NCBI GenBank assembly: GCA_028713655.1
Contig: JAQTNW010000028.1
Coordinates: 1-43,888, forward strand
Origin: Candidatus Methylacidiphilales bacterium
GTDB taxonomy: Bacteria > Verrucomicrobiota > Verrucomicrobiia > Methylacidiphilales > JAAUTS01
DNA: 43,888 nt
Direction: 5' to 3'
Shown here: positions 1 to 43,888 of the stretch, in pieces
Numbering within the stretch: position 1 is the first letter of the stretch
How the letters are laid out: each line of letters begins with the position of its first letter
Made by a program: the position numbers and the translations under genes
The notes under the pieces: model-generated
What the model saw: only the letters and a program-made list of their open reading frames with translations
Told to the model about the DNA's origin: nothing
Database searches by the model: none

Positions 1-672
1 GAGAATAGGCAGCCCCCCGTTCGAATAATCTGTCTTTCCAATGGCTCCAACCATCGGGATTCCAAAACTGCGCAGCCAGACTGCGGAATATTCCTCGCCG
101 CTGTGGCAGCCCCAACTGCGGGAATAGGCATCCGGGGAAAAAATATCGCGGTGGATTTTTTTCAAATCATTCTCGTGAAGCAGGCCGTAGTCGGGCCCCG
201 CGCCATCCAAAAGATTGCTGTAATCGAACATAAAGCAGCGCATGTTGGAGTGTCCAAAATATTCGAAGCGGGATATTTTGACCTCCCGGCGGTTCTGGCC
301 TTCGTTGAGATAACGAATCAGGCTCTCTTTGCTGTCAAACCAAAGCAAACGGGCGTGAATGCTGTCAGCCTTGGACTGGATGGCGGCGAGGAGATCGGTT
401 TGCTCCTCCTTGCCCCGCTGCAGATAGCTTGGGCGGTAAACCAGCCAGGTGAACTGGTCGCCGGGCTTGATTTCGGATTTGATCTGGGGATAACGGGCCA
501 CAGCGGCATCGATAAAATTCCCCCAGTATTTGTCATGGCTGGCTTTTTTGGAGTGCTCAAAATAGCGCAAAGCCGAACCACCGCTGACGATGATTTGCTC
601 CGCCGCGCACACCCTGTGCAGAGGCAGCAAGCCCAACAGAACAACATAGAACAGCCGGAACGGTACGCGCAT
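1..672 (-). CDS. secreted protein of unknown function, cut by the left edge
   Basis: An open frame of 224 codons runs from an ATG at 672 to the first base of the window without a stop, so the C-terminus is missing. The product begins with a cationic, hydrophobic signal peptide (MRVPFRLFYVVLLGLLPLH) ending near Ala-Ala-Glu, which suggests export. The mature part is mixed alpha/beta in character, with the segment FEYFGHSNMRCFMFDYSN and later WGCHSGEEYS. I do not recognise the family. The FGHSN and CHSGEEYS segments could carry a catalytic Ser or Cys/His, but that is speculation. The long plus-strand frame opposite (103-708) has a low-complexity, shadow-like composition and is not called. Confidence 0.75.
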   Translation of the reverse strand, partial: MRVPFRLFYVVLLGLLPLHRVCAAEQIIVSGGSALRYFEHSKKASHDKYWGNFIDAAVARYPQIKSEIKPGDQFTWLVYRPSYLQRGKEEQTDLLAAIQSKADSIHARLLWFDSKESLIRYLNEGQNRREVKISRFEYFGHSNMRCFMFDYSNLLDGAGPDYGLLHENDLKKIHRDIFSPDAYSRSWGCHSGEEYSAVWLRSFGIPMVGAIGKTDYSNGGLPIL

Positions 673-716
673 AAAGTTCTAACTATACGCGAACTTGGAG
701 TTTTTTGAAGCAAAAA

Positions 717-1007
717 CTATTTTTCGAGCACGCCTGAAACCGAGAGGCTCTTCAAGGGCCATGTGGAGCCATCAATATATTGGACGGTGACTTTTTCTCC
801 GACCTTCAAGTTACCCTTGCTTTCAGGGCTTACCGCAAACATTTTAACCTGATGTGCGCTGCTTTCGACCGTGATCGAATCCCGGTCCGTTTCAATTGCA
901 GTAATCGTGCCGGAAAAGGTTATGCCCGACACTTCACCAACATCAGCCCGAACCCATGCTGGGATCAAGGTAACCGCGAAAAGAAAGAAAAGAACGCGCT
1001 TTTTCAT
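717..1007 (-). CDS. small secreted protein, possible OB-like fold
   Basis: This is a 96-residue protein starting MKKRVLFFLFAVTLIPAWVRA, a clear signal peptide. The ATG at 1007 is preferred over an in-frame TTG at 1016. The mature domain has alternating beta-strand patterns (FSGTITAIETDRDSITVES, then LKVGEKVTVQYIDG), like the small beta-barrel periplasmic proteins often labelled DUF5666 or OB-like. That family assignment is a guess from pattern only. It lies 44 bp upstream of the truncated secreted gene and 69 bp downstream of lipA, all on the same strand. No metal-binding or catalytic motif is evident. Confidence 0.7.
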   Translation of the reverse strand: MKKRVLFFLFAVTLIPAWVRADVGEVSGITFSGTITAIETDRDSITVESSAHQVKMFAVSPESKGNLKVGEKVTVQYIDGSTWPLKSLSVSGVLEK

Positions 1008-1076
1008 TGCATGCAAGTCTCACGAAAAAGGTTACAGACGTATGGCAAATCGCGGACAATCCTGTGATTTTGAAGA

Positions 1077-1970
1077 TCAGGCCCCAACCGATACCGCAAC
1101 TCCAGGCCGCGCATAACGGTCCGACTGCTTGTCGGCATGATAGGAGCTTCGCACCAGAGGCCCGCTCTCGCACACGCCAAATCCCAGCTCCAGCGCCCGT
1201 TCCTTCCAGGAAGCAAACTCCTCCGGCGGCACCCAGCGGTCCACAGGCAGATGATTTGCAGACGGCCGCAAATACTGGCCCAAGGTCAAAATGTCCACCC
1301 GGATGGCCGCCAGGTCGCGCAAGACCCGATCCAGCTCATCTTCCCGTTCGCCAATGCCGAGCATGATGCTGCACTTCGTGACAAAACCCTTCTCCTTCGC
1401 GCGGCTCAACATCTCCAATGAGCGCTCGTATTTGGCCTGCGGCCGCACAAGTTTGTGCAGGCGCGGTACGGTCTCCACGTTGTGGTTCAAGATGTCAGGC
1501 CTGGCGTTCAAGACCCGGTACAAATCCTCCCAATGCCCCTTGAAGTCCGGAATCAACACTTCAATGCCGGTATTCGGGTTCACATGCCGCACCGCGCGGA
1601 TGGTGCGCGCCCAGATTTCAGAGCCGCCGTCGGGCAGTTCGTCACGCGCCACCGACGTGATGACCACATGCCGCAAATTCATGATCCGCACCGCATCCGC
1701 CACCCGGGCGGGCTCTCCCCAGTCGAGTTCCACCGGTTTGCCAGTGTCAATGGCGCAGAAACCGCACGAACGCGTACAGACGCCGCCCAAAATCATGACC
1801 GTGGCCGTGCCCCGGCTCCAACATTCGCCCAGATTCGGGCAGTGCGCGCTTTCGCAAACCGTGTGCAGCTTGTGGGTATGCACCAGTTCCTTGACCTTGG
1901 TGTATTCCTCGCCGCCCGGAATCCTGGCCTTCAGCCAGGGAGGTTTGCGTTCTGTTTGAATGACGGACAT
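1077..1970 (-). CDS. lipA: lipoyl synthase
   Basis: Lipoyl synthase is a radical-SAM enzyme that inserts two sulfurs into the octanoyl group on lipoyl domains (E2 proteins, GcvH). Both iron-sulfur cluster signatures are present in the 297 residues. The auxiliary cluster cysteines are C39, C44 and C50 ([12 protein letters not shown]). The radical-SAM CxxxCxxC cysteines are C65, C69 and C72 (CTRSCGFC). The C-terminal RSSY motif is at [10 protein letters not shown]. Length is normal for the family. The ATG at 1970 has a Shine-Dalgarno-like GAAGGA just upstream and lies 12 bp after the lpdA stop, so the two are very likely co-transcribed. No lipB or lplA is seen in the window. Confidence 0.97.
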
Positions 1971-1982
1971 TAAAATCCTTCG

Positions 1983-3371
1983 TTAAATATGAATCGCCTC
2001 GCCCTTGGAAGCCAGACTCGCCTCGGCAATCATTTCAGTCAACGTGGGGTGCGCATGGATGGTCGCAAGGATCTCATCCACAGTCGCCTCCAACGTGATG
2101 GCGATTCCCAACTCGCCGATCAATTCCGTCGCTTCGCTGCCGACAATGTGCGCCCCGAGTACTTCGCCATGCGGTTGGCCGATGATAAGCTTCACAAAAC
2201 CTTCCGGCTCGCCCGCCGCCACTGCGCGTCCGCTCGCGCGATACGGGAATTTTCCAACCTTGAATTTCAATCCCTTTTCCCTGGCCTTTGCCTCGGTCAG
2301 ACCGATGGACGCGACCTGCGGCTGGCAATAGGTGCAGCCCGGGAACACCTCGACCTTGTGCGGCTTCTTGCCTTTCACAAAAATCCCCTCCACCGCCTCA
2401 ATCGCCTCATGCGACGCCACATGCGCCAGCCAGGGCGGGCCGATGATGTCGCCCGCGGCGTAAATGCCGGGAACGTTCGTCTGATATTTTTCATCCGTCT
2501 TGACCCAGCCTTTCGGGTCCAGATCAAGCTTCAATCCCTCGCCCTGGACGCCTTCGAGATTCGGCTGAAGGCCGATGGCGACCAGCAAGGCCTCGGCTTC
2601 CACCACCTTGGAGTTTTTTCCGGCAAGCGCGACCTTGACGCCTTTTGCGCCCACTTCGACCTTATCGACTTTTGTGTCGGCCAGCACTTCAATACCGCTC
2701 TTTGTGAAACTGCGCGCCACGAGCTCAGCCACTTCATGGTCTTCGATCGGCAGAATCTGCGGCAGCATTTCGACCAGCGTGACCTTCGTGCCGAATGAAT
2801 TGAAAAAGTAGGCGAATTCGACCCCGATGGCGCCCGCGCCTATGATGACAATGGATTTTGGCTGCTTTTCCAATGCCAGGGCCTCGCGGCTGGTCAATAC
2901 CGTTTTGCCATCCACTTTCACGCCGGGCATATGGCGCGCGAGCGCTCCCGTGCAGAGCAGGATGTTTTTTCCGGAAAGCGTCTGGGTCTTGCCATCGGCG
3001 GACGTCACCAGCACTTTTTTGTCCTTCTGGATTTTGGCCTTGCCGGCCACGGAATCCACCTTCTTGTTCCGGAACAAAAATTCGATGCCTTTGGCCATGG
3101 TATCGGCCACGCCGCGACTGCGCTGGACGACCTTCGCAAAGTCGAAGCTGACTTCCTTGGCGCTGAGCCCGAAATCCTCGGCCCGTTTGAAGGTGTGGTA
3201 CAGCTCGGCGCTTTTCAGCAGGGCTTTGGTGGGAATGCAACCCCAGTTCAAACAGGTACCGCCCGCGCGTTCCTGTTCCACGCAAACCACTTTTTTGCCC
3301 AGTTGGGCGGCGCGAATGGCCCCCACGTAACCCGCTGGGCCACCGCCTATTACAATCAAGTCATATTCCAT
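1983..3371 (-). CDS. lpdA: dihydrolipoyl dehydrogenase (E3)
   Basis: This FAD-dependent disulfide oxidoreductase reoxidises dihydrolipoyl groups with NAD+ in 2-oxoacid dehydrogenase complexes or the glycine cleavage system. The sequence shows the N-terminal FAD-binding GGGPAGYVGAIRAAQLG, the redox-active disulfide C40-C45 in GGTCLNWGCIPTK, a second GxGxxG for NAD (IIGAGAIGVEFA), the FAD-binding YAAGD segment, and the C-terminal catalytic pair H441/E446 in HAHPTLTEM. Its 462 residues are typical. It is the first gene of a lpdA-lipA pair. A GAGGAA ribosome-binding site precedes the ATG. E1 and E2 genes are not in the window, so which complex it serves cannot be told. Confidence 0.97.
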   Translation of the reverse strand: MEYDLIVIGGGPAGYVGAIRAAQLGKKVVCVEQERAGGTCLNWGCIPTKALLKSAELYHTFKRAEDFGLSAKEVSFDFAKVVQRSRGVADTMAKGIEFLFRNKKVDSVAGKAKIQKDKKVLVTSADGKTQTLSGKNILLCTGALARHMPGVKVDGKTVLTSREALALEKQPKSIVIIGAGAIGVEFAYFFNSFGTKVTLVEMLPQILPIEDHEVAELVARSFTKSGIEVLADTKVDKVEVGAKGVKVALAGKNSKVVEAEALLVAIGLQPNLEGVQGEGLKLDLDPKGWVKTDEKYQTNVPGIYAAGDIIGPPWLAHVASHEAIEAVEGIFVKGKKPHKVEVFPGCTYCQPQVASIGLTEAKAREKGLKFKVGKFPYRASGRAVAAGEPEGFVKLIIGQPHGEVLGAHIVGSEATELIGELGIAITLEATVDEILATIHAHPTLTEMIAEASLASKGEAIHI

Positions 3372-3765
3372 AAATCAAATTCCTCATCTGCTGGAGTTCA
3401 TCCTCGATTAGCCCGCATACAGCCCTTAAAGATGCCACAAACCATTTTAGGCACAAGCAGGGAATCCAAGTCACCCGAGCCTGGATTGCCGCGTCGTCGT
3501 GAAGTCGCAAACCTTTAAAAAAGTGTTTTGAGCTGAGATGAATGGAGTTGTTCAGAGAAGCACCAAAGGTGCTTCCCATACCAGCCTGGGGCAACGCGCC
3601 AGGAATACAAATGGTATAAAATTTCAAGCACTGAAGGCGAGCTCAAACTTATGTCGAGCTCTGGATCGCTCCTTCAGGCTCGATAAATTTTATTATGCAT
3701 CCATACTCAGGGCTTCACCCTGGGCTGGTATAGATCGGGCCTTCGGCCTACACAAGACGCCCGCG
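3372..3765. other. 394-bp gene-free region
   Basis: This lies between the start of lpdA and the stop of the peptidase gene. It must contain the lpdA-lipA promoter near 3372-3500, though I see no convincing -35/-10 pair. The right half is filled by a hairpin-rich repeat element listed separately. The apparent plus-strand frame crossing it continues antisense into the peptidase gene and is not credible. Confidence 0.6.
3557..3749. repeat. composite palindromic repeat (hairpin - ATACCAGCC - hairpin modules, inverted)
   Basis: Two copies of one module face each other. Read on the plus strand, the first has GAAGCACC-AAA-GGTGCTTC (3557-3575), then ATACCAGCC (3578-3586), then a CCTGG...CCAGG stem. 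Read on the minus strand, the second has GGCC-GAA-GGCC (3738-3748), then CGATCTATACCAGCC (ATACCAGCC complementary to 3723-3731), then CAGGG-TGAAG-CCCTG (3708-3722). Between them is a CTGAAGG...CCTTCAG stem around 3631-3677. A further copy of the module occurs at 41671-41701. This is a REP/MITE-like element. It does not match the repeat bounding the transposase in this window. Confidence 0.7.
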
Positions 3766-4638
3766 CTACAAGTATTCCATGTCCCGAATGGTCCAGAAAT
3801 CCGAGGCCAGAGCCTGGCGTCCGCCGCCGCCAAACGCGTATTCGTACGGCATGGTAAAATAACCGAGCAACCCCCAATCCGCCCCCCAGGAATTGCGCAC
3901 GATAAACCTTTGCTCGGAGTCATTGTACCCAACCGCGAACACCGCATGGCCGCCGACCGGCCTTTCTGCGCGCGACGGATAATTTACAATTCCGGTTTTG
4001 GCCACTTCCCGGGATTCAAAAGCCGTATAGACGCTGAAGCCGAAGACAACCGGGTAGCCCTCGGCCAGGCAAGCCCGTGCATCATCCAACTCGCGGACGG
4101 AATGGTAGGATAAAATCTGGCGCTGTTCGGCTTCAACATAGCATTTGGCGGGTGGTTTGACGGTGAATTTTTTGATGTCATACGGCCAGTGCGTCTCGGT
4201 ACAAATCCCCTGTTTGTTCAGGGTTTTGATGCCGTCGCGCAGATAGCCGCCACTGTCTTGTTGGGTCGTGTGGGTCAGCACACGCTCATTATAGTAAAGG
4301 AAAAGGCGGCTGAGATCGCTGAAGTATCCCCCGCGCTTGAGTTCCAGAAACTCCAGCGCTCCAACCAATGCGTTGGCGGTGCAACTGCCCAATTCCCCCT
4401 GGTTTTCCACCGTTGAACATTTTTCACGCAAATCAACAACGGGCGGCAGCGCGGGCCGTACAGGCCTGATGGCCGAATAAAGAAGATCGCGGTGATCCGG
4501 CAAATCCGCATGCCAGCCGTACCAGGCAATCGGATTTCCCGACATGCGCAACGGCGGGAAAGGTTTTGTAACAGCGGCCTTTTTTCTTTTTTGAATACTC
4601 TTCTTTGCGGCAGTTGTCCTGTGTTTTTTAGCACTCAT
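3766..4638 (-). CDS. papain-family (C1) cysteine peptidase
   Basis: The 290-residue product carries the full papain catalytic set: oxyanion Gln80 and nucleophile Cys86 in NQGELGSCTANALVGALEFL, His231 in VGGHAVFAVGYND, and Asn249 in VRNSWGADWG. The N-terminus is Lys/Arg-rich (KKHRTTAAKKSIQKRKK) with no hydrophobic signal peptide and no long inhibitory propeptide, so it may act in the cytoplasm or be exported by another route. The ATG at 4638 is preferred to an upstream in-frame TTG at 4668. Bacterial C1 peptidases of this short type are known from many phyla, but substrates are generally unknown. The gene stands alone, flanked by repeat-containing gaps. Confidence 0.9.
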   Translation of the reverse strand: MSAKKHRTTAAKKSIQKRKKAAVTKPFPPLRMSGNPIAWYGWHADLPDHRDLLYSAIRPVRPALPPVVDLREKCSTVENQGELGSCTANALVGALEFLELKRGGYFSDLSRLFLYYNERVLTHTTQQDSGGYLRDGIKTLNKQGICTETHWPYDIKKFTVKPPAKCYVEAEQRQILSYHSVRELDDARACLAEGYPVVFGFSVYTAFESREVAKTGIVNYPSRAERPVGGHAVFAVGYNDSEQRFIVRNSWGADWGLLGYFTMPYEYAFGGGGRQALASDFWTIRDMEYL

Positions 4639-4815
4639 GATTTGTTGGCAGCCTTCATTTGTAATCAACTAAAGCTTGATTCTTTGTTGATGAGGCTCAA
4701 GCCAAATGAGAAGCCTTGTGGCGGGTTATTAACAGATTTTTGCAAACAACCCAGTTGTGTACAACAATTTAAGGCAAACGATTCACTTAAGGATTATAAT
4801 AAATTGTTAAATGGC
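4639..4815. other. upstream region of the peptidase gene, AT-rich
   Basis: This is a relatively AT-rich stretch leading away from the peptidase start. A TATAAT hexamer lies at 4795-4800 on the plus strand, but no -35 element at the right spacing could be identified. Nothing else is evident. Confidence 0.35.
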
Positions 4816-5043
4816 ATGGCAAGGGGCACATGCGAAATTGTCGTCATCTCTTTTATAGCCCTTACTTTTAGCATTCTACTAAACGCCATTGTGCTAATTC
4901 TTCATATGAAAAGGGAAGCAAGTCACAACGATGTCACGGCAAACAATAATGGTTTTAAAGAGCGGATGAGAGTGAATGACTGCGCATACGCGCGTTATTC
5001 TGAGTCAATATTTTGGATGCGCAGACATGTCACCCGTAGTTAA
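4816..5043 (+). CDS. possible small membrane protein
   Basis: This is a 75-codon frame from an ATG at 4816, the only plus-strand candidate in a 515-bp gap. It encodes one strongly hydrophobic segment (IVVISFIALTFSILLNAIVLIL) followed by a polar tail. A TATAAT hexamer lies 15 bp upstream, but there is no Shine-Dalgarno sequence. The base composition is lower in GC than the neighbours. It may be a real single-pass protein, a decayed gene, or chance. I recognise no family. Confidence 0.25.
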   Translation: MARGTCEIVVISFIALTFSILLNAIVLILHMKREASHNDVTANNNGFKERMRVNDCAYARYSESIFWMRRHVTRS

Positions 5044-5045
5044 AA

Positions 5046-5063
5046 GCGGCGTCATGCCGCCGC
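5046..5063. repeat. REP-like hairpin
   Basis: GCGGCG-TCATGC-CGCCGC forms a 6-bp GC stem, preceded by AAAA and followed by ACTCCAAA. It lies in the gap downstream of the histidine kinase gene. From memory, hairpins of this form with an ACTCCAA flank are common between genes in verrucomicrobial genomes. It could serve as a weak bidirectional terminator, but there is no T-tract in the minus-strand direction. Confidence 0.5.
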
Positions 5064-5153
5064 ACTCCAAATTCGCCATGTGGTGATGACGCGAGCGCGG
5101 TTCGCATTACAACCCTTGCGCCTTGGCGTTAAATCCTTACAGGAGGCCTAACA

Positions 5154-6560
5154 TCAAACAGCCAACGGCAGCCGCACGCTGAAGATCGAGCCCTGGTTGG
5201 TGTGACTTTCCACATCCACCGTCCCGTTGTGGGCCGTGACAACAGCCTTCACCAGGCTGAGCCCGAGCCCAAGCCCGCGCTTGCTGCGGCTGCTGTCGCC
5301 CCGGTAGAGCCGGTCCCAGATCTTGGGCAAGTCATGCCCGGAAATGCCCGCACCCTGGTCCGTCACGCGTAAAAGGCCATGGCTCCCCTCCCGGGAAATC
5401 CGCATCGTAATGACGGATTCGGAAGGGCTGTATTTCAACGCATTGTCCACAAGATTGCCGATCACCTGTTCGAGTCGAACCGAGTCGGCCAAAACCGATA
5501 CGGGTTCGCTTTCCTCGATCTGAAGCCGGATTTGTTTTTCCTCGGAGGTGAATTCGTAGAGTTCCATTACCCGGCGGCAGGCATCGGCGAGATTCACCGT
5601 CGTTTTGTTGAGCTTGAGGGCGCCGGCACCGGCTTCCATCACGTCCATGTTGGCTTCCAGCATTTTGAGGACGTAATCGGATTCTTCGAGGCAATCCGAA
5701 AGGCCTTCGCGCAGATCCTCGATGCTCCGGCCCCGATCCAGCGCCTGCTCGGCAGAATTGCGCAGCCGGGTCAGCGGGGTGCGCAAGTCATGCGCTGTGT
5801 TGTCCAGAGCCTCGCGCATGGCGCGGATCAATTTGGCATTTGTTTCCAGGAGCCGGTTGAACAGGGCGCTGAGATGGCCCAGCTCGGGATCGCTGGAGCG
5901 GACCGGCACCCGGGCCTCAAGATTGTTTTGCTCCAGCAATTTGTGAATCGTGCCGCTGAGGTCCCGCAGGGGGCGTGTGGTGTTATGGGTAATGAGGGCT
6001 CCACCCGCCAGCGCCAGCAGCACCAGCGGTGTGATCGTTATTAAAAAGATGGACTGCAGCTTGGCCAGGATGAGCAGCGACTCAGTCGAGTTTTTTCCAA
6101 CCTGAAGGATGATCCCCTGCCCGATCTGCCGGGTCACAACGGTCCAGCGGCTGGTTTTATCCCCCGCCGTTGCGGAAAAATCCATCACTTCATGCGTGGT
6201 ATCGAGACGCTGGATGACATCCGTGCCGGGCGCGGGCGAGCCGTCCGCCATGTTCCAGAATATGGTCTGGCCGGCCGGGGTGACGACGCGGATGAAGAAT
6301 GCCTCCGGGGTCCGATTGCGCTGCTCATCGAAGCGGGCTTTAAGGGCCGGCAGTCCGCCCTCCGGGAGCCAGGCCCGGTATTCCTGGGTGCGTGTTTCCA
6401 GAATCGTGACCTCGTGGTCGCGGACAAACCCTGACAACAAAAAATACGTCATGGCATATATGCCCAGGATGGTGGCGATGAAAAACACCGAATACCACAA
6501 GGTCAGGCGCAGGCTCAGGCCCAATCCCAACCAGGGCTGTAAAACGGATTTAGACGGCAT
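5154..6560 (-). CDS. membrane sensor histidine kinase
   Basis: This 468-residue protein has the classic layout. TM1 is at about residues 18-42, followed by a periplasmic sensor region to about 168, TM2 (SIFLITITPLVLLALAGGALI), and HAMP at about 192-245. The HisKA H-box has H257 in DNTAHDLRTPLTRLRN. The HATPase domain shows an N-box (NLVDNALKYSP, N373), G1 (DQGAGISG), an F-box region, and G2 (GLGLGLSLV). The ATG at 6560 follows the response-regulator stop by 3 bp, so the pair is translationally coupled. It lies downstream of a multiheme cytochrome cluster, so a role in sensing redox or electron acceptors is an inference from position only. Confidence 0.95.
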   Translation of the reverse strand: MPSKSVLQPWLGLGLSLRLTLWYSVFFIATILGIYAMTYFLLSGFVRDHEVTILETRTQEYRAWLPEGGLPALKARFDEQRNRTPEAFFIRVVTPAGQTIFWNMADGSPAPGTDVIQRLDTTHEVMDFSATAGDKTSRWTVVTRQIGQGIILQVGKNSTESLLILAKLQSIFLITITPLVLLALAGGALITHNTTRPLRDLSGTIHKLLEQNNLEARVPVRSSDPELGHLSALFNRLLETNAKLIRAMREALDNTAHDLRTPLTRLRNSAEQALDRGRSIEDLREGLSDCLEESDYVLKMLEANMDVMEAGAGALKLNKTTVNLADACRRVMELYEFTSEEKQIRLQIEESEPVSVLADSVRLEQVIGNLVDNALKYSPSESVITMRISREGSHGLLRVTDQGAGISGHDLPKIWDRLYRGDSSRSKRGLGLGLSLVKAVVTAHNGTVDVESHTNQGSIFSVRLPLAV

Positions 6561-6563
6561 GCC

Positions 6564-7241
6564 TCAGTATCCTTGTTTCAGAGTGTAGCCCATGCCCCGC
6601 ACGGTGTGGATCAATTTTAAGCCCGAATCGCGGTCGATCTTGTTTCGCAACCGGCATACCAACACGTCCACGACGTTGGTTTGCGGATCGAAATTATAAT
6701 CATAGACGTGTTCCAGGATGGAGGTTTTGGTCACAATCCGGCCCACGTTGCGCATCAGATATTCAAGCAGGGCAAATTCCTTGGCCTGCAACGGAATGGG
6801 CTTGCCGCCGCGCGCGGCTTCCCGTTTCAACAAATCCAGATTCAGGTCCCCGACCGACAGCACCTGCGATTCGGACAACCCGTTCGAACGCCGGAGCAGG
6901 GCGTGAATCCGTGCCATCAGTTCGGTAAAGGAAAAGGGCTTGGTCATATAATCGTCCCCGCCGGCCTGTAGGCCGCGCACCCGGTCATCGACCGTATGCC
7001 GTGCGCTCAAGATCAACACGGGAGTGCGGGAACGGGCGGCCCGGAGCCGTTCCAGAAGGGTAATGCCATCCATGCCGGGAAGCATGAGGTCCAGAACGGC
7101 GGCGTCATGTTGTCCGGTCAGGGCAAGATGCAGCCCTTCAATTCCATCCTTGGCCAGGTCCACGGTGAACCCGTTTTCTTTCAAGCCCCGTGCAATAAAG
7201 GAACTGATTTTTTTGTCGTCTTCAACAACCAGTATTTTCAT
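6564..7241 (-). CDS. OmpR/PhoB-type response regulator
   Basis: The 225-residue protein has a receiver domain with acidic D8/D9, phospho-acceptor D51 (AVLDLMLPGMDG), S79 and K101 (TKPF), and a C-terminal winged-helix domain (LLEYLMRNVGRIVTKTSILEHVY...TVRGMGY). It is the partner of the kinase that follows by 3 bp. MKILVVEDD at 7241 is the canonical start. That ATG is directly adjacent to the 27-bp terminal repeat of the transposase unit, with no ribosome-binding site visible in the repeat. An alternative in-frame TTG at 7256 overlaps the transposase stop codon (TTGA), which could allow coupled re-initiation. Its usual leader seems to have been replaced by the mobile element. Confidence 0.95.
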   Translation of the reverse strand: MKILVVEDDKKISSFIARGLKENGFTVDLAKDGIEGLHLALTGQHDAAVLDLMLPGMDGITLLERLRAARSRTPVLILSARHTVDDRVRGLQAGGDDYMTKPFSFTELMARIHALLRRSNGLSESQVLSVGDLNLDLLKREAARGGKPIPLQAKEFALLEYLMRNVGRIVTKTSILEHVYDYNFDPQTNVVDVLVCRLRNKIDRDSGLKLIHTVRGMGYTLKQGY

Positions 7242-7268
7242 AAAGGGGTCTGTCAACTATTCTTGACA
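7242..7268. repeat. 27-bp terminal inverted repeat, left copy (REP-like)
   Basis: This is an exact inverted copy of 8325-8351. It contains a GGGGTC head followed by the imperfectly closed palindrome TGTCAA-CTATTC-TTGACA. A short conserved head plus hairpin is the known architecture of REP sequences bounding tyrosine transposases. The transposase stop codon lies inside this copy. Confidence 0.9.
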
Positions 7269-8296
7269 AGCTTTTGCCATTGCTGGTGCATTTTGTCTGT
7301 GGGGATTTGCCCCAGCGTCAGCCTTCTCACCTGCTGGCAGACGTTCCCCGCGCTTTTCATCCATAGCCGTTCGGCTATCCACTTCTGCGACACGGTGGTT
7401 TTTTCTTTCAATGCGGCCGCAATCACCGCTTTCTCAGGCCTGCTTCCAGACGTGGATTTGAGGTCGTTTTCTTTCAGGCCAAACGCCTTCAACCCGCTCT
7501 CGATAAGTCCTTCGGCCAAGGCGCTGCTTTGTTCCCGCGTTTGTGGACTGCTGCGGTAATTGCGATTGGACCGCTGTTTCTTCGGATCCAGGAGTTTGAG
7601 CAGCTTTTCACGAAATTGCTGCCCGCCCCAATACCAACCCCTCTGCAAGGTGCTATTTAGGGTCTGCCCATCCAATGTTTGTCCCTGCTCGGACAAGCCG
7701 ATAGCTTCCAGGCGTTTCACGTAATCGTGTCTTCCGGAAGCGGAATCCTTGGTGTTGGCCAAACTAAAACCCAGTTCCGTTTCAAGCCAGTCGGGTCTGA
7801 CTCCCGGCACACAGCCATAGCCTTGGGTAAGACTGCTCCAATAATATCCCAACAGGCCCTTGCCCGTTTGTGGATTCACCAATCCAGCCCTCAGGGGGTT
7901 GAGATGAACATAGTCGATGAGAAGAGCCAGATACGCAATGGCGCTTGTGCCGGCAGCGCGTTTTCTGCCTGCTTCAACCACAATGGCTTTGTAGCGTCCT
8001 CCAAACACATGGCCCCATAGGTGATGACGGCAATTCAGCCGACGGGTGTACGTGTTTTGGAACCATTTCATGCCCGCCACCAGGTTGGGTTCCGGTGTTT
8101 GCAGAACCATGTGGTAATGGTTGGACATCAAGACCCACGCATGTACGCGCCAGCCGGTCTTGTCACAGGCTTCACCCAAAGTGCGCAGGAAGAGTTCCCG
8201 GTCCTGTTTGTCTTCCACGATATCCTCACGGCGGTCTCCCCGGGCCATGACGTGGTAGAAAGCCCCGCCATATTCAATCCGCAGTTGCCGTGCCAT
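7253..8296 (-). CDS. REP-associated tyrosine transposase (RAYT, Y1_Tnp family)
   Basis: The N-terminal domain of this 347-residue protein has the RAYT pattern: MARQLRIEYGGAFYHVMARG, the metal-binding HUH motif H60-Y61-H62 in MSNHYHMVLQTPEPNL, and the catalytic tyrosine Y83 in NTYTRRLN, followed by GHVFGGRYKA. These enzymes cut and join single-stranded DNA at REP hairpins. The protein is much longer than minimal RAYTs (about 150-220 residues). Its C-terminal ~170 residues are Lys/Arg-rich and end in a likely helix-turn-helix (VSQKWIAERLWMKSAGNVCQQVRRL). A GGATAGG-like ribosome-binding site precedes the ATG. The frame is intact, so the enzyme is probably active. Confidence 0.93.
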   Translation of the reverse strand: MARQLRIEYGGAFYHVMARGDRREDIVEDKQDRELFLRTLGEACDKTGWRVHAWVLMSNHYHMVLQTPEPNLVAGMKWFQNTYTRRLNCRHHLWGHVFGGRYKAIVVEAGRKRAAGTSAIAYLALLIDYVHLNPLRAGLVNPQTGKGLLGYYWSSLTQGYGCVPGVRPDWLETELGFSLANTKDSASGRHDYVKRLEAIGLSEQGQTLDGQTLNSTLQRGWYWGGQQFREKLLKLLDPKKQRSNRNYRSSPQTREQSSALAEGLIESGLKAFGLKENDLKSTSGSRPEKAVIAAALKEKTTVSQKWIAERLWMKSAGNVCQQVRRLTLGQIPTDKMHQQWQKLVKNS

Positions 8297-8324
8297 CGGC
8301 CTATCCTGCCATCCGCTCAGCTCC

Positions 8325-8351
8325 TGTCAAGAATAGTTGACAGACCCCTTT
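8325..8351. repeat. 27-bp terminal inverted repeat, right copy (REP-like)
   Basis: This is the exact reverse complement of 7242-7268 and sits 28 bp upstream of the transposase ATG and 3 bp beyond the cytochrome stop codon (8355-8357). The match ends abruptly on both sides. Confidence 0.9.
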
Positions 8352-8354
8352 TAC

Positions 8355-9836
8355 TCAAAGCGTGCCGTCGTGGCAGTCGCTGCACTTGGAACCCGCATCC
8401 AGCTCGCCACCCGGATGCGCGAACTTTACGCCCTGCGAATCCAGCTTGTCCAATTCGGGCCCGCTGCCCTGGCCCATGATAATATGGCAGGCGGTGCAAT
8501 CGCTGGCTTTGACCGTCGATTTACCGTCTGTGGCCTTGTGCTCGCCGTCGTGGCAGCGGAAGCAACCGTTCCATTCCTTGTGCCCAATGTTGTCAGGATG
8601 CACCCGCCAGTCCGCTTTCATCTCGGGGAAAAAATTCAACCGATAAATCTCCTGGGTCTGGCCAATAATGGCCCCCACGTCACTGCGATTGGGATAGGCC
8701 GAACGCAAAGCGGCGTCGATCTTTTTCAAAGCCTCCTCCTTGGTCGCATACGGCTGGACCAGGGCGGCCACCATTTTGGATTTGACCCAGGGAATCGCGG
8801 CATCCACATACCCCTCCGCCAGCGCATGGTCCACCGCATCGTTCGGGGTGCGGAATTTGTGCGAGGGCCGGTTGTGGCAATCCATGCAGTCCATCTGATG
8901 GATGGTGTACTTGGAGGGATCGTCCTTGAAATCCGGTGTGCGGTATTCGGTCACCACACCGTTGGAGTCGGTCATCCGGATCCATGGAATGATGCTGCGC
9001 AATTCGTCCTTGGCGATGTATTCAACCTTGCTGCCGGTGTTCATGTGCCAATGAATGCCGCCCGGCTGTCCTTGCAGCGGATTGCCACGGCCAACCCGCA
9101 ACAGCAGTTTGACAGTGAAAGGGGTGTTCTTTTCATCCGTCAGGAAATGGCGGTTCACTTTTTCCAGATCGCCGGTGACCTTGTTGGGCCAGTGGCAGGT
9201 CTCACAGGTTTCCTGGGCAGGCCGTTGCTTGGCCGCCGTCAGCCGTATCGGACGGTCGAAGTCATTTAGAACGGTATGATACAACTGGCGCGTACCATTG
9301 ACCTTGGTCCTGAAATAAGCCACGGCCCCGGGCCCCACATGGCAGGCCACGCAATCCACCCTCGCGTGCGGTGAATGCTGGGCGGTGATGAATTCCGGTT
9401 CCATGGGAACATGGCAGGCCTGGCCGCAAAATTGCACCGACTCGGTATAATGATAGGTCTGGTAGCTGCCCAGCGCTGTCATGAAAAGAAACAACACGGC
9501 AGCGGCCGCAAATGCGCCCAGGATTTTCCGGTCGCGCGGGCGGTTGAGGTCGATGGTAAGAGCCAGCGACGGCGCGGCGGCCCCGGCCAGGCGTAGCTGA
9601 CGCAGTTGAAACCAATACCCGGCCGCAACCAGACCCAGGCCGAGGAAAAGAAATCCTGGGGCAACCACATAGGCCAGAATGCCCATGTAGGGGTTGCCGT
9701 GATGCGCGAGAAGATCAACGACAAAGAGCAGAATGAACGCAAAGCAACTGGCGACAGCCAGGATGGCGCCCGCAAGGCTCAGCCAGTTTTTAAACAGGCC
9801 CGGCAATGAGAACCGCCGCTGGGATGTTTCACTCAT
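8355..9836 (-). CDS. NapC/NirT-type membrane seven-heme cytochrome c
   Basis: The 493 residues include three N-terminal hydrophobic segments (about 18-45, 49-75 and 104-127). A periplasmic domain follows with seven haem-binding motifs: CGQACH (C137/C141), CVACH (C162), CETCH (C211), CMDCH (C317), CFRCH (C425), CTACH (C447) and CSDCH (C485). The first has three residues between the cysteines instead of two and is followed by VPME, as in the NapC/NrfH first-haem region. Members of this family take electrons from the quinol pool and pass them to periplasmic partners. In this cluster it is the likely inner-membrane entry point to the porin-cytochrome conduit. The start is the ATG at 9836. Confidence 0.9.
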   Translation of the reverse strand: MSETSQRRFSLPGLFKNWLSLAGAILAVASCFAFILLFVVDLLAHHGNPYMGILAYVVAPGFLFLGLGLVAAGYWFQLRQLRLAGAAAPSLALTIDLNRPRDRKILGAFAAAAVLFLFMTALGSYQTYHYTESVQFCGQACHVPMEPEFITAQHSPHARVDCVACHVGPGAVAYFRTKVNGTRQLYHTVLNDFDRPIRLTAAKQRPAQETCETCHWPNKVTGDLEKVNRHFLTDEKNTPFTVKLLLRVGRGNPLQGQPGGIHWHMNTGSKVEYIAKDELRSIIPWIRMTDSNGVVTEYRTPDFKDDPSKYTIHQMDCMDCHNRPSHKFRTPNDAVDHALAEGYVDAAIPWVKSKMVAALVQPYATKEEALKKIDAALRSAYPNRSDVGAIIGQTQEIYRLNFFPEMKADWRVHPDNIGHKEWNGCFRCHDGEHKATDGKSTVKASDCTACHIIMGQGSGPELDKLDSQGVKFAHPGGELDAGSKCSDCHDGTL

Positions 9837-9861
9837 TTCGGTTCCAGTGTCGGAATAAGGA

Positions 9862-9890
9862 ATGCAGCCCGATCTTCAGTCGGGCTGCAT
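9862..9890. terminator. 11-bp perfect hairpin between two cytochrome genes
   Basis: ATGCAGCCCGA and TCGGGCTGCAT pair perfectly around a 7-base loop, 12 bp after the monoheme cytochrome stop and 26 bp before the seven-heme cytochrome start. It is not followed by a T-tract on the minus strand. It is therefore more likely an mRNA-stabilising or processing element, or a partial attenuator setting different expression levels, than a full intrinsic terminator. Confidence 0.55.
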
Positions 9891-9902
9891 AAACAAAACG
9901 TC

Positions 9903-10223
9903 TTATTTCTTGAAGGTGCGGATATGGGCGATCACAGCCTTGATGTCGTCAGCGCTCAATTTGTCTTTGAACGCCTTCATCTTATCCTTGCCATCCTGGA
10001 TCACCTTGGTGGCTGTGGCGTCGTCCAAGGCGGCCTGCACTCCGGCATCCTGGTAGTTTTTGAGCCCGAACTTTTTGCCCATGGGCGTGTTGCCGCTGCC
10101 GTCCTTGCCGTGGCAGGAGGCGCAGTTGGCGTCATACAGGGCTTTGCCGTCGGCTGCATGGACTGCGGCGGCGCTCAGGATCATGCATGCGGTAATCAAC
10201 AGGATTTGGATTTTTGATTTCAT
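9903..10223 (-). CDS. small periplasmic monoheme cytochrome c
   Basis: This is a 106-residue class I cytochrome c. It has a signal peptide (MKSKIQILLITACMILSAAAVHA), a single CASCH motif (C34, C37, H38) followed by GKDGSGNTPMG, and a C-terminal helix ending DDIKAVIAHIRTFKK typical of cytochrome c553/c6-like proteins. An in-frame upstream extension to 10376 is open but lies antisense to the porin tail and has no sensible N-terminus. Its place between the porin and the seven-heme cytochrome genes suggests it shuttles electrons across the periplasm between inner-membrane and outer-membrane modules. Confidence 0.92.
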   Translation of the reverse strand: MKSKIQILLITACMILSAAAVHAADGKALYDANCASCHGKDGSGNTPMGKKFGLKNYQDAGVQAALDDATATKVIQDGKDKMKAFKDKLSADDIKAVIAHIRTFKK

Positions 10224-10290
10224 AGTTTGGATGGGAGATGATGCTCGATTTTTTGAGGTTATGCAAACCCAATTGGATAAACCGGGGATG

Positions 10291-12426
10291 CTAAAATCTG
10301 ACCTCGGTGCTGGCATAAACCATATGCCCGTTGTAATCATTCTGGCCGCCGTACGTATCGTCACTGTAGCAGTCATAGGCGTATTTCAGTGTGCAACGCA
10401 CCATGTCGCTCAATTGCCGGCTGATGCTGGCGGAGAGCGTGTGTTCCTCGGAGTCAGTTCCATACGGCATGCCAACTGCGGCATTATTCTGGTAATCCTC
10501 GGCGCGGTAGTAGGTGTATTCGGCTTTGATGTCGGTTTTGTCATCCAAAGCCAGCCCGCTCGCAAAGTTCAGCGTCCAATAATTGTCCCTCGCATCCTGG
10601 ATGATGTTAGGCGACACATTGTCGGTGGCGGGTGTGTGGATCTTGTTCAACACATAAGACCCGCCGCCCTGAATATACATCCGGCTGAACGGATTCCAGG
10701 TGATGGTCTCACTGAAAATGTGGTTGGTCTGCAGGGAGGCCAAACCATACTGGAAATTTGTGCCGACTCCGGAACCCCCATGCCACTGGGAATAAATGCT
10801 GGAATACTGGAAGTCATAACGGCTCACCAATGAAAGATTGCCCAGAGGGCGCCAGGTTGCCCGGACATTCAGATCATCCGTGTTGAATTTTAATTTCATC
10901 ATCCGCTGGTTGTCGGCCGTCGTGTCCATGCGGTTGAAGATGTTTTTGGATTCCTCGATCTTATGATAGTACTGGGCCGCGAAATTCAGGTTCGACAACG
11001 CATACCAATTGGCCCCCACCGTGTATTTCTGCCTGAGAGCGGGTGTATTGACGTCGTAATTCAGAAAGCCGGTCGTGCTGTAGGCGGTATTGCTGTTGTC
11101 TGACCGGTTGTAATTTTCCTCCTCCCAGTCGCCTCGGGCGTAAAAAACCCAGTCATTGATGCCGCTATAACGCGCTTCCAGGCTTTCCGTCACGTTCAAC
11201 AATTCCTCGCCACTGAGGAGGTGTACGCGATTGTTGGCCGGCTGCGGTGAAGCCGTGGTCCGGACATAATCCACCGAATTGTCCGTCTTGCTGTCCTCGA
11301 TGCGCAGTTCGGGCGTGATGGTCAGCGAGTCCAGAGGCATCCACATGAGATTCAGGTTGGCCACATGCTGTTCCCCGGTCGCGCCGCCAGTAAGCCCGAC
11401 GAAACCGTTCCCCTGCCCGATGGCGGCAGTGCCTAACGGATTAAAAATGGCATTGTAGCCCTGCCCGTAAATACGACTGCCTCCGATCGCCGTGTCCAAT
11501 GTCGTATAGGAATAGCCGGTGCTGGCCCAGAATTTATCGCTGAAGCGCGTCACCGCTGATCCATGTCCGGTAAAAATGTCCGCCTTCAAATCGTCGTTCT
11601 GGGTCAGAAACGTGTTGTTGGCTTCGCCGGGATTGCGGCGCTCAAACAGGCCGTCTTTGTTGTTCGTGTGCTCGTAGCGCATGCCCAATCCCACCTCGGT
11701 ATTGCCATAGGTTTTCCTGGCATCCCCGGTAAAAATATCGCGCTGCTCATCAATGTCGCGGAACGCGGGCACAATCAGGCGGGAAGTCGCCAGCCCGGTC
11801 ATGGTCGTCGGGCCCCACAGTGTCGAGTCTTTCTGGCCGTCACGGTACTCGTGCTCATAGCGCAGGGTGATTTCCGGCAGGTTTTCAATCCTCAGCCCAA
11901 GTTCCACCCAGGCACTGCCGCGATCGAGCGCCAGTTGATTGTCATAAAGGTTGAAAAATCTGCCGTTGATCGGGAAAAAGCCGCCATGTCCGTCATACCA
12001 TGTGCGGAACTGGGTGAAACCGGCCTGGATATAACCCCAATCCGGATCCGAATACTGCAGTTTCAGCTTATAGTCGTTGTTATCCACAATGGCCCGGCCA
12101 TCCACACTGAACAGCCCCTTGGGTCCCACTGTTTGTTCAATGTGCAGGTCGTTGAGTCCGCCAAACACATCGCCGGCGCTATTGACGTTATGGTTATATT
12201 GGGCTCCATCTCCGTGGACAGCCTGCCCGCCAAACCCCACATCGATCCAATTGTTGTACGTGGGGGCCTCGGCCGGAGCTGCCTCCACGGGGGCCGCAGC
12301 CGTGCTGTCCGTCTTGGCGGCAGCCTCATCGGCGGCCTGCAATGAGTGACCAGTCCATATCAAACCGGCGCAAAGCAAAAGAGACTGGATGCTCGAACCG
12401 CATGTAAACCGAATGATGTTTTTCAT
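10291..12426 (-). CDS. MtrB/PioB-like outer-membrane beta-barrel porin
   Basis: The 711-residue protein has a signal peptide (ending near HSLQA) and an Ala/Pro-rich linker. The rest is an unbroken run of alternating aromatic/polar beta-strands, such as NLSLVSRYDFQYSSIYSQW and LTITPELRIEDS, ending in VYASTEVRF. A C-terminal Phe is the usual BamA recognition signal. Size and strand richness fit the 26-28-strand porins that sheath a periplasmic multiheme cytochrome in porin-cytochrome conduits. The gene lies 25 bp after the eight-heme cytochrome gene, the arrangement of mtrAB/pioAB. Identity to the family is by architecture and context; I see no signature such as the N-terminal CxxC of some MtrB proteins. 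Confidence 0.82.
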   Translation of the reverse strand: MKNIIRFTCGSSIQSLLLCAGLIWTGHSLQAADEAAAKTDSTAAAPVEAAPAEAPTYNNWIDVGFGGQAVHGDGAQYNHNVNSAGDVFGGLNDLHIEQTVGPKGLFSVDGRAIVDNNDYKLKLQYSDPDWGYIQAGFTQFRTWYDGHGGFFPINGRFFNLYDNQLALDRGSAWVELGLRIENLPEITLRYEHEYRDGQKDSTLWGPTTMTGLATSRLIVPAFRDIDEQRDIFTGDARKTYGNTEVGLGMRYEHTNNKDGLFERRNPGEANNTFLTQNDDLKADIFTGHGSAVTRFSDKFWASTGYSYTTLDTAIGGSRIYGQGYNAIFNPLGTAAIGQGNGFVGLTGGATGEQHVANLNLMWMPLDSLTITPELRIEDSKTDNSVDYVRTTASPQPANNRVHLLSGEELLNVTESLEARYSGINDWVFYARGDWEEENYNRSDNSNTAYSTTGFLNYDVNTPALRQKYTVGANWYALSNLNFAAQYYHKIEESKNIFNRMDTTADNQRMMKLKFNTDDLNVRATWRPLGNLSLVSRYDFQYSSIYSQWHGGSGVGTNFQYGLASLQTNHIFSETITWNPFSRMYIQGGGSYVLNKIHTPATDNVSPNIIQDARDNYWTLNFASGLALDDKTDIKAEYTYYRAEDYQNNAAVGMPYGTDSEEHTLSASISRQLSDMVRCTLKYAYDCYSDDTYGGQNDYNGHMVYASTEVRF

Positions 12427-12451
12427 AATGTGTGGCTTTCTCGTTTACTTT

Positions 12452-13276
12452 TTAATACCTAAAATGTGAGTTGACCTGGGAACCGTGCACCGCCTCATGG
12501 CAGCCGCTGGACCAACAAGTGCCCTGCAGCGCCCGTGCGTTATGGGTGCCACCCGTGCTGATGTTCAGCCCTCCCGGCGTGGTTTGCTGCTGGAAATGGC
12601 ACTTCAGGCAAAGCGTGTGGTTCCGCGCGACCAGTTGCTTCGGATTGACCGAACCATGCGGATCGTGGCAGGTCACACAACCCTCGCGAACCGCCTCATG
12701 CTCGAATACAAACGGCCCCTTTTGCGCCGTATGGCACTGGAAACAGGTTTCGTTTTTGCCCATGGGACTCGTGCCGCCGCCCTTGATCGCCCGGCCGCTG
12801 TGCGGGTTGTGGCAGTCGGTACAACTGATCCTGCCTTCCAGAACCGGATGATGGCTCGGGAGATTGAATTTCGCCTTGGTCTCCAGATGGCACTGAAAAC
12901 AGGTTTCAGGCGACTTGTGCGGATTGATGATGGTATGCGCCGCACCGCCGGAACTGACATGCTGGCTGCCGGGCCCGTGGCAGGATTCGCAACCCACGTT
13001 TTCGGCGTTTTTGCCCTTTGCCATCAAGCGGGCATGGTCGGCGGTCTTGAAATCCTTCGTGATAGGCTCGTGGCAATCCTCGCAGGCCTTGGAGCCGACG
13101 AAGGTTGCGCCCGGGATATTGGGGGGAATGACCAGTTCCTGGGAAGGCATGCCGCAGGAAGCCAGAATGACTATCAAACCAAAAGCGGCCCCCAGGATAC
13201 CGATTGATTTTCCGGGGCTGTTGCGCAGTCGTTGGGCCAGGGTGCGGCATCGGGCCAGTAAAGTATGCCTGTTCAT
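12452..13276 (-). CDS. eight-heme c-type cytochrome lipoprotein (MtrA/DmsE/PioA-like)
   Basis: A hydrophobic N-terminus with lipobox ILASC (C41) marks a lipoprotein of 274 residues. Haem motifs are at C65 (CEDCH), C96 (CESCH), C126 (CFQCH), C152 (CTDCH), C178 (CFQCH), C200 (CVTCH) and C223 (CLKCH). An unusual CWSSGCH (C254/C259, four residues between cysteines) precedes the end motif EAVHGSQVNSHFRY. That makes eight probable haems against ten in MtrA/DmsE. Spaced CHxPH/CHGPG segments match this superfamily. As the first gene before the porin, it is the likely cytochrome that threads the barrel. AAGGAAGG is a strong ribosome-binding site before the ATG. Confidence 0.9.
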   Translation of the reverse strand: MNRHTLLARCRTLAQRLRNSPGKSIGILGAAFGLIVILASCGMPSQELVIPPNIPGATFVGSKACEDCHEPITKDFKTADHARLMAKGKNAENVGCESCHGPGSQHVSSGGAAHTIINPHKSPETCFQCHLETKAKFNLPSHHPVLEGRISCTDCHNPHSGRAIKGGGTSPMGKNETCFQCHTAQKGPFVFEHEAVREGCVTCHDPHGSVNPKQLVARNHTLCLKCHFQQQTTPGGLNISTGGTHNARALQGTCWSSGCHEAVHGSQVNSHFRY

Positions 13277-13662
13277 TGTTATTGCGTCCTTCCTTGTTTT
13301 CTTCCGGTGAGCATCCCGGACTTACCGGGCTGATTCCATCCTTGAGTAGCCTGACTCATACAATCCTTGGTTTTTCTAACAAACATATAAGCATGAAGTT
13401 TTGAAGTTGAGTTAGCCTTACCTTTAACTCCGCTAATGGAAGCACGGGGCAGTGCAGATAGAAATAAGAAAAATTACAATTACCATTTTATAAGGAATCT
13501 TACTAGCGCTGCATTATAAGTAATGATTGAGCTGGGTTTTAGCGCCATTTGTTGAGAATTGATCTCAACAACTAACCCGAATGTTCCAAACATTTCTGAA
13601 AACCCCCGCAAAGTGTCCAGCCGCCAAAGCAAGGCAGGAACAGGTGCCCAGCGACATCCGAG
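13277..13662. promoter_or_regulatory. 386-bp regulatory gap upstream of the cytochrome-porin operon, with two palindromes
   Basis: The gap separates ccsA from the first cytochrome gene and is markedly AT-rich (13380-13560), so it should hold the operon promoter. Two palindromes stand out: GTTGAGA-ATTGA-TCTCAAC at 13551-13569 and AATGTT-CCA-AACATT at 13580-13594. Either could be an operator, for example for the response regulator downstream, or part of a transcription stop for the ccs operon. No T-tract follows them in the minus direction and no convincing sigma-70 or sigma-54 core was found. Confidence 0.45.
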
Positions 13663-15516
13663 TTAAGACTGAGTCGCAGTCTTGAAACTCCGCCACTGCG
13701 TCTGCGGTATCAACGCAATCCCCATCAATGCCAACTGGCTTATGACAAAGCCAAGCAGCCACGGGAAAGCCTTCTCCATGAACCCATAAGAGTGCAAGCC
13801 CACCCCCAGCATGTTCACCCCAAACCATGAAAAACTCGTGATCACATTCCCAAAGAGCGCCATGACCACCAAGCCCCGCTGCCGGATATACCCACCCCAA
13901 CGCGCATGCAAAATCAGCGCGCACCACAGCACAATCAGCAGCGCCCCGTTTTCCTTCGCGTCCCAGCCCCAGAACCGGCCCCAGGATTGGTCCGCCCAGA
14001 TGCCGCCCAGAACCGTACCCACAAAGCTGAACAGCGTCGCAAAACAAATCACGCCATAAATCATCCGGGCCAGGGCTTGCGCCGACTGCTGGTTCAGCGA
14101 ACGGGTGAACACACCGCGCACCACATAAAAGATAGCCAGCACCCCGGCAAAAAACATCGCGGAATAGCCCGTCGTGATCGCCACCACATGGGTCGCCAGC
14201 CAGATATTGGTATCGAGCACGGCCTGCATCATTTCAAGCGTGTCACCACTGCCGGCGAGATTGTGCGCGATGACCAGCGTGATGAAACCAATCACAGCAG
14301 CGCAGGCGGCGCCGATGCCGTCGCGGAAAATCCGCTCCAGAATAAGCCCAATAATGACAGTGCCCCAACCAATGAAAACCGCCGAGGAATACAGATTGGT
14401 GACCGGCGGACGTTCCTGCAGATACATGCGGCTGAACAAGCCGAACGTGTGCACCGCCAGCGCAAGCAGCAGCACATAAAAGGCCGAGCGGTTCAGACAT
14501 TGAGTCCAGAAAATCCACGAAGCACACACCAAAAGAAACACCAGCACATACAGCCCCATGGCCTGGTAAAAAGGTTCCAGCCAGTTGAATGTAAACTCAT
14601 ACGCCGTGCGGCTTGTTGCCTGCGGCTCGTTCTTAGCCATCCAGCCGCCAAGATCCTGCACGTGCCGGTTGAACAACGCTGGATCGTTCTTTCGATAAGC
14701 GTCGCCAATCAGCGCATAGGCCTTCACGACGGGATTGACCCCGCCTGCGGAGGCCGCATTCAAGAGGCTCTGGCCCATCGACATCCAATCGCCGTGCAAT
14801 CCCGTCCCTGCCTGTGCCGGTGGAATGGAAAGTATATACGCCATTTCAGCCAATGTCGTGTAGCGGTCGGAAAACTGCTGAAACATATCCAGCTTTCCCT
14901 TGTCAAATTTCCCGCCCTTTTCGTGCGCATGTGCGGCATCACGCCCTGCTTGAAAGATTTGCGCATAGGCATCGATTTCATTCGCAAAATCCTCCGCGTC
15001 ATCCGGCTGCAGGCTGTTTTTAAGCCGCTGATAGAGCACCAGGGAATTGCGCAGGTTTAAAATGGCCGTCTGATAGGGCGAGCGCTGGACCGCCTCCATG
15101 TCCTCCGCCCGCGTTCCCTGCTCATCAATTTTCTTCAGGAACGGCGTGATCTCCACATAACTGAAATATTTCTTCTCGCCCTGCTCCCAGCCGAAGAGGC
15201 CGAATACATCCGGATTGTGGATGGCGAATACCGGATATTTGTCCGCCACCGGCGCGTTGAACAACATATCCGCCAGCCAGCGTGACGCCTCAAGCTGGCG
15301 CCCGTCTTCCAGGCGGAGGGTTTGACGGCCATGAATGATGACCAGCGAATTGCGCGCAACCGTATCGATAGGCTTGACCCGGCCGCCAACCAGCACCGGC
15401 AGCTTTCCGAACGACGCCATGTCAAAACCATCGGATCCTGTTTGGGGCGGGCGTGAATTCGAGGCCAGCCAGAGTGCGGCAAGCCCCAGGGCAATCCAGG
15501 GAATATAACGTTTCAT
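13663..15516 (-). CDS. ccsA: System II cytochrome c synthase subunit CcsA (N-terminally extended)
   Basis: The C-terminal half is a polytopic membrane domain with the tryptophan-rich WWD haem-handling motif at about residues 506-521 (IWADQSWGRFWGWDAK) and flanking histidines (VVAITTGYSAM region, GVGLHSYGF). CcsA with ResB/CcsB exports haem and attaches it to CxxCH apocytochromes. The 617 residues are about twice a minimal CcsA. The first ~310 form a mostly soluble region behind a signal-anchor (FGKLPVLVGGRVKPIDTVARN), an extension seen in fused or elongated forms in other Gram-negative phyla. The ATG overlaps the resB stop (ATGA), so the two are coupled. Confidence 0.93.
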   Translation of the reverse strand: MKRYIPWIALGLAALWLASNSRPPQTGSDGFDMASFGKLPVLVGGRVKPIDTVARNSLVIIHGRQTLRLEDGRQLEASRWLADMLFNAPVADKYPVFAIHNPDVFGLFGWEQGEKKYFSYVEITPFLKKIDEQGTRAEDMEAVQRSPYQTAILNLRNSLVLYQRLKNSLQPDDAEDFANEIDAYAQIFQAGRDAAHAHEKGGKFDKGKLDMFQQFSDRYTTLAEMAYILSIPPAQAGTGLHGDWMSMGQSLLNAASAGGVNPVVKAYALIGDAYRKNDPALFNRHVQDLGGWMAKNEPQATSRTAYEFTFNWLEPFYQAMGLYVLVFLLVCASWIFWTQCLNRSAFYVLLLALAVHTFGLFSRMYLQERPPVTNLYSSAVFIGWGTVIIGLILERIFRDGIGAACAAVIGFITLVIAHNLAGSGDTLEMMQAVLDTNIWLATHVVAITTGYSAMFFAGVLAIFYVVRGVFTRSLNQQSAQALARMIYGVICFATLFSFVGTVLGGIWADQSWGRFWGWDAKENGALLIVLWCALILHARWGGYIRQRGLVVMALFGNVITSFSWFGVNMLGVGLHSYGFMEKAFPWLLGFVISQLALMGIALIPQTQWRSFKTATQS

Positions 15517-16685
15517 GATGCGGGCTTTCTCCGGCGTAAAAATGACGTCAGATGGAAGGAAAACTGGACCAGCAGCCCCGCCGCCACGATAACGCAGGCG
15601 GCGTACGGCGCGATAATGCCGGGATTGTGCACCACCTCGAGAACCGTGGCCTTGTCGCTTTTGTCAAATCCCGACTGGTAATAGGTTTCGCCGCGATAAC
15701 GCAACGGATGATTCATGTAAATCAGCACATTGCGGTTTTCCTTGTGATCAGGATCCGTCAGCGTGACACGACTGGCGAAATTCTTGGGAATTTCCGTTCC
15801 CGGATACCGCTCATGGGTGAATTTCTGCAGCGTCATGCTGTAATGCTTGTAGTAACGCACCGGGCGCAATTCCAGGCGCCACTGTTTGCCCGAGTAGAAA
15901 AATTCCTGCGGAGCTCCCAAACCGTCCGAAACCAGCCACGTGCCGAGCGAACCGGCTGTAATTTCATTTTCGGATGGAAGAGGTTCAATCTCAATGACGA
16001 CGCTCACCGTGTCGTGCCCGTTCGGCGTGGTGTCCCGCCGAGCTTCCGTCACGACAACACGCGAGCCGACGCCTTGTGTGGCAGCCGCTTGGGCGTTGGC
16101 CCCTGCTTTGCTCAACATTCCGACTTGGGAGTTAGGATAAAACCGCCGAACCAGGATCCGAAACGGCAGGCCGCTGTGCTCAATGGTCCCGCCGCGCTGA
16201 AGCCGCGCTTGTGGTATCGCCGTGACCTGGTCCAGATCGCTGTCGCTTTCATCAATCACCGCCAGTTCCGTCAACCGCAGGTCTTCCGAGTAATTCTTTG
16301 TTTCGCCTATCTCCAACCGCATGTAACTGTCCACCGAAAATAGATCGGTAAGAAGTCCGCCCAGAAGCATGATGATCAAACCCGCGTGAATAAGCTGAAT
16401 GCCGAATTTGCGCCAGGTCCATTGGAAGCGGCGGATGTGGGCGGTGATCAGGTTGGCCAGCAGCACGGCGCCAATCAGATGCCCGCCCGGGTAGATGGGG
16501 ATTTTAAATCCATTCGAATTGGGCGGCCACCAGACAAACAGGCTCTGAAAGTACAGTTGCTGCACCTCGTGGATGCCCAGATGCACCTGCGCAATCGTGC
16601 CCGCAAAAACCAGCACAATCGCCGCCGCGAGGCAGGCAATGGTCAGTTTCAACGACGAAACGAAATCAAAGATAAGGCGCAACAT
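15513..16685 (-). CDS. resB: ResB/CcsB cytochrome c biogenesis protein
   Basis: This 390-residue membrane protein has hydrophobic segments near residues 11-32, 68-88 and 94-115, a large periplasmic domain, and a last TM (GIIAPYAACVIVAAGLLVQF). The segment VFAGTIAQVHLGI and the periplasmic PLRYRGETYYQSGFDKSD (equivalent to the ResB YQSGY-like motif) are characteristic. It is the partner of CcsA, stabilising apocytochrome and haem during ligation. It precedes ccsA with a 4-bp overlap. Its location directly upstream of a multiheme cytochrome operon suggests dedicated maturation capacity. Confidence 0.92.
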   Translation of the reverse strand: MLRLIFDFVSSLKLTIACLAAAIVLVFAGTIAQVHLGIHEVQQLYFQSLFVWWPPNSNGFKIPIYPGGHLIGAVLLANLITAHIRRFQWTWRKFGIQLIHAGLIIMLLGGLLTDLFSVDSYMRLEIGETKNYSEDLRLTELAVIDESDSDLDQVTAIPQARLQRGGTIEHSGLPFRILVRRFYPNSQVGMLSKAGANAQAAATQGVGSRVVVTEARRDTTPNGHDTVSVVIEIEPLPSENEITAGSLGTWLVSDGLGAPQEFFYSGKQWRLELRPVRYYKHYSMTLQKFTHERYPGTEIPKNFASRVTLTDPDHKENRNVLIYMNHPLRYRGETYYQSGFDKSDKATVLEVVHNPGIIAPYAACVIVAAGLLVQFSFHLTSFLRRRKPAS

Positions 16686-16702
16686 GAAAGGCAGGGATGC
16701 GG

Positions 16703-17341
16703 TCAGGGACCGAATTCAACCGATTGGAGAAATTTTAAAAATCTGGCTTTTTCGCCCGCAACCAAATGATCGGGCCCGTTCAGCTTGAAAAACCAGGCGC
16801 TGCCTTCATGCCGCGTCCACGCCGCCAGAATGCGCGACTTGGCCCCCGGCATATCGACGGTCAAAATCTCGCCGCCCTTTGCCTTCACCGGGACGATCAA
16901 CGATTTCAATTCCGGCTCTCCAACCGGCTCCAAACCGGCCTGCCCGCGCCAGCGGTTCACGTTTTCAAGATCGCCACCCGCTTCACCGGGAAGGGTCACA
17001 ATCGAAATGTCGCCTGTTTCACCGTTCTGCCCGGCAACTGAAAAGCTCGCATAGCGCATGGAGGAAGCCGGGACCGACTTCCAGCCGTCCGGAACCTTCC
17101 ACTTGATTTGCGGCTTTTGAGAATCGGCTGCGCCCGCACCGCTGGCCTGCGCCTGCGGAGGCATCGGAGCCGCAGGCGGCATTTCGGGGGACGGAGCGGT
17201 TTCGGGTGTTTGGGCAGCGGCGGCTTCTGGCGGAGCCTTGGAGACGCGATAGACTTGGATCTCTTCCTTGTGATTGCAGCCACACAGTAATGTCAAAACT
17301 GCGGCTGTGCCAAAAAATAAAAGGGCGCGGGAGGATTTCAT
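16703..17341 (-). CDS. probable lipoprotein linked to cytochrome maturation genes
   Basis: The 212-residue product starts MKSSRALLFFGTAAVLTLLCGC, a lipoprotein signal peptide with lipobox LLCGC. Then comes a Pro/Ala-rich linker (about 35-80) and a globular domain with IKWKVPDGWKSVP, DISIVTLPGEAGG, NVNRWRGQAGL and AAWTRHEGSAWFFKLNGPDHLV. The ATG at 17341 is chosen because earlier in-frame codons give a polar leader. It is the first gene of the lipoprotein-resB-ccsA unit, 17 bp before resB. The globular part, with a WxVPxGW pattern, resembles conserved lipoproteins of unknown role. I cannot assign a function. Confidence 0.8.
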   Translation of the reverse strand: MKSSRALLFFGTAAVLTLLCGCNHKEEIQVYRVSKAPPEAAAAQTPETAPSPEMPPAAPMPPQAQASGAGAADSQKPQIKWKVPDGWKSVPASSMRYASFSVAGQNGETGDISIVTLPGEAGGDLENVNRWRGQAGLEPVGEPELKSLIVPVKAKGGEILTVDMPGAKSRILAAWTRHEGSAWFFKLNGPDHLVAGEKARFLKFLQSVEFGP

Positions 17342-17437
17342 TTCGAGACGGTCATCTATAGACCTCAGGCATGACTGAGTCAACCGGCAAGACTTGGGGG
17401 TATGCGCAGGATTAAATATACCCTTCCATAGGATTGC

Positions 17438-18484
17438 CTAAAAGCTTGGTAATGTTTTCTTGGTTCGGAATCTTGAGAGTGCAGAGCAATCCACAAGCCG
17501 ATCTAGTGTTTTAGGCGTAAAGATTTTTCCTTTCGCGTGGAAAATCATTTGTCGCATGTCCTCACGGCGGACACCAAAACCTCGTCCAGCCAAACAAGCA
17601 ATCACCTCGTAGCCACCTTTCCCAGAGCGTTCTCGCTCTGCTGACATCTGGCAGAGCCGGATAACCCGTGTTGCCTTGTCTCTTGCTGTTCCATCGTCTT
17701 CGGTTAGTTTGGCTTCGATGATAACCTGCGGTTGAAACTCGTCGGGGATAATGAAGTCGGGGGCTTGGTCAAAACCCACAAGCCGCTCAGCCCGTTTGGT
17801 CTTGCGGAACGTGATACCAGCCCGGCTCAACTGCTCCTCAATCGCCGATTCAAGTCCGTCACCAACCAGCTCACTGACAGAATCACGATGCCCTGCGAAA
17901 GACCTGCCCAAAAAACGTTCATAAAGCAGCATGGCGTAGGGCGCACCAAGATCGGCCAACTGCTTGACAGACGACAACCCCTCCAAGCTATCGGCCTTGC
18001 TAAATCGGTGCAGCTTGTCGGCAGCAACAGTTGGGCATCCCTCTTCAATCAAGTCACACGCTGTCTCTACCAGTGCCGTGATCCGTGTGAGTGTTGTTGC
18101 ACCCGGTTTCAGTGAACGGTCGGGGTGTACACGAATGTCCCGGTCCAAAGTACGTGCCGCTCCCTGTGGAATTTCCACACCTTTTCGACTGGATGCCAAG
18201 TAGGCCCATTCCGGTGGCGTGAAACCAAGAATGGCCCGCAACACGATGAGAGTAACAGGCGTCTGAAGCGCCGCGCCTAGAATCGCTGGATATTCAAATC
18301 GCGTGAATCCATCTGAGATTTTCTTGAGCGCTTCATACCCAGCGGCAAAAACTGGGTAATCCAGAAAACCATCTCCTTTCGGCATGATGAGAAACTCAGA
18401 AGCAAGGTTTGAAAAAACCGCATCGACAAAAGATTCAGGTGCAGCCAGCACCTCGTCTGGACTAGCTTCAAAAGGGAATTTCAT
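17438..18484 (-). CDS. PD-(D/E)XK nuclease-like protein, partner of the adjacent methyltransferase
   Basis: This is a 348-residue protein. The C-terminal part has a PD-(D/E)XK core: E213 in DGLESAIEEQL, D243 in FDQAPDFIIPDEF, and E257-A258-K259 in QVIIEAKLTEDDG, followed by RVIRLCQMSAERERSGKGGYEVIACLAGRGF. This is the restriction-endonuclease-like fold. The N-terminal ~200 residues are helical and unassigned; they could recognise DNA. Start choice is between ATG 18487 and 18484; a GGAG lies 7 bases from the second. It overlaps the methyltransferase end by 17 bp, so the two are translated together. A restriction function is inferred from the fold and the partner. Confidence 0.8.
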   Translation of the reverse strand: MKFPFEASPDEVLAAPESFVDAVFSNLASEFLIMPKGDGFLDYPVFAAGYEALKKISDGFTRFEYPAILGAALQTPVTLIVLRAILGFTPPEWAYLASSRKGVEIPQGAARTLDRDIRVHPDRSLKPGATTLTRITALVETACDLIEEGCPTVAADKLHRFSKADSLEGLSSVKQLADLGAPYAMLLYERFLGRSFAGHRDSVSELVGDGLESAIEEQLSRAGITFRKTKRAERLVGFDQAPDFIIPDEFQPQVIIEAKLTEDDGTARDKATRVIRLCQMSAERERSGKGGYEVIACLAGRGFGVRREDMRQMIFHAKGKIFTPKTLDRLVDCSALSRFRTKKTLPSF

Positions 18485-20669
18485 CATATATCTCCGTAGT
18501 TTCACGTACCATATCTGCCATCATCCAATCCTGACGAGCGGGAGCTGAGGCAAAGTTGCCTTCCAATACGGCTACCACCACCTCCAAACCGCCAAATTGC
18601 CGATACCAAGTCCGTACGGTCTGCATTCTCTCAGTTGTTGGAGTGTTGCGTTCCCAGTCGGCGCGCAAATTCCATACCGCCAGCCGCGTCAAATGCCCGT
18701 GCGCCATGCATCTGATGTCGCCTTGCGTTGTATTGAGACCAGCTTGTGCAAGCGCCTCGATTTCCACTTGAAGGATACTGGCAAGTTGCTCGGGCGTATT
18801 AACTATCCATTTCCTCGGTGCCCTCCCCGTCTTGCGACAGACGAAAACTGTATCAATCACTGAGGAACTGGTTCCGTTGATGTGAATAGACGCCCCCATC
18901 TCCGCAGGACACGGCAGCGAAGCCGAACAAGTTAACCCAGCATCGAGAATTGCAACCGCTAGCGGCACGTAGGCATCCAGCTTGTTGTGATGATATGTGA
19001 ACACCAGCGGGCTTCCAGGCTGGAGCCGTTCCGCCGACTTTCGGAAGGTGGACGAAATTCCATCCGTAAAATGAACGAGGTCCCGGCCCATATTGATGTT
19101 GCCCGTGAGTTCGCCTGCATTCCGTGTCGTTGGACTAGCAAATTCCGGATGCGACGCTCCCGCCAGTTTGCGCAACCAGACGTAGCAAAAATCCATTAAC
19201 TCCGCGTATTGCACGTTCCCGAAATAAGGAGGGTCGGTGAAAATCCCATCGAACAGCCTCCGCCCCTTTAATGTTTTGGAATCTCCGCAGATCAGATCTA
19301 CCTGACGCCGTTCCGGCGGATGCGATCCATTCCGATACGTCCCGATCCATTCACCGGTGATGGGCACCTCAACCTTGTTCTTACCTTCGTGCCGAATTTC
19401 AAACGGCTTGGAGCAATAGCTTTTAGCCTTCGAGAATTTCTCCGTAATGTTCAACCACCCTCCGCTACCCACCGGTTGGCCGTGCCCGCCTTCAATTCCC
19501 ATGACATTCGACTCGCACTGGATGAGTCCAACAGGAAATCCATGGACGGAAAAAATGTCGAGCGACTTTAAAGCCATGATGTCGTAGCGACAGAGCATGT
19601 TTTGATAACGGAGTAGATCGGAAAGATTCGTCGCCAACGCCTCACGAATACGCGTATCAGGGTACTTGCTGATCCACCGACAACTCAATTCCAACCCGAG
19701 CAACTGCCGGGCATTAAACAATTCCCGATAATGCCGGTAGCCCCAGCGATGAAGCCGTTCGGTTTCATCCCCCTTCGGAATTGCGTCCTCTGGAATGAAC
19801 TGGGGGCGCATCTTGCGCAAACGCTCCTCAGCATCCGCAAAGTTGGAAAAATCCACCGCGTCGGGTGCTTTGAAAAGCCTCCCTTTGCGTGATCCTCCAG
19901 TGTGTGCCTCCGGTAAATGGTATTCTATGGCAAACAACCGATGCTCGGGAGGCACGCCGGTCGGATAGGCAACCTCCGCGTTGCAATGAAGACAGCGGGA
20001 ACGATTGCGTCCCGCCGTGTGTTCTGCGGGCAAATGTTTCCCGCAGTTTGGGCACTCTCCAGGATATTTCCGATTCTTCGACTCGAACAAGGAACCGCAA
20101 TAACCGCAGGTGAACACATTGGCCGTGTGTCGCACATCCTGGACGATCAAATGATTAGGGAAGAGATCATGCTTTTTTCCGCATGAGCTACATTTCACCG
20201 TTTTAACCCACAGGAAATACTTCGCCTCCGCAGTCTTCCCGGTCTTGGTACATCTGGTCTGAAACAAGGGGCCGATCTCCTCACGCAGATGCGTCCGAAG
20301 CGCCCTTGCCGCTTCTGAATATGCCGACAAGTCCAAGTCCTGAATCTCCTGACGTACGATCCACCACGCCATCGGATTAATGTCCGCTGCTGTTACAGCG
20401 CAACCCAGACGGTTCGCTTCCACCACCGTCGTTCCGCCTCCCATGAACGGATCAAGAATATGCTTGTCGGCAAAATTGTGAGCATGGAAATAAGTCTGAT
20501 CCACCCGCGTCCCTCCGAGTTCGGATAAGATCAGCGCCCGAAATAACGTACCCGGCCGCCGCGCAAACCACTTATGTACAGCAATCAGAGGACGGTAGTT
20601 CTGCTGAATCTGCTTCTCTGCCAACGCCATCCGCGCCACAAAGGAAATCTGGAAGTTGCGTTCGATCAT
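18468..20669 (-). CDS. DNA methyltransferase with zinc ribbons (DUF1156-like)
   Basis: The protein has 733 residues. The N-terminus EKQIQQNYRPLIAVHKWFARRPG, AdoMet motif DPFMGGGTT (73-81) and AADINPMAWW (94-103) are typical of DUF1156 methylases. The catalytic DPPY motif is far downstream at 479-482 (FTDPPYFGNVQYAEL), so the two core motifs are split by a ~370-residue insert. The insert holds four CxxC pairs (C160/C163, C188/C191, C206/C209, C226/C229), enough for two zinc ribbons. Such enzymes probably make N6-methyladenine or N4-methylcytosine and occur in defence islands. Here the partner is a PD-(D/E)XK protein. A TATAAT lies 38 bp upstream of the ATG. Confidence 0.88.
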   Translation of the reverse strand: MIERNFQISFVARMALAEKQIQQNYRPLIAVHKWFARRPGTLFRALILSELGGTRVDQTYFHAHNFADKHILDPFMGGGTTVVEANRLGCAVTAADINPMAWWIVRQEIQDLDLSAYSEAARALRTHLREEIGPLFQTRCTKTGKTAEAKYFLWVKTVKCSSCGKKHDLFPNHLIVQDVRHTANVFTCGYCGSLFESKNRKYPGECPNCGKHLPAEHTAGRNRSRCLHCNAEVAYPTGVPPEHRLFAIEYHLPEAHTGGSRKGRLFKAPDAVDFSNFADAEERLRKMRPQFIPEDAIPKGDETERLHRWGYRHYRELFNARQLLGLELSCRWISKYPDTRIREALATNLSDLLRYQNMLCRYDIMALKSLDIFSVHGFPVGLIQCESNVMGIEGGHGQPVGSGGWLNITEKFSKAKSYCSKPFEIRHEGKNKVEVPITGEWIGTYRNGSHPPERRQVDLICGDSKTLKGRRLFDGIFTDPPYFGNVQYAELMDFCYVWLRKLAGASHPEFASPTTRNAGELTGNINMGRDLVHFTDGISSTFRKSAERLQPGSPLVFTYHHNKLDAYVPLAVAILDAGLTCSASLPCPAEMGASIHINGTSSSVIDTVFVCRKTGRAPRKWIVNTPEQLASILQVEIEALAQAGLNTTQGDIRCMAHGHLTRLAVWNLRADWERNTPTTERMQTVRTWYRQFGGLEVVVAVLEGNFASAPARQDWMMADMVRETTEIYDEIPF

Positions 20670-21101
20670 GAGAAAAAAATGTCGCGAGCAGGCAACTTAA
20701 CATTTATATTATATTTGCAATCCATTTTTGCTTGTCTCTGGCTTTTCTCTACTTCCAACTCCAACCAATTGGCTTATCTCACTCCCGTCACTGTAACTGA
20801 ATCTCCTGGGTAAATCCACTCCAGATATGTCACTTCTGATCATCTTCCCTCCCGACCAATTCCTCAAACCATGCCTGGCGTAACCTTAACCATAATGTCT
20901 CGCCTCCTGAGAGAAATTTGCACACATCAGCACTCCTAACAGAGAATATTAAGGGTTACCGTGATTTTCTCGGAGTTGCCTCGGATAAAAAGCCCACCAA
21001 GTATATTTGGATTTTGTGTAAAATTCACGCGACACTTTCAAGGCATCAACGTAAATGTTACCGGGCAAGCGCGTGGCAGGTGTCGTGGCCCGTCGAACTT
21101 C
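20670..21101. other. 432-bp AT-rich gap upstream of the methyltransferase
   Basis: The gap has no credible gene on either strand. A minus-strand TATAAT (20708-20713) with a weak GAGACA-like -35 at 19-bp spacing could start the methyltransferase-nuclease operon. No terminator is evident after the namZ stop at 21102. The change to lower GC than the flanking dcw genes fits an insertion boundary for the methyltransferase unit. Confidence 0.4.
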
Positions 21102-22370
21102 TTATGGATACAGCAAAAACTTTTGCCGTTCAACGCGCCACTGGATTTCCCGGGCCTGCCAGGTCCGCATCAAGTCCGACGCATTCCGCCCGGCGGTCCA
21201 GGCCAGGCGGTTGCCCGGGCCGCCGTTGATTTTGTCGAACAACACAATGGAATCCGGCGCAGCCGCGGCAAAATAATTTTTGTCAGGCCGCAGCTCCCGC
21301 AACAAATCCAGGATCTGGAAATTGACCGACAGCAAGTTCGTCCGGGCCTGCGGGTCAATCGCCAGGCGCAGCCCCCGGAACTGTACGGTTTTGAATTTTC
21401 CCGCAGTGGGATAAAATGAAAACGGGTCGCCGTAAACGCCGGGCAGGCCCAGGGCGTTGAACCGACGCGTGAAAGCAACCGGGTCCAGATTCTGGTCGGC
21501 AACGACTTCAAACGGGTAGCTGGAAACATTGGCGCCGTTGGTCACTCCCAGATCACCCAACAAGCCGGTAGCGACATACCCAAACGCGCAATCCGCGCGC
21601 GGAATGTTGGGCGAGGTCGGCACCCATTTCAACCCGGTCCTGTCCCATGTCATGGAACGGGTCCATCCGCTCATTTTAAAAATCTTCAAGCGGCAGGGTT
21701 TTGCCAGCCAGCGTTCATTGATCCACCATGCCAGCTCGCCTGGCGTCAACCCATAGACATAAGGGATGTCATACTGCCCGACGAAGGAATTGTGCCCCGG
21801 ACTCACCCCGCCGCCCTCGATGCGGATTCCTCCCAGTGGGTTGGGCCGGTCCAGGATTACGACTTCAATGCCCTGCTCGGCCGCCGCCTGCATCACCAGA
21901 CCCAGCGTGCTGATGAATGTATAGCTTCTCACCCCGATGTCCTGCAGATCATAGACCAGGACATCCAATCCCTGCAGCATCTGCGGAGTCGGCTTGCGCG
22001 TGTCGCCAAACAAAGAATACACCGGCAGCCCGGTGGCGGGGTCTCTTTGATTGGCAACGGCGTCCCCCGCTTTTACAGTTCCATAAAGTCCGTGTTCCGG
22101 ACCGAACAAGGCTACCAGGCGCACCTTGCCGGAACGCTCCAATACCTGGATAGTCGAAACTCCGGCTGCATTCACTCCTGAAGGATTGGTCACCAGGCCA
22201 ACACGCTTCCCCTCCAAACCCGGAAAGCCCTGCGCCTGAAAATTGTCAATCCCCAGACTGACGGATGCATCCACATTCAGGGGGGAAAACCACAGGAGTA
22301 GCGCTGCGGCAGCCAGGGAACGACAAATGATCTCCCGGAGCGCGGGCATCCTGCCCGCACCGTTGCGCAT
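21102..22370 (-). CDS. namZ: NamZ-type exo-beta-N-acetylmuramidase (DUF1343, GH171)
   Basis: This secreted enzyme family releases terminal MurNAc residues from peptidoglycan fragments in cell-wall recycling. Recognisable segments are FPGLEGKRVGLVTNPSGVN, LVALFGPEHGLYGTVKAG, VLVYDLQDIGVRSYTFISTL, VVILDRPNPLGG and GGGVSPGHNSFVGQYDIP, all typical of DUF1343 proteins. A hydrophobic stretch (SLAAAALLLWFSPLNVDA) serves as signal peptide. The start is uncertain: the frame is open up to a TTG at 22442 overlapping the ftsZ stop. ATGs at 22370 and 22349 give better signal peptides, and 22370 is used here. A perfect palindrome lies inside this N-terminal region. Position at the end of the dcw cluster fits wall turnover coupled to division. 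Confidence 0.9.
   Translation of the reverse strand: MRNGAGRMPALREIICRSLAAAALLLWFSPLNVDASVSLGIDNFQAQGFPGLEGKRVGLVTNPSGVNAAGVSTIQVLERSGKVRLVALFGPEHGLYGTVKAGDAVANQRDPATGLPVYSLFGDTRKPTPQMLQGLDVLVYDLQDIGVRSYTFISTLGLVMQAAAEQGIEVVILDRPNPLGGIRIEGGGVSPGHNSFVGQYDIPYVYGLTPGELAWWINERWLAKPCRLKIFKMSGWTRSMTWDRTGLKWVPTSPNIPRADCAFGYVATGLLGDLGVTNGANVSSYPFEVVADQNLDPVAFTRRFNALGLPGVYGDPFSFYPTAGKFKTVQFRGLRLAIDPQARTNLLSVNFQILDLLRELRPDKNYFAAAAPDSIVLFDKINGGPGNRLAWTAGRNASDLMRTWQAREIQWRVERQKFLLYP
22342..22358. repeat. perfect palindrome GCGGGCATCCTGCCCGC at the 5' end of namZ
   Basis: A 7-bp GC-rich stem with a 3-base loop overlaps the first codons of namZ, encoding part of GAGRMPA. From memory, GCGGGCA-TCC-TGCCCGC hairpins with a GGAGC flank recur between genes in verrucomicrobial genomes. 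Here such a repeat seems to have landed in, or been absorbed into, the leader or extreme N-terminus of the gene. Confidence 0.6.
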
Positions 22371-22438
22371 CTGGAACACTCGCGATTTATCGGAGTTGCG
22401 CGACGGATGTCTTTTACTCAATGTCCTGCCACGCAAAA

Positions 22439-23845
22439 TCAAAGCCGGACTTTGATGTTCAACCGCATAAACGTCGGCTGGTCCAGATCCTGGCCGTTGA
22501 ACATGGTCGGAGCCGCTTTTTCAAAGCGCCCCCTGAACGTCTTTTTGTCGAGCGGCAATTCGTCCTGCTGGATGAAATATTTTTGCTCGGTCTGGCGCGG
22601 ACGTTTCGTCGGCTCAATTTCAGCATCCGCATCCTCCGCATGTTCTTCATTCGGAACTTCACCGGAAACAGTTGCAAGCACGGGTTGAACGGGTGCTTTC
22701 TTCCTGCTGCGCGCCGCCTGCGCAACTTCGTCAGAAACCGCTTCAATCGGCGCCGCTTTCGGCTTTTTTGTTTCGAGCGCGGCGGGTTTCGATTCAAAAA
22801 CAAACTCCTGCGCGGCTTTCTTTTTCGGCTGGGCCTCCTCAGAATCGTAGGCCTGCCCGGTCACCAACAGGGTAAGATTCAGGCTGTCGCCCGCTTCGGC
22901 ATCCAGCACGGTGCCTGCCAGTACCGGCAATTCCACGGGCATTTCCTGTTTCAGATATTCCACGACAGCCTGGAACTCTCCCATCGACATTCCCTCTGCG
23001 CCGCTCAGGCTTGCGACAACCGCCGACCCCTTCGACCAGACTTTGCCGTCGTGAAACAACGGACTGGAGAGAACTTCGTCCACCACCTCCCGCACGCGTT
23101 CCTGGCCGTCGGCCCTTCCGAATCCAACCCAACAGTTTTCAAGCGTGGCGCTGCCGCAATCGTGTTCTGCGGCCAGATTTTTCAGGTCGGACAGATGAAT
23201 CTGCATGGGACTGCGCTGGCACAGCATCGACCTCAGGTTCATGCAGCAGCGGCCCATCATGCTGTTCATGGTGGCAAAATTCTGGCGCACGTCGGCATCC
23301 TGTCCGTGCAGGTGCAGGAGGCGGCCGTTTGAAAGGCAAAACACCAGGTCTGCTTCATTTTTCAGGGCTGAAACAGTTTCCTGGGCCTGGCCCAGCCGGC
23401 GTTTGCCTTCAAAATCAAATGGCGCCACCGCCACGACCAAAACCTGGGCGCCGAGCTGTTTCAAAATCCGGATGAATTCCAAAGCCATCCCGCTTCCGGT
23501 GCCTCCGCCAAGGCCGAGGGTCACAATCGCCGTACGCGCACCCTGCAGCATGGCGCGGATGTCGGCTGCTTCCTCCCTTGCAATTTCGGCGCCCAGTGAA
23601 GGGTCGCCGCCGGCACCAAGGCCGCGGACGCGCCGGCTGCCCAGCAACATTTTCTCGCCAACCACAGAACCCCGGATTCCCTGCTCATCGGTATCAAAGC
23701 AAAACAGGCCGGGCGTATTGCGTTGCTCCAAAATAATCTGATCCACAATGTTCACGCCTGCCGACCCCAGCCCGATGATCACATGTCCATTGAGATCCGA
23801 GGGTTCCGGTGCCTTGTATCCGCCTTCTTTCATGAATTCAATCAT
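22439..23845 (-). CDS. ftsZ: cell division protein FtsZ (diverged)
   Basis: FtsZ is the tubulin-like GTPase that forms the division ring. The 468-residue protein keeps the tubulin signature as GGGTGSG (113-119), in place of the usual GGGTGTG. The first glycine loop is GLGSAGVNIV instead of GVGGGGxN. In the T7 catalytic loop the usual NxDxxD reads QIHLSD (215-220): the second Asp is kept (D220), but the first Asp is His and the Asn is Gln. A long acidic/basic linker (about 330-440) ends in a C-terminal peptide (DLDQPTFMRLNIKVRL) resembling the DxPxFLR motif that binds FtsA. AGGAGG precedes the ATG. It lies 18 bp after ftsA. Confidence 0.93.
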   Translation of the reverse strand: MIEFMKEGGYKAPEPSDLNGHVIIGLGSAGVNIVDQIILEQRNTPGLFCFDTDEQGIRGSVVGEKMLLGSRRVRGLGAGGDPSLGAEIAREEAADIRAMLQGARTAIVTLGLGGGTGSGMALEFIRILKQLGAQVLVVAVAPFDFEGKRRLGQAQETVSALKNEADLVFCLSNGRLLHLHGQDADVRQNFATMNSMMGRCCMNLRSMLCQRSPMQIHLSDLKNLAAEHDCGSATLENCWVGFGRADGQERVREVVDEVLSSPLFHDGKVWSKGSAVVASLSGAEGMSMGEFQAVVEYLKQEMPVELPVLAGTVLDAEAGDSLNLTLLVTGQAYDSEEAQPKKKAAQEFVFESKPAALETKKPKAAPIEAVSDEVAQAARSRKKAPVQPVLATVSGEVPNEEHAEDADAEIEPTKRPRQTEQKYFIQQDELPLDKKTFRGRFEKAAPTMFNGQDLDQPTFMRLNIKVRL

Positions 23846-23863
23846 AGAACCTCCTGTTATCTG

Positions 23864-25102
23864 TTAGAACAATCGCATGGACGCCAGAACGTCCTGCACC
23901 GAGTGGCGCAGCCGCTCAAAGCCGCTGGGTTTGGAGTGTTGCAGGTCATAATGCCGGGCATACCGCAACAAACCCAGTACCGTCGAAAGATCCGGGCGCC
24001 GATTGTAGGTCTGGTCGCCTTCAAGCGAAAACTCATGGACCAGTTGCACCGGGGCGGGGAAAACCTGCTCCGCCAGCCGGGCCAGGCCTCCGACTTTCGA
24101 AGCCCCGCCTGTTATATAAACTTTTCCGGCCATCTGCGGCCACAGCCCCTTGGCTTCGATCTCCTCGGAAACCAGTTCCAGCGTTTCTTTCACCCTCGCA
24201 TGCATGATTTTGGTGAGGGATTCGGCATAAACCGAGCGCTCGTCAAAATTGACATCCTTTTCAATCAGGATTTTCTCGTTCGGACGGCCGGTATCCACAA
24301 ACAGGTTTCCATGCCGGACCTTCAACTGCTCGGCCCGTTGAAACGGAAGCTTCAAGCCCAGCGCAACATCCTGCGTCACATGGTCTCCTCCCACCGCGAG
24401 CACCCCGGTATGAACCACTGCGCCGTCCACATACACCAGGTAATCCGTGACGCCCGAGCCCATGTCGATCACCACGGCGCCCAGATCCTTTTGCGACTTG
24501 CTCAGTACGGCCTGAGATGTGGCATAGGAGGACAGGGCGTAGTGCACAACCTTGATGTCCAGCTCCATGACGCAGCGGAAAAGGGTTTCCAGGCGCGTGC
24601 GCAACCCGTGGACAATATGATAGCTCGCCTCCAGCGTCCGGGAACTCAGGCCCAGCGGATCGGAACAAACCAGCCCGTTGTCCAAATAATAATGCTGCAC
24701 CGCGCTGTGAATGATCTCGTGCTCCGAGGGGATCGCATAATTCTCCAGTTCCTCGTCCAAACGCCCGATATGCTCCGGCGTGATCAAATGATCCTCCGAA
24801 TCGATGGCGGTCTTCAGCCGGATCGTCTTGGGCTCAAAATGCATCCCCGTCAAACTGAGATAGACATATTGGATCATGCACTCGGTTTTTACCTCGGCGT
24901 CTTCCAATGCCTCCTCAATCGCCTGTTGCGCCAGTTGAAAATCAATGATTTCCCCCTTCCGGATTCCGCTGGCCGGGGCTTCCCCCACGCCAAGCAACAC
25001 CAGCGAACCGTCAGGCCTTAATTCACCAACCGCGACCGCCACCTTGCTCGTGCCCACATCGACCGCGGTCAGCGCGTAACTTTCTTTTTTCTTCCAAAAC
25101 AT
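23864..25102 (-). CDS. ftsA: cell division protein FtsA
   Basis: FtsA is the actin-like ATPase that tethers FtsZ to the membrane. The 412 residues show the phosphate-1 motif AVDVGTSKVAVAVGEL, the 1C-domain region with QYVYLSLTGMHFEPK, phosphate-2 VVIDMGSGVTDYLVYVDG, and adenosine motif VYITGGASKVGGL. The C-terminus FERLRHSVQDVLASMRLF is amphipathic, as expected for the membrane-targeting helix. A GGAG ribosome-binding site precedes the ATG. It lies between ftsQ (24 bp) and ftsZ (18 bp), the canonical order. Confidence 0.96.
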   Translation of the reverse strand: MFWKKKESYALTAVDVGTSKVAVAVGELRPDGSLVLLGVGEAPASGIRKGEIIDFQLAQQAIEEALEDAEVKTECMIQYVYLSLTGMHFEPKTIRLKTAIDSEDHLITPEHIGRLDEELENYAIPSEHEIIHSAVQHYYLDNGLVCSDPLGLSSRTLEASYHIVHGLRTRLETLFRCVMELDIKVVHYALSSYATSQAVLSKSQKDLGAVVIDMGSGVTDYLVYVDGAVVHTGVLAVGGDHVTQDVALGLKLPFQRAEQLKVRHGNLFVDTGRPNEKILIEKDVNFDERSVYAESLTKIMHARVKETLELVSEEIEAKGLWPQMAGKVYITGGASKVGGLARLAEQVFPAPVQLVHEFSLEGDQTYNRRPDLSTVLGLLRYARHYDLQHSKPSGFERLRHSVQDVLASMRLF

Positions 25103-25126
25103 TTTCGCTCCTGTGTTTTTGATTGA

Positions 25127-25987
25127 TTAGTTAAAAAAAGTGACCGGCACATTCCGTTCCGGCGCCAGATCCACCGTCCTCACCACTGCGCCCATCTGAT
25201 GGGCCTTGTCCATGATATATTGCAAACGCACAATTTGCTGGTCCAGGTAGCCCGTCCGGAATCGGATCTGCCCCTGGCTTTGCGTGCGAAGAATCAGGTA
25301 TCCCTTGCTCTGCACATAAATCTGCGTCAAATCCAGTTCGCTCCTCAGCGCGGAATAGTCCGCCAGCCTCAGCAGGTTGAGGGCGCTGATGATTTCATAA
25401 CGGTCGGTTTTTTGCCCCTCCTGGATCTGGTCGGATTCCACTCCCATCAGTTCCGGCAGCGGCTTCAACTTTTCCCCCGCTTTCGGCTTCATGATGTATC
25501 CCTGGGCATCGACATAATACACCGACACCGCAAGCTGGTTTCCCTCCCTGGAATACGGGCGGATGCGGGCAACCGGCTGGCGCTCTTCTATCGTGATCTT
25601 CAGCGTCGAGGGAAGCTGCCGCTCCACGCGGACCGATTCCACATACGACATCCGGGTCAAGCGCTCGCGGATCCCATCCAGATCCAGAGTCATCAGATTC
25701 TGCCCCAGTTCGATCCCCGAAGCCTGCAGCACCTCCGCCCGCGTCACAGCGCCCTGCACCTTGATATTGATTGTGCGCAGTTGAAAATCCTGGTTTTTGA
25801 AAAAGGCCGCATCAATCACGCGCTCGGACGCAAAATACGCCCCCGTTCCCACCACAGCGAGTATGGCAAACAGCGCGGAGAACAGTATCCCGCGCAAGTA
25901 CATCTTTTTCGACTGGCTGCGCTTTTGCACTTCCACATGCAGAATGTTCCGCCGCCCTCCCCGTCTCATTCCAAGGCGCCTGCTCAT
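25127..25987 (-). CDS. ftsQ: cell division protein FtsQ
   Basis: This is a 286-residue bitopic protein: a basic cytoplasmic N-terminus, one TM (GILFSALFAILAVVGTGAYF), then a POTRA domain (LRTINIKVQGAVTRAEVLQASGI...NLMTLDLDGIRERL) and the FtsQ beta domain (SYVESVRVERQLPSTLKITIEERQPVARI). FtsQ joins FtsB/FtsL in the divisome core. The start ATG overlaps the ddl stop (ATGA), so the two are coupled. Confidence 0.93.
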   Translation of the reverse strand: MSRRLGMRRGGRRNILHVEVQKRSQSKKMYLRGILFSALFAILAVVGTGAYFASERVIDAAFFKNQDFQLRTINIKVQGAVTRAEVLQASGIELGQNLMTLDLDGIRERLTRMSYVESVRVERQLPSTLKITIEERQPVARIRPYSREGNQLAVSVYYVDAQGYIMKPKAGEKLKPLPELMGVESDQIQEGQKTDRYEIISALNLLRLADYSALRSELDLTQIYVQSKGYLILRTQSQGQIRFRTGYLDQQIVRLQYIMDKAHQMGAVVRTVDLAPERNVPVTFFN

Positions 25988-26877
25988 GGCCGTTCCTCCA
26001 GCGAAAGGTTCAGGATTTTTTCACACAACTGCGCAAACCCGATTCCAGCCGCACGCGCCGCCTCGGGCAGCAGGCTGATTTCCGTCATGCCCGGGATGGT
26101 GTTGACCTCAAGCACCACAGGGCTGCCATCCGGCTTGATGATGACATCCACCCTTGAATAAACACGGCATCCCAGGGCCGCATGGGCCGCCAAAGCCGCT
26201 TCCTGAGCGGCCAGTGTGGTATTTTCATCAAACACCGCCGGGCAAATATGTTCCGTCATCCCGGCCGTGTATTTGTTCCTGTAATCAAAAAATCCGCTGT
26301 GCGGGCGTATCTCAACCAGAGGCAACGCCCGGTCTCCCAAAATGCCGACTGTCACTTCGCGGCCCTCGACCAGCTCTTCAGCCATCATGGGCTTGTCCAG
26401 CCTGGCGGAAGCCGCAACCGCAGGCGCCAACTCGCTCTCCAGCCTCACAATCGAGACGCCGACACTCGAACCTTCGGAAACGGGTTTCAGTACGCAGGGA
26501 ATCGGGCAGTGTTCCCCCGGCTTCCAGGGGCCGCCCCGGGGCGTCGGCACCCCGTGCTCATGGAACAATCTTTTCGTTTTCAGTTTATCAAACGCATTCT
26601 GGCAGGCGCGCGAACCCGATCCCGTGAAATTCAAACCTTCGCGCTCCAGGCGGGACTGGAGCTCCCCGTCCTCGCCAAAGGTGCCGTGCAGGCAGATATA
26701 GACAGCCAGCGCGCCGGCCTCGATTTTAAAGTCCCTCGCCGTGACGTCAATTTCACTGACTTTATACTGGAGCGAACTAAGGGCAGCCGCCACCGCCGCG
26801 CCGGTCCGCAGGGACACCTCCCGCTCGGCGGATATCCCGCCTTTCAAGAGTACGATCTTTTTGTTTCCAGCGTTCAT
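25984..26877 (-). CDS. ddl: D-alanine--D-alanine ligase
   Basis: This ATP-grasp ligase makes the D-Ala-D-Ala dipeptide for the stem peptide. Motifs seen are LLKGGISAEREVSLRTG (N-terminal substrate loop), CLHGTFGEDG, PCVLKPVSEGSSVGVSIV (ATP lysine), EELVEGREVTVGILG, and the metal-binding end VLEVNTIPGMTEISLLP. At 297 residues it is normal length. ATG 26877 is preceded by AGGTGAG; an in-frame GTG at 26886 overlapping the murCB stop is an alternative. It lies between murCB and ftsQ with overlapping ends. Confidence 0.95.
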   Translation of the reverse strand: MNAGNKKIVLLKGGISAEREVSLRTGAAVAAALSSLQYKVSEIDVTARDFKIEAGALAVYICLHGTFGEDGELQSRLEREGLNFTGSGSRACQNAFDKLKTKRLFHEHGVPTPRGGPWKPGEHCPIPCVLKPVSEGSSVGVSIVRLESELAPAVAASARLDKPMMAEELVEGREVTVGILGDRALPLVEIRPHSGFFDYRNKYTAGMTEHICPAVFDENTTLAAQEAALAAHAALGCRVYSRVDVIIKPDGSPVVLEVNTIPGMTEISLLPEAARAAGIGFAQLCEKILNLSLEERP

Positions 26878-26878
26878 T

Positions 26879-29170
26879 TCACTCACCTAACACAATCACT
26901 TCCAGTTCCAGATCGATTCCCCGCTCGGCCTTTGCTTTGCGCTTTACTGTCTCTATCAAACGAAGCACGTCCGAACCCGTTGCTTTACCATCATTCACAA
27001 TAAAATTGGCATGTACAGCAGAAATTCGAGCCCCTCCGCAACATGTGTCCTTCAGCCCCAGTTCATCAATCAGCCTGCCCGCCGGAATCTGTCCGGGATT
27101 TTTAAAGGTGCAGCCCGCGCTCGGCGCCGCAGGCTGCGAGCTCCACCGTTTTTGGCTGAACGAATTGAGGGTCTCGGCTATCGCAGCGCCCTCTTTTGGA
27201 ACCCCTTTCAACCAGGCCCCCAGGGCAATGCTGCTTTCCAAAAACGGCACGGAACGGTAACGAACGTCGATTTCCTCGCGCGGCGCCTCGCAAACCTTTC
27301 CTTCCGGGTTTAGATAACGGACCCGCTCCACCATTTCAAACAAGGAGGATTGCATGGCGCCCGCATTCATCCGCAAAGCGCCTCCAAGATTTCCCGGGAT
27401 GCCTTCCATGAATTCCAAGCCGCCCAGGCAGGCCTTCCTGGCCTCGTACACAATCTGCTTCAACCTGGCCCCCGCGCCGGCATAGATGCTTTCCCCTTCA
27501 ATCCGGATCCGGCTGAATTCAGGCCGCCCCAAATGGATGCACACCCCCCGGATCCCGTGGTCCAGCACCAGCAAATTACTCCCCCTTCCCACCAATGTCA
27601 CCGGTACGCCTTCCCTGCGGCAAAATACGGCCACTTTTGACAACACCGTTTCGTCCGAGGGCTCAAACCAAATCTGCGCCGGCCCGCCCACACGCAGCGT
27701 TGTGTGCCTGCTCATCGGCTCGTACGCTTTCAACACCGACTGCTCACCTGCCAGGCTGCCAATCATTTTGAACAAACGCAGGTCGCGCGACAGTTCTTCA
27801 GCCACTTCATGGATATTCCCGGCTCCCATCGTCAATACGCAGTCGCCCGGTTCCAAATTCACGCTCAGCTCGGTTTTTAAATCCTTCAAGGTCTCGGAAT
27901 AGGCGACACGGCCTCCCTCGCCCTGGCGTACCGCTTCCGCAAATGCCGGCCCGCTGACTCCTTCAATCGGGGCCTCGCCTGCGGAATAAATGTCGGTCAG
28001 GAAAACCCGGTCGGCGGCGGTGAATGCGCCTGCAAATTCGTTCTTCAAATGATACGAGCGCGAGTAGCGGTGGGGTTGGAATGCGGCCAAAATCCGCTTT
28101 TTCCCATAACTTCCTGCTGCTGCCAGCGTCGCGCGGATTTCCGACGGATGATGGGCGTAATCATCCACCACCATGTAGTCCTCGTCCGCATAAAGAATGT
28201 CAAAGCGCCGACCCGCTCCGCGCACCGATCCGAGCGCTTTACGGCAGGCGTCGAAATCCACGCCAGTCAGCCGGGCAAGCGCCAGCGCGCCCAGCGCATT
28301 GCTGATATTATGCCGGCCCGGCAGCGTCAAACGCAGTTCTCCAAGCTCAGTCCCGCGCTCACGCACCCTGAAAACGGAGCCTCCGGCTTCCAGCCGGATT
28401 CCATCCGCTTGATAGTCCGCCGCTTCGTTTATGGAATAGGTCACAATCCCGGGCAACTCGGAGGCCATCCGGCGGCAAACGGGATCATCCTTGCAAACGA
28501 CCACCTCGTCCTTCGCTTTCCGCGCCAACTGGACAAACGCATTCCGTATGTGTTCCAAATCGCCATAGTGATCCAGATGGTCTCCCTCAATATTCAGGAT
28601 CAGAACCGAGGAAGGGTCGTAGCAATCGAGGGTTCCATCGCTTTCATCCGCCTCAATGACCATCTCCCGCCCGCTTCCCCATGCCGCGCTGGACGGCAGC
28701 GAAGGCACGTCCGCGCCAATATAGTACCCGGGATCGCGCCCGTCGGATTTGAAGATTTGCGCCAGAAGCAACGCGGTGGTGGTCTTCCCATGCGTGCCGC
28801 TCACCACGTTCAATTTGCGGCCCCGGCACAATGCCGCCAGCATTTCCGCCCGCTTGAACTCCGGAATGCCGCGTTCAGCCGCGGCCTTGCGCTCGGCATT
28901 GTCAGGGCGGACGGCCGATGAATAAACCAGAGCCCTGGCCTTGCCCAGGTTCGCGTCCGCGTGTTCGTGGAAAAATTTGAGCCCGAGCTTTTCCATGTCG
29001 GGAATCTGGCTGCCTTTGCGAAGGTCGGACCCCGACACCGCACAGCCCCTGTCCAAAAGCAGCCGCGCGATACCTATCATTCCACTACCGGAAATTCCGG
29101 CCAGATGAAATGCCGCGCCCGGCTCTTCCAACAGCCGCGCCGCCTCGCTCACCTTGGAATCAGAGGACAT
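26879..29170 (-). CDS. murCB: MurC-MurB fusion: UDP-MurNAc--L-Ala ligase and UDP-GlcNAc enolpyruvyl reductase
   Basis: One frame of 763 residues carries two enzymes. Residues 1 to about 450 are MurC (FHLAGISGSGM, P-loop GTHGKTTT at 125-132, EADESDGTL, DDYAHHPSEIRATL). From about 455 it is MurB (RHTTLRVGGPAQIWFEP FAD region, GSNLLVLD, MEGIPGNLGGALRMNAGA, catalytic SAGCTFKNP). MurB reduces the enolpyruvyl group to give UDP-MurNAc; MurC then adds L-Ala. MurC-MurB fusions are known from Verrucomicrobia and Chlamydiae. ATG 29170 is chosen because GAGGAGG lies 6 bases upstream; it overlaps the end of murG by 11 bp. Confidence 0.97.
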   Translation of the reverse strand: MSSDSKVSEAARLLEEPGAAFHLAGISGSGMIGIARLLLDRGCAVSGSDLRKGSQIPDMEKLGLKFFHEHADANLGKARALVYSSAVRPDNAERKAAAERGIPEFKRAEMLAALCRGRKLNVVSGTHGKTTTALLLAQIFKSDGRDPGYYIGADVPSLPSSAAWGSGREMVIEADESDGTLDCYDPSSVLILNIEGDHLDHYGDLEHIRNAFVQLARKAKDEVVVCKDDPVCRRMASELPGIVTYSINEAADYQADGIRLEAGGSVFRVRERGTELGELRLTLPGRHNISNALGALALARLTGVDFDACRKALGSVRGAGRRFDILYADEDYMVVDDYAHHPSEIRATLAAAGSYGKKRILAAFQPHRYSRSYHLKNEFAGAFTAADRVFLTDIYSAGEAPIEGVSGPAFAEAVRQGEGGRVAYSETLKDLKTELSVNLEPGDCVLTMGAGNIHEVAEELSRDLRLFKMIGSLAGEQSVLKAYEPMSRHTTLRVGGPAQIWFEPSDETVLSKVAVFCRREGVPVTLVGRGSNLLVLDHGIRGVCIHLGRPEFSRIRIEGESIYAGAGARLKQIVYEARKACLGGLEFMEGIPGNLGGALRMNAGAMQSSLFEMVERVRYLNPEGKVCEAPREEIDVRYRSVPFLESSIALGAWLKGVPKEGAAIAETLNSFSQKRWSSQPAAPSAGCTFKNPGQIPAGRLIDELGLKDTCCGGARISAVHANFIVNDGKATGSDVLRLIETVKRKAKAERGIDLELEVIVLGE

Positions 29171-30245
29171 TCTGGACCTCCTCGGCCACCCTGCGGGCCG
29201 CATGAGGCGGATTCAGAAAACCCGCCTTCCCCGCCAGTTTCTCCAGCAGATTGCGGTTATTGAATAAAAGACAGGCTTCCTCGGCAAGCCGGCGTTCCGA
29301 TCCATTGCCCTCGTGCACAACCCTTGCTGCTCCGGCATCCGAGTAAATGGAGGCATTTTTCGACTGGTGATCCTCGGCCGCATGGGGGTAGGGAACCAGG
29401 ATTGAAGCCAGCCCAAAAAGGCTGATTTCTGCAAGCGAGGCCGCGCCCGAGCGTCCGATCACCAGATCCGCCGCACTGTATAAATTTTCCATCACGGAGC
29501 AAAACGGCAACACCGATGCCTCCAGGCTGTTGCGCCGATAATTGGCCTGCAACAACTCACATTCCTGCGGCCCGGTCAAATGGATGAATTGCACACGGTC
29601 CCGCAAATCTTCCCAGTAGGGCATCGCAAGAATCACCAGGCGATTCAAACCCTGCGCACCCTGGCTGCCCCCGATAATCCCGATGGTGAATTTACCCGGG
29701 TCCAAATCCCAGAAGGATGCGGCAGCCTTCCGCTCCACTCGCCGCAGAGAACTGCGCACAGGCGTTCCTGTCAGGACGGTCCTGCCTTCAGGAAGCCAGT
29801 CCCCGCATTCCGCAAAGCCCAACAAAACTTTGCCCGCCTTGCTGGAAAGCCAGCGCGTCACCTTGCCCGGTATGGCATTGGATTCATGAAGCAGGGTCGG
29901 GACCTTTGAACGCGAGGCGCTGAGGATCAGCGGCGCGCTGGTGAATCCGCCCATTCCAAGCACGGCCGCCAATTTCTCATTGCGAATTTCGGATGACGAC
30001 AACCGACAGGCTTCAAAAAATTTGGCGCCAAAGCGGAATATTTTCAAGCCGAGGCCCGGCCAGCCTATTGTCGGCAGCGGCACGCTTGGAAATTCCGGAT
30101 TGCGCGAAAGGATCTTGCGGTCGATGTCCTTCATCGAAACATACAACCGCACCTCGTGCCCCATGCCGGCCAGGATTTCCGCGACCGCCAGGCCGGGATA
30201 CAGGTGGCCTCCGGTCCCGCCGCATGCGATGCCAATTCTTGCCAT
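29160..30245 (-). CDS. murG: UDP-GlcNAc:lipid I transferase MurG
   Basis: MurG converts lipid I to lipid II on the cytoplasmic face of the membrane. The 361-residue product begins MARIGIACGGTGGHLYPGLA with the G-loop GGTGGH (9-14). It has the second Gly-rich loop GIIGGSQGAQGLN and the nucleotide-sugar-binding region DLVIGRSGAASLAEISLFGLASILVPYPHAAEDHQ. ATG 30245 gives the standard N-terminus; upstream in-frame codons overlap ftsW. It is coupled to ftsW (5 bp) upstream and to murCB (overlap) downstream. Confidence 0.96.
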   Translation of the reverse strand: MARIGIACGGTGGHLYPGLAVAEILAGMGHEVRLYVSMKDIDRKILSRNPEFPSVPLPTIGWPGLGLKIFRFGAKFFEACRLSSSEIRNEKLAAVLGMGGFTSAPLILSASRSKVPTLLHESNAIPGKVTRWLSSKAGKVLLGFAECGDWLPEGRTVLTGTPVRSSLRRVERKAAASFWDLDPGKFTIGIIGGSQGAQGLNRLVILAMPYWEDLRDRVQFIHLTGPQECELLQANYRRNSLEASVLPFCSVMENLYSAADLVIGRSGAASLAEISLFGLASILVPYPHAAEDHQSKNASIYSDAGAARVVHEGNGSERRLAEEACLLFNNRNLLEKLAGKAGFLNPPHAARRVAEEVQNVL

Positions 30246-30250
30246 ATCGC

Positions 30251-31399
30251 TTACATCCTCGCCGTCACAACCGGAGGCAAACAACCCCGGCTTTTCTTTT
30301 TTTCAAAAATCGCCTGGCTGTGGATGTTGAACAGGATTCCCACAAGCGCCAGGCAAAGCACCAAATTGGAACCGCCATAACTGATGAACGGCAGTCCGAT
30401 TCCCTTCGGAGGCATGAGGGACGTCACCACCGCCATGTTCATGGCCGCCTGCAGGCAGATGAGCGCCGTCGCGCCCACGCCCAGAAGCACCCCGGACGAA
30501 TCGGGCGCATGGCAGGAAATACACCCACCCGAAAGCGCCAACAAAAGGAAACACAACACCACGCTCAAGGTCACAATCAAACCGAGCTCCTCGCCGATGT
30601 TCGGAAAAATGAAATCCGTGTGCGCCTCCGGAAGGTAGCGCATCTTTTGCACCCCCTCGCCCAGCCCGAGCCCGCTCATGCCGCCGGAGCCGAACGCCAC
30701 CAGCGCATTCCATACCTGTCCGCCGCTGTCATTTTTATGCGCTTCCGGGTCCAAAAATGCCGTCAGCCGCTGGACACGTTGCGGAATCGTAAGGGCAATA
30801 AAAAGTATGACCAAAAAGCCCACCACCGGCAGAGGCGCTATATACTGCATGCGGGCGCCGGCAACAAACAACATCAGGAACACAATCACGATGAGCAATG
30901 CGCTGGTACCCAGGTCCTGCTGTAAAACGCACATGAGAACCACGGCGCACATGATTCCCAGCGGCGCCAGCATTCCCTTTACAAACTTCTGCGGATCGCC
31001 TTCTTTGACGCCGAACCACCAGGCGATCGAGGCAACCAGGGCCAGCTTCGCCAATTCCACCGGCTGAAGCCGGATTTGGGTAAATCCAAGCTGCAGCCAG
31101 CGGTAGGCGCCGTTGATTTTACCGGCCCCGATCCCCGGAAGGAAGCAGGCCCCCATGAGCAACAACGCCGCAATCAAACCGGCCCAGGCAAACCGCACCC
31201 AGTGATGATAATCCCACCGGGCCATCACTCCGCAGGCCAGGATTCCAACACCCAGAAAGGCCGCCTGGCGGATGACAAAATAATTCGGGTTGCCATGGTT
31301 GTGAGGCGCAAAAACGCTTACACTGGTCAATATGACCAGCCCAATCGAAATCAGGGCCAGGACCGACCCAAACAAAATGTAAGCGCTATTCCTCGACAT
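30251..31399 (-). CDS. ftsW: peptidoglycan glycosyltransferase FtsW
   Basis: This SEDS-family polymerase of septal peptidoglycan works with FtsI. The 382 residues form about ten TM helices. Signature segments are NGAYRWLQLGFTQIRLQPVELAKLA, LQQDLGTSALLIVIVF, PEAHTDFIFPNIGEELGLI and PPKGIGLPFISYGGSNLVLCL. The start is ATG 31399. Its position between the LysM gene and murG departs from the plain murD-ftsW-murG order only by the inserted LysM gene. Confidence 0.96.
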   Translation of the reverse strand: MSRNSAYILFGSVLALISIGLVILTSVSVFAPHNHGNPNYFVIRQAAFLGVGILACGVMARWDYHHWVRFAWAGLIAALLLMGACFLPGIGAGKINGAYRWLQLGFTQIRLQPVELAKLALVASIAWWFGVKEGDPQKFVKGMLAPLGIMCAVVLMCVLQQDLGTSALLIVIVFLMLFVAGARMQYIAPLPVVGFLVILFIALTIPQRVQRLTAFLDPEAHKNDSGGQVWNALVAFGSGGMSGLGLGEGVQKMRYLPEAHTDFIFPNIGEELGLIVTLSVVLCFLLLALSGGCISCHAPDSSGVLLGVGATALICLQAAMNMAVVTSLMPPKGIGLPFISYGGSNLVLCLALVGILFNIHSQAIFEKKKSRGCLPPVVTARM

Positions 31400-31402
31400 G
31401 GC

Positions 31403-32353
31403 TCAATCTTTTTTTGCCGGAATCATTGCGACATCCGTGTTCTGGATCACCGTCCGCGCAGGCTGCTCCACAGGGCTGGCGGTTTCACGCCCCGCCGCCG
31501 CGGGAACCTTGATCCGCATTCCAACCTTGAGCTTGGAAGGATCGCTGATCCCGTTCAGCTTGGCGATTTCCGCGGGCTTTGCCTTGAAGTTCTTCGCAAT
31601 TTTCCACAGGGTGTCGCCCTTCGCCACCTTGTAGCTCTTGTACCCGACGGTGCTGTTGGCCACGGCGGCGCGCGCCACATGCTCGGTCGTCCCTTTCGCC
31701 GCTGCCTCGGTTGGCGCGGACGCAGACGAGGCGCTCGCGCCCGGGATATTCAGCACCTGGCCGATCTTCAAATGGTCGGAAGACAGGTTGTTGCCGGTTT
31801 TCAAGGATGCCACGGTCACGCCATGTTTTTTGGCGATCTTGCTGAGCGAGTCGCCTTTTTGCACCGTATAACTTCCGCTTCCTTCCGTTGCCGGCGCCGG
31901 GGCTTCTGTGCGCGCCGTTTGTTCCACTGTATTGGCAGCCTGCACATGTTTCTGGGCCTTGCCCGGAGGCACGGCAGGCGGCTCCTGCGCCGCGTTATTC
32001 CAGATCGGATCGCTGGTGGAGGGCATGCTCATGCCGTTGGCCCCCGTTTCCTGCGGTGAATGCACCGGGGCGGCAGCGGCCTGCTGGTTTGCGGGCTGGT
32101 CCGTTTCAACGGTTGGCTGCTCGGCCGGGGCCGCAGGCGCGGATGGCGCGGTTGACGCCGCGTCCTGCGCATTCTCCGTCACGGCGGTTTCCGGGCTGGT
32201 TTTCTTTTCGCTATTTCCTCTTAACAAATGGTAGGCGCAGAAGCACACGATCACAACGATGTGCGCCGCCAGCACCCACAAGAATACCTTGGACAGCATC
32301 GGGCTGGCCGCGGTTTTTGGACTGCTTGGGTTGTTGTTCATTCCTTCGTTCAT
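31403..32353 (-). CDS. membrane-anchored protein with two LysM domains, inside the dcw cluster
   Basis: The 316-residue product has a short cytoplasmic N-terminus, one TM (VFLWVLAAHIVVIVCFCAYHLL, about 23-44), a Pro/Ala/Thr-rich periplasmic linker (50-160), and two LysM modules at about 161-205 (YTVQKGDSLSKIAKKHGV) and 240-284 (YKVAKGDTLWKIAKNFKA). LysM binds N-acetylglucosamine glycans such as peptidoglycan. There is no catalytic domain, so it may anchor or organise the divisome or wall synthases at nascent peptidoglycan. It lies 3 bp before ftsW and 24 bp after murD. No FtsB or FtsN is seen elsewhere in the cluster; a stand-in role is speculation. Confidence 0.9.
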   Translation of the reverse strand: MNEGMNNNPSSPKTAASPMLSKVFLWVLAAHIVVIVCFCAYHLLRGNSEKKTSPETAVTENAQDAASTAPSAPAAPAEQPTVETDQPANQQAAAAPVHSPQETGANGMSMPSTSDPIWNNAAQEPPAVPPGKAQKHVQAANTVEQTARTEAPAPATEGSGSYTVQKGDSLSKIAKKHGVTVASLKTGNNLSSDHLKIGQVLNIPGASASSASAPTEAAAKGTTEHVARAAVANSTVGYKSYKVAKGDTLWKIAKNFKAKPAEIAKLNGISDPSKLKVGMRIKVPAAAGRETASPVEQPARTVIQNTDVAMIPAKKD

Positions 32354-32377
32354 ATTTGTGTTTTCCTTCCGGTTGTT

Positions 32378-33700
32378 TCAAGCGAGCTGGTTGACCAGTT
32401 CCCTGAATAGTTGGCCTCTGTGTTCGAAATCCTTGAACATGTCGTAACTGGAGCAGCCCGGTGAAAGGAGCACCGTATCGCCCGGACGGGACAAGCGCCG
32501 GCCGGCTTGTACGGCTTCCTCGAGGCTGCCCGCGCGATGGCACCGCACATGCTGGCCCCAGGCCTGCACCAGTTTGCTTTGGGTTTCCCCGATCAAAACA
32601 GCTTCCTTCACTTTTTCCGACACCAGCTTCTTGATGGCACCAAAGTCAAAGCCCTTGTCCTTTCCCCCCGCAATCAGCACAACCGGCCGGGTCTGGCCCA
32701 GGAGCGCCTTTTCCAGCGCGTCGATATTGGTGGCCTTGGAGTCGTTCAAATACAGCACCCCTTCAAATTCACGCACCAGTTCGCAGCGGTGAGGAAGCGG
32801 TTGATAGGCGCGCAAAGCGTCCACTGCGGCCTCGCGCGGCACGCCGTAAATATCGCCCACGGCCAGCGCCGCAAGCTGGTTTTCCGCATTGTGCATTCCG
32901 CCCAGGCGCGTGGCGGATTGCTCGAGGATCTTTTCCTTCCCCGCGCAAAGCCAGCCGCCGGAAAATGTGTAATCGGCATCTGCGTGATACGCATTGATCG
33001 TGATCCGTTTTGCCTTCAGCTCAGGCAGATCGCAGTCCGGATTCACCACCGCAAAATCGTCCGCCGTCTGGTTCATGAAGATGCGGACCTTGGCCTGCCG
33101 GTATTCCTCGACTGATTTGTAGCGGTCCAGATGGTCCGGTGTCAGATTCAGATAGACCGCCACCTGGGGCCGGAAATCAACAATGGCCTCCAACTGGAAA
33201 GAACTGACCTCCAGCGTGATCACGTTGTAAAATTCGCCGCTGCGCACCACATCGGAAAACGGCTTCCCGATGTTTCCGCAAGCCTCGGTCCGGTGCCCGC
33301 CGGCTGTCAATACCGCCGCCACCAGTTCGGTGGTCGTGCTCTTTCCGTTGGTGCCGGTAATGGCGGCCACGGGAGCCTCGCAAAAGCGGTACGCCAGTTC
33401 CACCTCGCCGATGACGGGCGTATTCCCCCCCTTCAATTGTTTGACCAGCGGCATACTCGGATCAATGCCGGGTGAAAGCACCCCGAGGTCAAAACGGCAG
33501 GGCGTAAAGCCCGTCTTCTGCGTTTCCACCCGCACTCCGCTGGTTGCAAATTTCCGCACCAGTTGGTCAATCCGTTCGTTCAAATAATCGTCGCGTATAA
33601 TCACATTGGCTCCTTTCGATATCAAGAGTTCGGCGGCCGCACGGCCGCTTTCACCCAGACCCAAAACCACTACCTTTTTGTTCTTCAAATCCGCCTTCAC
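32378..33700 (-). CDS. murD: UDP-MurNAc-L-Ala--D-Glu ligase MurD
   Basis: MurD adds D-glutamate to UDP-MurNAc-L-Ala. The 440 residues show the Rossmann start VVVLGLGESGRAAAEL, P-loop GTNGKST (116-122), NLTPDHLDRYKSVEEY, YLNDSKATNIDALEKAL and LIAGGKDKGFDF, all MurD signatures. The start is a GTG at 33700 preceded by AAGGGCT, 6 bp after the mraY stop. Confidence 0.96.
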   Translation of the reverse strand: MKADLKNKKVVVLGLGESGRAAAELLISKGANVIIRDDYLNERIDQLVRKFATSGVRVETQKTGFTPCRFDLGVLSPGIDPSMPLVKQLKGGNTPVIGEVELAYRFCEAPVAAITGTNGKSTTTELVAAVLTAGGHRTEACGNIGKPFSDVVRSGEFYNVITLEVSSFQLEAIVDFRPQVAVYLNLTPDHLDRYKSVEEYRQAKVRIFMNQTADDFAVVNPDCDLPELKAKRITINAYHADADYTFSGGWLCAGKEKILEQSATRLGGMHNAENQLAALAVGDIYGVPREAAVDALRAYQPLPHRCELVREFEGVLYLNDSKATNIDALEKALLGQTRPVVLIAGGKDKGFDFGAIKKLVSEKVKEAVLIGETQSKLVQAWGQHVRCHRAGSLEEAVQAGRRLSRPGDTVLLSPGCSSYDMFKDFEHRGQLFRELVNQLA

Positions 33701-33706
33701 AGCCCT

Positions 33707-34804
33707 TCATCTCAACTTCAATGTCGCGAGCCCCAACAGGGCAAACACCAGGCCCAAAATCCAAAAGCGCACCACCACGGTGGATTCATTCCATCCCTTT
33801 AGCTCAAAATGATGGTGAAGCGGCGACATGGCAAAAATCCGCTTCCCTGTCAGCTTGAAAGACCCCACCTGCAGAATCACGGAAAGCGCTTCCATGACAA
33901 AAACGCCGCCGACAATCGCGAGCAAAAACTCCTGGTTGACGCAGATCGCCACAATTGCGAGCGCTCCGCCAATGGCCAGCGATCCGGTGTCGCCCATGAA
34001 AACTTTCGCGGGATGGCAGTTGTACCAGAGAAATCCGAGGCAGGAACCGGCCATGGCGGCGCAGACAACCGCCAGCTCCGAGACGCCGGGCGCGCGGGGC
34101 AAAAGCAGGTACGGCGTAAAATCCTTGTGGTCGCTTAAATAGGCAAAAATACCGAACACCGACGCCGCCGAGATCGCGCAACCCGACGCGAGCCCGTCCA
34201 GTCCATCCGTCAAATTGACCGCGTTGGACGATCCGACAATGACAAATCCGAAAAAGACAACCGCCGCCCATCCCATGTCCACAACCGTGACTTTGATGAA
34301 GGGCAGTTGCAGGTTGCGGGAAGCCTCGCGTGTCTCCGGATAATAAATCAGAAACACACTCACGGCTGTCGCCACCAGTACCTGCCACAAGAGCTTGTGC
34401 CGGCTTTTGATCCCGCCCGATGTCTTGCGCTTGATTTTCAGGTAATCGTCCATGAATCCAAGTACGCCTAACAATAAAGTGGGTATTAAGACGATCCAGA
34501 GGAAATGATTGTTCAGTTTGACCCATAGAAGCGAGGCAATCGTCCAGGTGATCAGGATCATCAGCCCTCCCATGGTCGGCGTCCCTTTCTTGCTTCCGTG
34601 CAGCTCGGCCAGTTTGTGGACCTCCTCCTTGCCGCGGATCGGCTGGCCCAGCTTGAGCCGCGTCAGCATGCGGATGACTGCGGGCCCGATCCAAAGCGTG
34701 GCCAGAAACGTTGTCAACGCCGCGGCCATGGCCCGGAACGAGACGTATTCAAAGATTCGGAACGGCCCGAACCAGTCCTTCAAATGACTCAGGAAATACA
34801 ACAT
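33707..34804 (-). CDS. mraY: phospho-MurNAc-pentapeptide transferase MraY
   Basis: MraY makes lipid I on undecaprenyl phosphate. The 365-residue polytopic protein has GTPTMGGLMIL, FMDDYLKIKRKTSGGIKSRHK (catalytic Asp pair), NAVNLTDGLDGLASG and FMGDTGSLAIGGALA, and ends MSPLHHHFELKGWNE. ATG 34804 follows a GGGGGG ribosome-binding stretch and overlaps the last codons of murF by 16 bp. The longer in-frame extension is antisense-free but lies entirely inside murF and adds no sensible sequence. Confidence 0.96.
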   Translation of the reverse strand: MLYFLSHLKDWFGPFRIFEYVSFRAMAAALTTFLATLWIGPAVIRMLTRLKLGQPIRGKEEVHKLAELHGSKKGTPTMGGLMILITWTIASLLWVKLNNHFLWIVLIPTLLLGVLGFMDDYLKIKRKTSGGIKSRHKLLWQVLVATAVSVFLIYYPETREASRNLQLPFIKVTVVDMGWAAVVFFGFVIVGSSNAVNLTDGLDGLASGCAISAASVFGIFAYLSDHKDFTPYLLLPRAPGVSELAVVCAAMAGSCLGFLWYNCHPAKVFMGDTGSLAIGGALAIVAICVNQEFLLAIVGGVFVMEALSVILQVGSFKLTGKRIFAMSPLHHHFELKGWNESTVVVRFWILGLVFALLGLATLKLR

Positions 34805-36192
34805 GCGCCCCCCTTCTTTTCCAGTTCCAACACCACGCGCTCCATTTTTTCGCTCCGGGAACCCTTGACCAGGATCTGGTCGTCTTCCATGGAATGATTC
34901 CAATAGTAATGTGTCAGTGAATCCAAATCCTCAAAGGCTTTCGCATTGCCTGCGGGCAAGCCTCCCGCCCGGGCGCCTTCAGCCAGCTCTCCAGCCATCG
35001 GCCCGCTGGAAAACAGCAATCCCACTCCTTCTTTCGCCGCCATCCGGCCCGTCCAGCGGTGCAATTCCGCGGCCGACGCCCCCAATTCCCCCATTGAACC
35101 CAAAAGCGCAACCCGGCGTCCGTTTCCCGGCAGGCGGCACAATGTTTGAAATGCCGCCAGCATGGAGTCAGGACTTGCGTTATAGCTGTCATCCATCATC
35201 CAGCCCTTCCGGAAACGGCGGACCGAAAGGCGGTTCTTCATTCCCTGGACCGACCCCAATCCACGGGCCACTTCCCCGAGTGTCAGCCCCAATTCGATTC
35301 CAAGGGCGCCGGCCAGTGCGGCGTTCTGTACCATGTGCCAGCCGGGAACCGGCAGCCGGATTTCCACATTTCCGTCCGGAGCGAAAAATACAAACCGCGT
35401 GCTGTCGGCCATAAACTCCTTCGCCTGGATGCGGTACGCGCAGTCCAGTCCCGATCCCGCAAGAACCACCCGCCCACTGCTTTCCATGGAGAGCGCCCGG
35501 GCCAGCTCATTATCCCCATTCAGGATTGCCAGCCCTTTTGGCGGCAAATGCCGGATCACCTGCGATTTTTCGGCGGCAATTTCCTTCCGGTCGGCAAAGG
35601 CTTCAATATGGGCCCAGCCCACGGTGGTGATGATCCCGATGTCAGGCGCGGCCATGCGCACCAGGGGTTCCAGTTCGCCCGGATGATTCATTCCCATTTC
35701 CACCACGGCCCATTCATGGGAATCATCCAGCTCCAACAAGGTCATCGGCACCCCGATGTGATTGTTCAAATTGCCCCGTGTCTGGTGCGTCTTGAAACGG
35801 ATCGAAAGCACCGCCGCCGCGAATTCCTTGGTGCTGGTCTTGCCATTGCTGCCGGTAATCGCAACCACTTTGACAGGGAGTGATTTACGGTAGCGATGTG
35901 CCAGTTGCTGAAAAGCCTTCAAGGTGTCCCCGACCTGGATCAGGCTGAAGCCTTGCGCGGCGGTAAATCCATCCGGAATCCTGTGTACCAGCGCGGCAAC
36001 GGCCCCCGCAGCGGCGGCCTGTGACAGAAAATCATGGCCGTCAAACGCATCGCCCTTGAGAGCCACAAACAGGTCGCCCGGTTGCAGGGTGCGGGTGTCC
36101 GTCCAAACGCGGACGACATGCCTTTCCGCCTGGTTGCCGATGAGCTTGCCCCCGGCCATTTCCGCAAGTTTTCCAAGAGAAAGCGGTATCAT
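34789..36192 (-). CDS. murF: UDP-MurNAc-tripeptide--D-Ala-D-Ala ligase MurF
   Basis: MurF adds the D-Ala-D-Ala made by Ddl. The 467 residues contain the P-loop GSNGKTS (114-120), TRGNLNNHIGVPMTLLEL, VVEMGMNHPGELEPL, DDSYNASPDSMLAAF and RVALLGSMGELG, the standard MurF set. It overlaps the murE stop by 4 bp (ATGA) and the mraY start at its other end, indicating tight coupling. Confidence 0.96.
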   Translation of the reverse strand: MIPLSLGKLAEMAGGKLIGNQAERHVVRVWTDTRTLQPGDLFVALKGDAFDGHDFLSQAAAAGAVAALVHRIPDGFTAAQGFSLIQVGDTLKAFQQLAHRYRKSLPVKVVAITGSNGKTSTKEFAAAVLSIRFKTHQTRGNLNNHIGVPMTLLELDDSHEWAVVEMGMNHPGELEPLVRMAAPDIGIITTVGWAHIEAFADRKEIAAEKSQVIRHLPPKGLAILNGDNELARALSMESSGRVVLAGSGLDCAYRIQAKEFMADSTRFVFFAPDGNVEIRLPVPGWHMVQNAALAGALGIELGLTLGEVARGLGSVQGMKNRLSVRRFRKGWMMDDSYNASPDSMLAAFQTLCRLPGNGRRVALLGSMGELGASAAELHRWTGRMAAKEGVGLLFSSGPMAGELAEGARAGGLPAGNAKAFEDLDSLTHYYWNHSMEDDQILVKGSRSEKMERVVLELEKKGGACCIS

Positions 36193-37652
36193 GCGGCGCC
36201 TCCCTTTAAAATCCGCGCGGCCACTTCCGCATCCGAAAAATGATGAAGCTCGCCCGCAATCTCCTGCGTTGTTTCATGACCCTTCCCGGCCAGCAGCACC
36301 AAATCCCCCTCGCCGGCCCCCTTCAAAATGGCCGCAATGGCTTCGGCCCGGTTCGGCGCCACGCTGTAATTGGAAAATTCCGGGACTCCCGCCGTCATTT
36401 CGCTCAAAATGGCTCCGGGATCTTCGCTTCTCGGATTATCGGACGTGAAAACAACCCGGTCCGCAAGCTCACAGGCCGCACGCGCCATCAACGGGCGCTT
36501 GCTCCGGTCGCGGTCGCCGCCACAACCGATCAGGATATGCAGCTTGCCCCGGCACAGCAGCCGGACGCTTTGCAGGACATTGCGCACCGCGTCATCGGTG
36601 TGCGCGTAATCAACCAGCACGGAAAACGGCCCTTCATGCTCGACGGGTTGCAACCGTCCCGGAACCGGCGGCGCGTCTTTCATCCAGGCCGCCATCTGGG
36701 CGGGGTCGCAGCCGCGGGGCAGCATGACCGCAAGCGCGGCCAGCATGTTGGAAACATTGAAACGGCCCACCCAGCGCGTTTGAATGCGGAGGGTTCCTTC
36801 CGGGCTTTCAAAATCAAAGGTCGTTCCATCGGCGCGAAACTCCATGCGGTCGGCGCGGTACATGGCCGCCGCGTCAAATCCAAAGGTCGCCACATGGACA
36901 CCCGGCGCAATGAACTCGGCCATTCTTTTGCCATAAGCGTCATCAATATTGACAACCGCGCGGGAGCCCGGCGCCAGGCCGGAAAACAGTTTTGCCTTCG
37001 CGCTGAAATAATTTTCCATTTTGATGTGAAAATCGAGGTGGTCGCGCGTGAGGTTGGTGAAGGCCGCGGTCCGGAATGGAATGCCGTACACGCGTTCCAG
37101 TTCCAGCGCATGGGAGGAAACCTCCATCACAACCGCCCGGCAGCCCGCATCCCGCATTTCTGCAAGCAGCGCCTGAAGGTCGGCGCTTTCCGGCGTGGTG
37201 CGCGAAGCGTGGAGCTTCCGGCGTCCGGCCCGGTATTCCACGGTTCCTATCAATCCACAGGAGATATTCAACTTCTCAAACAGGTAATGCAACAAATAGG
37301 CCGTCGAGGTCTTCCCGTTGGTCCCGGTGACGCCGATCATTTCCAGCCGGTCCGCCGGATTCCCGTAAAAATTGGCGGCTGTCTGCGACAAGGCCCTGCG
37401 GCCCGAATCCACAACCAGCACGGGACAATCCACCGTTTCCGCGGGCAGTTCTTCAAGGATCAAGGCCGACGCCCCGCGCCGTACCGCCTCCGGCACAAAA
37501 CGGTGGCCGTCCGACTTCAACCCTTTCCAGGTGCAAAAAGCCGAGCCCGGTCGCACCTGCGCCACATCATAAGCCACGCCGCTGATCTCCGGATCCGCGT
37601 CCCCGGAGCGGGTCTCGACCTCCAAATTGGAAATGACCGAGCTCAGTTTCAC
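36189..37652 (-). CDS. murE: UDP-MurNAc-dipeptide--diaminopimelate ligase MurE
   Basis: MurE adds the third residue of the stem peptide. The 487 residues have the P-loop GTNGKTSTAYLL (110-121), HASRTTPESADLQALL, FTNLTRDHLDFH, VDYAHTDDAVRNVLQ and GCGGDRDRSKRPLMA. The specificity motif reads DNPRSEDP; DNPR is the meso-diaminopimelate form, so the peptidoglycan is of the usual Gram-negative A1-gamma type. The GTG start overlaps the ftsI stop (GTGA). Confidence 0.96.
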   Translation of the reverse strand: MKLSSVISNLEVETRSGDADPEISGVAYDVAQVRPGSAFCTWKGLKSDGHRFVPEAVRRGASALILEELPAETVDCPVLVVDSGRRALSQTAANFYGNPADRLEMIGVTGTNGKTSTAYLLHYLFEKLNISCGLIGTVEYRAGRRKLHASRTTPESADLQALLAEMRDAGCRAVVMEVSSHALELERVYGIPFRTAAFTNLTRDHLDFHIKMENYFSAKAKLFSGLAPGSRAVVNIDDAYGKRMAEFIAPGVHVATFGFDAAAMYRADRMEFRADGTTFDFESPEGTLRIQTRWVGRFNVSNMLAALAVMLPRGCDPAQMAAWMKDAPPVPGRLQPVEHEGPFSVLVDYAHTDDAVRNVLQSVRLLCRGKLHILIGCGGDRDRSKRPLMARAACELADRVVFTSDNPRSEDPGAILSEMTAGVPEFSNYSVAPNRAEAIAAILKGAGEGDLVLLAGKGHETTQEIAGELHHFSDAEVAARILKGGAA

Positions 37653-39415
37653 GGTTTTGGACCTTTCGCCAGCATGGTGACCGGATCTTTCGGGACCATG
37701 TTCAATTGCTGGGCCACTTGTGTCGCAATATTCTTGAAAGCCGGTCCGGCCACCTTGCCGCCGTAATAAACCTTTCCCTGGGGTTCATCGACCAGGATCG
37801 AAACCAGAAACTGCGGATTCTCCGACGGCACAAATCCCAAAAACGAACTGTAATAGGCGCCGCCGGAATAACTGCCGTTGACCAGCTTCCAGGCAGTCCC
37901 TGTTTTTCCGGAAACGGTGAATTTATCCAGCCTGGCCGCGGAACCCGTCCCGCCGTCCTCGACAACGCCCTCAAGCGCCTGCCGAACCTGTGCCGCCACC
38001 TCGGGAGTCACCACCTGCCGCACCACCCTCGGAAGATATTCCTTCACAACACGCCCGCTTGGGTCCATCACGGACTTCACCAGGACCGGTTCCATCAGTT
38101 TTCCGCCGTTGGCGATTGACGCCATCGCCATGGTCATCTGCAAATTGGTCACGCCAACCTCGTAACCTATCGGCACGCGGGTGAGCGAAAGTTTGGTCCA
38201 ATAATTTGTAGGGCGCAGGATTCCCTTTTGTTCCCCCGGCAACGCCAGCCTGGGATTTTGCGCGCAATCCCCGAATCCCATCAGCCGGATCTGGCGGTAG
38301 AGCCGCTCCTCTCCCAGCGCCAGCCCGAGTTTGGCAAACGCAATGTTGCTGGACACTTTCAAGGCCTCGCGGAATGGCAGGGTGCCGTGGGGCGAGGTGT
38401 CCTTCAGTTCCTGGCCCGCATAAAAAAAGCTCCCGTTTTCGCAAAAAATAGGCGTATCAAGGCCGACAATCCCCTCGCTCAGCACAGCCGCGCTCGTGAC
38501 GATCTTGAATGTCGAGCCCGGCTCGTAGATGTCCGTGATTGCGCAATCGCGCAGGTTGGAGATCGGCTCCATGGTCTTGCGGTCGTTCGGATCAAACGTG
38601 GGCCGGTTGGTAATGCCCAGAATTTCACCCGTTGAAGGGCGCATCACGATGATGCTCACTGTCTTGGGGGAATATTCCCGGCACAACCGGTCAGCCTCCT
38701 CCTCGATCACATGCTGGACCACCTGGTCAAGCGTGAGCACCACATCCAACCCGTTGCGGGGTTGGCGGTCATATTGGCGATAGGCCGCGATTTCCTTGCG
38801 CGAGGCGTTGAGAACTATGCGCCGTTCCCCGGGGATTCCGGTGAGATATTTGTCAAACACCTGTTCGATCCCGAACACGCCCTGCTCGGTCTGGATCGAG
38901 GTTTGGTATTCATCCAGAGTCTTCTCAACCTGGTTGGTAAAACCCACCACATGGCTGGCTTCCGCCCCGTTCGGATAAATCCGCTTGATGCGGTCGGAAA
39001 AAATCAGGGGCTTGTACTTCAACTCCTTGAGCTGTTCCAGCGTCGCGGAATCCAATTCCTGGCGGATCAACAGATCCCGCTTCTCGGGAGCAACCAAGCC
39101 CCGCAGTTCCTCGGGCGCCATGGAAAGAATGTGAGCCACCGGCTCCAGGCCTTCGGGATTTTCCAGCGCCAGTTTCCCGTCAATCCGCAGATCGGTCACC
39201 GGGGTGCTCTGGGCCAAAACCCGGTTTTGGCAGTCCAGTATCCGGCCGCGCACGGGCGCAATGGGACGCACCGCATACTGCTTGCGGATGGCTTCGTCGC
39301 GGTATTTCTCGTGGCAGACCAGTTGCAAATACACCAACCGTCCGGAAATGACGGTGAAGGCAAGCGCAAAGAGCACGATGGCCATCATGGCCCGTACGCG
39401 CATCTTATCGCTCAC
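37649..39415 (-). CDS. ftsI: septal peptidoglycan transpeptidase FtsI (class B PBP)
   Basis: The 588-residue protein has one N-terminal TM (MMAIVLFALAFTVISGRLVYL), a class B dimerisation domain (VRGRILDCQNRVLA), and the penicillin-binding motifs SxxK at S301-K304 (EPGSTFKIV), SSN at 355-357 and KTG at 504-506 (VSGKTGTAWK). No PASTA domain follows. GTG 39415 is chosen because GGGAGG lies 6 bases upstream; ATG 39403 is an alternative. It overlaps the ftsL stop by 11 bp. Confidence 0.95.
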   Translation of the reverse strand: MSDKMRVRAMMAIVLFALAFTVISGRLVYLQLVCHEKYRDEAIRKQYAVRPIAPVRGRILDCQNRVLAQSTPVTDLRIDGKLALENPEGLEPVAHILSMAPEELRGLVAPEKRDLLIRQELDSATLEQLKELKYKPLIFSDRIKRIYPNGAEASHVVGFTNQVEKTLDEYQTSIQTEQGVFGIEQVFDKYLTGIPGERRIVLNASRKEIAAYRQYDRQPRNGLDVVLTLDQVVQHVIEEEADRLCREYSPKTVSIIVMRPSTGEILGITNRPTFDPNDRKTMEPISNLRDCAITDIYEPGSTFKIVTSAAVLSEGIVGLDTPIFCENGSFFYAGQELKDTSPHGTLPFREALKVSSNIAFAKLGLALGEERLYRQIRLMGFGDCAQNPRLALPGEQKGILRPTNYWTKLSLTRVPIGYEVGVTNLQMTMAMASIANGGKLMEPVLVKSVMDPSGRVVKEYLPRVVRQVVTPEVAAQVRQALEGVVEDGGTGSAARLDKFTVSGKTGTAWKLVNGSYSGGAYYSSFLGFVPSENPQFLVSILVDEPQGKVYYGGKVAGPAFKNIATQVAQQLNMVPKDPVTMLAKGPKP

Positions 39416-39776
39416 GGTAGGCCTCCCGCTTGGCCAGCAGCGAACCCGGAGGCCGCATGGATTGGCTGGGAATCCGGGCCTCCACCTGGGCAAGGCTGGA
39501 AATCGGCACCATGCCCATTTTCAGATACGCCAGCTTTTGCTCGAGAAACCTGGGGCTCTTCAGCTTGTCAACCTGCAAGTACAAACCCGCGTTCTTTTTC
39601 CGGATTTCGTCCAGGGTTAACTCCAGCTTTCTGTTATCGTCCGCCAGCCGGATGATCTTGACCTGCAGGAAAACGAAAACCAGGCCGAACAGCGTCAGGA
39701 CAAAGCAAAGCGTGAACAGTTTCCACAACTTGTGCGTCTGCAGGCTGTTGGCGGGCTTGAGGCGGTTCCGGTTCAT
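39405..39776 (-). CDS. ftsL: FtsL-like divisome protein
   Basis: This is a 123-residue bitopic protein with a basic N-terminus (MNRNRLKPANSLQTHKLWK), one TM (LFTLCFVLTLFGLVFVFLQVKII), and a heptad-rich coiled coil (IRLADDNRKLELTLDEIRKKNAGLYLQVDKLKS). Sequence conservation in FtsL is low. The call rests on topology, size and position between rsmH and ftsI. It is joined to rsmH by an ATGA overlap. Confidence 0.85.
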   Translation of the reverse strand: MNRNRLKPANSLQTHKLWKLFTLCFVLTLFGLVFVFLQVKIIRLADDNRKLELTLDEIRKKNAGLYLQVDKLKSPRFLEQKLAYLKMGMVPISSLAQVEARIPSQSMRPPGSLLAKREAYRER

Positions 39777-40687
39777 GAAAGTTTCTCCGCCACCCGCAAC
39801 CGGGCGCTCCGTGCCCGCGGATTTTTTAAAACTTCTGCTTCCGACGGCAGCCAGCGCCCGATTTTCCGAAAGGTATAATCCGGGTTCGGCAGGCCGAAGG
39901 CATACTCCGTGCCGCGGATTTCAGGAAGACTGCGCCGTTCAATGAAACTTTTCACCCGCCGGTCCTCCAGCGCGTGGAAACTGATCGCGGCAAAACGCCC
40001 GCCCGGTTTGAGCGCCCCGGGCACGGCGGGCAAAGCTTCTTCCAACGCTTCCAGTTCGCCATTCACCGCAATGCGCAACGCTTGAAAGGTCTTGGTTGCG
40101 GGATGAATTTTGCGGTTGCGCCTTCCTCCCAGGACTTTTTCCACCAAAGCCGCCAGCGGAGCGGTGCGGGTAAAACGCTCCTTTTCACGGGCCTGCACGA
40201 TCGCGCGCGCAATGCGCCGGGCTTCGCGTTCCTCGCCCAGCCGGAAAATCAAGTCCGCCAGTTCCGCTTCACTGGAGCTGTTCACCAGGTCGGCCGCGGT
40301 CATTTCCTGGGACGGATCCATCCGCATGTCGAGAGGCCCGTGCTGTTGAAAACTGAATCCGCGCTCCGCGTCATTCAACTGCGGTGAGGAAACCCCGAGG
40401 TCCATCAAAATGCCGTCAAACGACCCGAACTCGGCATGGACCTGGGCCAGTTCCGAGAAATTACGCCGCCGGAAAACAAAGCGCGGTTGGAACTCGGCCT
40501 CAAGACCGCGGGCGCAGGCTTCCGCGTCAGGATCGCGGTCCAGCGCAACAACACGGGCGCCCCTTTCGAGCATGGCGCGGGCGTGCCCGCCGCGGCCAAA
40601 GGTCGCGTCCAGGATGTACTTCCCCGGGGTTGGTTCCAATGCTTTCATGGTTTCTTCCAGCAAAACCGGTTGGTGTTCCGCCTCCAT
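39773..40687 (-). CDS. rsmH: 16S rRNA (cytosine-1402-N4)-methyltransferase RsmH
   Basis: RsmH (MraW) methylates C1402 in the ribosomal decoding centre. The 304 residues show HQPVLLEETMKAL at the start, AdoMet loop DATFGRGGHARAML, DGILMDLGVSSPQLNDAERGFSFQ, GPLDMRMD, and the C-terminal FAAISFHALEDRRVKSFI and NPRARSARLRVAEK. It is a standard dcw member, here separated from mraZ by a small unknown ORF. Confidence 0.96.
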   Translation of the reverse strand: MEAEHQPVLLEETMKALEPTPGKYILDATFGRGGHARAMLERGARVVALDRDPDAEACARGLEAEFQPRFVFRRRNFSELAQVHAEFGSFDGILMDLGVSSPQLNDAERGFSFQQHGPLDMRMDPSQEMTAADLVNSSSEAELADLIFRLGEEREARRIARAIVQAREKERFTRTAPLAALVEKVLGGRRNRKIHPATKTFQALRIAVNGELEALEEALPAVPGALKPGGRFAAISFHALEDRRVKSFIERRSLPEIRGTEYAFGLPNPDYTFRKIGRWLPSEAEVLKNPRARSARLRVAEKLS

Positions 40688-40701
40688 GTTTCGGGCGGCC
40701 C

Positions 40702-40899
40702 TTACACCGTCCCGGAATCCGGGCCGGGCGGACGCTGCGGCGCCGCAGCCCCCCTGCGGGACCGCTGGAGAATGTCCCAGCAGTGGTTGAATTTTTCACG
40801 CAACAGGCGGCGGCTCAAATCCTCCGGCTGCATCATGAATGGCAGGCGGCGCGCATTGATCTTGTTGTTCAACTCTTGATAATCGGCAATTTTGTTCAT
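40702..40899 (-). CDS. 65-residue protein of unknown function between mraZ and rsmH
   Basis: A short frame starts with ATGA overlapping the mraZ stop and ends 14 bp before the rsmH ATG. The product (MNKIADYQELNNKINARRLP..., then QPEDLSRRLLREKFNHCWDIL, then a Pro/Arg-rich tail RGAAAPQRPPGPDSG) is charged and helical, with no signal peptide or TM. The precise overlap and position suggest a translated gene. I know no family for it. The plus-strand frames opposite are shadows. Confidence 0.65.
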   Translation of the reverse strand: MNKIADYQELNNKINARRLPFMMQPEDLSRRLLREKFNHCWDILQRSRRGAAAPQRPPGPDSGTV

Positions 40900-41336
40900 A
40901 ATCCGGCCCCTTTCAGTACGCTTTCCATTGTCAGCGGGCCCGAAGCATCCCTCTTCCACTTCTCGGGGCTCCAAATCTCAAAATGGTCGAAACGCCCCGC
41001 CAACACGGCGTTTTTTTGCAGCCCGGCGGCCTGGCGGATGCGGTCCTTGATGCTGATGCGATGCTGCGGATCCAGTTCAACGCTTTGGATGCGGGAAGCA
41101 AGTTCCTCGAAGCTTTTGCGGTTCGGGTCGGCGATGGAGGCCGACTCCAGGGTTTTCATTTTTGCCGCCAGCCAACTGCCAGGATAGACCTTCAGGCAGC
41201 CGGGTTCGGGGGGCATGACATACAGGCGGGTTTCGAAGCCGTCGCCGCGCCATTCTTTGGGCACGGTGATGCGGCCTTTTTCGTCGAAGGCGTGCTCAAA
41301 CGTATCGGTATAAACGAGCTTGAACGTATCGGACAT
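40896..41336 (-). CDS. mraZ: transcriptional regulator MraZ
   Basis: MraZ is an AbrB-like DNA-binding protein that represses its own dcw operon in species where it has been studied. The 146 residues hold two SpoVT/AbrB-like repeats: FEHAFDEKGRITVPKEWR (near 14-31) and VELDPQHRISIKDRIRQAAGL (near 84-104), with an IWSPEKW end. It is the first gene of the dcw operon, with the promoter and box-like repeats directly upstream. It is joined by ATGA overlap to the next small ORF. Confidence 0.95.
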   Translation of the reverse strand: MSDTFKLVYTDTFEHAFDEKGRITVPKEWRGDGFETRLYVMPPEPGCLKVYPGSWLAAKMKTLESASIADPNRKSFEELASRIQSVELDPQHRISIKDRIRQAAGLQKNAVLAGRFDHFEIWSPEKWKRDASGPLTMESVLKGAGL

Positions 41337-41379
41337 GGCCGCATTTCCCTACACATCGGGATCTTATTGATCCACAACG

Positions 41380-41404
41380 CCCCCTTTTAAACCATATTCT
41401 CCCA
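41380..41404 (-). promoter_or_regulatory. MraZ-type box repeats overlapping the promoter
   Basis: Reading the minus strand, TGGGA (41404-41400), TGGTT (41394-41390) and GGGGG (41384-41380) recur at exactly 10-bp spacing, one helical turn. MraZ of other bacteria binds TGGG-type direct repeats with this periodicity in its own promoter. The boxes cover the spacer and -10, so binding would repress. Confidence 0.6.
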
Positions 41405-41414
41405 CTTTCGTCAA
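41386..41414 (-). promoter_or_regulatory. sigma-70-type promoter of the dcw operon
   Basis: On the minus strand TTGACG (41414-41409) and TTTAAA (41391-41386) are separated by exactly 17 bp, about 50 bp upstream of the mraZ ATG. The -35 matches consensus at 5 of 6 and the -10 at 4 of 6. Confidence 0.65.
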
Positions 41415-41670
41415 TTTTTTATCGAATCTTTTGTCAGTAAATGCCTTACAACGAATCGGGGGTCAGGTCAGGCTTCATCCGCCGCCCAAAGGCAGGCAAA
41501 ACCCCAAGCTTGACGAAAAATGCCCCGGTTCAAACACTAACTCGTTTATTAAGAATGACTTAAATAAATATCGAGAAGTGGAGACTATATGAGTTGGCAG
41601 AAATATCTCATCGAACTGCCAGTATTCAGTCCAAATACTGGGACTTAACACCGATCTTCGGATTCGCTGA

Positions 41671-41701
41671 GCGCTGAAGGCGCGGATCTATACCAGCCTG
41701 G
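41671..41701 (+). repeat. second locus of the ATACCAGCC hairpin module
   Basis: GCGC-TGAAG-GCGC (41671-41683) is followed by GGATCTATACCAGCCTGG. It matches the minus-strand module at 3723-3748 (hairpin, then CGATCTATACCAGCC) over GATCTATACCAGCC. The downstream hairpin of the module is missing here, so this copy is partial. Confidence 0.65.
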
Positions 41702-42056
41702 ACACGGATAAAAGTCCTACTCTTACTCTTACTCCATCTCAAACTCCTGCAAGCTAACACAATGTCTCGCGCCAAGCACGCCACGGGCGCAAAGGAAGAC
41801 GGATGAAAATGAGGAGTGTTTCATAATTCTGAATTCAAGCTTCTAAATTTTACCATGCCTCTCGGTTGCTTTAATCATTAAAAATGCATTTACAGTTCCT
41901 ACTCAGTTTCATCTTGTTTTGGGGATGGGAAGCGCCATAAACTGCCTGCATGCAGCGCCAACGGCAGGTTGTTCTCAATCGAATTGCCTTTGCAGGAATA
42001 CAACACGCTGCATTTTACATGCAATTGCAACCTGGGACTGAACAATACTGTTAGAC

Positions 42057-42365
42057 GTGAAAGATTTCCTTGAATCACTATCGCTTGGTTCTGGTGCGGC
42101 TCTTGTCGCTATTTGCTCAGCGCTCATCACGGCGCTATGGCGTTGCTTATTCCGAGAATGGACCGTCTGGCTTGCTGTGGCTCTGGTTCCTTTAACTGTT
42201 TCGGTTTGCCTCTATTGGTTCCCAGTCTGGCTTGGTGCGGATCGCGGGGAATACTCTAGTTGGACCTTTTTATTTGTCGGCGTATGGTCCTTGGCGGGCG
42301 TTGTTCCGTCTGCTATTATCGCTTTCATTATAGGTAGGCGCCATGCAAAGCGACCACATGTATAA
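42057..42365 (+). CDS. small three-TM membrane protein, unknown
   Basis: The 102-residue product has three hydrophobic segments (GAALVAICSALITALWRCLF, WTVWLAVALVPLTVSVCLYWF, FLFVGVWSLAGVVPSAIIAFII) and ends in a basic RRHAKRPHV tail. The start is a GTG directly after the heptamer GTTAGAC, without a Shine-Dalgarno sequence. No family recognised. It is the first of a set of plus-strand small ORFs. Confidence 0.65.
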   Translation: MKDFLESLSLGSGAALVAICSALITALWRCLFREWTVWLAVALVPLTVSVCLYWFPVWLGADRGEYSSWTFLFVGVWSLAGVVPSAIIAFIIGRRHAKRPHV

Positions 42366-42464
42366 TAAACCACTGCATGTAACTCAGGATGGCGCTTCCA
42401 ATTCCTCTATCGCGGAGGACGTCATCGGTCTCACGCGCCTGAGCTCTGGACATTCGACAAAAAT
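42366..42464 (+). repeat. 99-bp structured spacer between small ORFs
   Basis: The spacer has nested inverted repeats: CTCAGG (42383-42388) with CCTGAG (42438-42443), GGCGC (42391-42395) with GCGCC (42435-42439), and an inner hairpin TCCTC-TATCGCG-GAGGA (42403-42419). It ends GGACATTCGACAAAAAT just before the next ATG. It resembles, from memory, spacers repeated between small ORFs in some PVC genomes. It is not a canonical attC site. Confidence 0.45.
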
Positions 42465-42749
42465 ATGAAAACTATTCTTTGGCTAAGCACCGTAACCGCT
42501 GTTCTCGTTTTTATATATCTCCTCCTTTCTGTCAGTTTTCTTCCCATCATGGGCGTAGATGCAATTCTCACACCAGACCTGATAAGGCAGTCAACATACG
42601 AAGACAGGAAAGAAATGGTTGAAAATATACGGCGACTCATGAGCCCATCTGTTTTTCATTTAAGCGCAGTCGCTTTTGTCTGTATCGCAAATGGCTTATG
42701 CCTTTATCTCCTCAACCGTAAACAGAAAAAGGAAAGCCGAACAAGGTGA
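42465..42749 (+). CDS. small two-TM membrane protein, unknown
   Basis: The 94-residue product has an N-terminal TM (ILWLSTVTAVLVFIYLLLSV), a polar middle (TPDLIRQSTYEDRKEMVENIRRLM) and a second TM (VFHLSAVAFVCIANGLCLYLL), ending KQKKESRTR. No family recognised. The start ATG has no clear ribosome-binding site. Confidence 0.65.
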   Translation: MKTILWLSTVTAVLVFIYLLLSVSFLPIMGVDAILTPDLIRQSTYEDRKEMVENIRRLMSPSVFHLSAVAFVCIANGLCLYLLNRKQKKESRTR

Positions 42750-42771
42750 TGGGCCGCAATTTATAACGCTT

Positions 42772-43092
42772 ATGACATCAACCCGATTTTTTTGCATTTT
42801 TTGTTTAGCATGCACCATAGTTCTAAATGCGGTAGCTGGAGACAAGCCGCCGGAGTTGAAATCGTACAAGGGCGATATTGTAGTCTTCTTTCAAGCCGAA
42901 CAAGTTGCTCTCAATCCCATTTATCTTTATCCGGCAGCGAAATTTGAAGAGACTACACGTCAGCTTTCCAAACGAATTCACCTCGGAGACACAAAACGCG
43001 ATGTTACAAGGATTCTTGGCACGCCCGATCGCATTGAATCCAACGGCAAGTCAACCGCATGGCTTTACAACGCAAATGAGGTCAACGCTTGA
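42772..43092 (+). CDS. secreted protein with a BamE/SmpA-like segment
   Basis: The 106-residue product begins MTSTRFFCIFCLACTIVLNAVAG, a signal peptide. The C-terminal part IHLGDTKRDVTRILGTPDR followed by STAWLYNANE follows the pattern G-x-T-x-x-x-V-x-x-x-L-G-x-P-D...W-x-Y of BamE/OmlA-like domains. Those domains also occur in many unrelated small lipoproteins, so an outer-membrane assembly role is not claimed. ATG 42772 is preferred to upstream in-frame codons that overlap the previous gene. Confidence 0.65.
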   Translation: MTSTRFFCIFCLACTIVLNAVAGDKPPELKSYKGDIVVFFQAEQVALNPIYLYPAAKFEETTRQLSKRIHLGDTKRDVTRILGTPDRIESNGKSTAWLYNANEVNA

Positions 43093-43110
43093 CATTATTG
43101 ATCCGAAGAA

Positions 43111-43266
43111 ATGAAACTATGTATCGTCATGTTGGCACTATTTTTAGTTGCTGGATGCACCAGTTTCCCAACCACCGGAAAGGACGGACAGTCCCTTGGT
43201 CTTACCAAGACGAATATAGAAAACTGCGAACACGCGGAAGGTGATCTGGATAAAACTAAAAAATGA
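43111..43266 (+). CDS. 51-residue lipoprotein, unknown
   Basis: A short frame encodes MKLCIVMLALFLVAGCTSFP, a lipoprotein signal with lipobox LVAGC, and a 35-residue polar tail (DGQSLGLTKTNIENCEHAEG). ATCCGAAGAA lies just before the ATG. The stop overlaps the next start (ATGA), supporting real translation and coupling. Confidence 0.65.
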   Translation: MKLCIVMLALFLVAGCTSFPTTGKDGQSLGLTKTNIENCEHAEGDLDKTKK

Positions 43267-43799
43267 AAAAGGGACTCAAAACGCTAATCGCCGGTATTTT
43301 GCTTTTTGTCATTGGCGCATTCGTAGTGCCAATCGCCATGATTCTACCTCTTATCCTGGATGGCTCAAAAGAAACGCAATTTATGATTCCCGGTTCGGCT
43401 GAAGTGGATATTGAGAAGCCCGGCCGCTATTACCTCTGGAACGATTATCAGACTGTCTTTGAGGGGAAGAGCTACAACCGGTCAGAAGGCATACCGGACG
43501 GACTGGAAATCTCCATCAAAAGCGCCAATGGCGAAAAGTTGAAGTTTGTCAGTGACACATCCATTTCATCCAGCAGTGGGAGTAGTTCCAAGCACAGCAT
43601 CGGTTATATCCAAGCGGGCAATCCCGGCAAATTGACAGTTGCAGTATCAGGAACGGCTGAACCCCGAGTTTTTTCTTTTTCTGAGTCGGGCATCATGAAG
43701 ATGCTTGGTTTAATATTCGCCGGTTCAGCGATATCGATATTGGTCGCCTTGACGGGAATTTTGACCCCCGATTTGGGACAGATCAAAAATATAGTTTGA
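43263..43799 (+). CDS. membrane protein with extracytoplasmic beta domain, unknown
   Basis: The 178-residue product has an N-terminal TM (LKTLIAGILLFVIGAFVVPIAMILPLIL), a central beta-rich domain of about 95 residues (SAEVDIEKPGRYYLWNDYQTVFEGKSY, Ser-rich SSSSGSSSK loop, GKLTVAVSGTAEPRVFSF), and a C-terminal TM (MLGLIFAGSAISILVALTGIL). Coupled by ATGA overlap to the small lipoprotein gene, so the two probably act together at the envelope. Confidence 0.75.
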   Translation: MKKGLKTLIAGILLFVIGAFVVPIAMILPLILDGSKETQFMIPGSAEVDIEKPGRYYLWNDYQTVFEGKSYNRSEGIPDGLEISIKSANGEKLKFVSDTSISSSSGSSSKHSIGYIQAGNPGKLTVAVSGTAEPRVFSFSESGIMKMLGLIFAGSAISILVALTGILTPDLGQIKNIV

Positions 43800-43824
43800 T
43801 CCCTTGGTTGATGTTGTTGTTCAT

Positions 43825-43871
43825 GCTGTCAGACGCAGCGGAGGGCGTAGCCCGAAGCGGAGTCTGACAGC
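43825..43871. repeat. 47-bp palindromic element
   Basis: Perfect 10-bp arms GCTGTCAGAC (43825-43834) and GTCTGACAGC (43862-43871) enclose an inner GGGC-GTA-GCCC hairpin (43843-43853) with matching GCAGCGGA/GAAGCGGA flanks. It lies 26 bp after the last stop. It could end transcription of the plus-strand set, but there is no T-tract; a multi-copy palindromic repeat is likelier. Confidence 0.7.
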
Positions 43872-43888
43872 GGGCCGCATACTCCTGC

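Follow-up and report, generated by a model that had tools for sequence, protein, structure and literature searches.

The window analysed here (43,888 nucleotides, positions 1 to 43,888 of contig JAQTNW010000028.1, assembly GCA_028713655.1, Candidatus Methylacidiphilales bacterium) raises the question of whether the cytochrome and porin genes grouped on its minus strand encode an electron conduit through the outer membrane and, if so, to which family it belongs, what feeds it and in which direction it runs. The genes concerned are listed below in window coordinates.

5154..6560, minus strand: sensor histidine kinase, CopS/CztS-like (PF02518, PF00512, PF00672), probably outside the unit
6564..7241, minus strand: OmpR-type response regulator, CopR/CztR-like (PF00072, PF00486), probably outside the unit
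7253..8296, minus strand: Y1-type (REP-associated-like) transposase gene (PF01797 above cut-off), probably outside the unit
8355..9836, minus strand: predicted inner-membrane quinol cytochrome of the ImcH type with seven hemes, 493 aa (PF03264 above cut-off; one CX3CH and six CXXCH)
9903..10223, minus strand: class I-type cytochrome c with one heme, a likely carrier in the periplasm, 106 aa from the presumed start (PF13442 above cut-off; one CXXCH)
10291..12426, minus strand: MtrB-like outer-membrane beta-barrel, 711 aa (predicted fold, profile comparison)
12452..13276, minus strand: octaheme MtrA-like lipoprotein, 274 aa (seven CXXCH and one CX4CH; MtrA homology)
13663..15516, minus strand: CcsA-type cytochrome c maturation protein (PF01578 above cut-off)
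15513..16685, minus strand: ResB-type cytochrome c maturation protein (PF05140 above cut-off)
16703..17341, minus strand: lipoprotein without annotation, linked with ResB/CcsA (no Pfam match, only a marginal NCBIfam one)

All the minus-strand genes reported by the initial annotation, i.e. those for the octaheme lipoprotein, the 711-residue barrel, the monoheme and seven-heme cytochromes, the two-component pair and ResB/CcsA, are confirmed. They are not consecutive as described, since the transposase gene (which scores below the cut-off of the NCBIfam REP-associated model) separates the seven-heme gene from the response regulator, and the cluster does lie beside ResB/CcsA but not directly downstream, a gap of 386 bp being found between CcsA and the octaheme gene. 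Three of the listed frames have longer open reading frames: that of the response regulator spans 6564-7256 with a probable ATG start at 7241, that of the ResB-linked lipoprotein 16703-17383 with a probable ATG at 17341, and that of the monoheme cytochrome extends to 10376, overlapping the barrel gene, an internal ATG being taken as its presumed start. Between 5000 and 17500, terminator-like sites are more numerous than in shuffled sequence (23 vs 14.2, sd 4.0) and promoter-like sites fewer (4 vs a shuffle mean of 6.4); operon borders are not drawn from either count.

The barrel search gave matches in 22 other genomes, and 20 loci were compared as relatives, G059 and G277, with weak barrel matches and no strong octaheme match, being left out. 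A ResB homologue is found at 8 of these 20 loci and a homologue of the ResB-linked lipoprotein at 9. The maturation genes had been considered the conduit's own; however, the profile search yields one CcsA match in the whole genome of the window, so CcsA more likely belongs to a general cytochrome c maturation system than to one reserved for the conduit.

Concerning the barrel, the first issue is whether it is related to conduit porins at all, or is instead a TonB-type or carbohydrate porin placed by chance beside a cytochrome gene. The predicted structure (pLDDT 83.5, pTM 0.79; 26 long strands by our own count) finds its best solved match in MtrB (6r2q_B, Z 22.1 over 567 residues, 3.8 A), followed by rows at Z 17.2 and 15.7, and in Foldseek its TM to MtrB is 0.62, against 0.47 or less in the other 49 rows listed. 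Identity to MtrB amounts to 11-12%. The proposed profile check of the porin against MtrB/PioB, covering one Pfam model (PF11854 MtrB_PioB), returned 0 families, and neither Pfam nor NCBIfam has a model that matches the window's barrel itself. That absence, and the many TonB-type barrels at Z 14-16, are points in favour of an unrelated porin. Against them, MtrB stands clear of all other matches at the top, adjacency to the cytochrome gene is conserved, PF11854 matches 2 of 30 members of the barrel family (best E 2e-7), and the barrel profile is linked to MtrB_PioB-type barrels: profile comparison with 18 barrels located beside decaheme genes gives E 2.7e-34, and L182, one of those 18, matches MtrB_PioB at 1.7e-73. 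The relation to MtrB follows from the fold match and the profile comparison together, and a chance neighbour of unrelated type appears extremely improbable. When the barrel profile was run on the sequences of proteins with solved structures, it gave two hits at chance level, which were discarded. Decaheme loci have an equivalent arrangement: in 37 of 39, the cytochrome gene is immediately followed by an ORF of 450 aa or more.

The cytochrome encoded next to the barrel is homologous to MtrA (6r2q_A, phmmer E 1.2e-30). Its heme sites are predicted from motifs, the CX4CH being counted as the eighth, and all eight motifs, as well as the lipobox Cys41 (LASC) and 8 further His, are invariant in 17 of 17 aligned sequences. 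In the alignment with decaheme kin, hemes 1-2 and 3-8 correspond to decaheme hemes 1-2 and 5-10, and the strong phmmer stretch (96 bits) likewise pairs octaheme hemes 3-8 with MtrA 5-10; hence the absent pair would be decaheme 3-4. A weak stretch (20 bits) would pair octaheme hemes 3-4 with MtrA 3-4, both stretches drawing on residues 116-161 of the window protein. A structure model of the octaheme protein was too poor (pLDDT 57) and was left out of the fold searches.

The NCBIfam models nearest to the octaheme protein are decaheme ones, TIGR03508 of the DmsE family (162.1 of the 192.2 bits needed) and NF041028 of the GSU2203 family (187.5 of 325 bits); membership in either family was rejected, as the protein has eight motifs, not ten, and misses both cut-offs. 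This nearness, together with four PF00384 matches in the genome, could suggest a DmsEF-like module, in which electrons leaving the conduit would go to a molybdoenzyme at the surface, for reduction of DMSO, iodate or a similar soluble compound. None of the four is, however, a DMSO-type reductase by any model above cut-off: two, on contig C7, lie alongside an assimilatory NirA-family gene, the one on C42 belongs to the FdhF/YdeP family (above cut-off) and the one on C4 is NuoG-like. The cluster region holds no such molybdoenzyme gene either, and this function is considered unlikely.

The association of both genes is well conserved. In the synteny comparison, also proposed by the initial annotation, all 20 relatives carry the octaheme gene upstream of a barrel gene encoded on the same strand. 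The gap is within -150..300 bp in 19 of them; L048 is the exception, its predicted frames overlapping by 304 bp, probably owing to an over-long start. Two of the outcomes named beforehand as refuting the conduit, a barrel of unrelated porin type and a gene order that is not kept, therefore did not come about. Thus, given a cytochrome homologous to MtrA and an adjoining barrel of predicted 26-strand MtrB fold, the conduit most likely belongs to the MtrAB superfamily, as a shortened relative of the Shewanella conduit, and the proposed MtrAB-type porin-multiheme pair finds support in the fold match, the homology and the conserved order alike.

Phylogenetic analysis groups the octaheme form with seven CXXCH and one CX4CH into one clade of 37 rows (the window and 36 loci, all CX4CH), with a support of 100/99 whether or not the columns of the missing hemes are included. 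L157 (partial) was left out of the tree, while L178, L184 and L186, with 22, 11 and 9 motifs, were classed as 'other'. The octaheme state requires two changes on the tree, owing to L154 (Luteolibacter), which has eight CXXCH; a single origin of all 38 octaheme rows is not rejected (p-AU 0.434), such non-rejection being no proof. A lipobox, as detected with a crude regular expression that also takes in over-long starts, is present in 31/37 CX4CH rows, in 0/1 for L154 and in 14/39 decaheme rows, and L172 seems to have no lipid anchor. Since decaheme rows carry the lipobox too, the anchor would be common in the CX4CH clade yet not peculiar to it.

Regarding the inner-membrane partner, the NapC/NirT-like assignment of the seven-heme protein holds (PF03264), and its identity can be refined to the ImcH type. 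Hydropathy indicates N-terminal hydrophobic segments at 25-43, 53-71 and 105-123, and length, three such segments and a set of one CX3CH and six CX2CH are also those given for Geobacter ImcH in the published description (PMC6295460, passages on ImcH), with which the protein is here compared. On this basis it bears ImcH hallmarks and appears not to be CymA-like, CymA being the usual Shewanella partner according to the same passages. No cytochrome b domain was found in it with Pfam or NCBIfam, which argues against a CbcL type. Full-length homologues are present in 19 of 21 conduit-bearing genomes, G166 and G126 being those without, and in 13 of 366 others (counts that ignore kinship). The monoheme homologue adjoins the ImcH-type gene in 14 of the 14 relatives carrying that gene within the stretch.

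A surface cytochrome of MtrC type was not found at the locus among ORFs, Pfam or NCBIfam matches, and no dense heme-motif cluster is seen among the first 100 of the 295 places with such motifs in the genome. Proteins with 11 or 13 hemes near the conduit in some relatives were considered as MtrC-type candidates and rejected as CbcL-type, since the cytochrome b domain PF01292 was found in both scanned cases, L042 (13 hemes) and L039 (11 hemes); the other five rows were assigned by alignment. A CbcL-type profile search of the window's genome matched only the octaheme gene.

The two-component pair had been taken as part of the unit. It resembles CopRS/CztRS (nearest NCBIfam models TIGR01387 for the regulator and TIGR01386 for the kinase, both below their cut-offs) and shares the conduit's strand, as would be expected if the cluster served metal stress or detoxification instead of respiration. 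The transposase gene nevertheless intervenes, and regulator and kinase homologues at E < 1e-40 are found near the conduit in 0/20 relatives, the best match being the response regulator of L044 (E 2.2e-26), some 8.7 kb away from the barrel; for these reasons the pair is probably unrelated to the conduit, and a role in metal stress seems very unlikely. The transposase has no homologue at the 20 relative loci either, and no inverted repeats surround its gene between 6900 and 8600. The hairpin at 9862-9890 matches only itself in the window, with no sign of REP copies.

Taking what was computed directly, namely homologies, heme motifs, the predicted barrel fold and conserved order, a path can be proposed, which we regard as likely. 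The ImcH-type heptaheme protein would oxidise menaquinol in the inner membrane, the monoheme cytochrome c would ferry the electrons across the periplasm (in this presumed order of carriers), and the lipid-anchored octaheme protein, supposedly inserted within the 26-strand barrel, would conduct them to the surface, where an outside acceptor, perhaps humic quinones or Fe(III), would be reduced. The conduit and its NapC-type partner thus stand as originally described, while the direction, given before as quinol-to-surface or the reverse, is more probably outward. Inward transfer, as in MtoAB/PioAB, would let an external donor, Fe(II) or some other, pass electrons through the barrel to the quinone pool; such conduits can be reversible, and MtoAB and PioAB likewise have no surface multiheme cytochrome, as described in PMC6344600. 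Yet neither heme-copper oxidase nor RuBisCO gave a match in the window's 95%-complete genome, and the ImcH homologues known to date are, as stated in PMC6295460, all from Fe(III) reducers, both of which favour outward flow and make the inward alternative rather improbable. The genome does hold a bd oxidase, and an outward conduit need therefore not be the sole terminal path.

On a more tentative level, to which we give somewhat less than even confidence, the Verrucomicrobiota conduits may all derive from one ancestral MtrA without decaheme hemes 3-4. The resulting wire, with eight hemes and a lipid anchor, would nonetheless cross a full 26-strand barrel and be fed by an ImcH-type quinol oxidase, the monoheme donor having become fused to the barrel in one sub-branch. 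In MtrA the last heme faces outside. As no MtrC was seen, the CX4CH last heme might act as a surface-facing terminal reductase, and the conduit could be a main respiratory exit in the window's genome, which gave no match to a heme-copper oxidase. Neither the missing heme pair nor the fused monoheme-barrel form was met in the pertinent sections of the open-access literature (PMC5615132, PMC6344600, PMC6295460, PMC12133095, PMC10654088).

A wire two hemes shorter in the same kind of barrel constitutes a natural heme-number variant, which makes the number of hemes needed for crossing the outer membrane testable, and naming the ImcH-type partner and the periplasmic carrier opens the path to rebuilding or knockout. 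If the outward reading is true, anaerobic Verrucomicrobiota of soils and lakes possess a respiratory outlet to humics or Fe(III), with consequences for carbon turnover in those habitats.

Compared with known systems, the locus shares with Shewanella MtrAB (6R2Q), MtoAB and PioAB the MtrA homology, the predicted 26-strand MtrB fold and the adjoining genes, and differs from them in having eight hemes instead of ten, with decaheme 3-4 apparently missing and CX4CH as last motif, in the octaheme lipobox, and in an ImcH-type instead of a CymA-type partner; in contrast to MtrCAB, no MtrC is seen at the window locus. The absent MtrC had been regarded as setting the locus apart, a distinction that is lost since MtoAB and PioAB also do without a surface cytochrome (PMC6344600, in its account of these systems). 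The GSU2203 and DmsE-family decahemes, whose models are nearest, have a downstream barrel as well, but carry ten hemes. Set side by side by description, Geobacter OmaB/OmbB/OmcB also combines an octaheme periplasmic cytochrome with a porin, whereas it is described as not homologous to MtrABC and includes a 12-heme surface cytochrome (PMC6344600, same account). The ImcH survey, in the part concerned, has no mtrAB beside imcH (PMC6295460), while here an MtrAB-type pair adjoins it. Closest in architecture are the verrucomicrobial clusters of He et al. 2017, Opitutus terrae PB90-1 among them, which in the published description pair a porin with a neighbouring periplasmic cytochrome of eight heme sites and, in several cases, lack an extracellular cytochrome (PMC5615132). 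The eight hemes are thus the published verrucomicrobial count and not the distinguishing mark for which they had been taken. In the sections concerned, those clusters were termed not homologous to known conduits (PMC5615132), whereas the same architecture, likened by that description, is tied here to MtrA and MtrB. The conduit type is therefore already known in Verrucomicrobiota; what is added is the placement of a system published as non-homologous within the MtrAB superfamily, together with its likely inner-membrane partner.

The window makes up all of contig C28 in a 3.29-Mb draft genome (95.45% complete, 90 contigs) of the phylum Verrucomicrobiota. The cluster under study lies on its minus strand and is listed below in order of transcription, with some gene starts inferred. 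The genes named in the initial annotation are all present, but a transposase gene had been passed over.

Genes of the conduit region, in order of transcription
17341-16703, minus, unannotated lipoprotein (start inferred)
16685-15513, minus, ResB
15516-13663, minus, CcsA
386 bp, gap between CcsA and the octaheme gene
13276-12452, minus, octaheme lipoprotein
12426-10291, minus, barrel
10223-9903, minus, monoheme cytochrome c (start inferred)
9836-8355, minus, seven-heme membrane cytochrome
8296-7253, minus, Y1-type transposase
7241-6564, minus, response regulator (start inferred)
6560-5154, minus, histidine kinase

Between the monoheme and seven-heme genes, a hairpin with an uninterrupted stem of 11 pairs and a weak T tail (9862-9890), of which the window has no second copy, is perhaps a terminator or processing site. 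Elsewhere in the window, a cell-division and wall gene cluster includes a MurC-MurB fusion of 774 aa (26879-29203). Two neighbouring genes at 17438-20669 are a possible defence pair: the first is DUF1156-like and of DNA methylase type (under the cut-off in Pfam; PADLOC matches to DUF1156_MTase and HmaB), and the second matches nothing.

The octaheme protein is homologous to MtrA of the solved Shewanella MtrAB complex (6R2Q chain A, E 1.2e-30) and scores under the cut-offs of both decaheme models. It carries seven CXXCH motifs and one CX4CH. None of these eight sites varies across an alignment of 17 homologues, and the same holds for the lipobox cysteine and another eight histidines, a pattern that would be expected of eight bis-histidine hemes. 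Alignment with decaheme kin pairs its hemes 1-2 with decaheme 1-2 and its hemes 3-8 with decaheme 5-10, the stretch bearing decaheme hemes 3-4 being missing. Among the best 80 of 312 relatives, 36 loci show seven CXXCH plus CX4CH, one (L154) shows eight CXXCH, 39 have ten hemes and four, one of them partial, have other counts. The window and the 36 CX4CH loci form one clade (support 100/99), also when the columns of the missing hemes are left out, and all 36 are labelled Verrucomicrobiota except L172 (Omnitrophota) and L148 ('bacterium'). In the same tree L169, labelled as a Bordetella parapertussis MAG, clusters with Acidobacteriota, so that label is probably wrong for its contig.

In the profile comparison with MtrB/PioB proposed in the initial annotation, the window's barrel has no Pfam or NCBIfam match of its own; 2 of the 30 members of its family match MtrB_PioB (best E 2e-7). 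The fold predicted from 30 sequences (pLDDT 83.5, pTM 0.79, 26 long strands by count) has MtrB as its top solved match in Foldseek (E 1.1e-13, TM 0.62; at most 0.47 for the 49 other matches listed), and VIA-align gives Z 22.1 over 567 residues at 3.8 A, followed by Z 17.2 (293 residues, 10.3 A) and Z 15.7. The family profile also matches the one built from 18 barrels whose genes immediately follow decaheme genes (614 columns, hhalign E 2.7e-34); one of these barrels, L182, matches MtrB_PioB at 1.7e-73; of four others scanned, L188 alone does.

The order of octaheme and barrel genes is conserved. All 20 relative loci found by the barrel (up to 20 kb each) have an octaheme gene upstream of the barrel gene and on its strand. 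Seventeen of them contain a monoheme homologue, which in 6 comes immediately after the barrel gene, and 14 contain the ImcH-type gene (that of the seven-heme protein), always adjoined by the monoheme gene. Among 37 loci identified through the octaheme protein, 34 have a barrel homologue directly downstream (in L125 and L144 it is cut by a contig end); the exceptions are L147, where the contig ends 215 bases on, L145, where barrel matches are split over two ORFs, and L154, whose downstream 724-aa ORF lacks a match to the window barrel. In 37 of 39 decaheme loci the corresponding place is taken by an ORF of 450 aa or more, the other two lying near contig ends.

ResB recurs in 8 of the 20 barrel-found loci, CcsA in 5 and the lipoprotein in 9. 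The linkage of ResB/CcsA to the conduit thus recurs, but CcsA has a single match in the genome, so these genes are better read as a general maturation system than as the conduit's own. The sensor pair, previously included in the unit, probably lies outside it: the transposase gene intervenes, and none of the 20 loci has a regulator or kinase homologue at E < 1e-40, nor a transposase homologue. The lipoprotein family, whose linkage with ResB/CcsA is seen in those 9 loci, is longer in relatives and has no Pfam match. In L172, an Omnitrophota MAG, the genes for lipoprotein, ResB, CcsA, octaheme protein, barrel and ImcH-type protein follow the window order on one strand. This points to transfer from one phylum to another or to linkage of long standing.

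The 493-aa seven-heme protein (PF03264) has three N-terminal hydrophobic segments, one CX3CH and six CXXCH. It shares the hallmarks of ImcH given in the available text of PMC6295460 (three N-terminal segments, CX3CH and CX2CH motifs, a NapC/NirT-like part), a likeness by description. Of 387 genomes sampled from the phylum, 21 give a strong match to the octaheme protein (E < 1e-50), all with a barrel match; two more have a weaker barrel match alone. Full-length ImcH-type matches (E < 1e-100) occur in 19 of these 21 (all but G166 and G126) vs 13 of the 366 others (Fisher p 8.9e-22, uncorrected for kinship). ImcH-type matches (E < 1e-50) also lie within the retrieved sequence at 9 of the 37 octaheme loci and at 4 of the 39 decaheme loci, so that the pairing extends beyond Verrucomicrobiota. 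In L038-L043, CbcL-type quinol cytochromes of 13 (some 11) hemes lie near the conduit, usually near an ImcH-type gene too.

In eight loci (L143, L144, L148-L153) the barrel protein bears a CXXCH in its N-terminal region, which matches PSCyt1 in the five scanned. Judged by sequence, cytochrome and barrel are fused in this form of the conduit. Their stretches (under 5 kb in L144 and L149) contain neither a separate match to the monoheme protein nor an ImcH-type match, and the latter suggests that these conduits may be fed differently.

Most likely, electrons would pass from menaquinol to the ImcH-type protein, then to the monoheme cytochrome, to the octaheme wire inside the barrel and on to an outside acceptor. 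The monoheme step is suggested by its gene adjoining the ImcH-type gene and by the eight loci with CXXCH in the barrel. The outward direction is favoured since the genome has no match for heme-copper oxidase, RuBisCO or the CbcL type, and ImcH is known, in the available text of PMC6295460, solely from Fe(III) reducers. One bd oxidase and two molybdoenzymes, located with an assimilatory NirA-type gene, count against the conduit as exclusive path.

The cluster belongs to the porin and eight-heme clusters that the accessible part of He et al. 2017 (PMC5615132) describes in Verrucomicrobia, with proposed electron export to humics; eight hemes and the lack of MtrC, taken earlier as distinguishing marks, are both normal for that published type. 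The present analysis assigns the cluster to the MtrAB superfamily, adds that a heme pair is missing and that CX4CH marks a single clade, points to an ImcH-type partner, and describes a form in which monoheme and barrel are fused; none of these points turned up in the open-access literature searched. PMC6295460 reported no mtrAB adjoining imcH, and the window differs from those loci in that an MtrAB-type pair adjoins its ImcH-type gene.

Follow-up and report, generated by a model that had tools for sequence, protein, structure and literature searches.

A compact COG1743-type methylase and an adjoining PD-(D/E)XK nuclease form a predicted two-gene type II restriction-modification system found in many bacterial phyla

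DNA methylases of the COG1743 (DUF1156) group are known from operons that also encode DUF499 and a SWI2/SNF2 helicase-nuclease (PMC7641849), and systems built on them have been described as BREX-related (PMC12839542). No description of a two-gene form of such a methylase was found in the open literature, REBASE and subscription papers being outside the scope of the search. In this work we analysed a stretch of 43,888 nucleotides (the window) from a Candidatus Methylacidiphilales bacterium, in which the list of open reading frames contains two overlapping minus-strand ORFs at 17438-20669, corresponding to a methylase gene and a nuclease gene. Judged from its sequence, the pair is very probably a classical (orthodox) two-gene type II restriction-modification system, which we presume to be active. 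It shares with the Hma/BREX-related (BR) systems the methylase family, the motif order and the DUF1156-like N-terminus, but the SWI2/SNF2 helicase-nuclease and the DUF499 ATPase are not co-encoded; no helicase, DUF499 or EVE-type partner lies beside the pair within the window, the nuclease stands alone, and the methylase is shorter than the models (733 aa against approximately 920-1000). Like orthodox type II systems, the locus has separate genes for methylase and nuclease, no ATPase, and a nuclease fold nearest to those of BstEII, EcoT38I, PspGI and BsoBI, all of which are type II restriction enzymes. It differs from them in a nuclease family not covered by any model in Pfam, NCBIfam or PADLOC and in an unusually large methylase of the Zn-ribbon, COG1743 type.

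Both ORFs reported in the initial annotation were present, and their features are listed in Table 1. On one side the pair is flanked by a gene for a NamZ-type muramidase, after which come ftsZ/ftsA/ftsQ/ddl, and on the other by ResB/cytochrome c assembly genes; no gene of a helicase, an ATPase or a phage lies next to it in the window. An Rfam search gave no match. The flanks had been called AT-rich, which holds for the 432-bp intergenic stretch upstream (44% GC) but not for the 54 bp on the downstream side (50%); the GC content of the pair itself is 53% and that of the window 56%. The window also carries, at 7253-8296 on the minus strand, a gene with an IS200-like (Y1) transposase domain, at 3766-4668 a papain-family cysteine protease gene and, at 26879-29203 in the division gene cluster, a single 774-aa ORF with Mur ligase and MurB domains, i.e. 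a Mur ligase-murB fusion.

Table 1. Coordinates of the predicted features of the methylase-nuclease pair (nuclease residues are numbered in the 355-aa frame that begins at GTG 18505).
Feature	Position	Strand	Basis
DNA methyltransferase, compact COG1743/DUF1156-like clade, predicted N6-adenine type (733 aa)	18468..20669	-	ORF, PADLOC matches, AF2 model
PD-(D/E)XK nuclease, predicted type II restriction endonuclease (348 aa; 355 aa from GTG 18505)	17438..18484	-	ORF, start context, fold match
DUF1156-like N-terminal helical segment of methylase, residues 14-51, includes YRPLIAVHKWFARRP	20517..20630	-	Pfam PF06634, 20.5 bits (curated cut-off 24)
Motif I D73PFMGGG, cofactor binding	20433..20453	-	Invariant in 31 sequences
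Four CxxC pairs (C160 to C229), two predicted zinc ribbons	19983..20192	-	Invariant in 31 sequences
DPPY, motif IV, catalytic, residues 479-482	19224..19235	-	Invariant in 31 sequences
Shine-Dalgarno-like GGAG for nuclease, inside methylase gene end	18492..18495	-	Sequence, spacing 7 nt
Helix-turn-helix-like part of N-terminal helical domain of nuclease, residues 84-126	18128..18256	-	AF2 helices, reading by eye
PD-(D/E)XK catalytic core, residues 207-336	17498..17887	-	Invariant residues and fold
Nuclease D250	17756-17758	-	
Nuclease E264	17714-17716	-	
Nuclease K266	17708-17710	-	

The methylase shows the order of alpha-class N6-adenine enzymes, motif I - insert - DPPY, and in its AF2 model (pTM 0.85) the methylase core resembles that of CamA and M.TaqI. 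The DPPY motif and the fold suggest that it probably modifies adenine N6. Four CxxC pairs had been noticed between motif I and DPPY. They are indeed located in this insert (160/163, 188/191, 206/209 and 226/229), and all eight cysteines are conserved in the 31 methylases aligned, as are the two motifs. The best PADLOC matches were HmaB (E 3.8e-24) and DUF1156_MTase (E 4.4e-21), and the score against NCBIfam NF042963 DUF1156_antiphage was 101.5 bits, far under its curated cut-off of 1000 bits. 'DUF1156-like' was thus an apt label, the Pfam DUF1156 match itself being sub-threshold only. Neither the methylase nor the nuclease had a match in phage records.

The nuclease most likely starts at ATG 18484 rather than at GTG 18505, since a GGAG lies 7 nt upstream of the former and the resulting 17-nt overlap with the methylase gene is of a kind common among relatives. 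D250, E219, E264 and K266, the latter two belonging to the E-x-K motif E264-A-K266, and the stretch DDGTARDK (270-277) were invariant among 61 nucleases. The core acidic residues are therefore conserved, including the E257 of the initial annotation, which was counted in the 348-aa frame and is E264 here. The D...E-x-K motif sits on the conserved core fold of the PD-(D/E)XK superfamily, as seen in the model and by Foldseek. No family in Pfam, NCBIfam or PADLOC matched the nuclease above threshold and the DpnII family (PF04556) did not match at all; the TPD family (PF14811) gave 14.4 bits (E 0.035), under its curated cut-off of 27 bits. A profile search of solved structures returned no PDB chain at E 5. 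The sole match in the corresponding sequence search, NUDT16, was rejected as spurious.

In the AF2 model of the nuclease (mean pLDDT 85, pTM 0.53) the N-terminal half is all-helical and the C-terminal half has the PD-(D/E)XK fold. Its top PDB match was BstEII (9ibq; Foldseek E 1.6e-3, prob 1.00), closely followed by EcoT38I, PspGI and BsoBI. The Foldseek support is modest (TM 0.34 by query and 0.41 by target for BstEII), and because of this poor whole-chain superposition we claim the fold class alone; the nuclease has no detectable sequence similarity to BstEII. The N-terminal helices 84-93, 97-108 and 114-126 look, in the model and by eye, like a helix-turn-helix without profile support, a Pfam search of this region for such domains having given no match. 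The profiles of Pfam, NCBIfam and PADLOC detected no modified-base reader domain either, which argues against a modification-dependent (type IV-like) nuclease guided or provoked by the methylase. Nothing specific was found in favour of such an enzyme, which, paired with a methylase of equal specificity, would kill its host by cutting methylated DNA, and we regard it as extremely improbable.

The genome-contig scan yielded 200 stretches with relatives, the best 80 of which were retained. The gene immediately upstream, on the same strand, encodes a homologous methylase in 79 of these 80 nuclease loci. For the reverse direction we searched 282 genomes belonging to the same phylum as Desulfocicer (Desulfobacterota-type) and obtained 11 orthologous methylases; an intact nuclease immediately follows ten of them, the eleventh being at a contig edge. 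The neighbourhood survey proposed earlier thus confirmed that nuclease homologues adjoin such methylases. Within Verrucomicrobiota, close relatives of both proteins were found in the same genomes. Carriers among cultured strains include Desulfocicer vacuolatum DSM 3385, Desulfacinum hydrothermale DSM 13146 and Heliophilum fasciatum DSM 11170. In the pairs measured the two genes mostly overlap by 11-59 nt, a few being 7-45 nt apart, and the anomalous spacings of L037, L047 and L070 are due to split or truncated frames.

The genes are thus adjacent and co-inherited, as in type II restriction-modification, and no helicase or ATPase subunit appears to be needed, no third gene being recurrent in approximately 80 neighbourhoods. 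The next commonest neighbour family, present at 10 of 83 loci, seems to be a generic sensor protein of the PAS type. Neither a helicase nor a DUF499-type ATPase, both noted as absent from this locus in the initial annotation, is a recurrent neighbour of the relatives. This bears on the idea that the pair is a degenerate or reduced BREX-related (Hma/COG1743-DUF499-helicase) system which has lost both subunits, as the best PADLOC matches of the methylase might suggest. This is very unlikely: neither a helicase nor DUF499 recurs, the two-gene form persists in many phyla, identity of the methylase to its best plasmid-borne relatives, some of them DUF499-linked, is only 25-30%, and the nuclease is a separate protein here but fused to the helicase in the published systems (PMC7641849).

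Further evidence comes from loci in which the nuclease has another partner. The L079 nuclease, 57% identical to that of the window and placed inside the family by the tree, follows an unrelated 491-aa SPPY methylase. Two others, that of L130 on a Microbacterium plasmid (33% identical) and that of L155 in a genome from the phylum of L087 (28%), follow an M.PvuII-like methylase (308 aa) of the beta class, whose best PDB match is M.PvuII. The more distant nucleases of L153 and L154 follow a methylase of the L079 type; they match Pfam DpnII and align with the window family over the catalytic core (hhalign probability 94.5), whereas the window nuclease itself lacks a DpnII match and differs in its helical N-terminus. 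At L153:733-4635 the DpnII-like nuclease and SPPY methylase immediately precede a type IV restriction gene of the GmrSD type.

On these data, three or more methylase types, unrelated to one another, serve as partners of the nuclease family. The specificity of the nuclease should therefore not depend on a methylase of the window type, as expected of type II enzymes, and the arrangement is that of an ordinary type II system rather than of a reduced BREX-related one. The 'minimal restriction-modification form' of the initial annotation remains the best reading, refined in this sense. Partner exchange also weighs on a scheme in which the nuclease would need the methylase as its specificity subunit, both acting in one complex as in type I or bifunctional type II enzymes. 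The size of the methylase, with its extensive insert, and the co-divergence of the two proteins (see below) would fit this scheme, but members of the same nuclease family follow two or more methylase types that are unrelated, and the predicted fold of the nuclease resembles that of self-sufficient type II enzymes, so that we consider it unlikely.

In comparisons with the four relatives closest to the pair, both genes show saturation at silent sites and a replacement divergence of approximately 0.15-0.20. This low value indicates strong purifying selection on both genes and excludes chance ORFs. Methylase and nuclease co-diverge over 78 loci (Mantel r 0.83, the highest of 999 permutations reaching 0.17). 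The nuclease tree places the window protein, with support of 100/99, in a group with sequences of Verrucomicrobiota, one of Desulfobacterales and one of Aminicenantes, and the Thermodesulfobacteriota require at least five label changes on the starred branches. The acquisition by transfer proposed in the initial annotation could not be based on base composition alone; the gene tree is the better support, suggesting that the pair moves between phyla by horizontal transfer. Contamination of metagenome bins could add to the phylum scatter, though the pattern is broad. For an empty-site comparison the relatives were too distant to show the flanks joined.

In two Bacillota-type loci (L156 and L158) an intact methylase stands beside a nuclease remnant, as expected if the toxic nuclease is lost ahead of its protective methylase, and both genes are broken in L157, L159, L160, L197 and L206. 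The opposite decay, a split methylase next to an intact nuclease, was seen in L037 and L047 and possibly reflects assembly errors in metagenome bins. Such remnants in several genomes, together with the patchy distribution (12 of 388 genomes in Verrucomicrobiota), the scatter between phyla in the tree and the near-obligate pairing (79/80 and 10/11), speak against a repair or recombination nuclease accompanied by an epigenetic methylase. The TPD match under its cut-off is what could be said for this explanation, which has hardly any likelihood.

For a type II system, the pairing, conservation, motifs, fold, spread over phyla and methylase exchange lead us to propose the following mode of action. 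The large Zn-ribbon methylase, with the presumed target recognition in the insert between motif I and DPPY, would methylate a short DNA site, the modified position probably being adenine N6. The nuclease would recognise the same site by itself, aided by its helical N-terminal domain, and its PD-(D/E)XK centre would make a metal-dependent double-strand cut where the site is unmethylated. Unmarked foreign DNA, presumably including that of phages, would thus be destroyed. As the genes overlap with the methylase first, the nuclease would be translated after, and coupled to, its protector. The pair would add a predicted, so far unannotated restriction endonuclease family, present in more than 12 bacterial phyla, to the defence repertoire, one in which a single nuclease family exchanges methylase partners, and would extend the role of Zn-ribbon COG1743 methylases beyond BREX-related systems. 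The nuclease could also yield a new reagent specificity, and because the two proteins are self-contained, both the recognition site and restriction are directly testable.

A second compact pair with an unrelated nuclease was observed at L126:1543-4493, L129:4129-7112, L195 and L198-L202. Here a protein of 252-300 aa, which has an invariant PD...E-x-K motif and no match in Pfam or PADLOC, lies directly upstream of a COG1743-type methylase of approximately 710-780 aa, which is 25-30% identical to the window methylase. It is carried by plasmids of Alphaproteobacteria and by several other genomes. There is about an even chance that COG1743/DUF1156-like Zn-ribbon methylases also run widespread two-gene type II systems, having been joined at least twice with unrelated PD-(D/E)XK nucleases, those of the window family and of this second pair; if so, they form an evolutionary bridge between type II restriction-modification and BREX-related defence.

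Candidate recognition sites were sought by site avoidance in the host genome (G000; 20 sampled contigs). This genome strongly avoids GTMKAC (6 occurrences, 147 expected) and CAGCTG (8, 90 expected), neither of which is present in the window, and we retain both as candidates. In other carriers GTMKAC was not associated with the pair (p 0.23) and CAGCTG weakly so (O/E 0.59 against 0.81 in controls, permutation p 0.0135, uncorrected). We claim neither as the site: CTCGAG ranks above CAGCTG among palindromes, the carriers G699 and G1460 hardly avoid CAGCTG and the Microbacterium plasmid does not. GGTNACC, the BstEII site, is not avoided in carriers. The extreme avoidance of GTMKAC and CAGCTG points to one or two palindromic restriction-modification systems long active on G000. 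The further methylases that three family searches found in this genome resemble, when read by eye, type III, type IIG and type ISP enzymes; enzymes of these types usually recognise asymmetric sites. One type III-like methylase gene (L309:1630-9777, G000:C11) adjoins genes for a large ATPase with a PHP/SMC-like N-terminus, a ParA-like ATPase and an HTH/zinc-ribbon regulator, and by eye this looks like another multi-gene defence locus.
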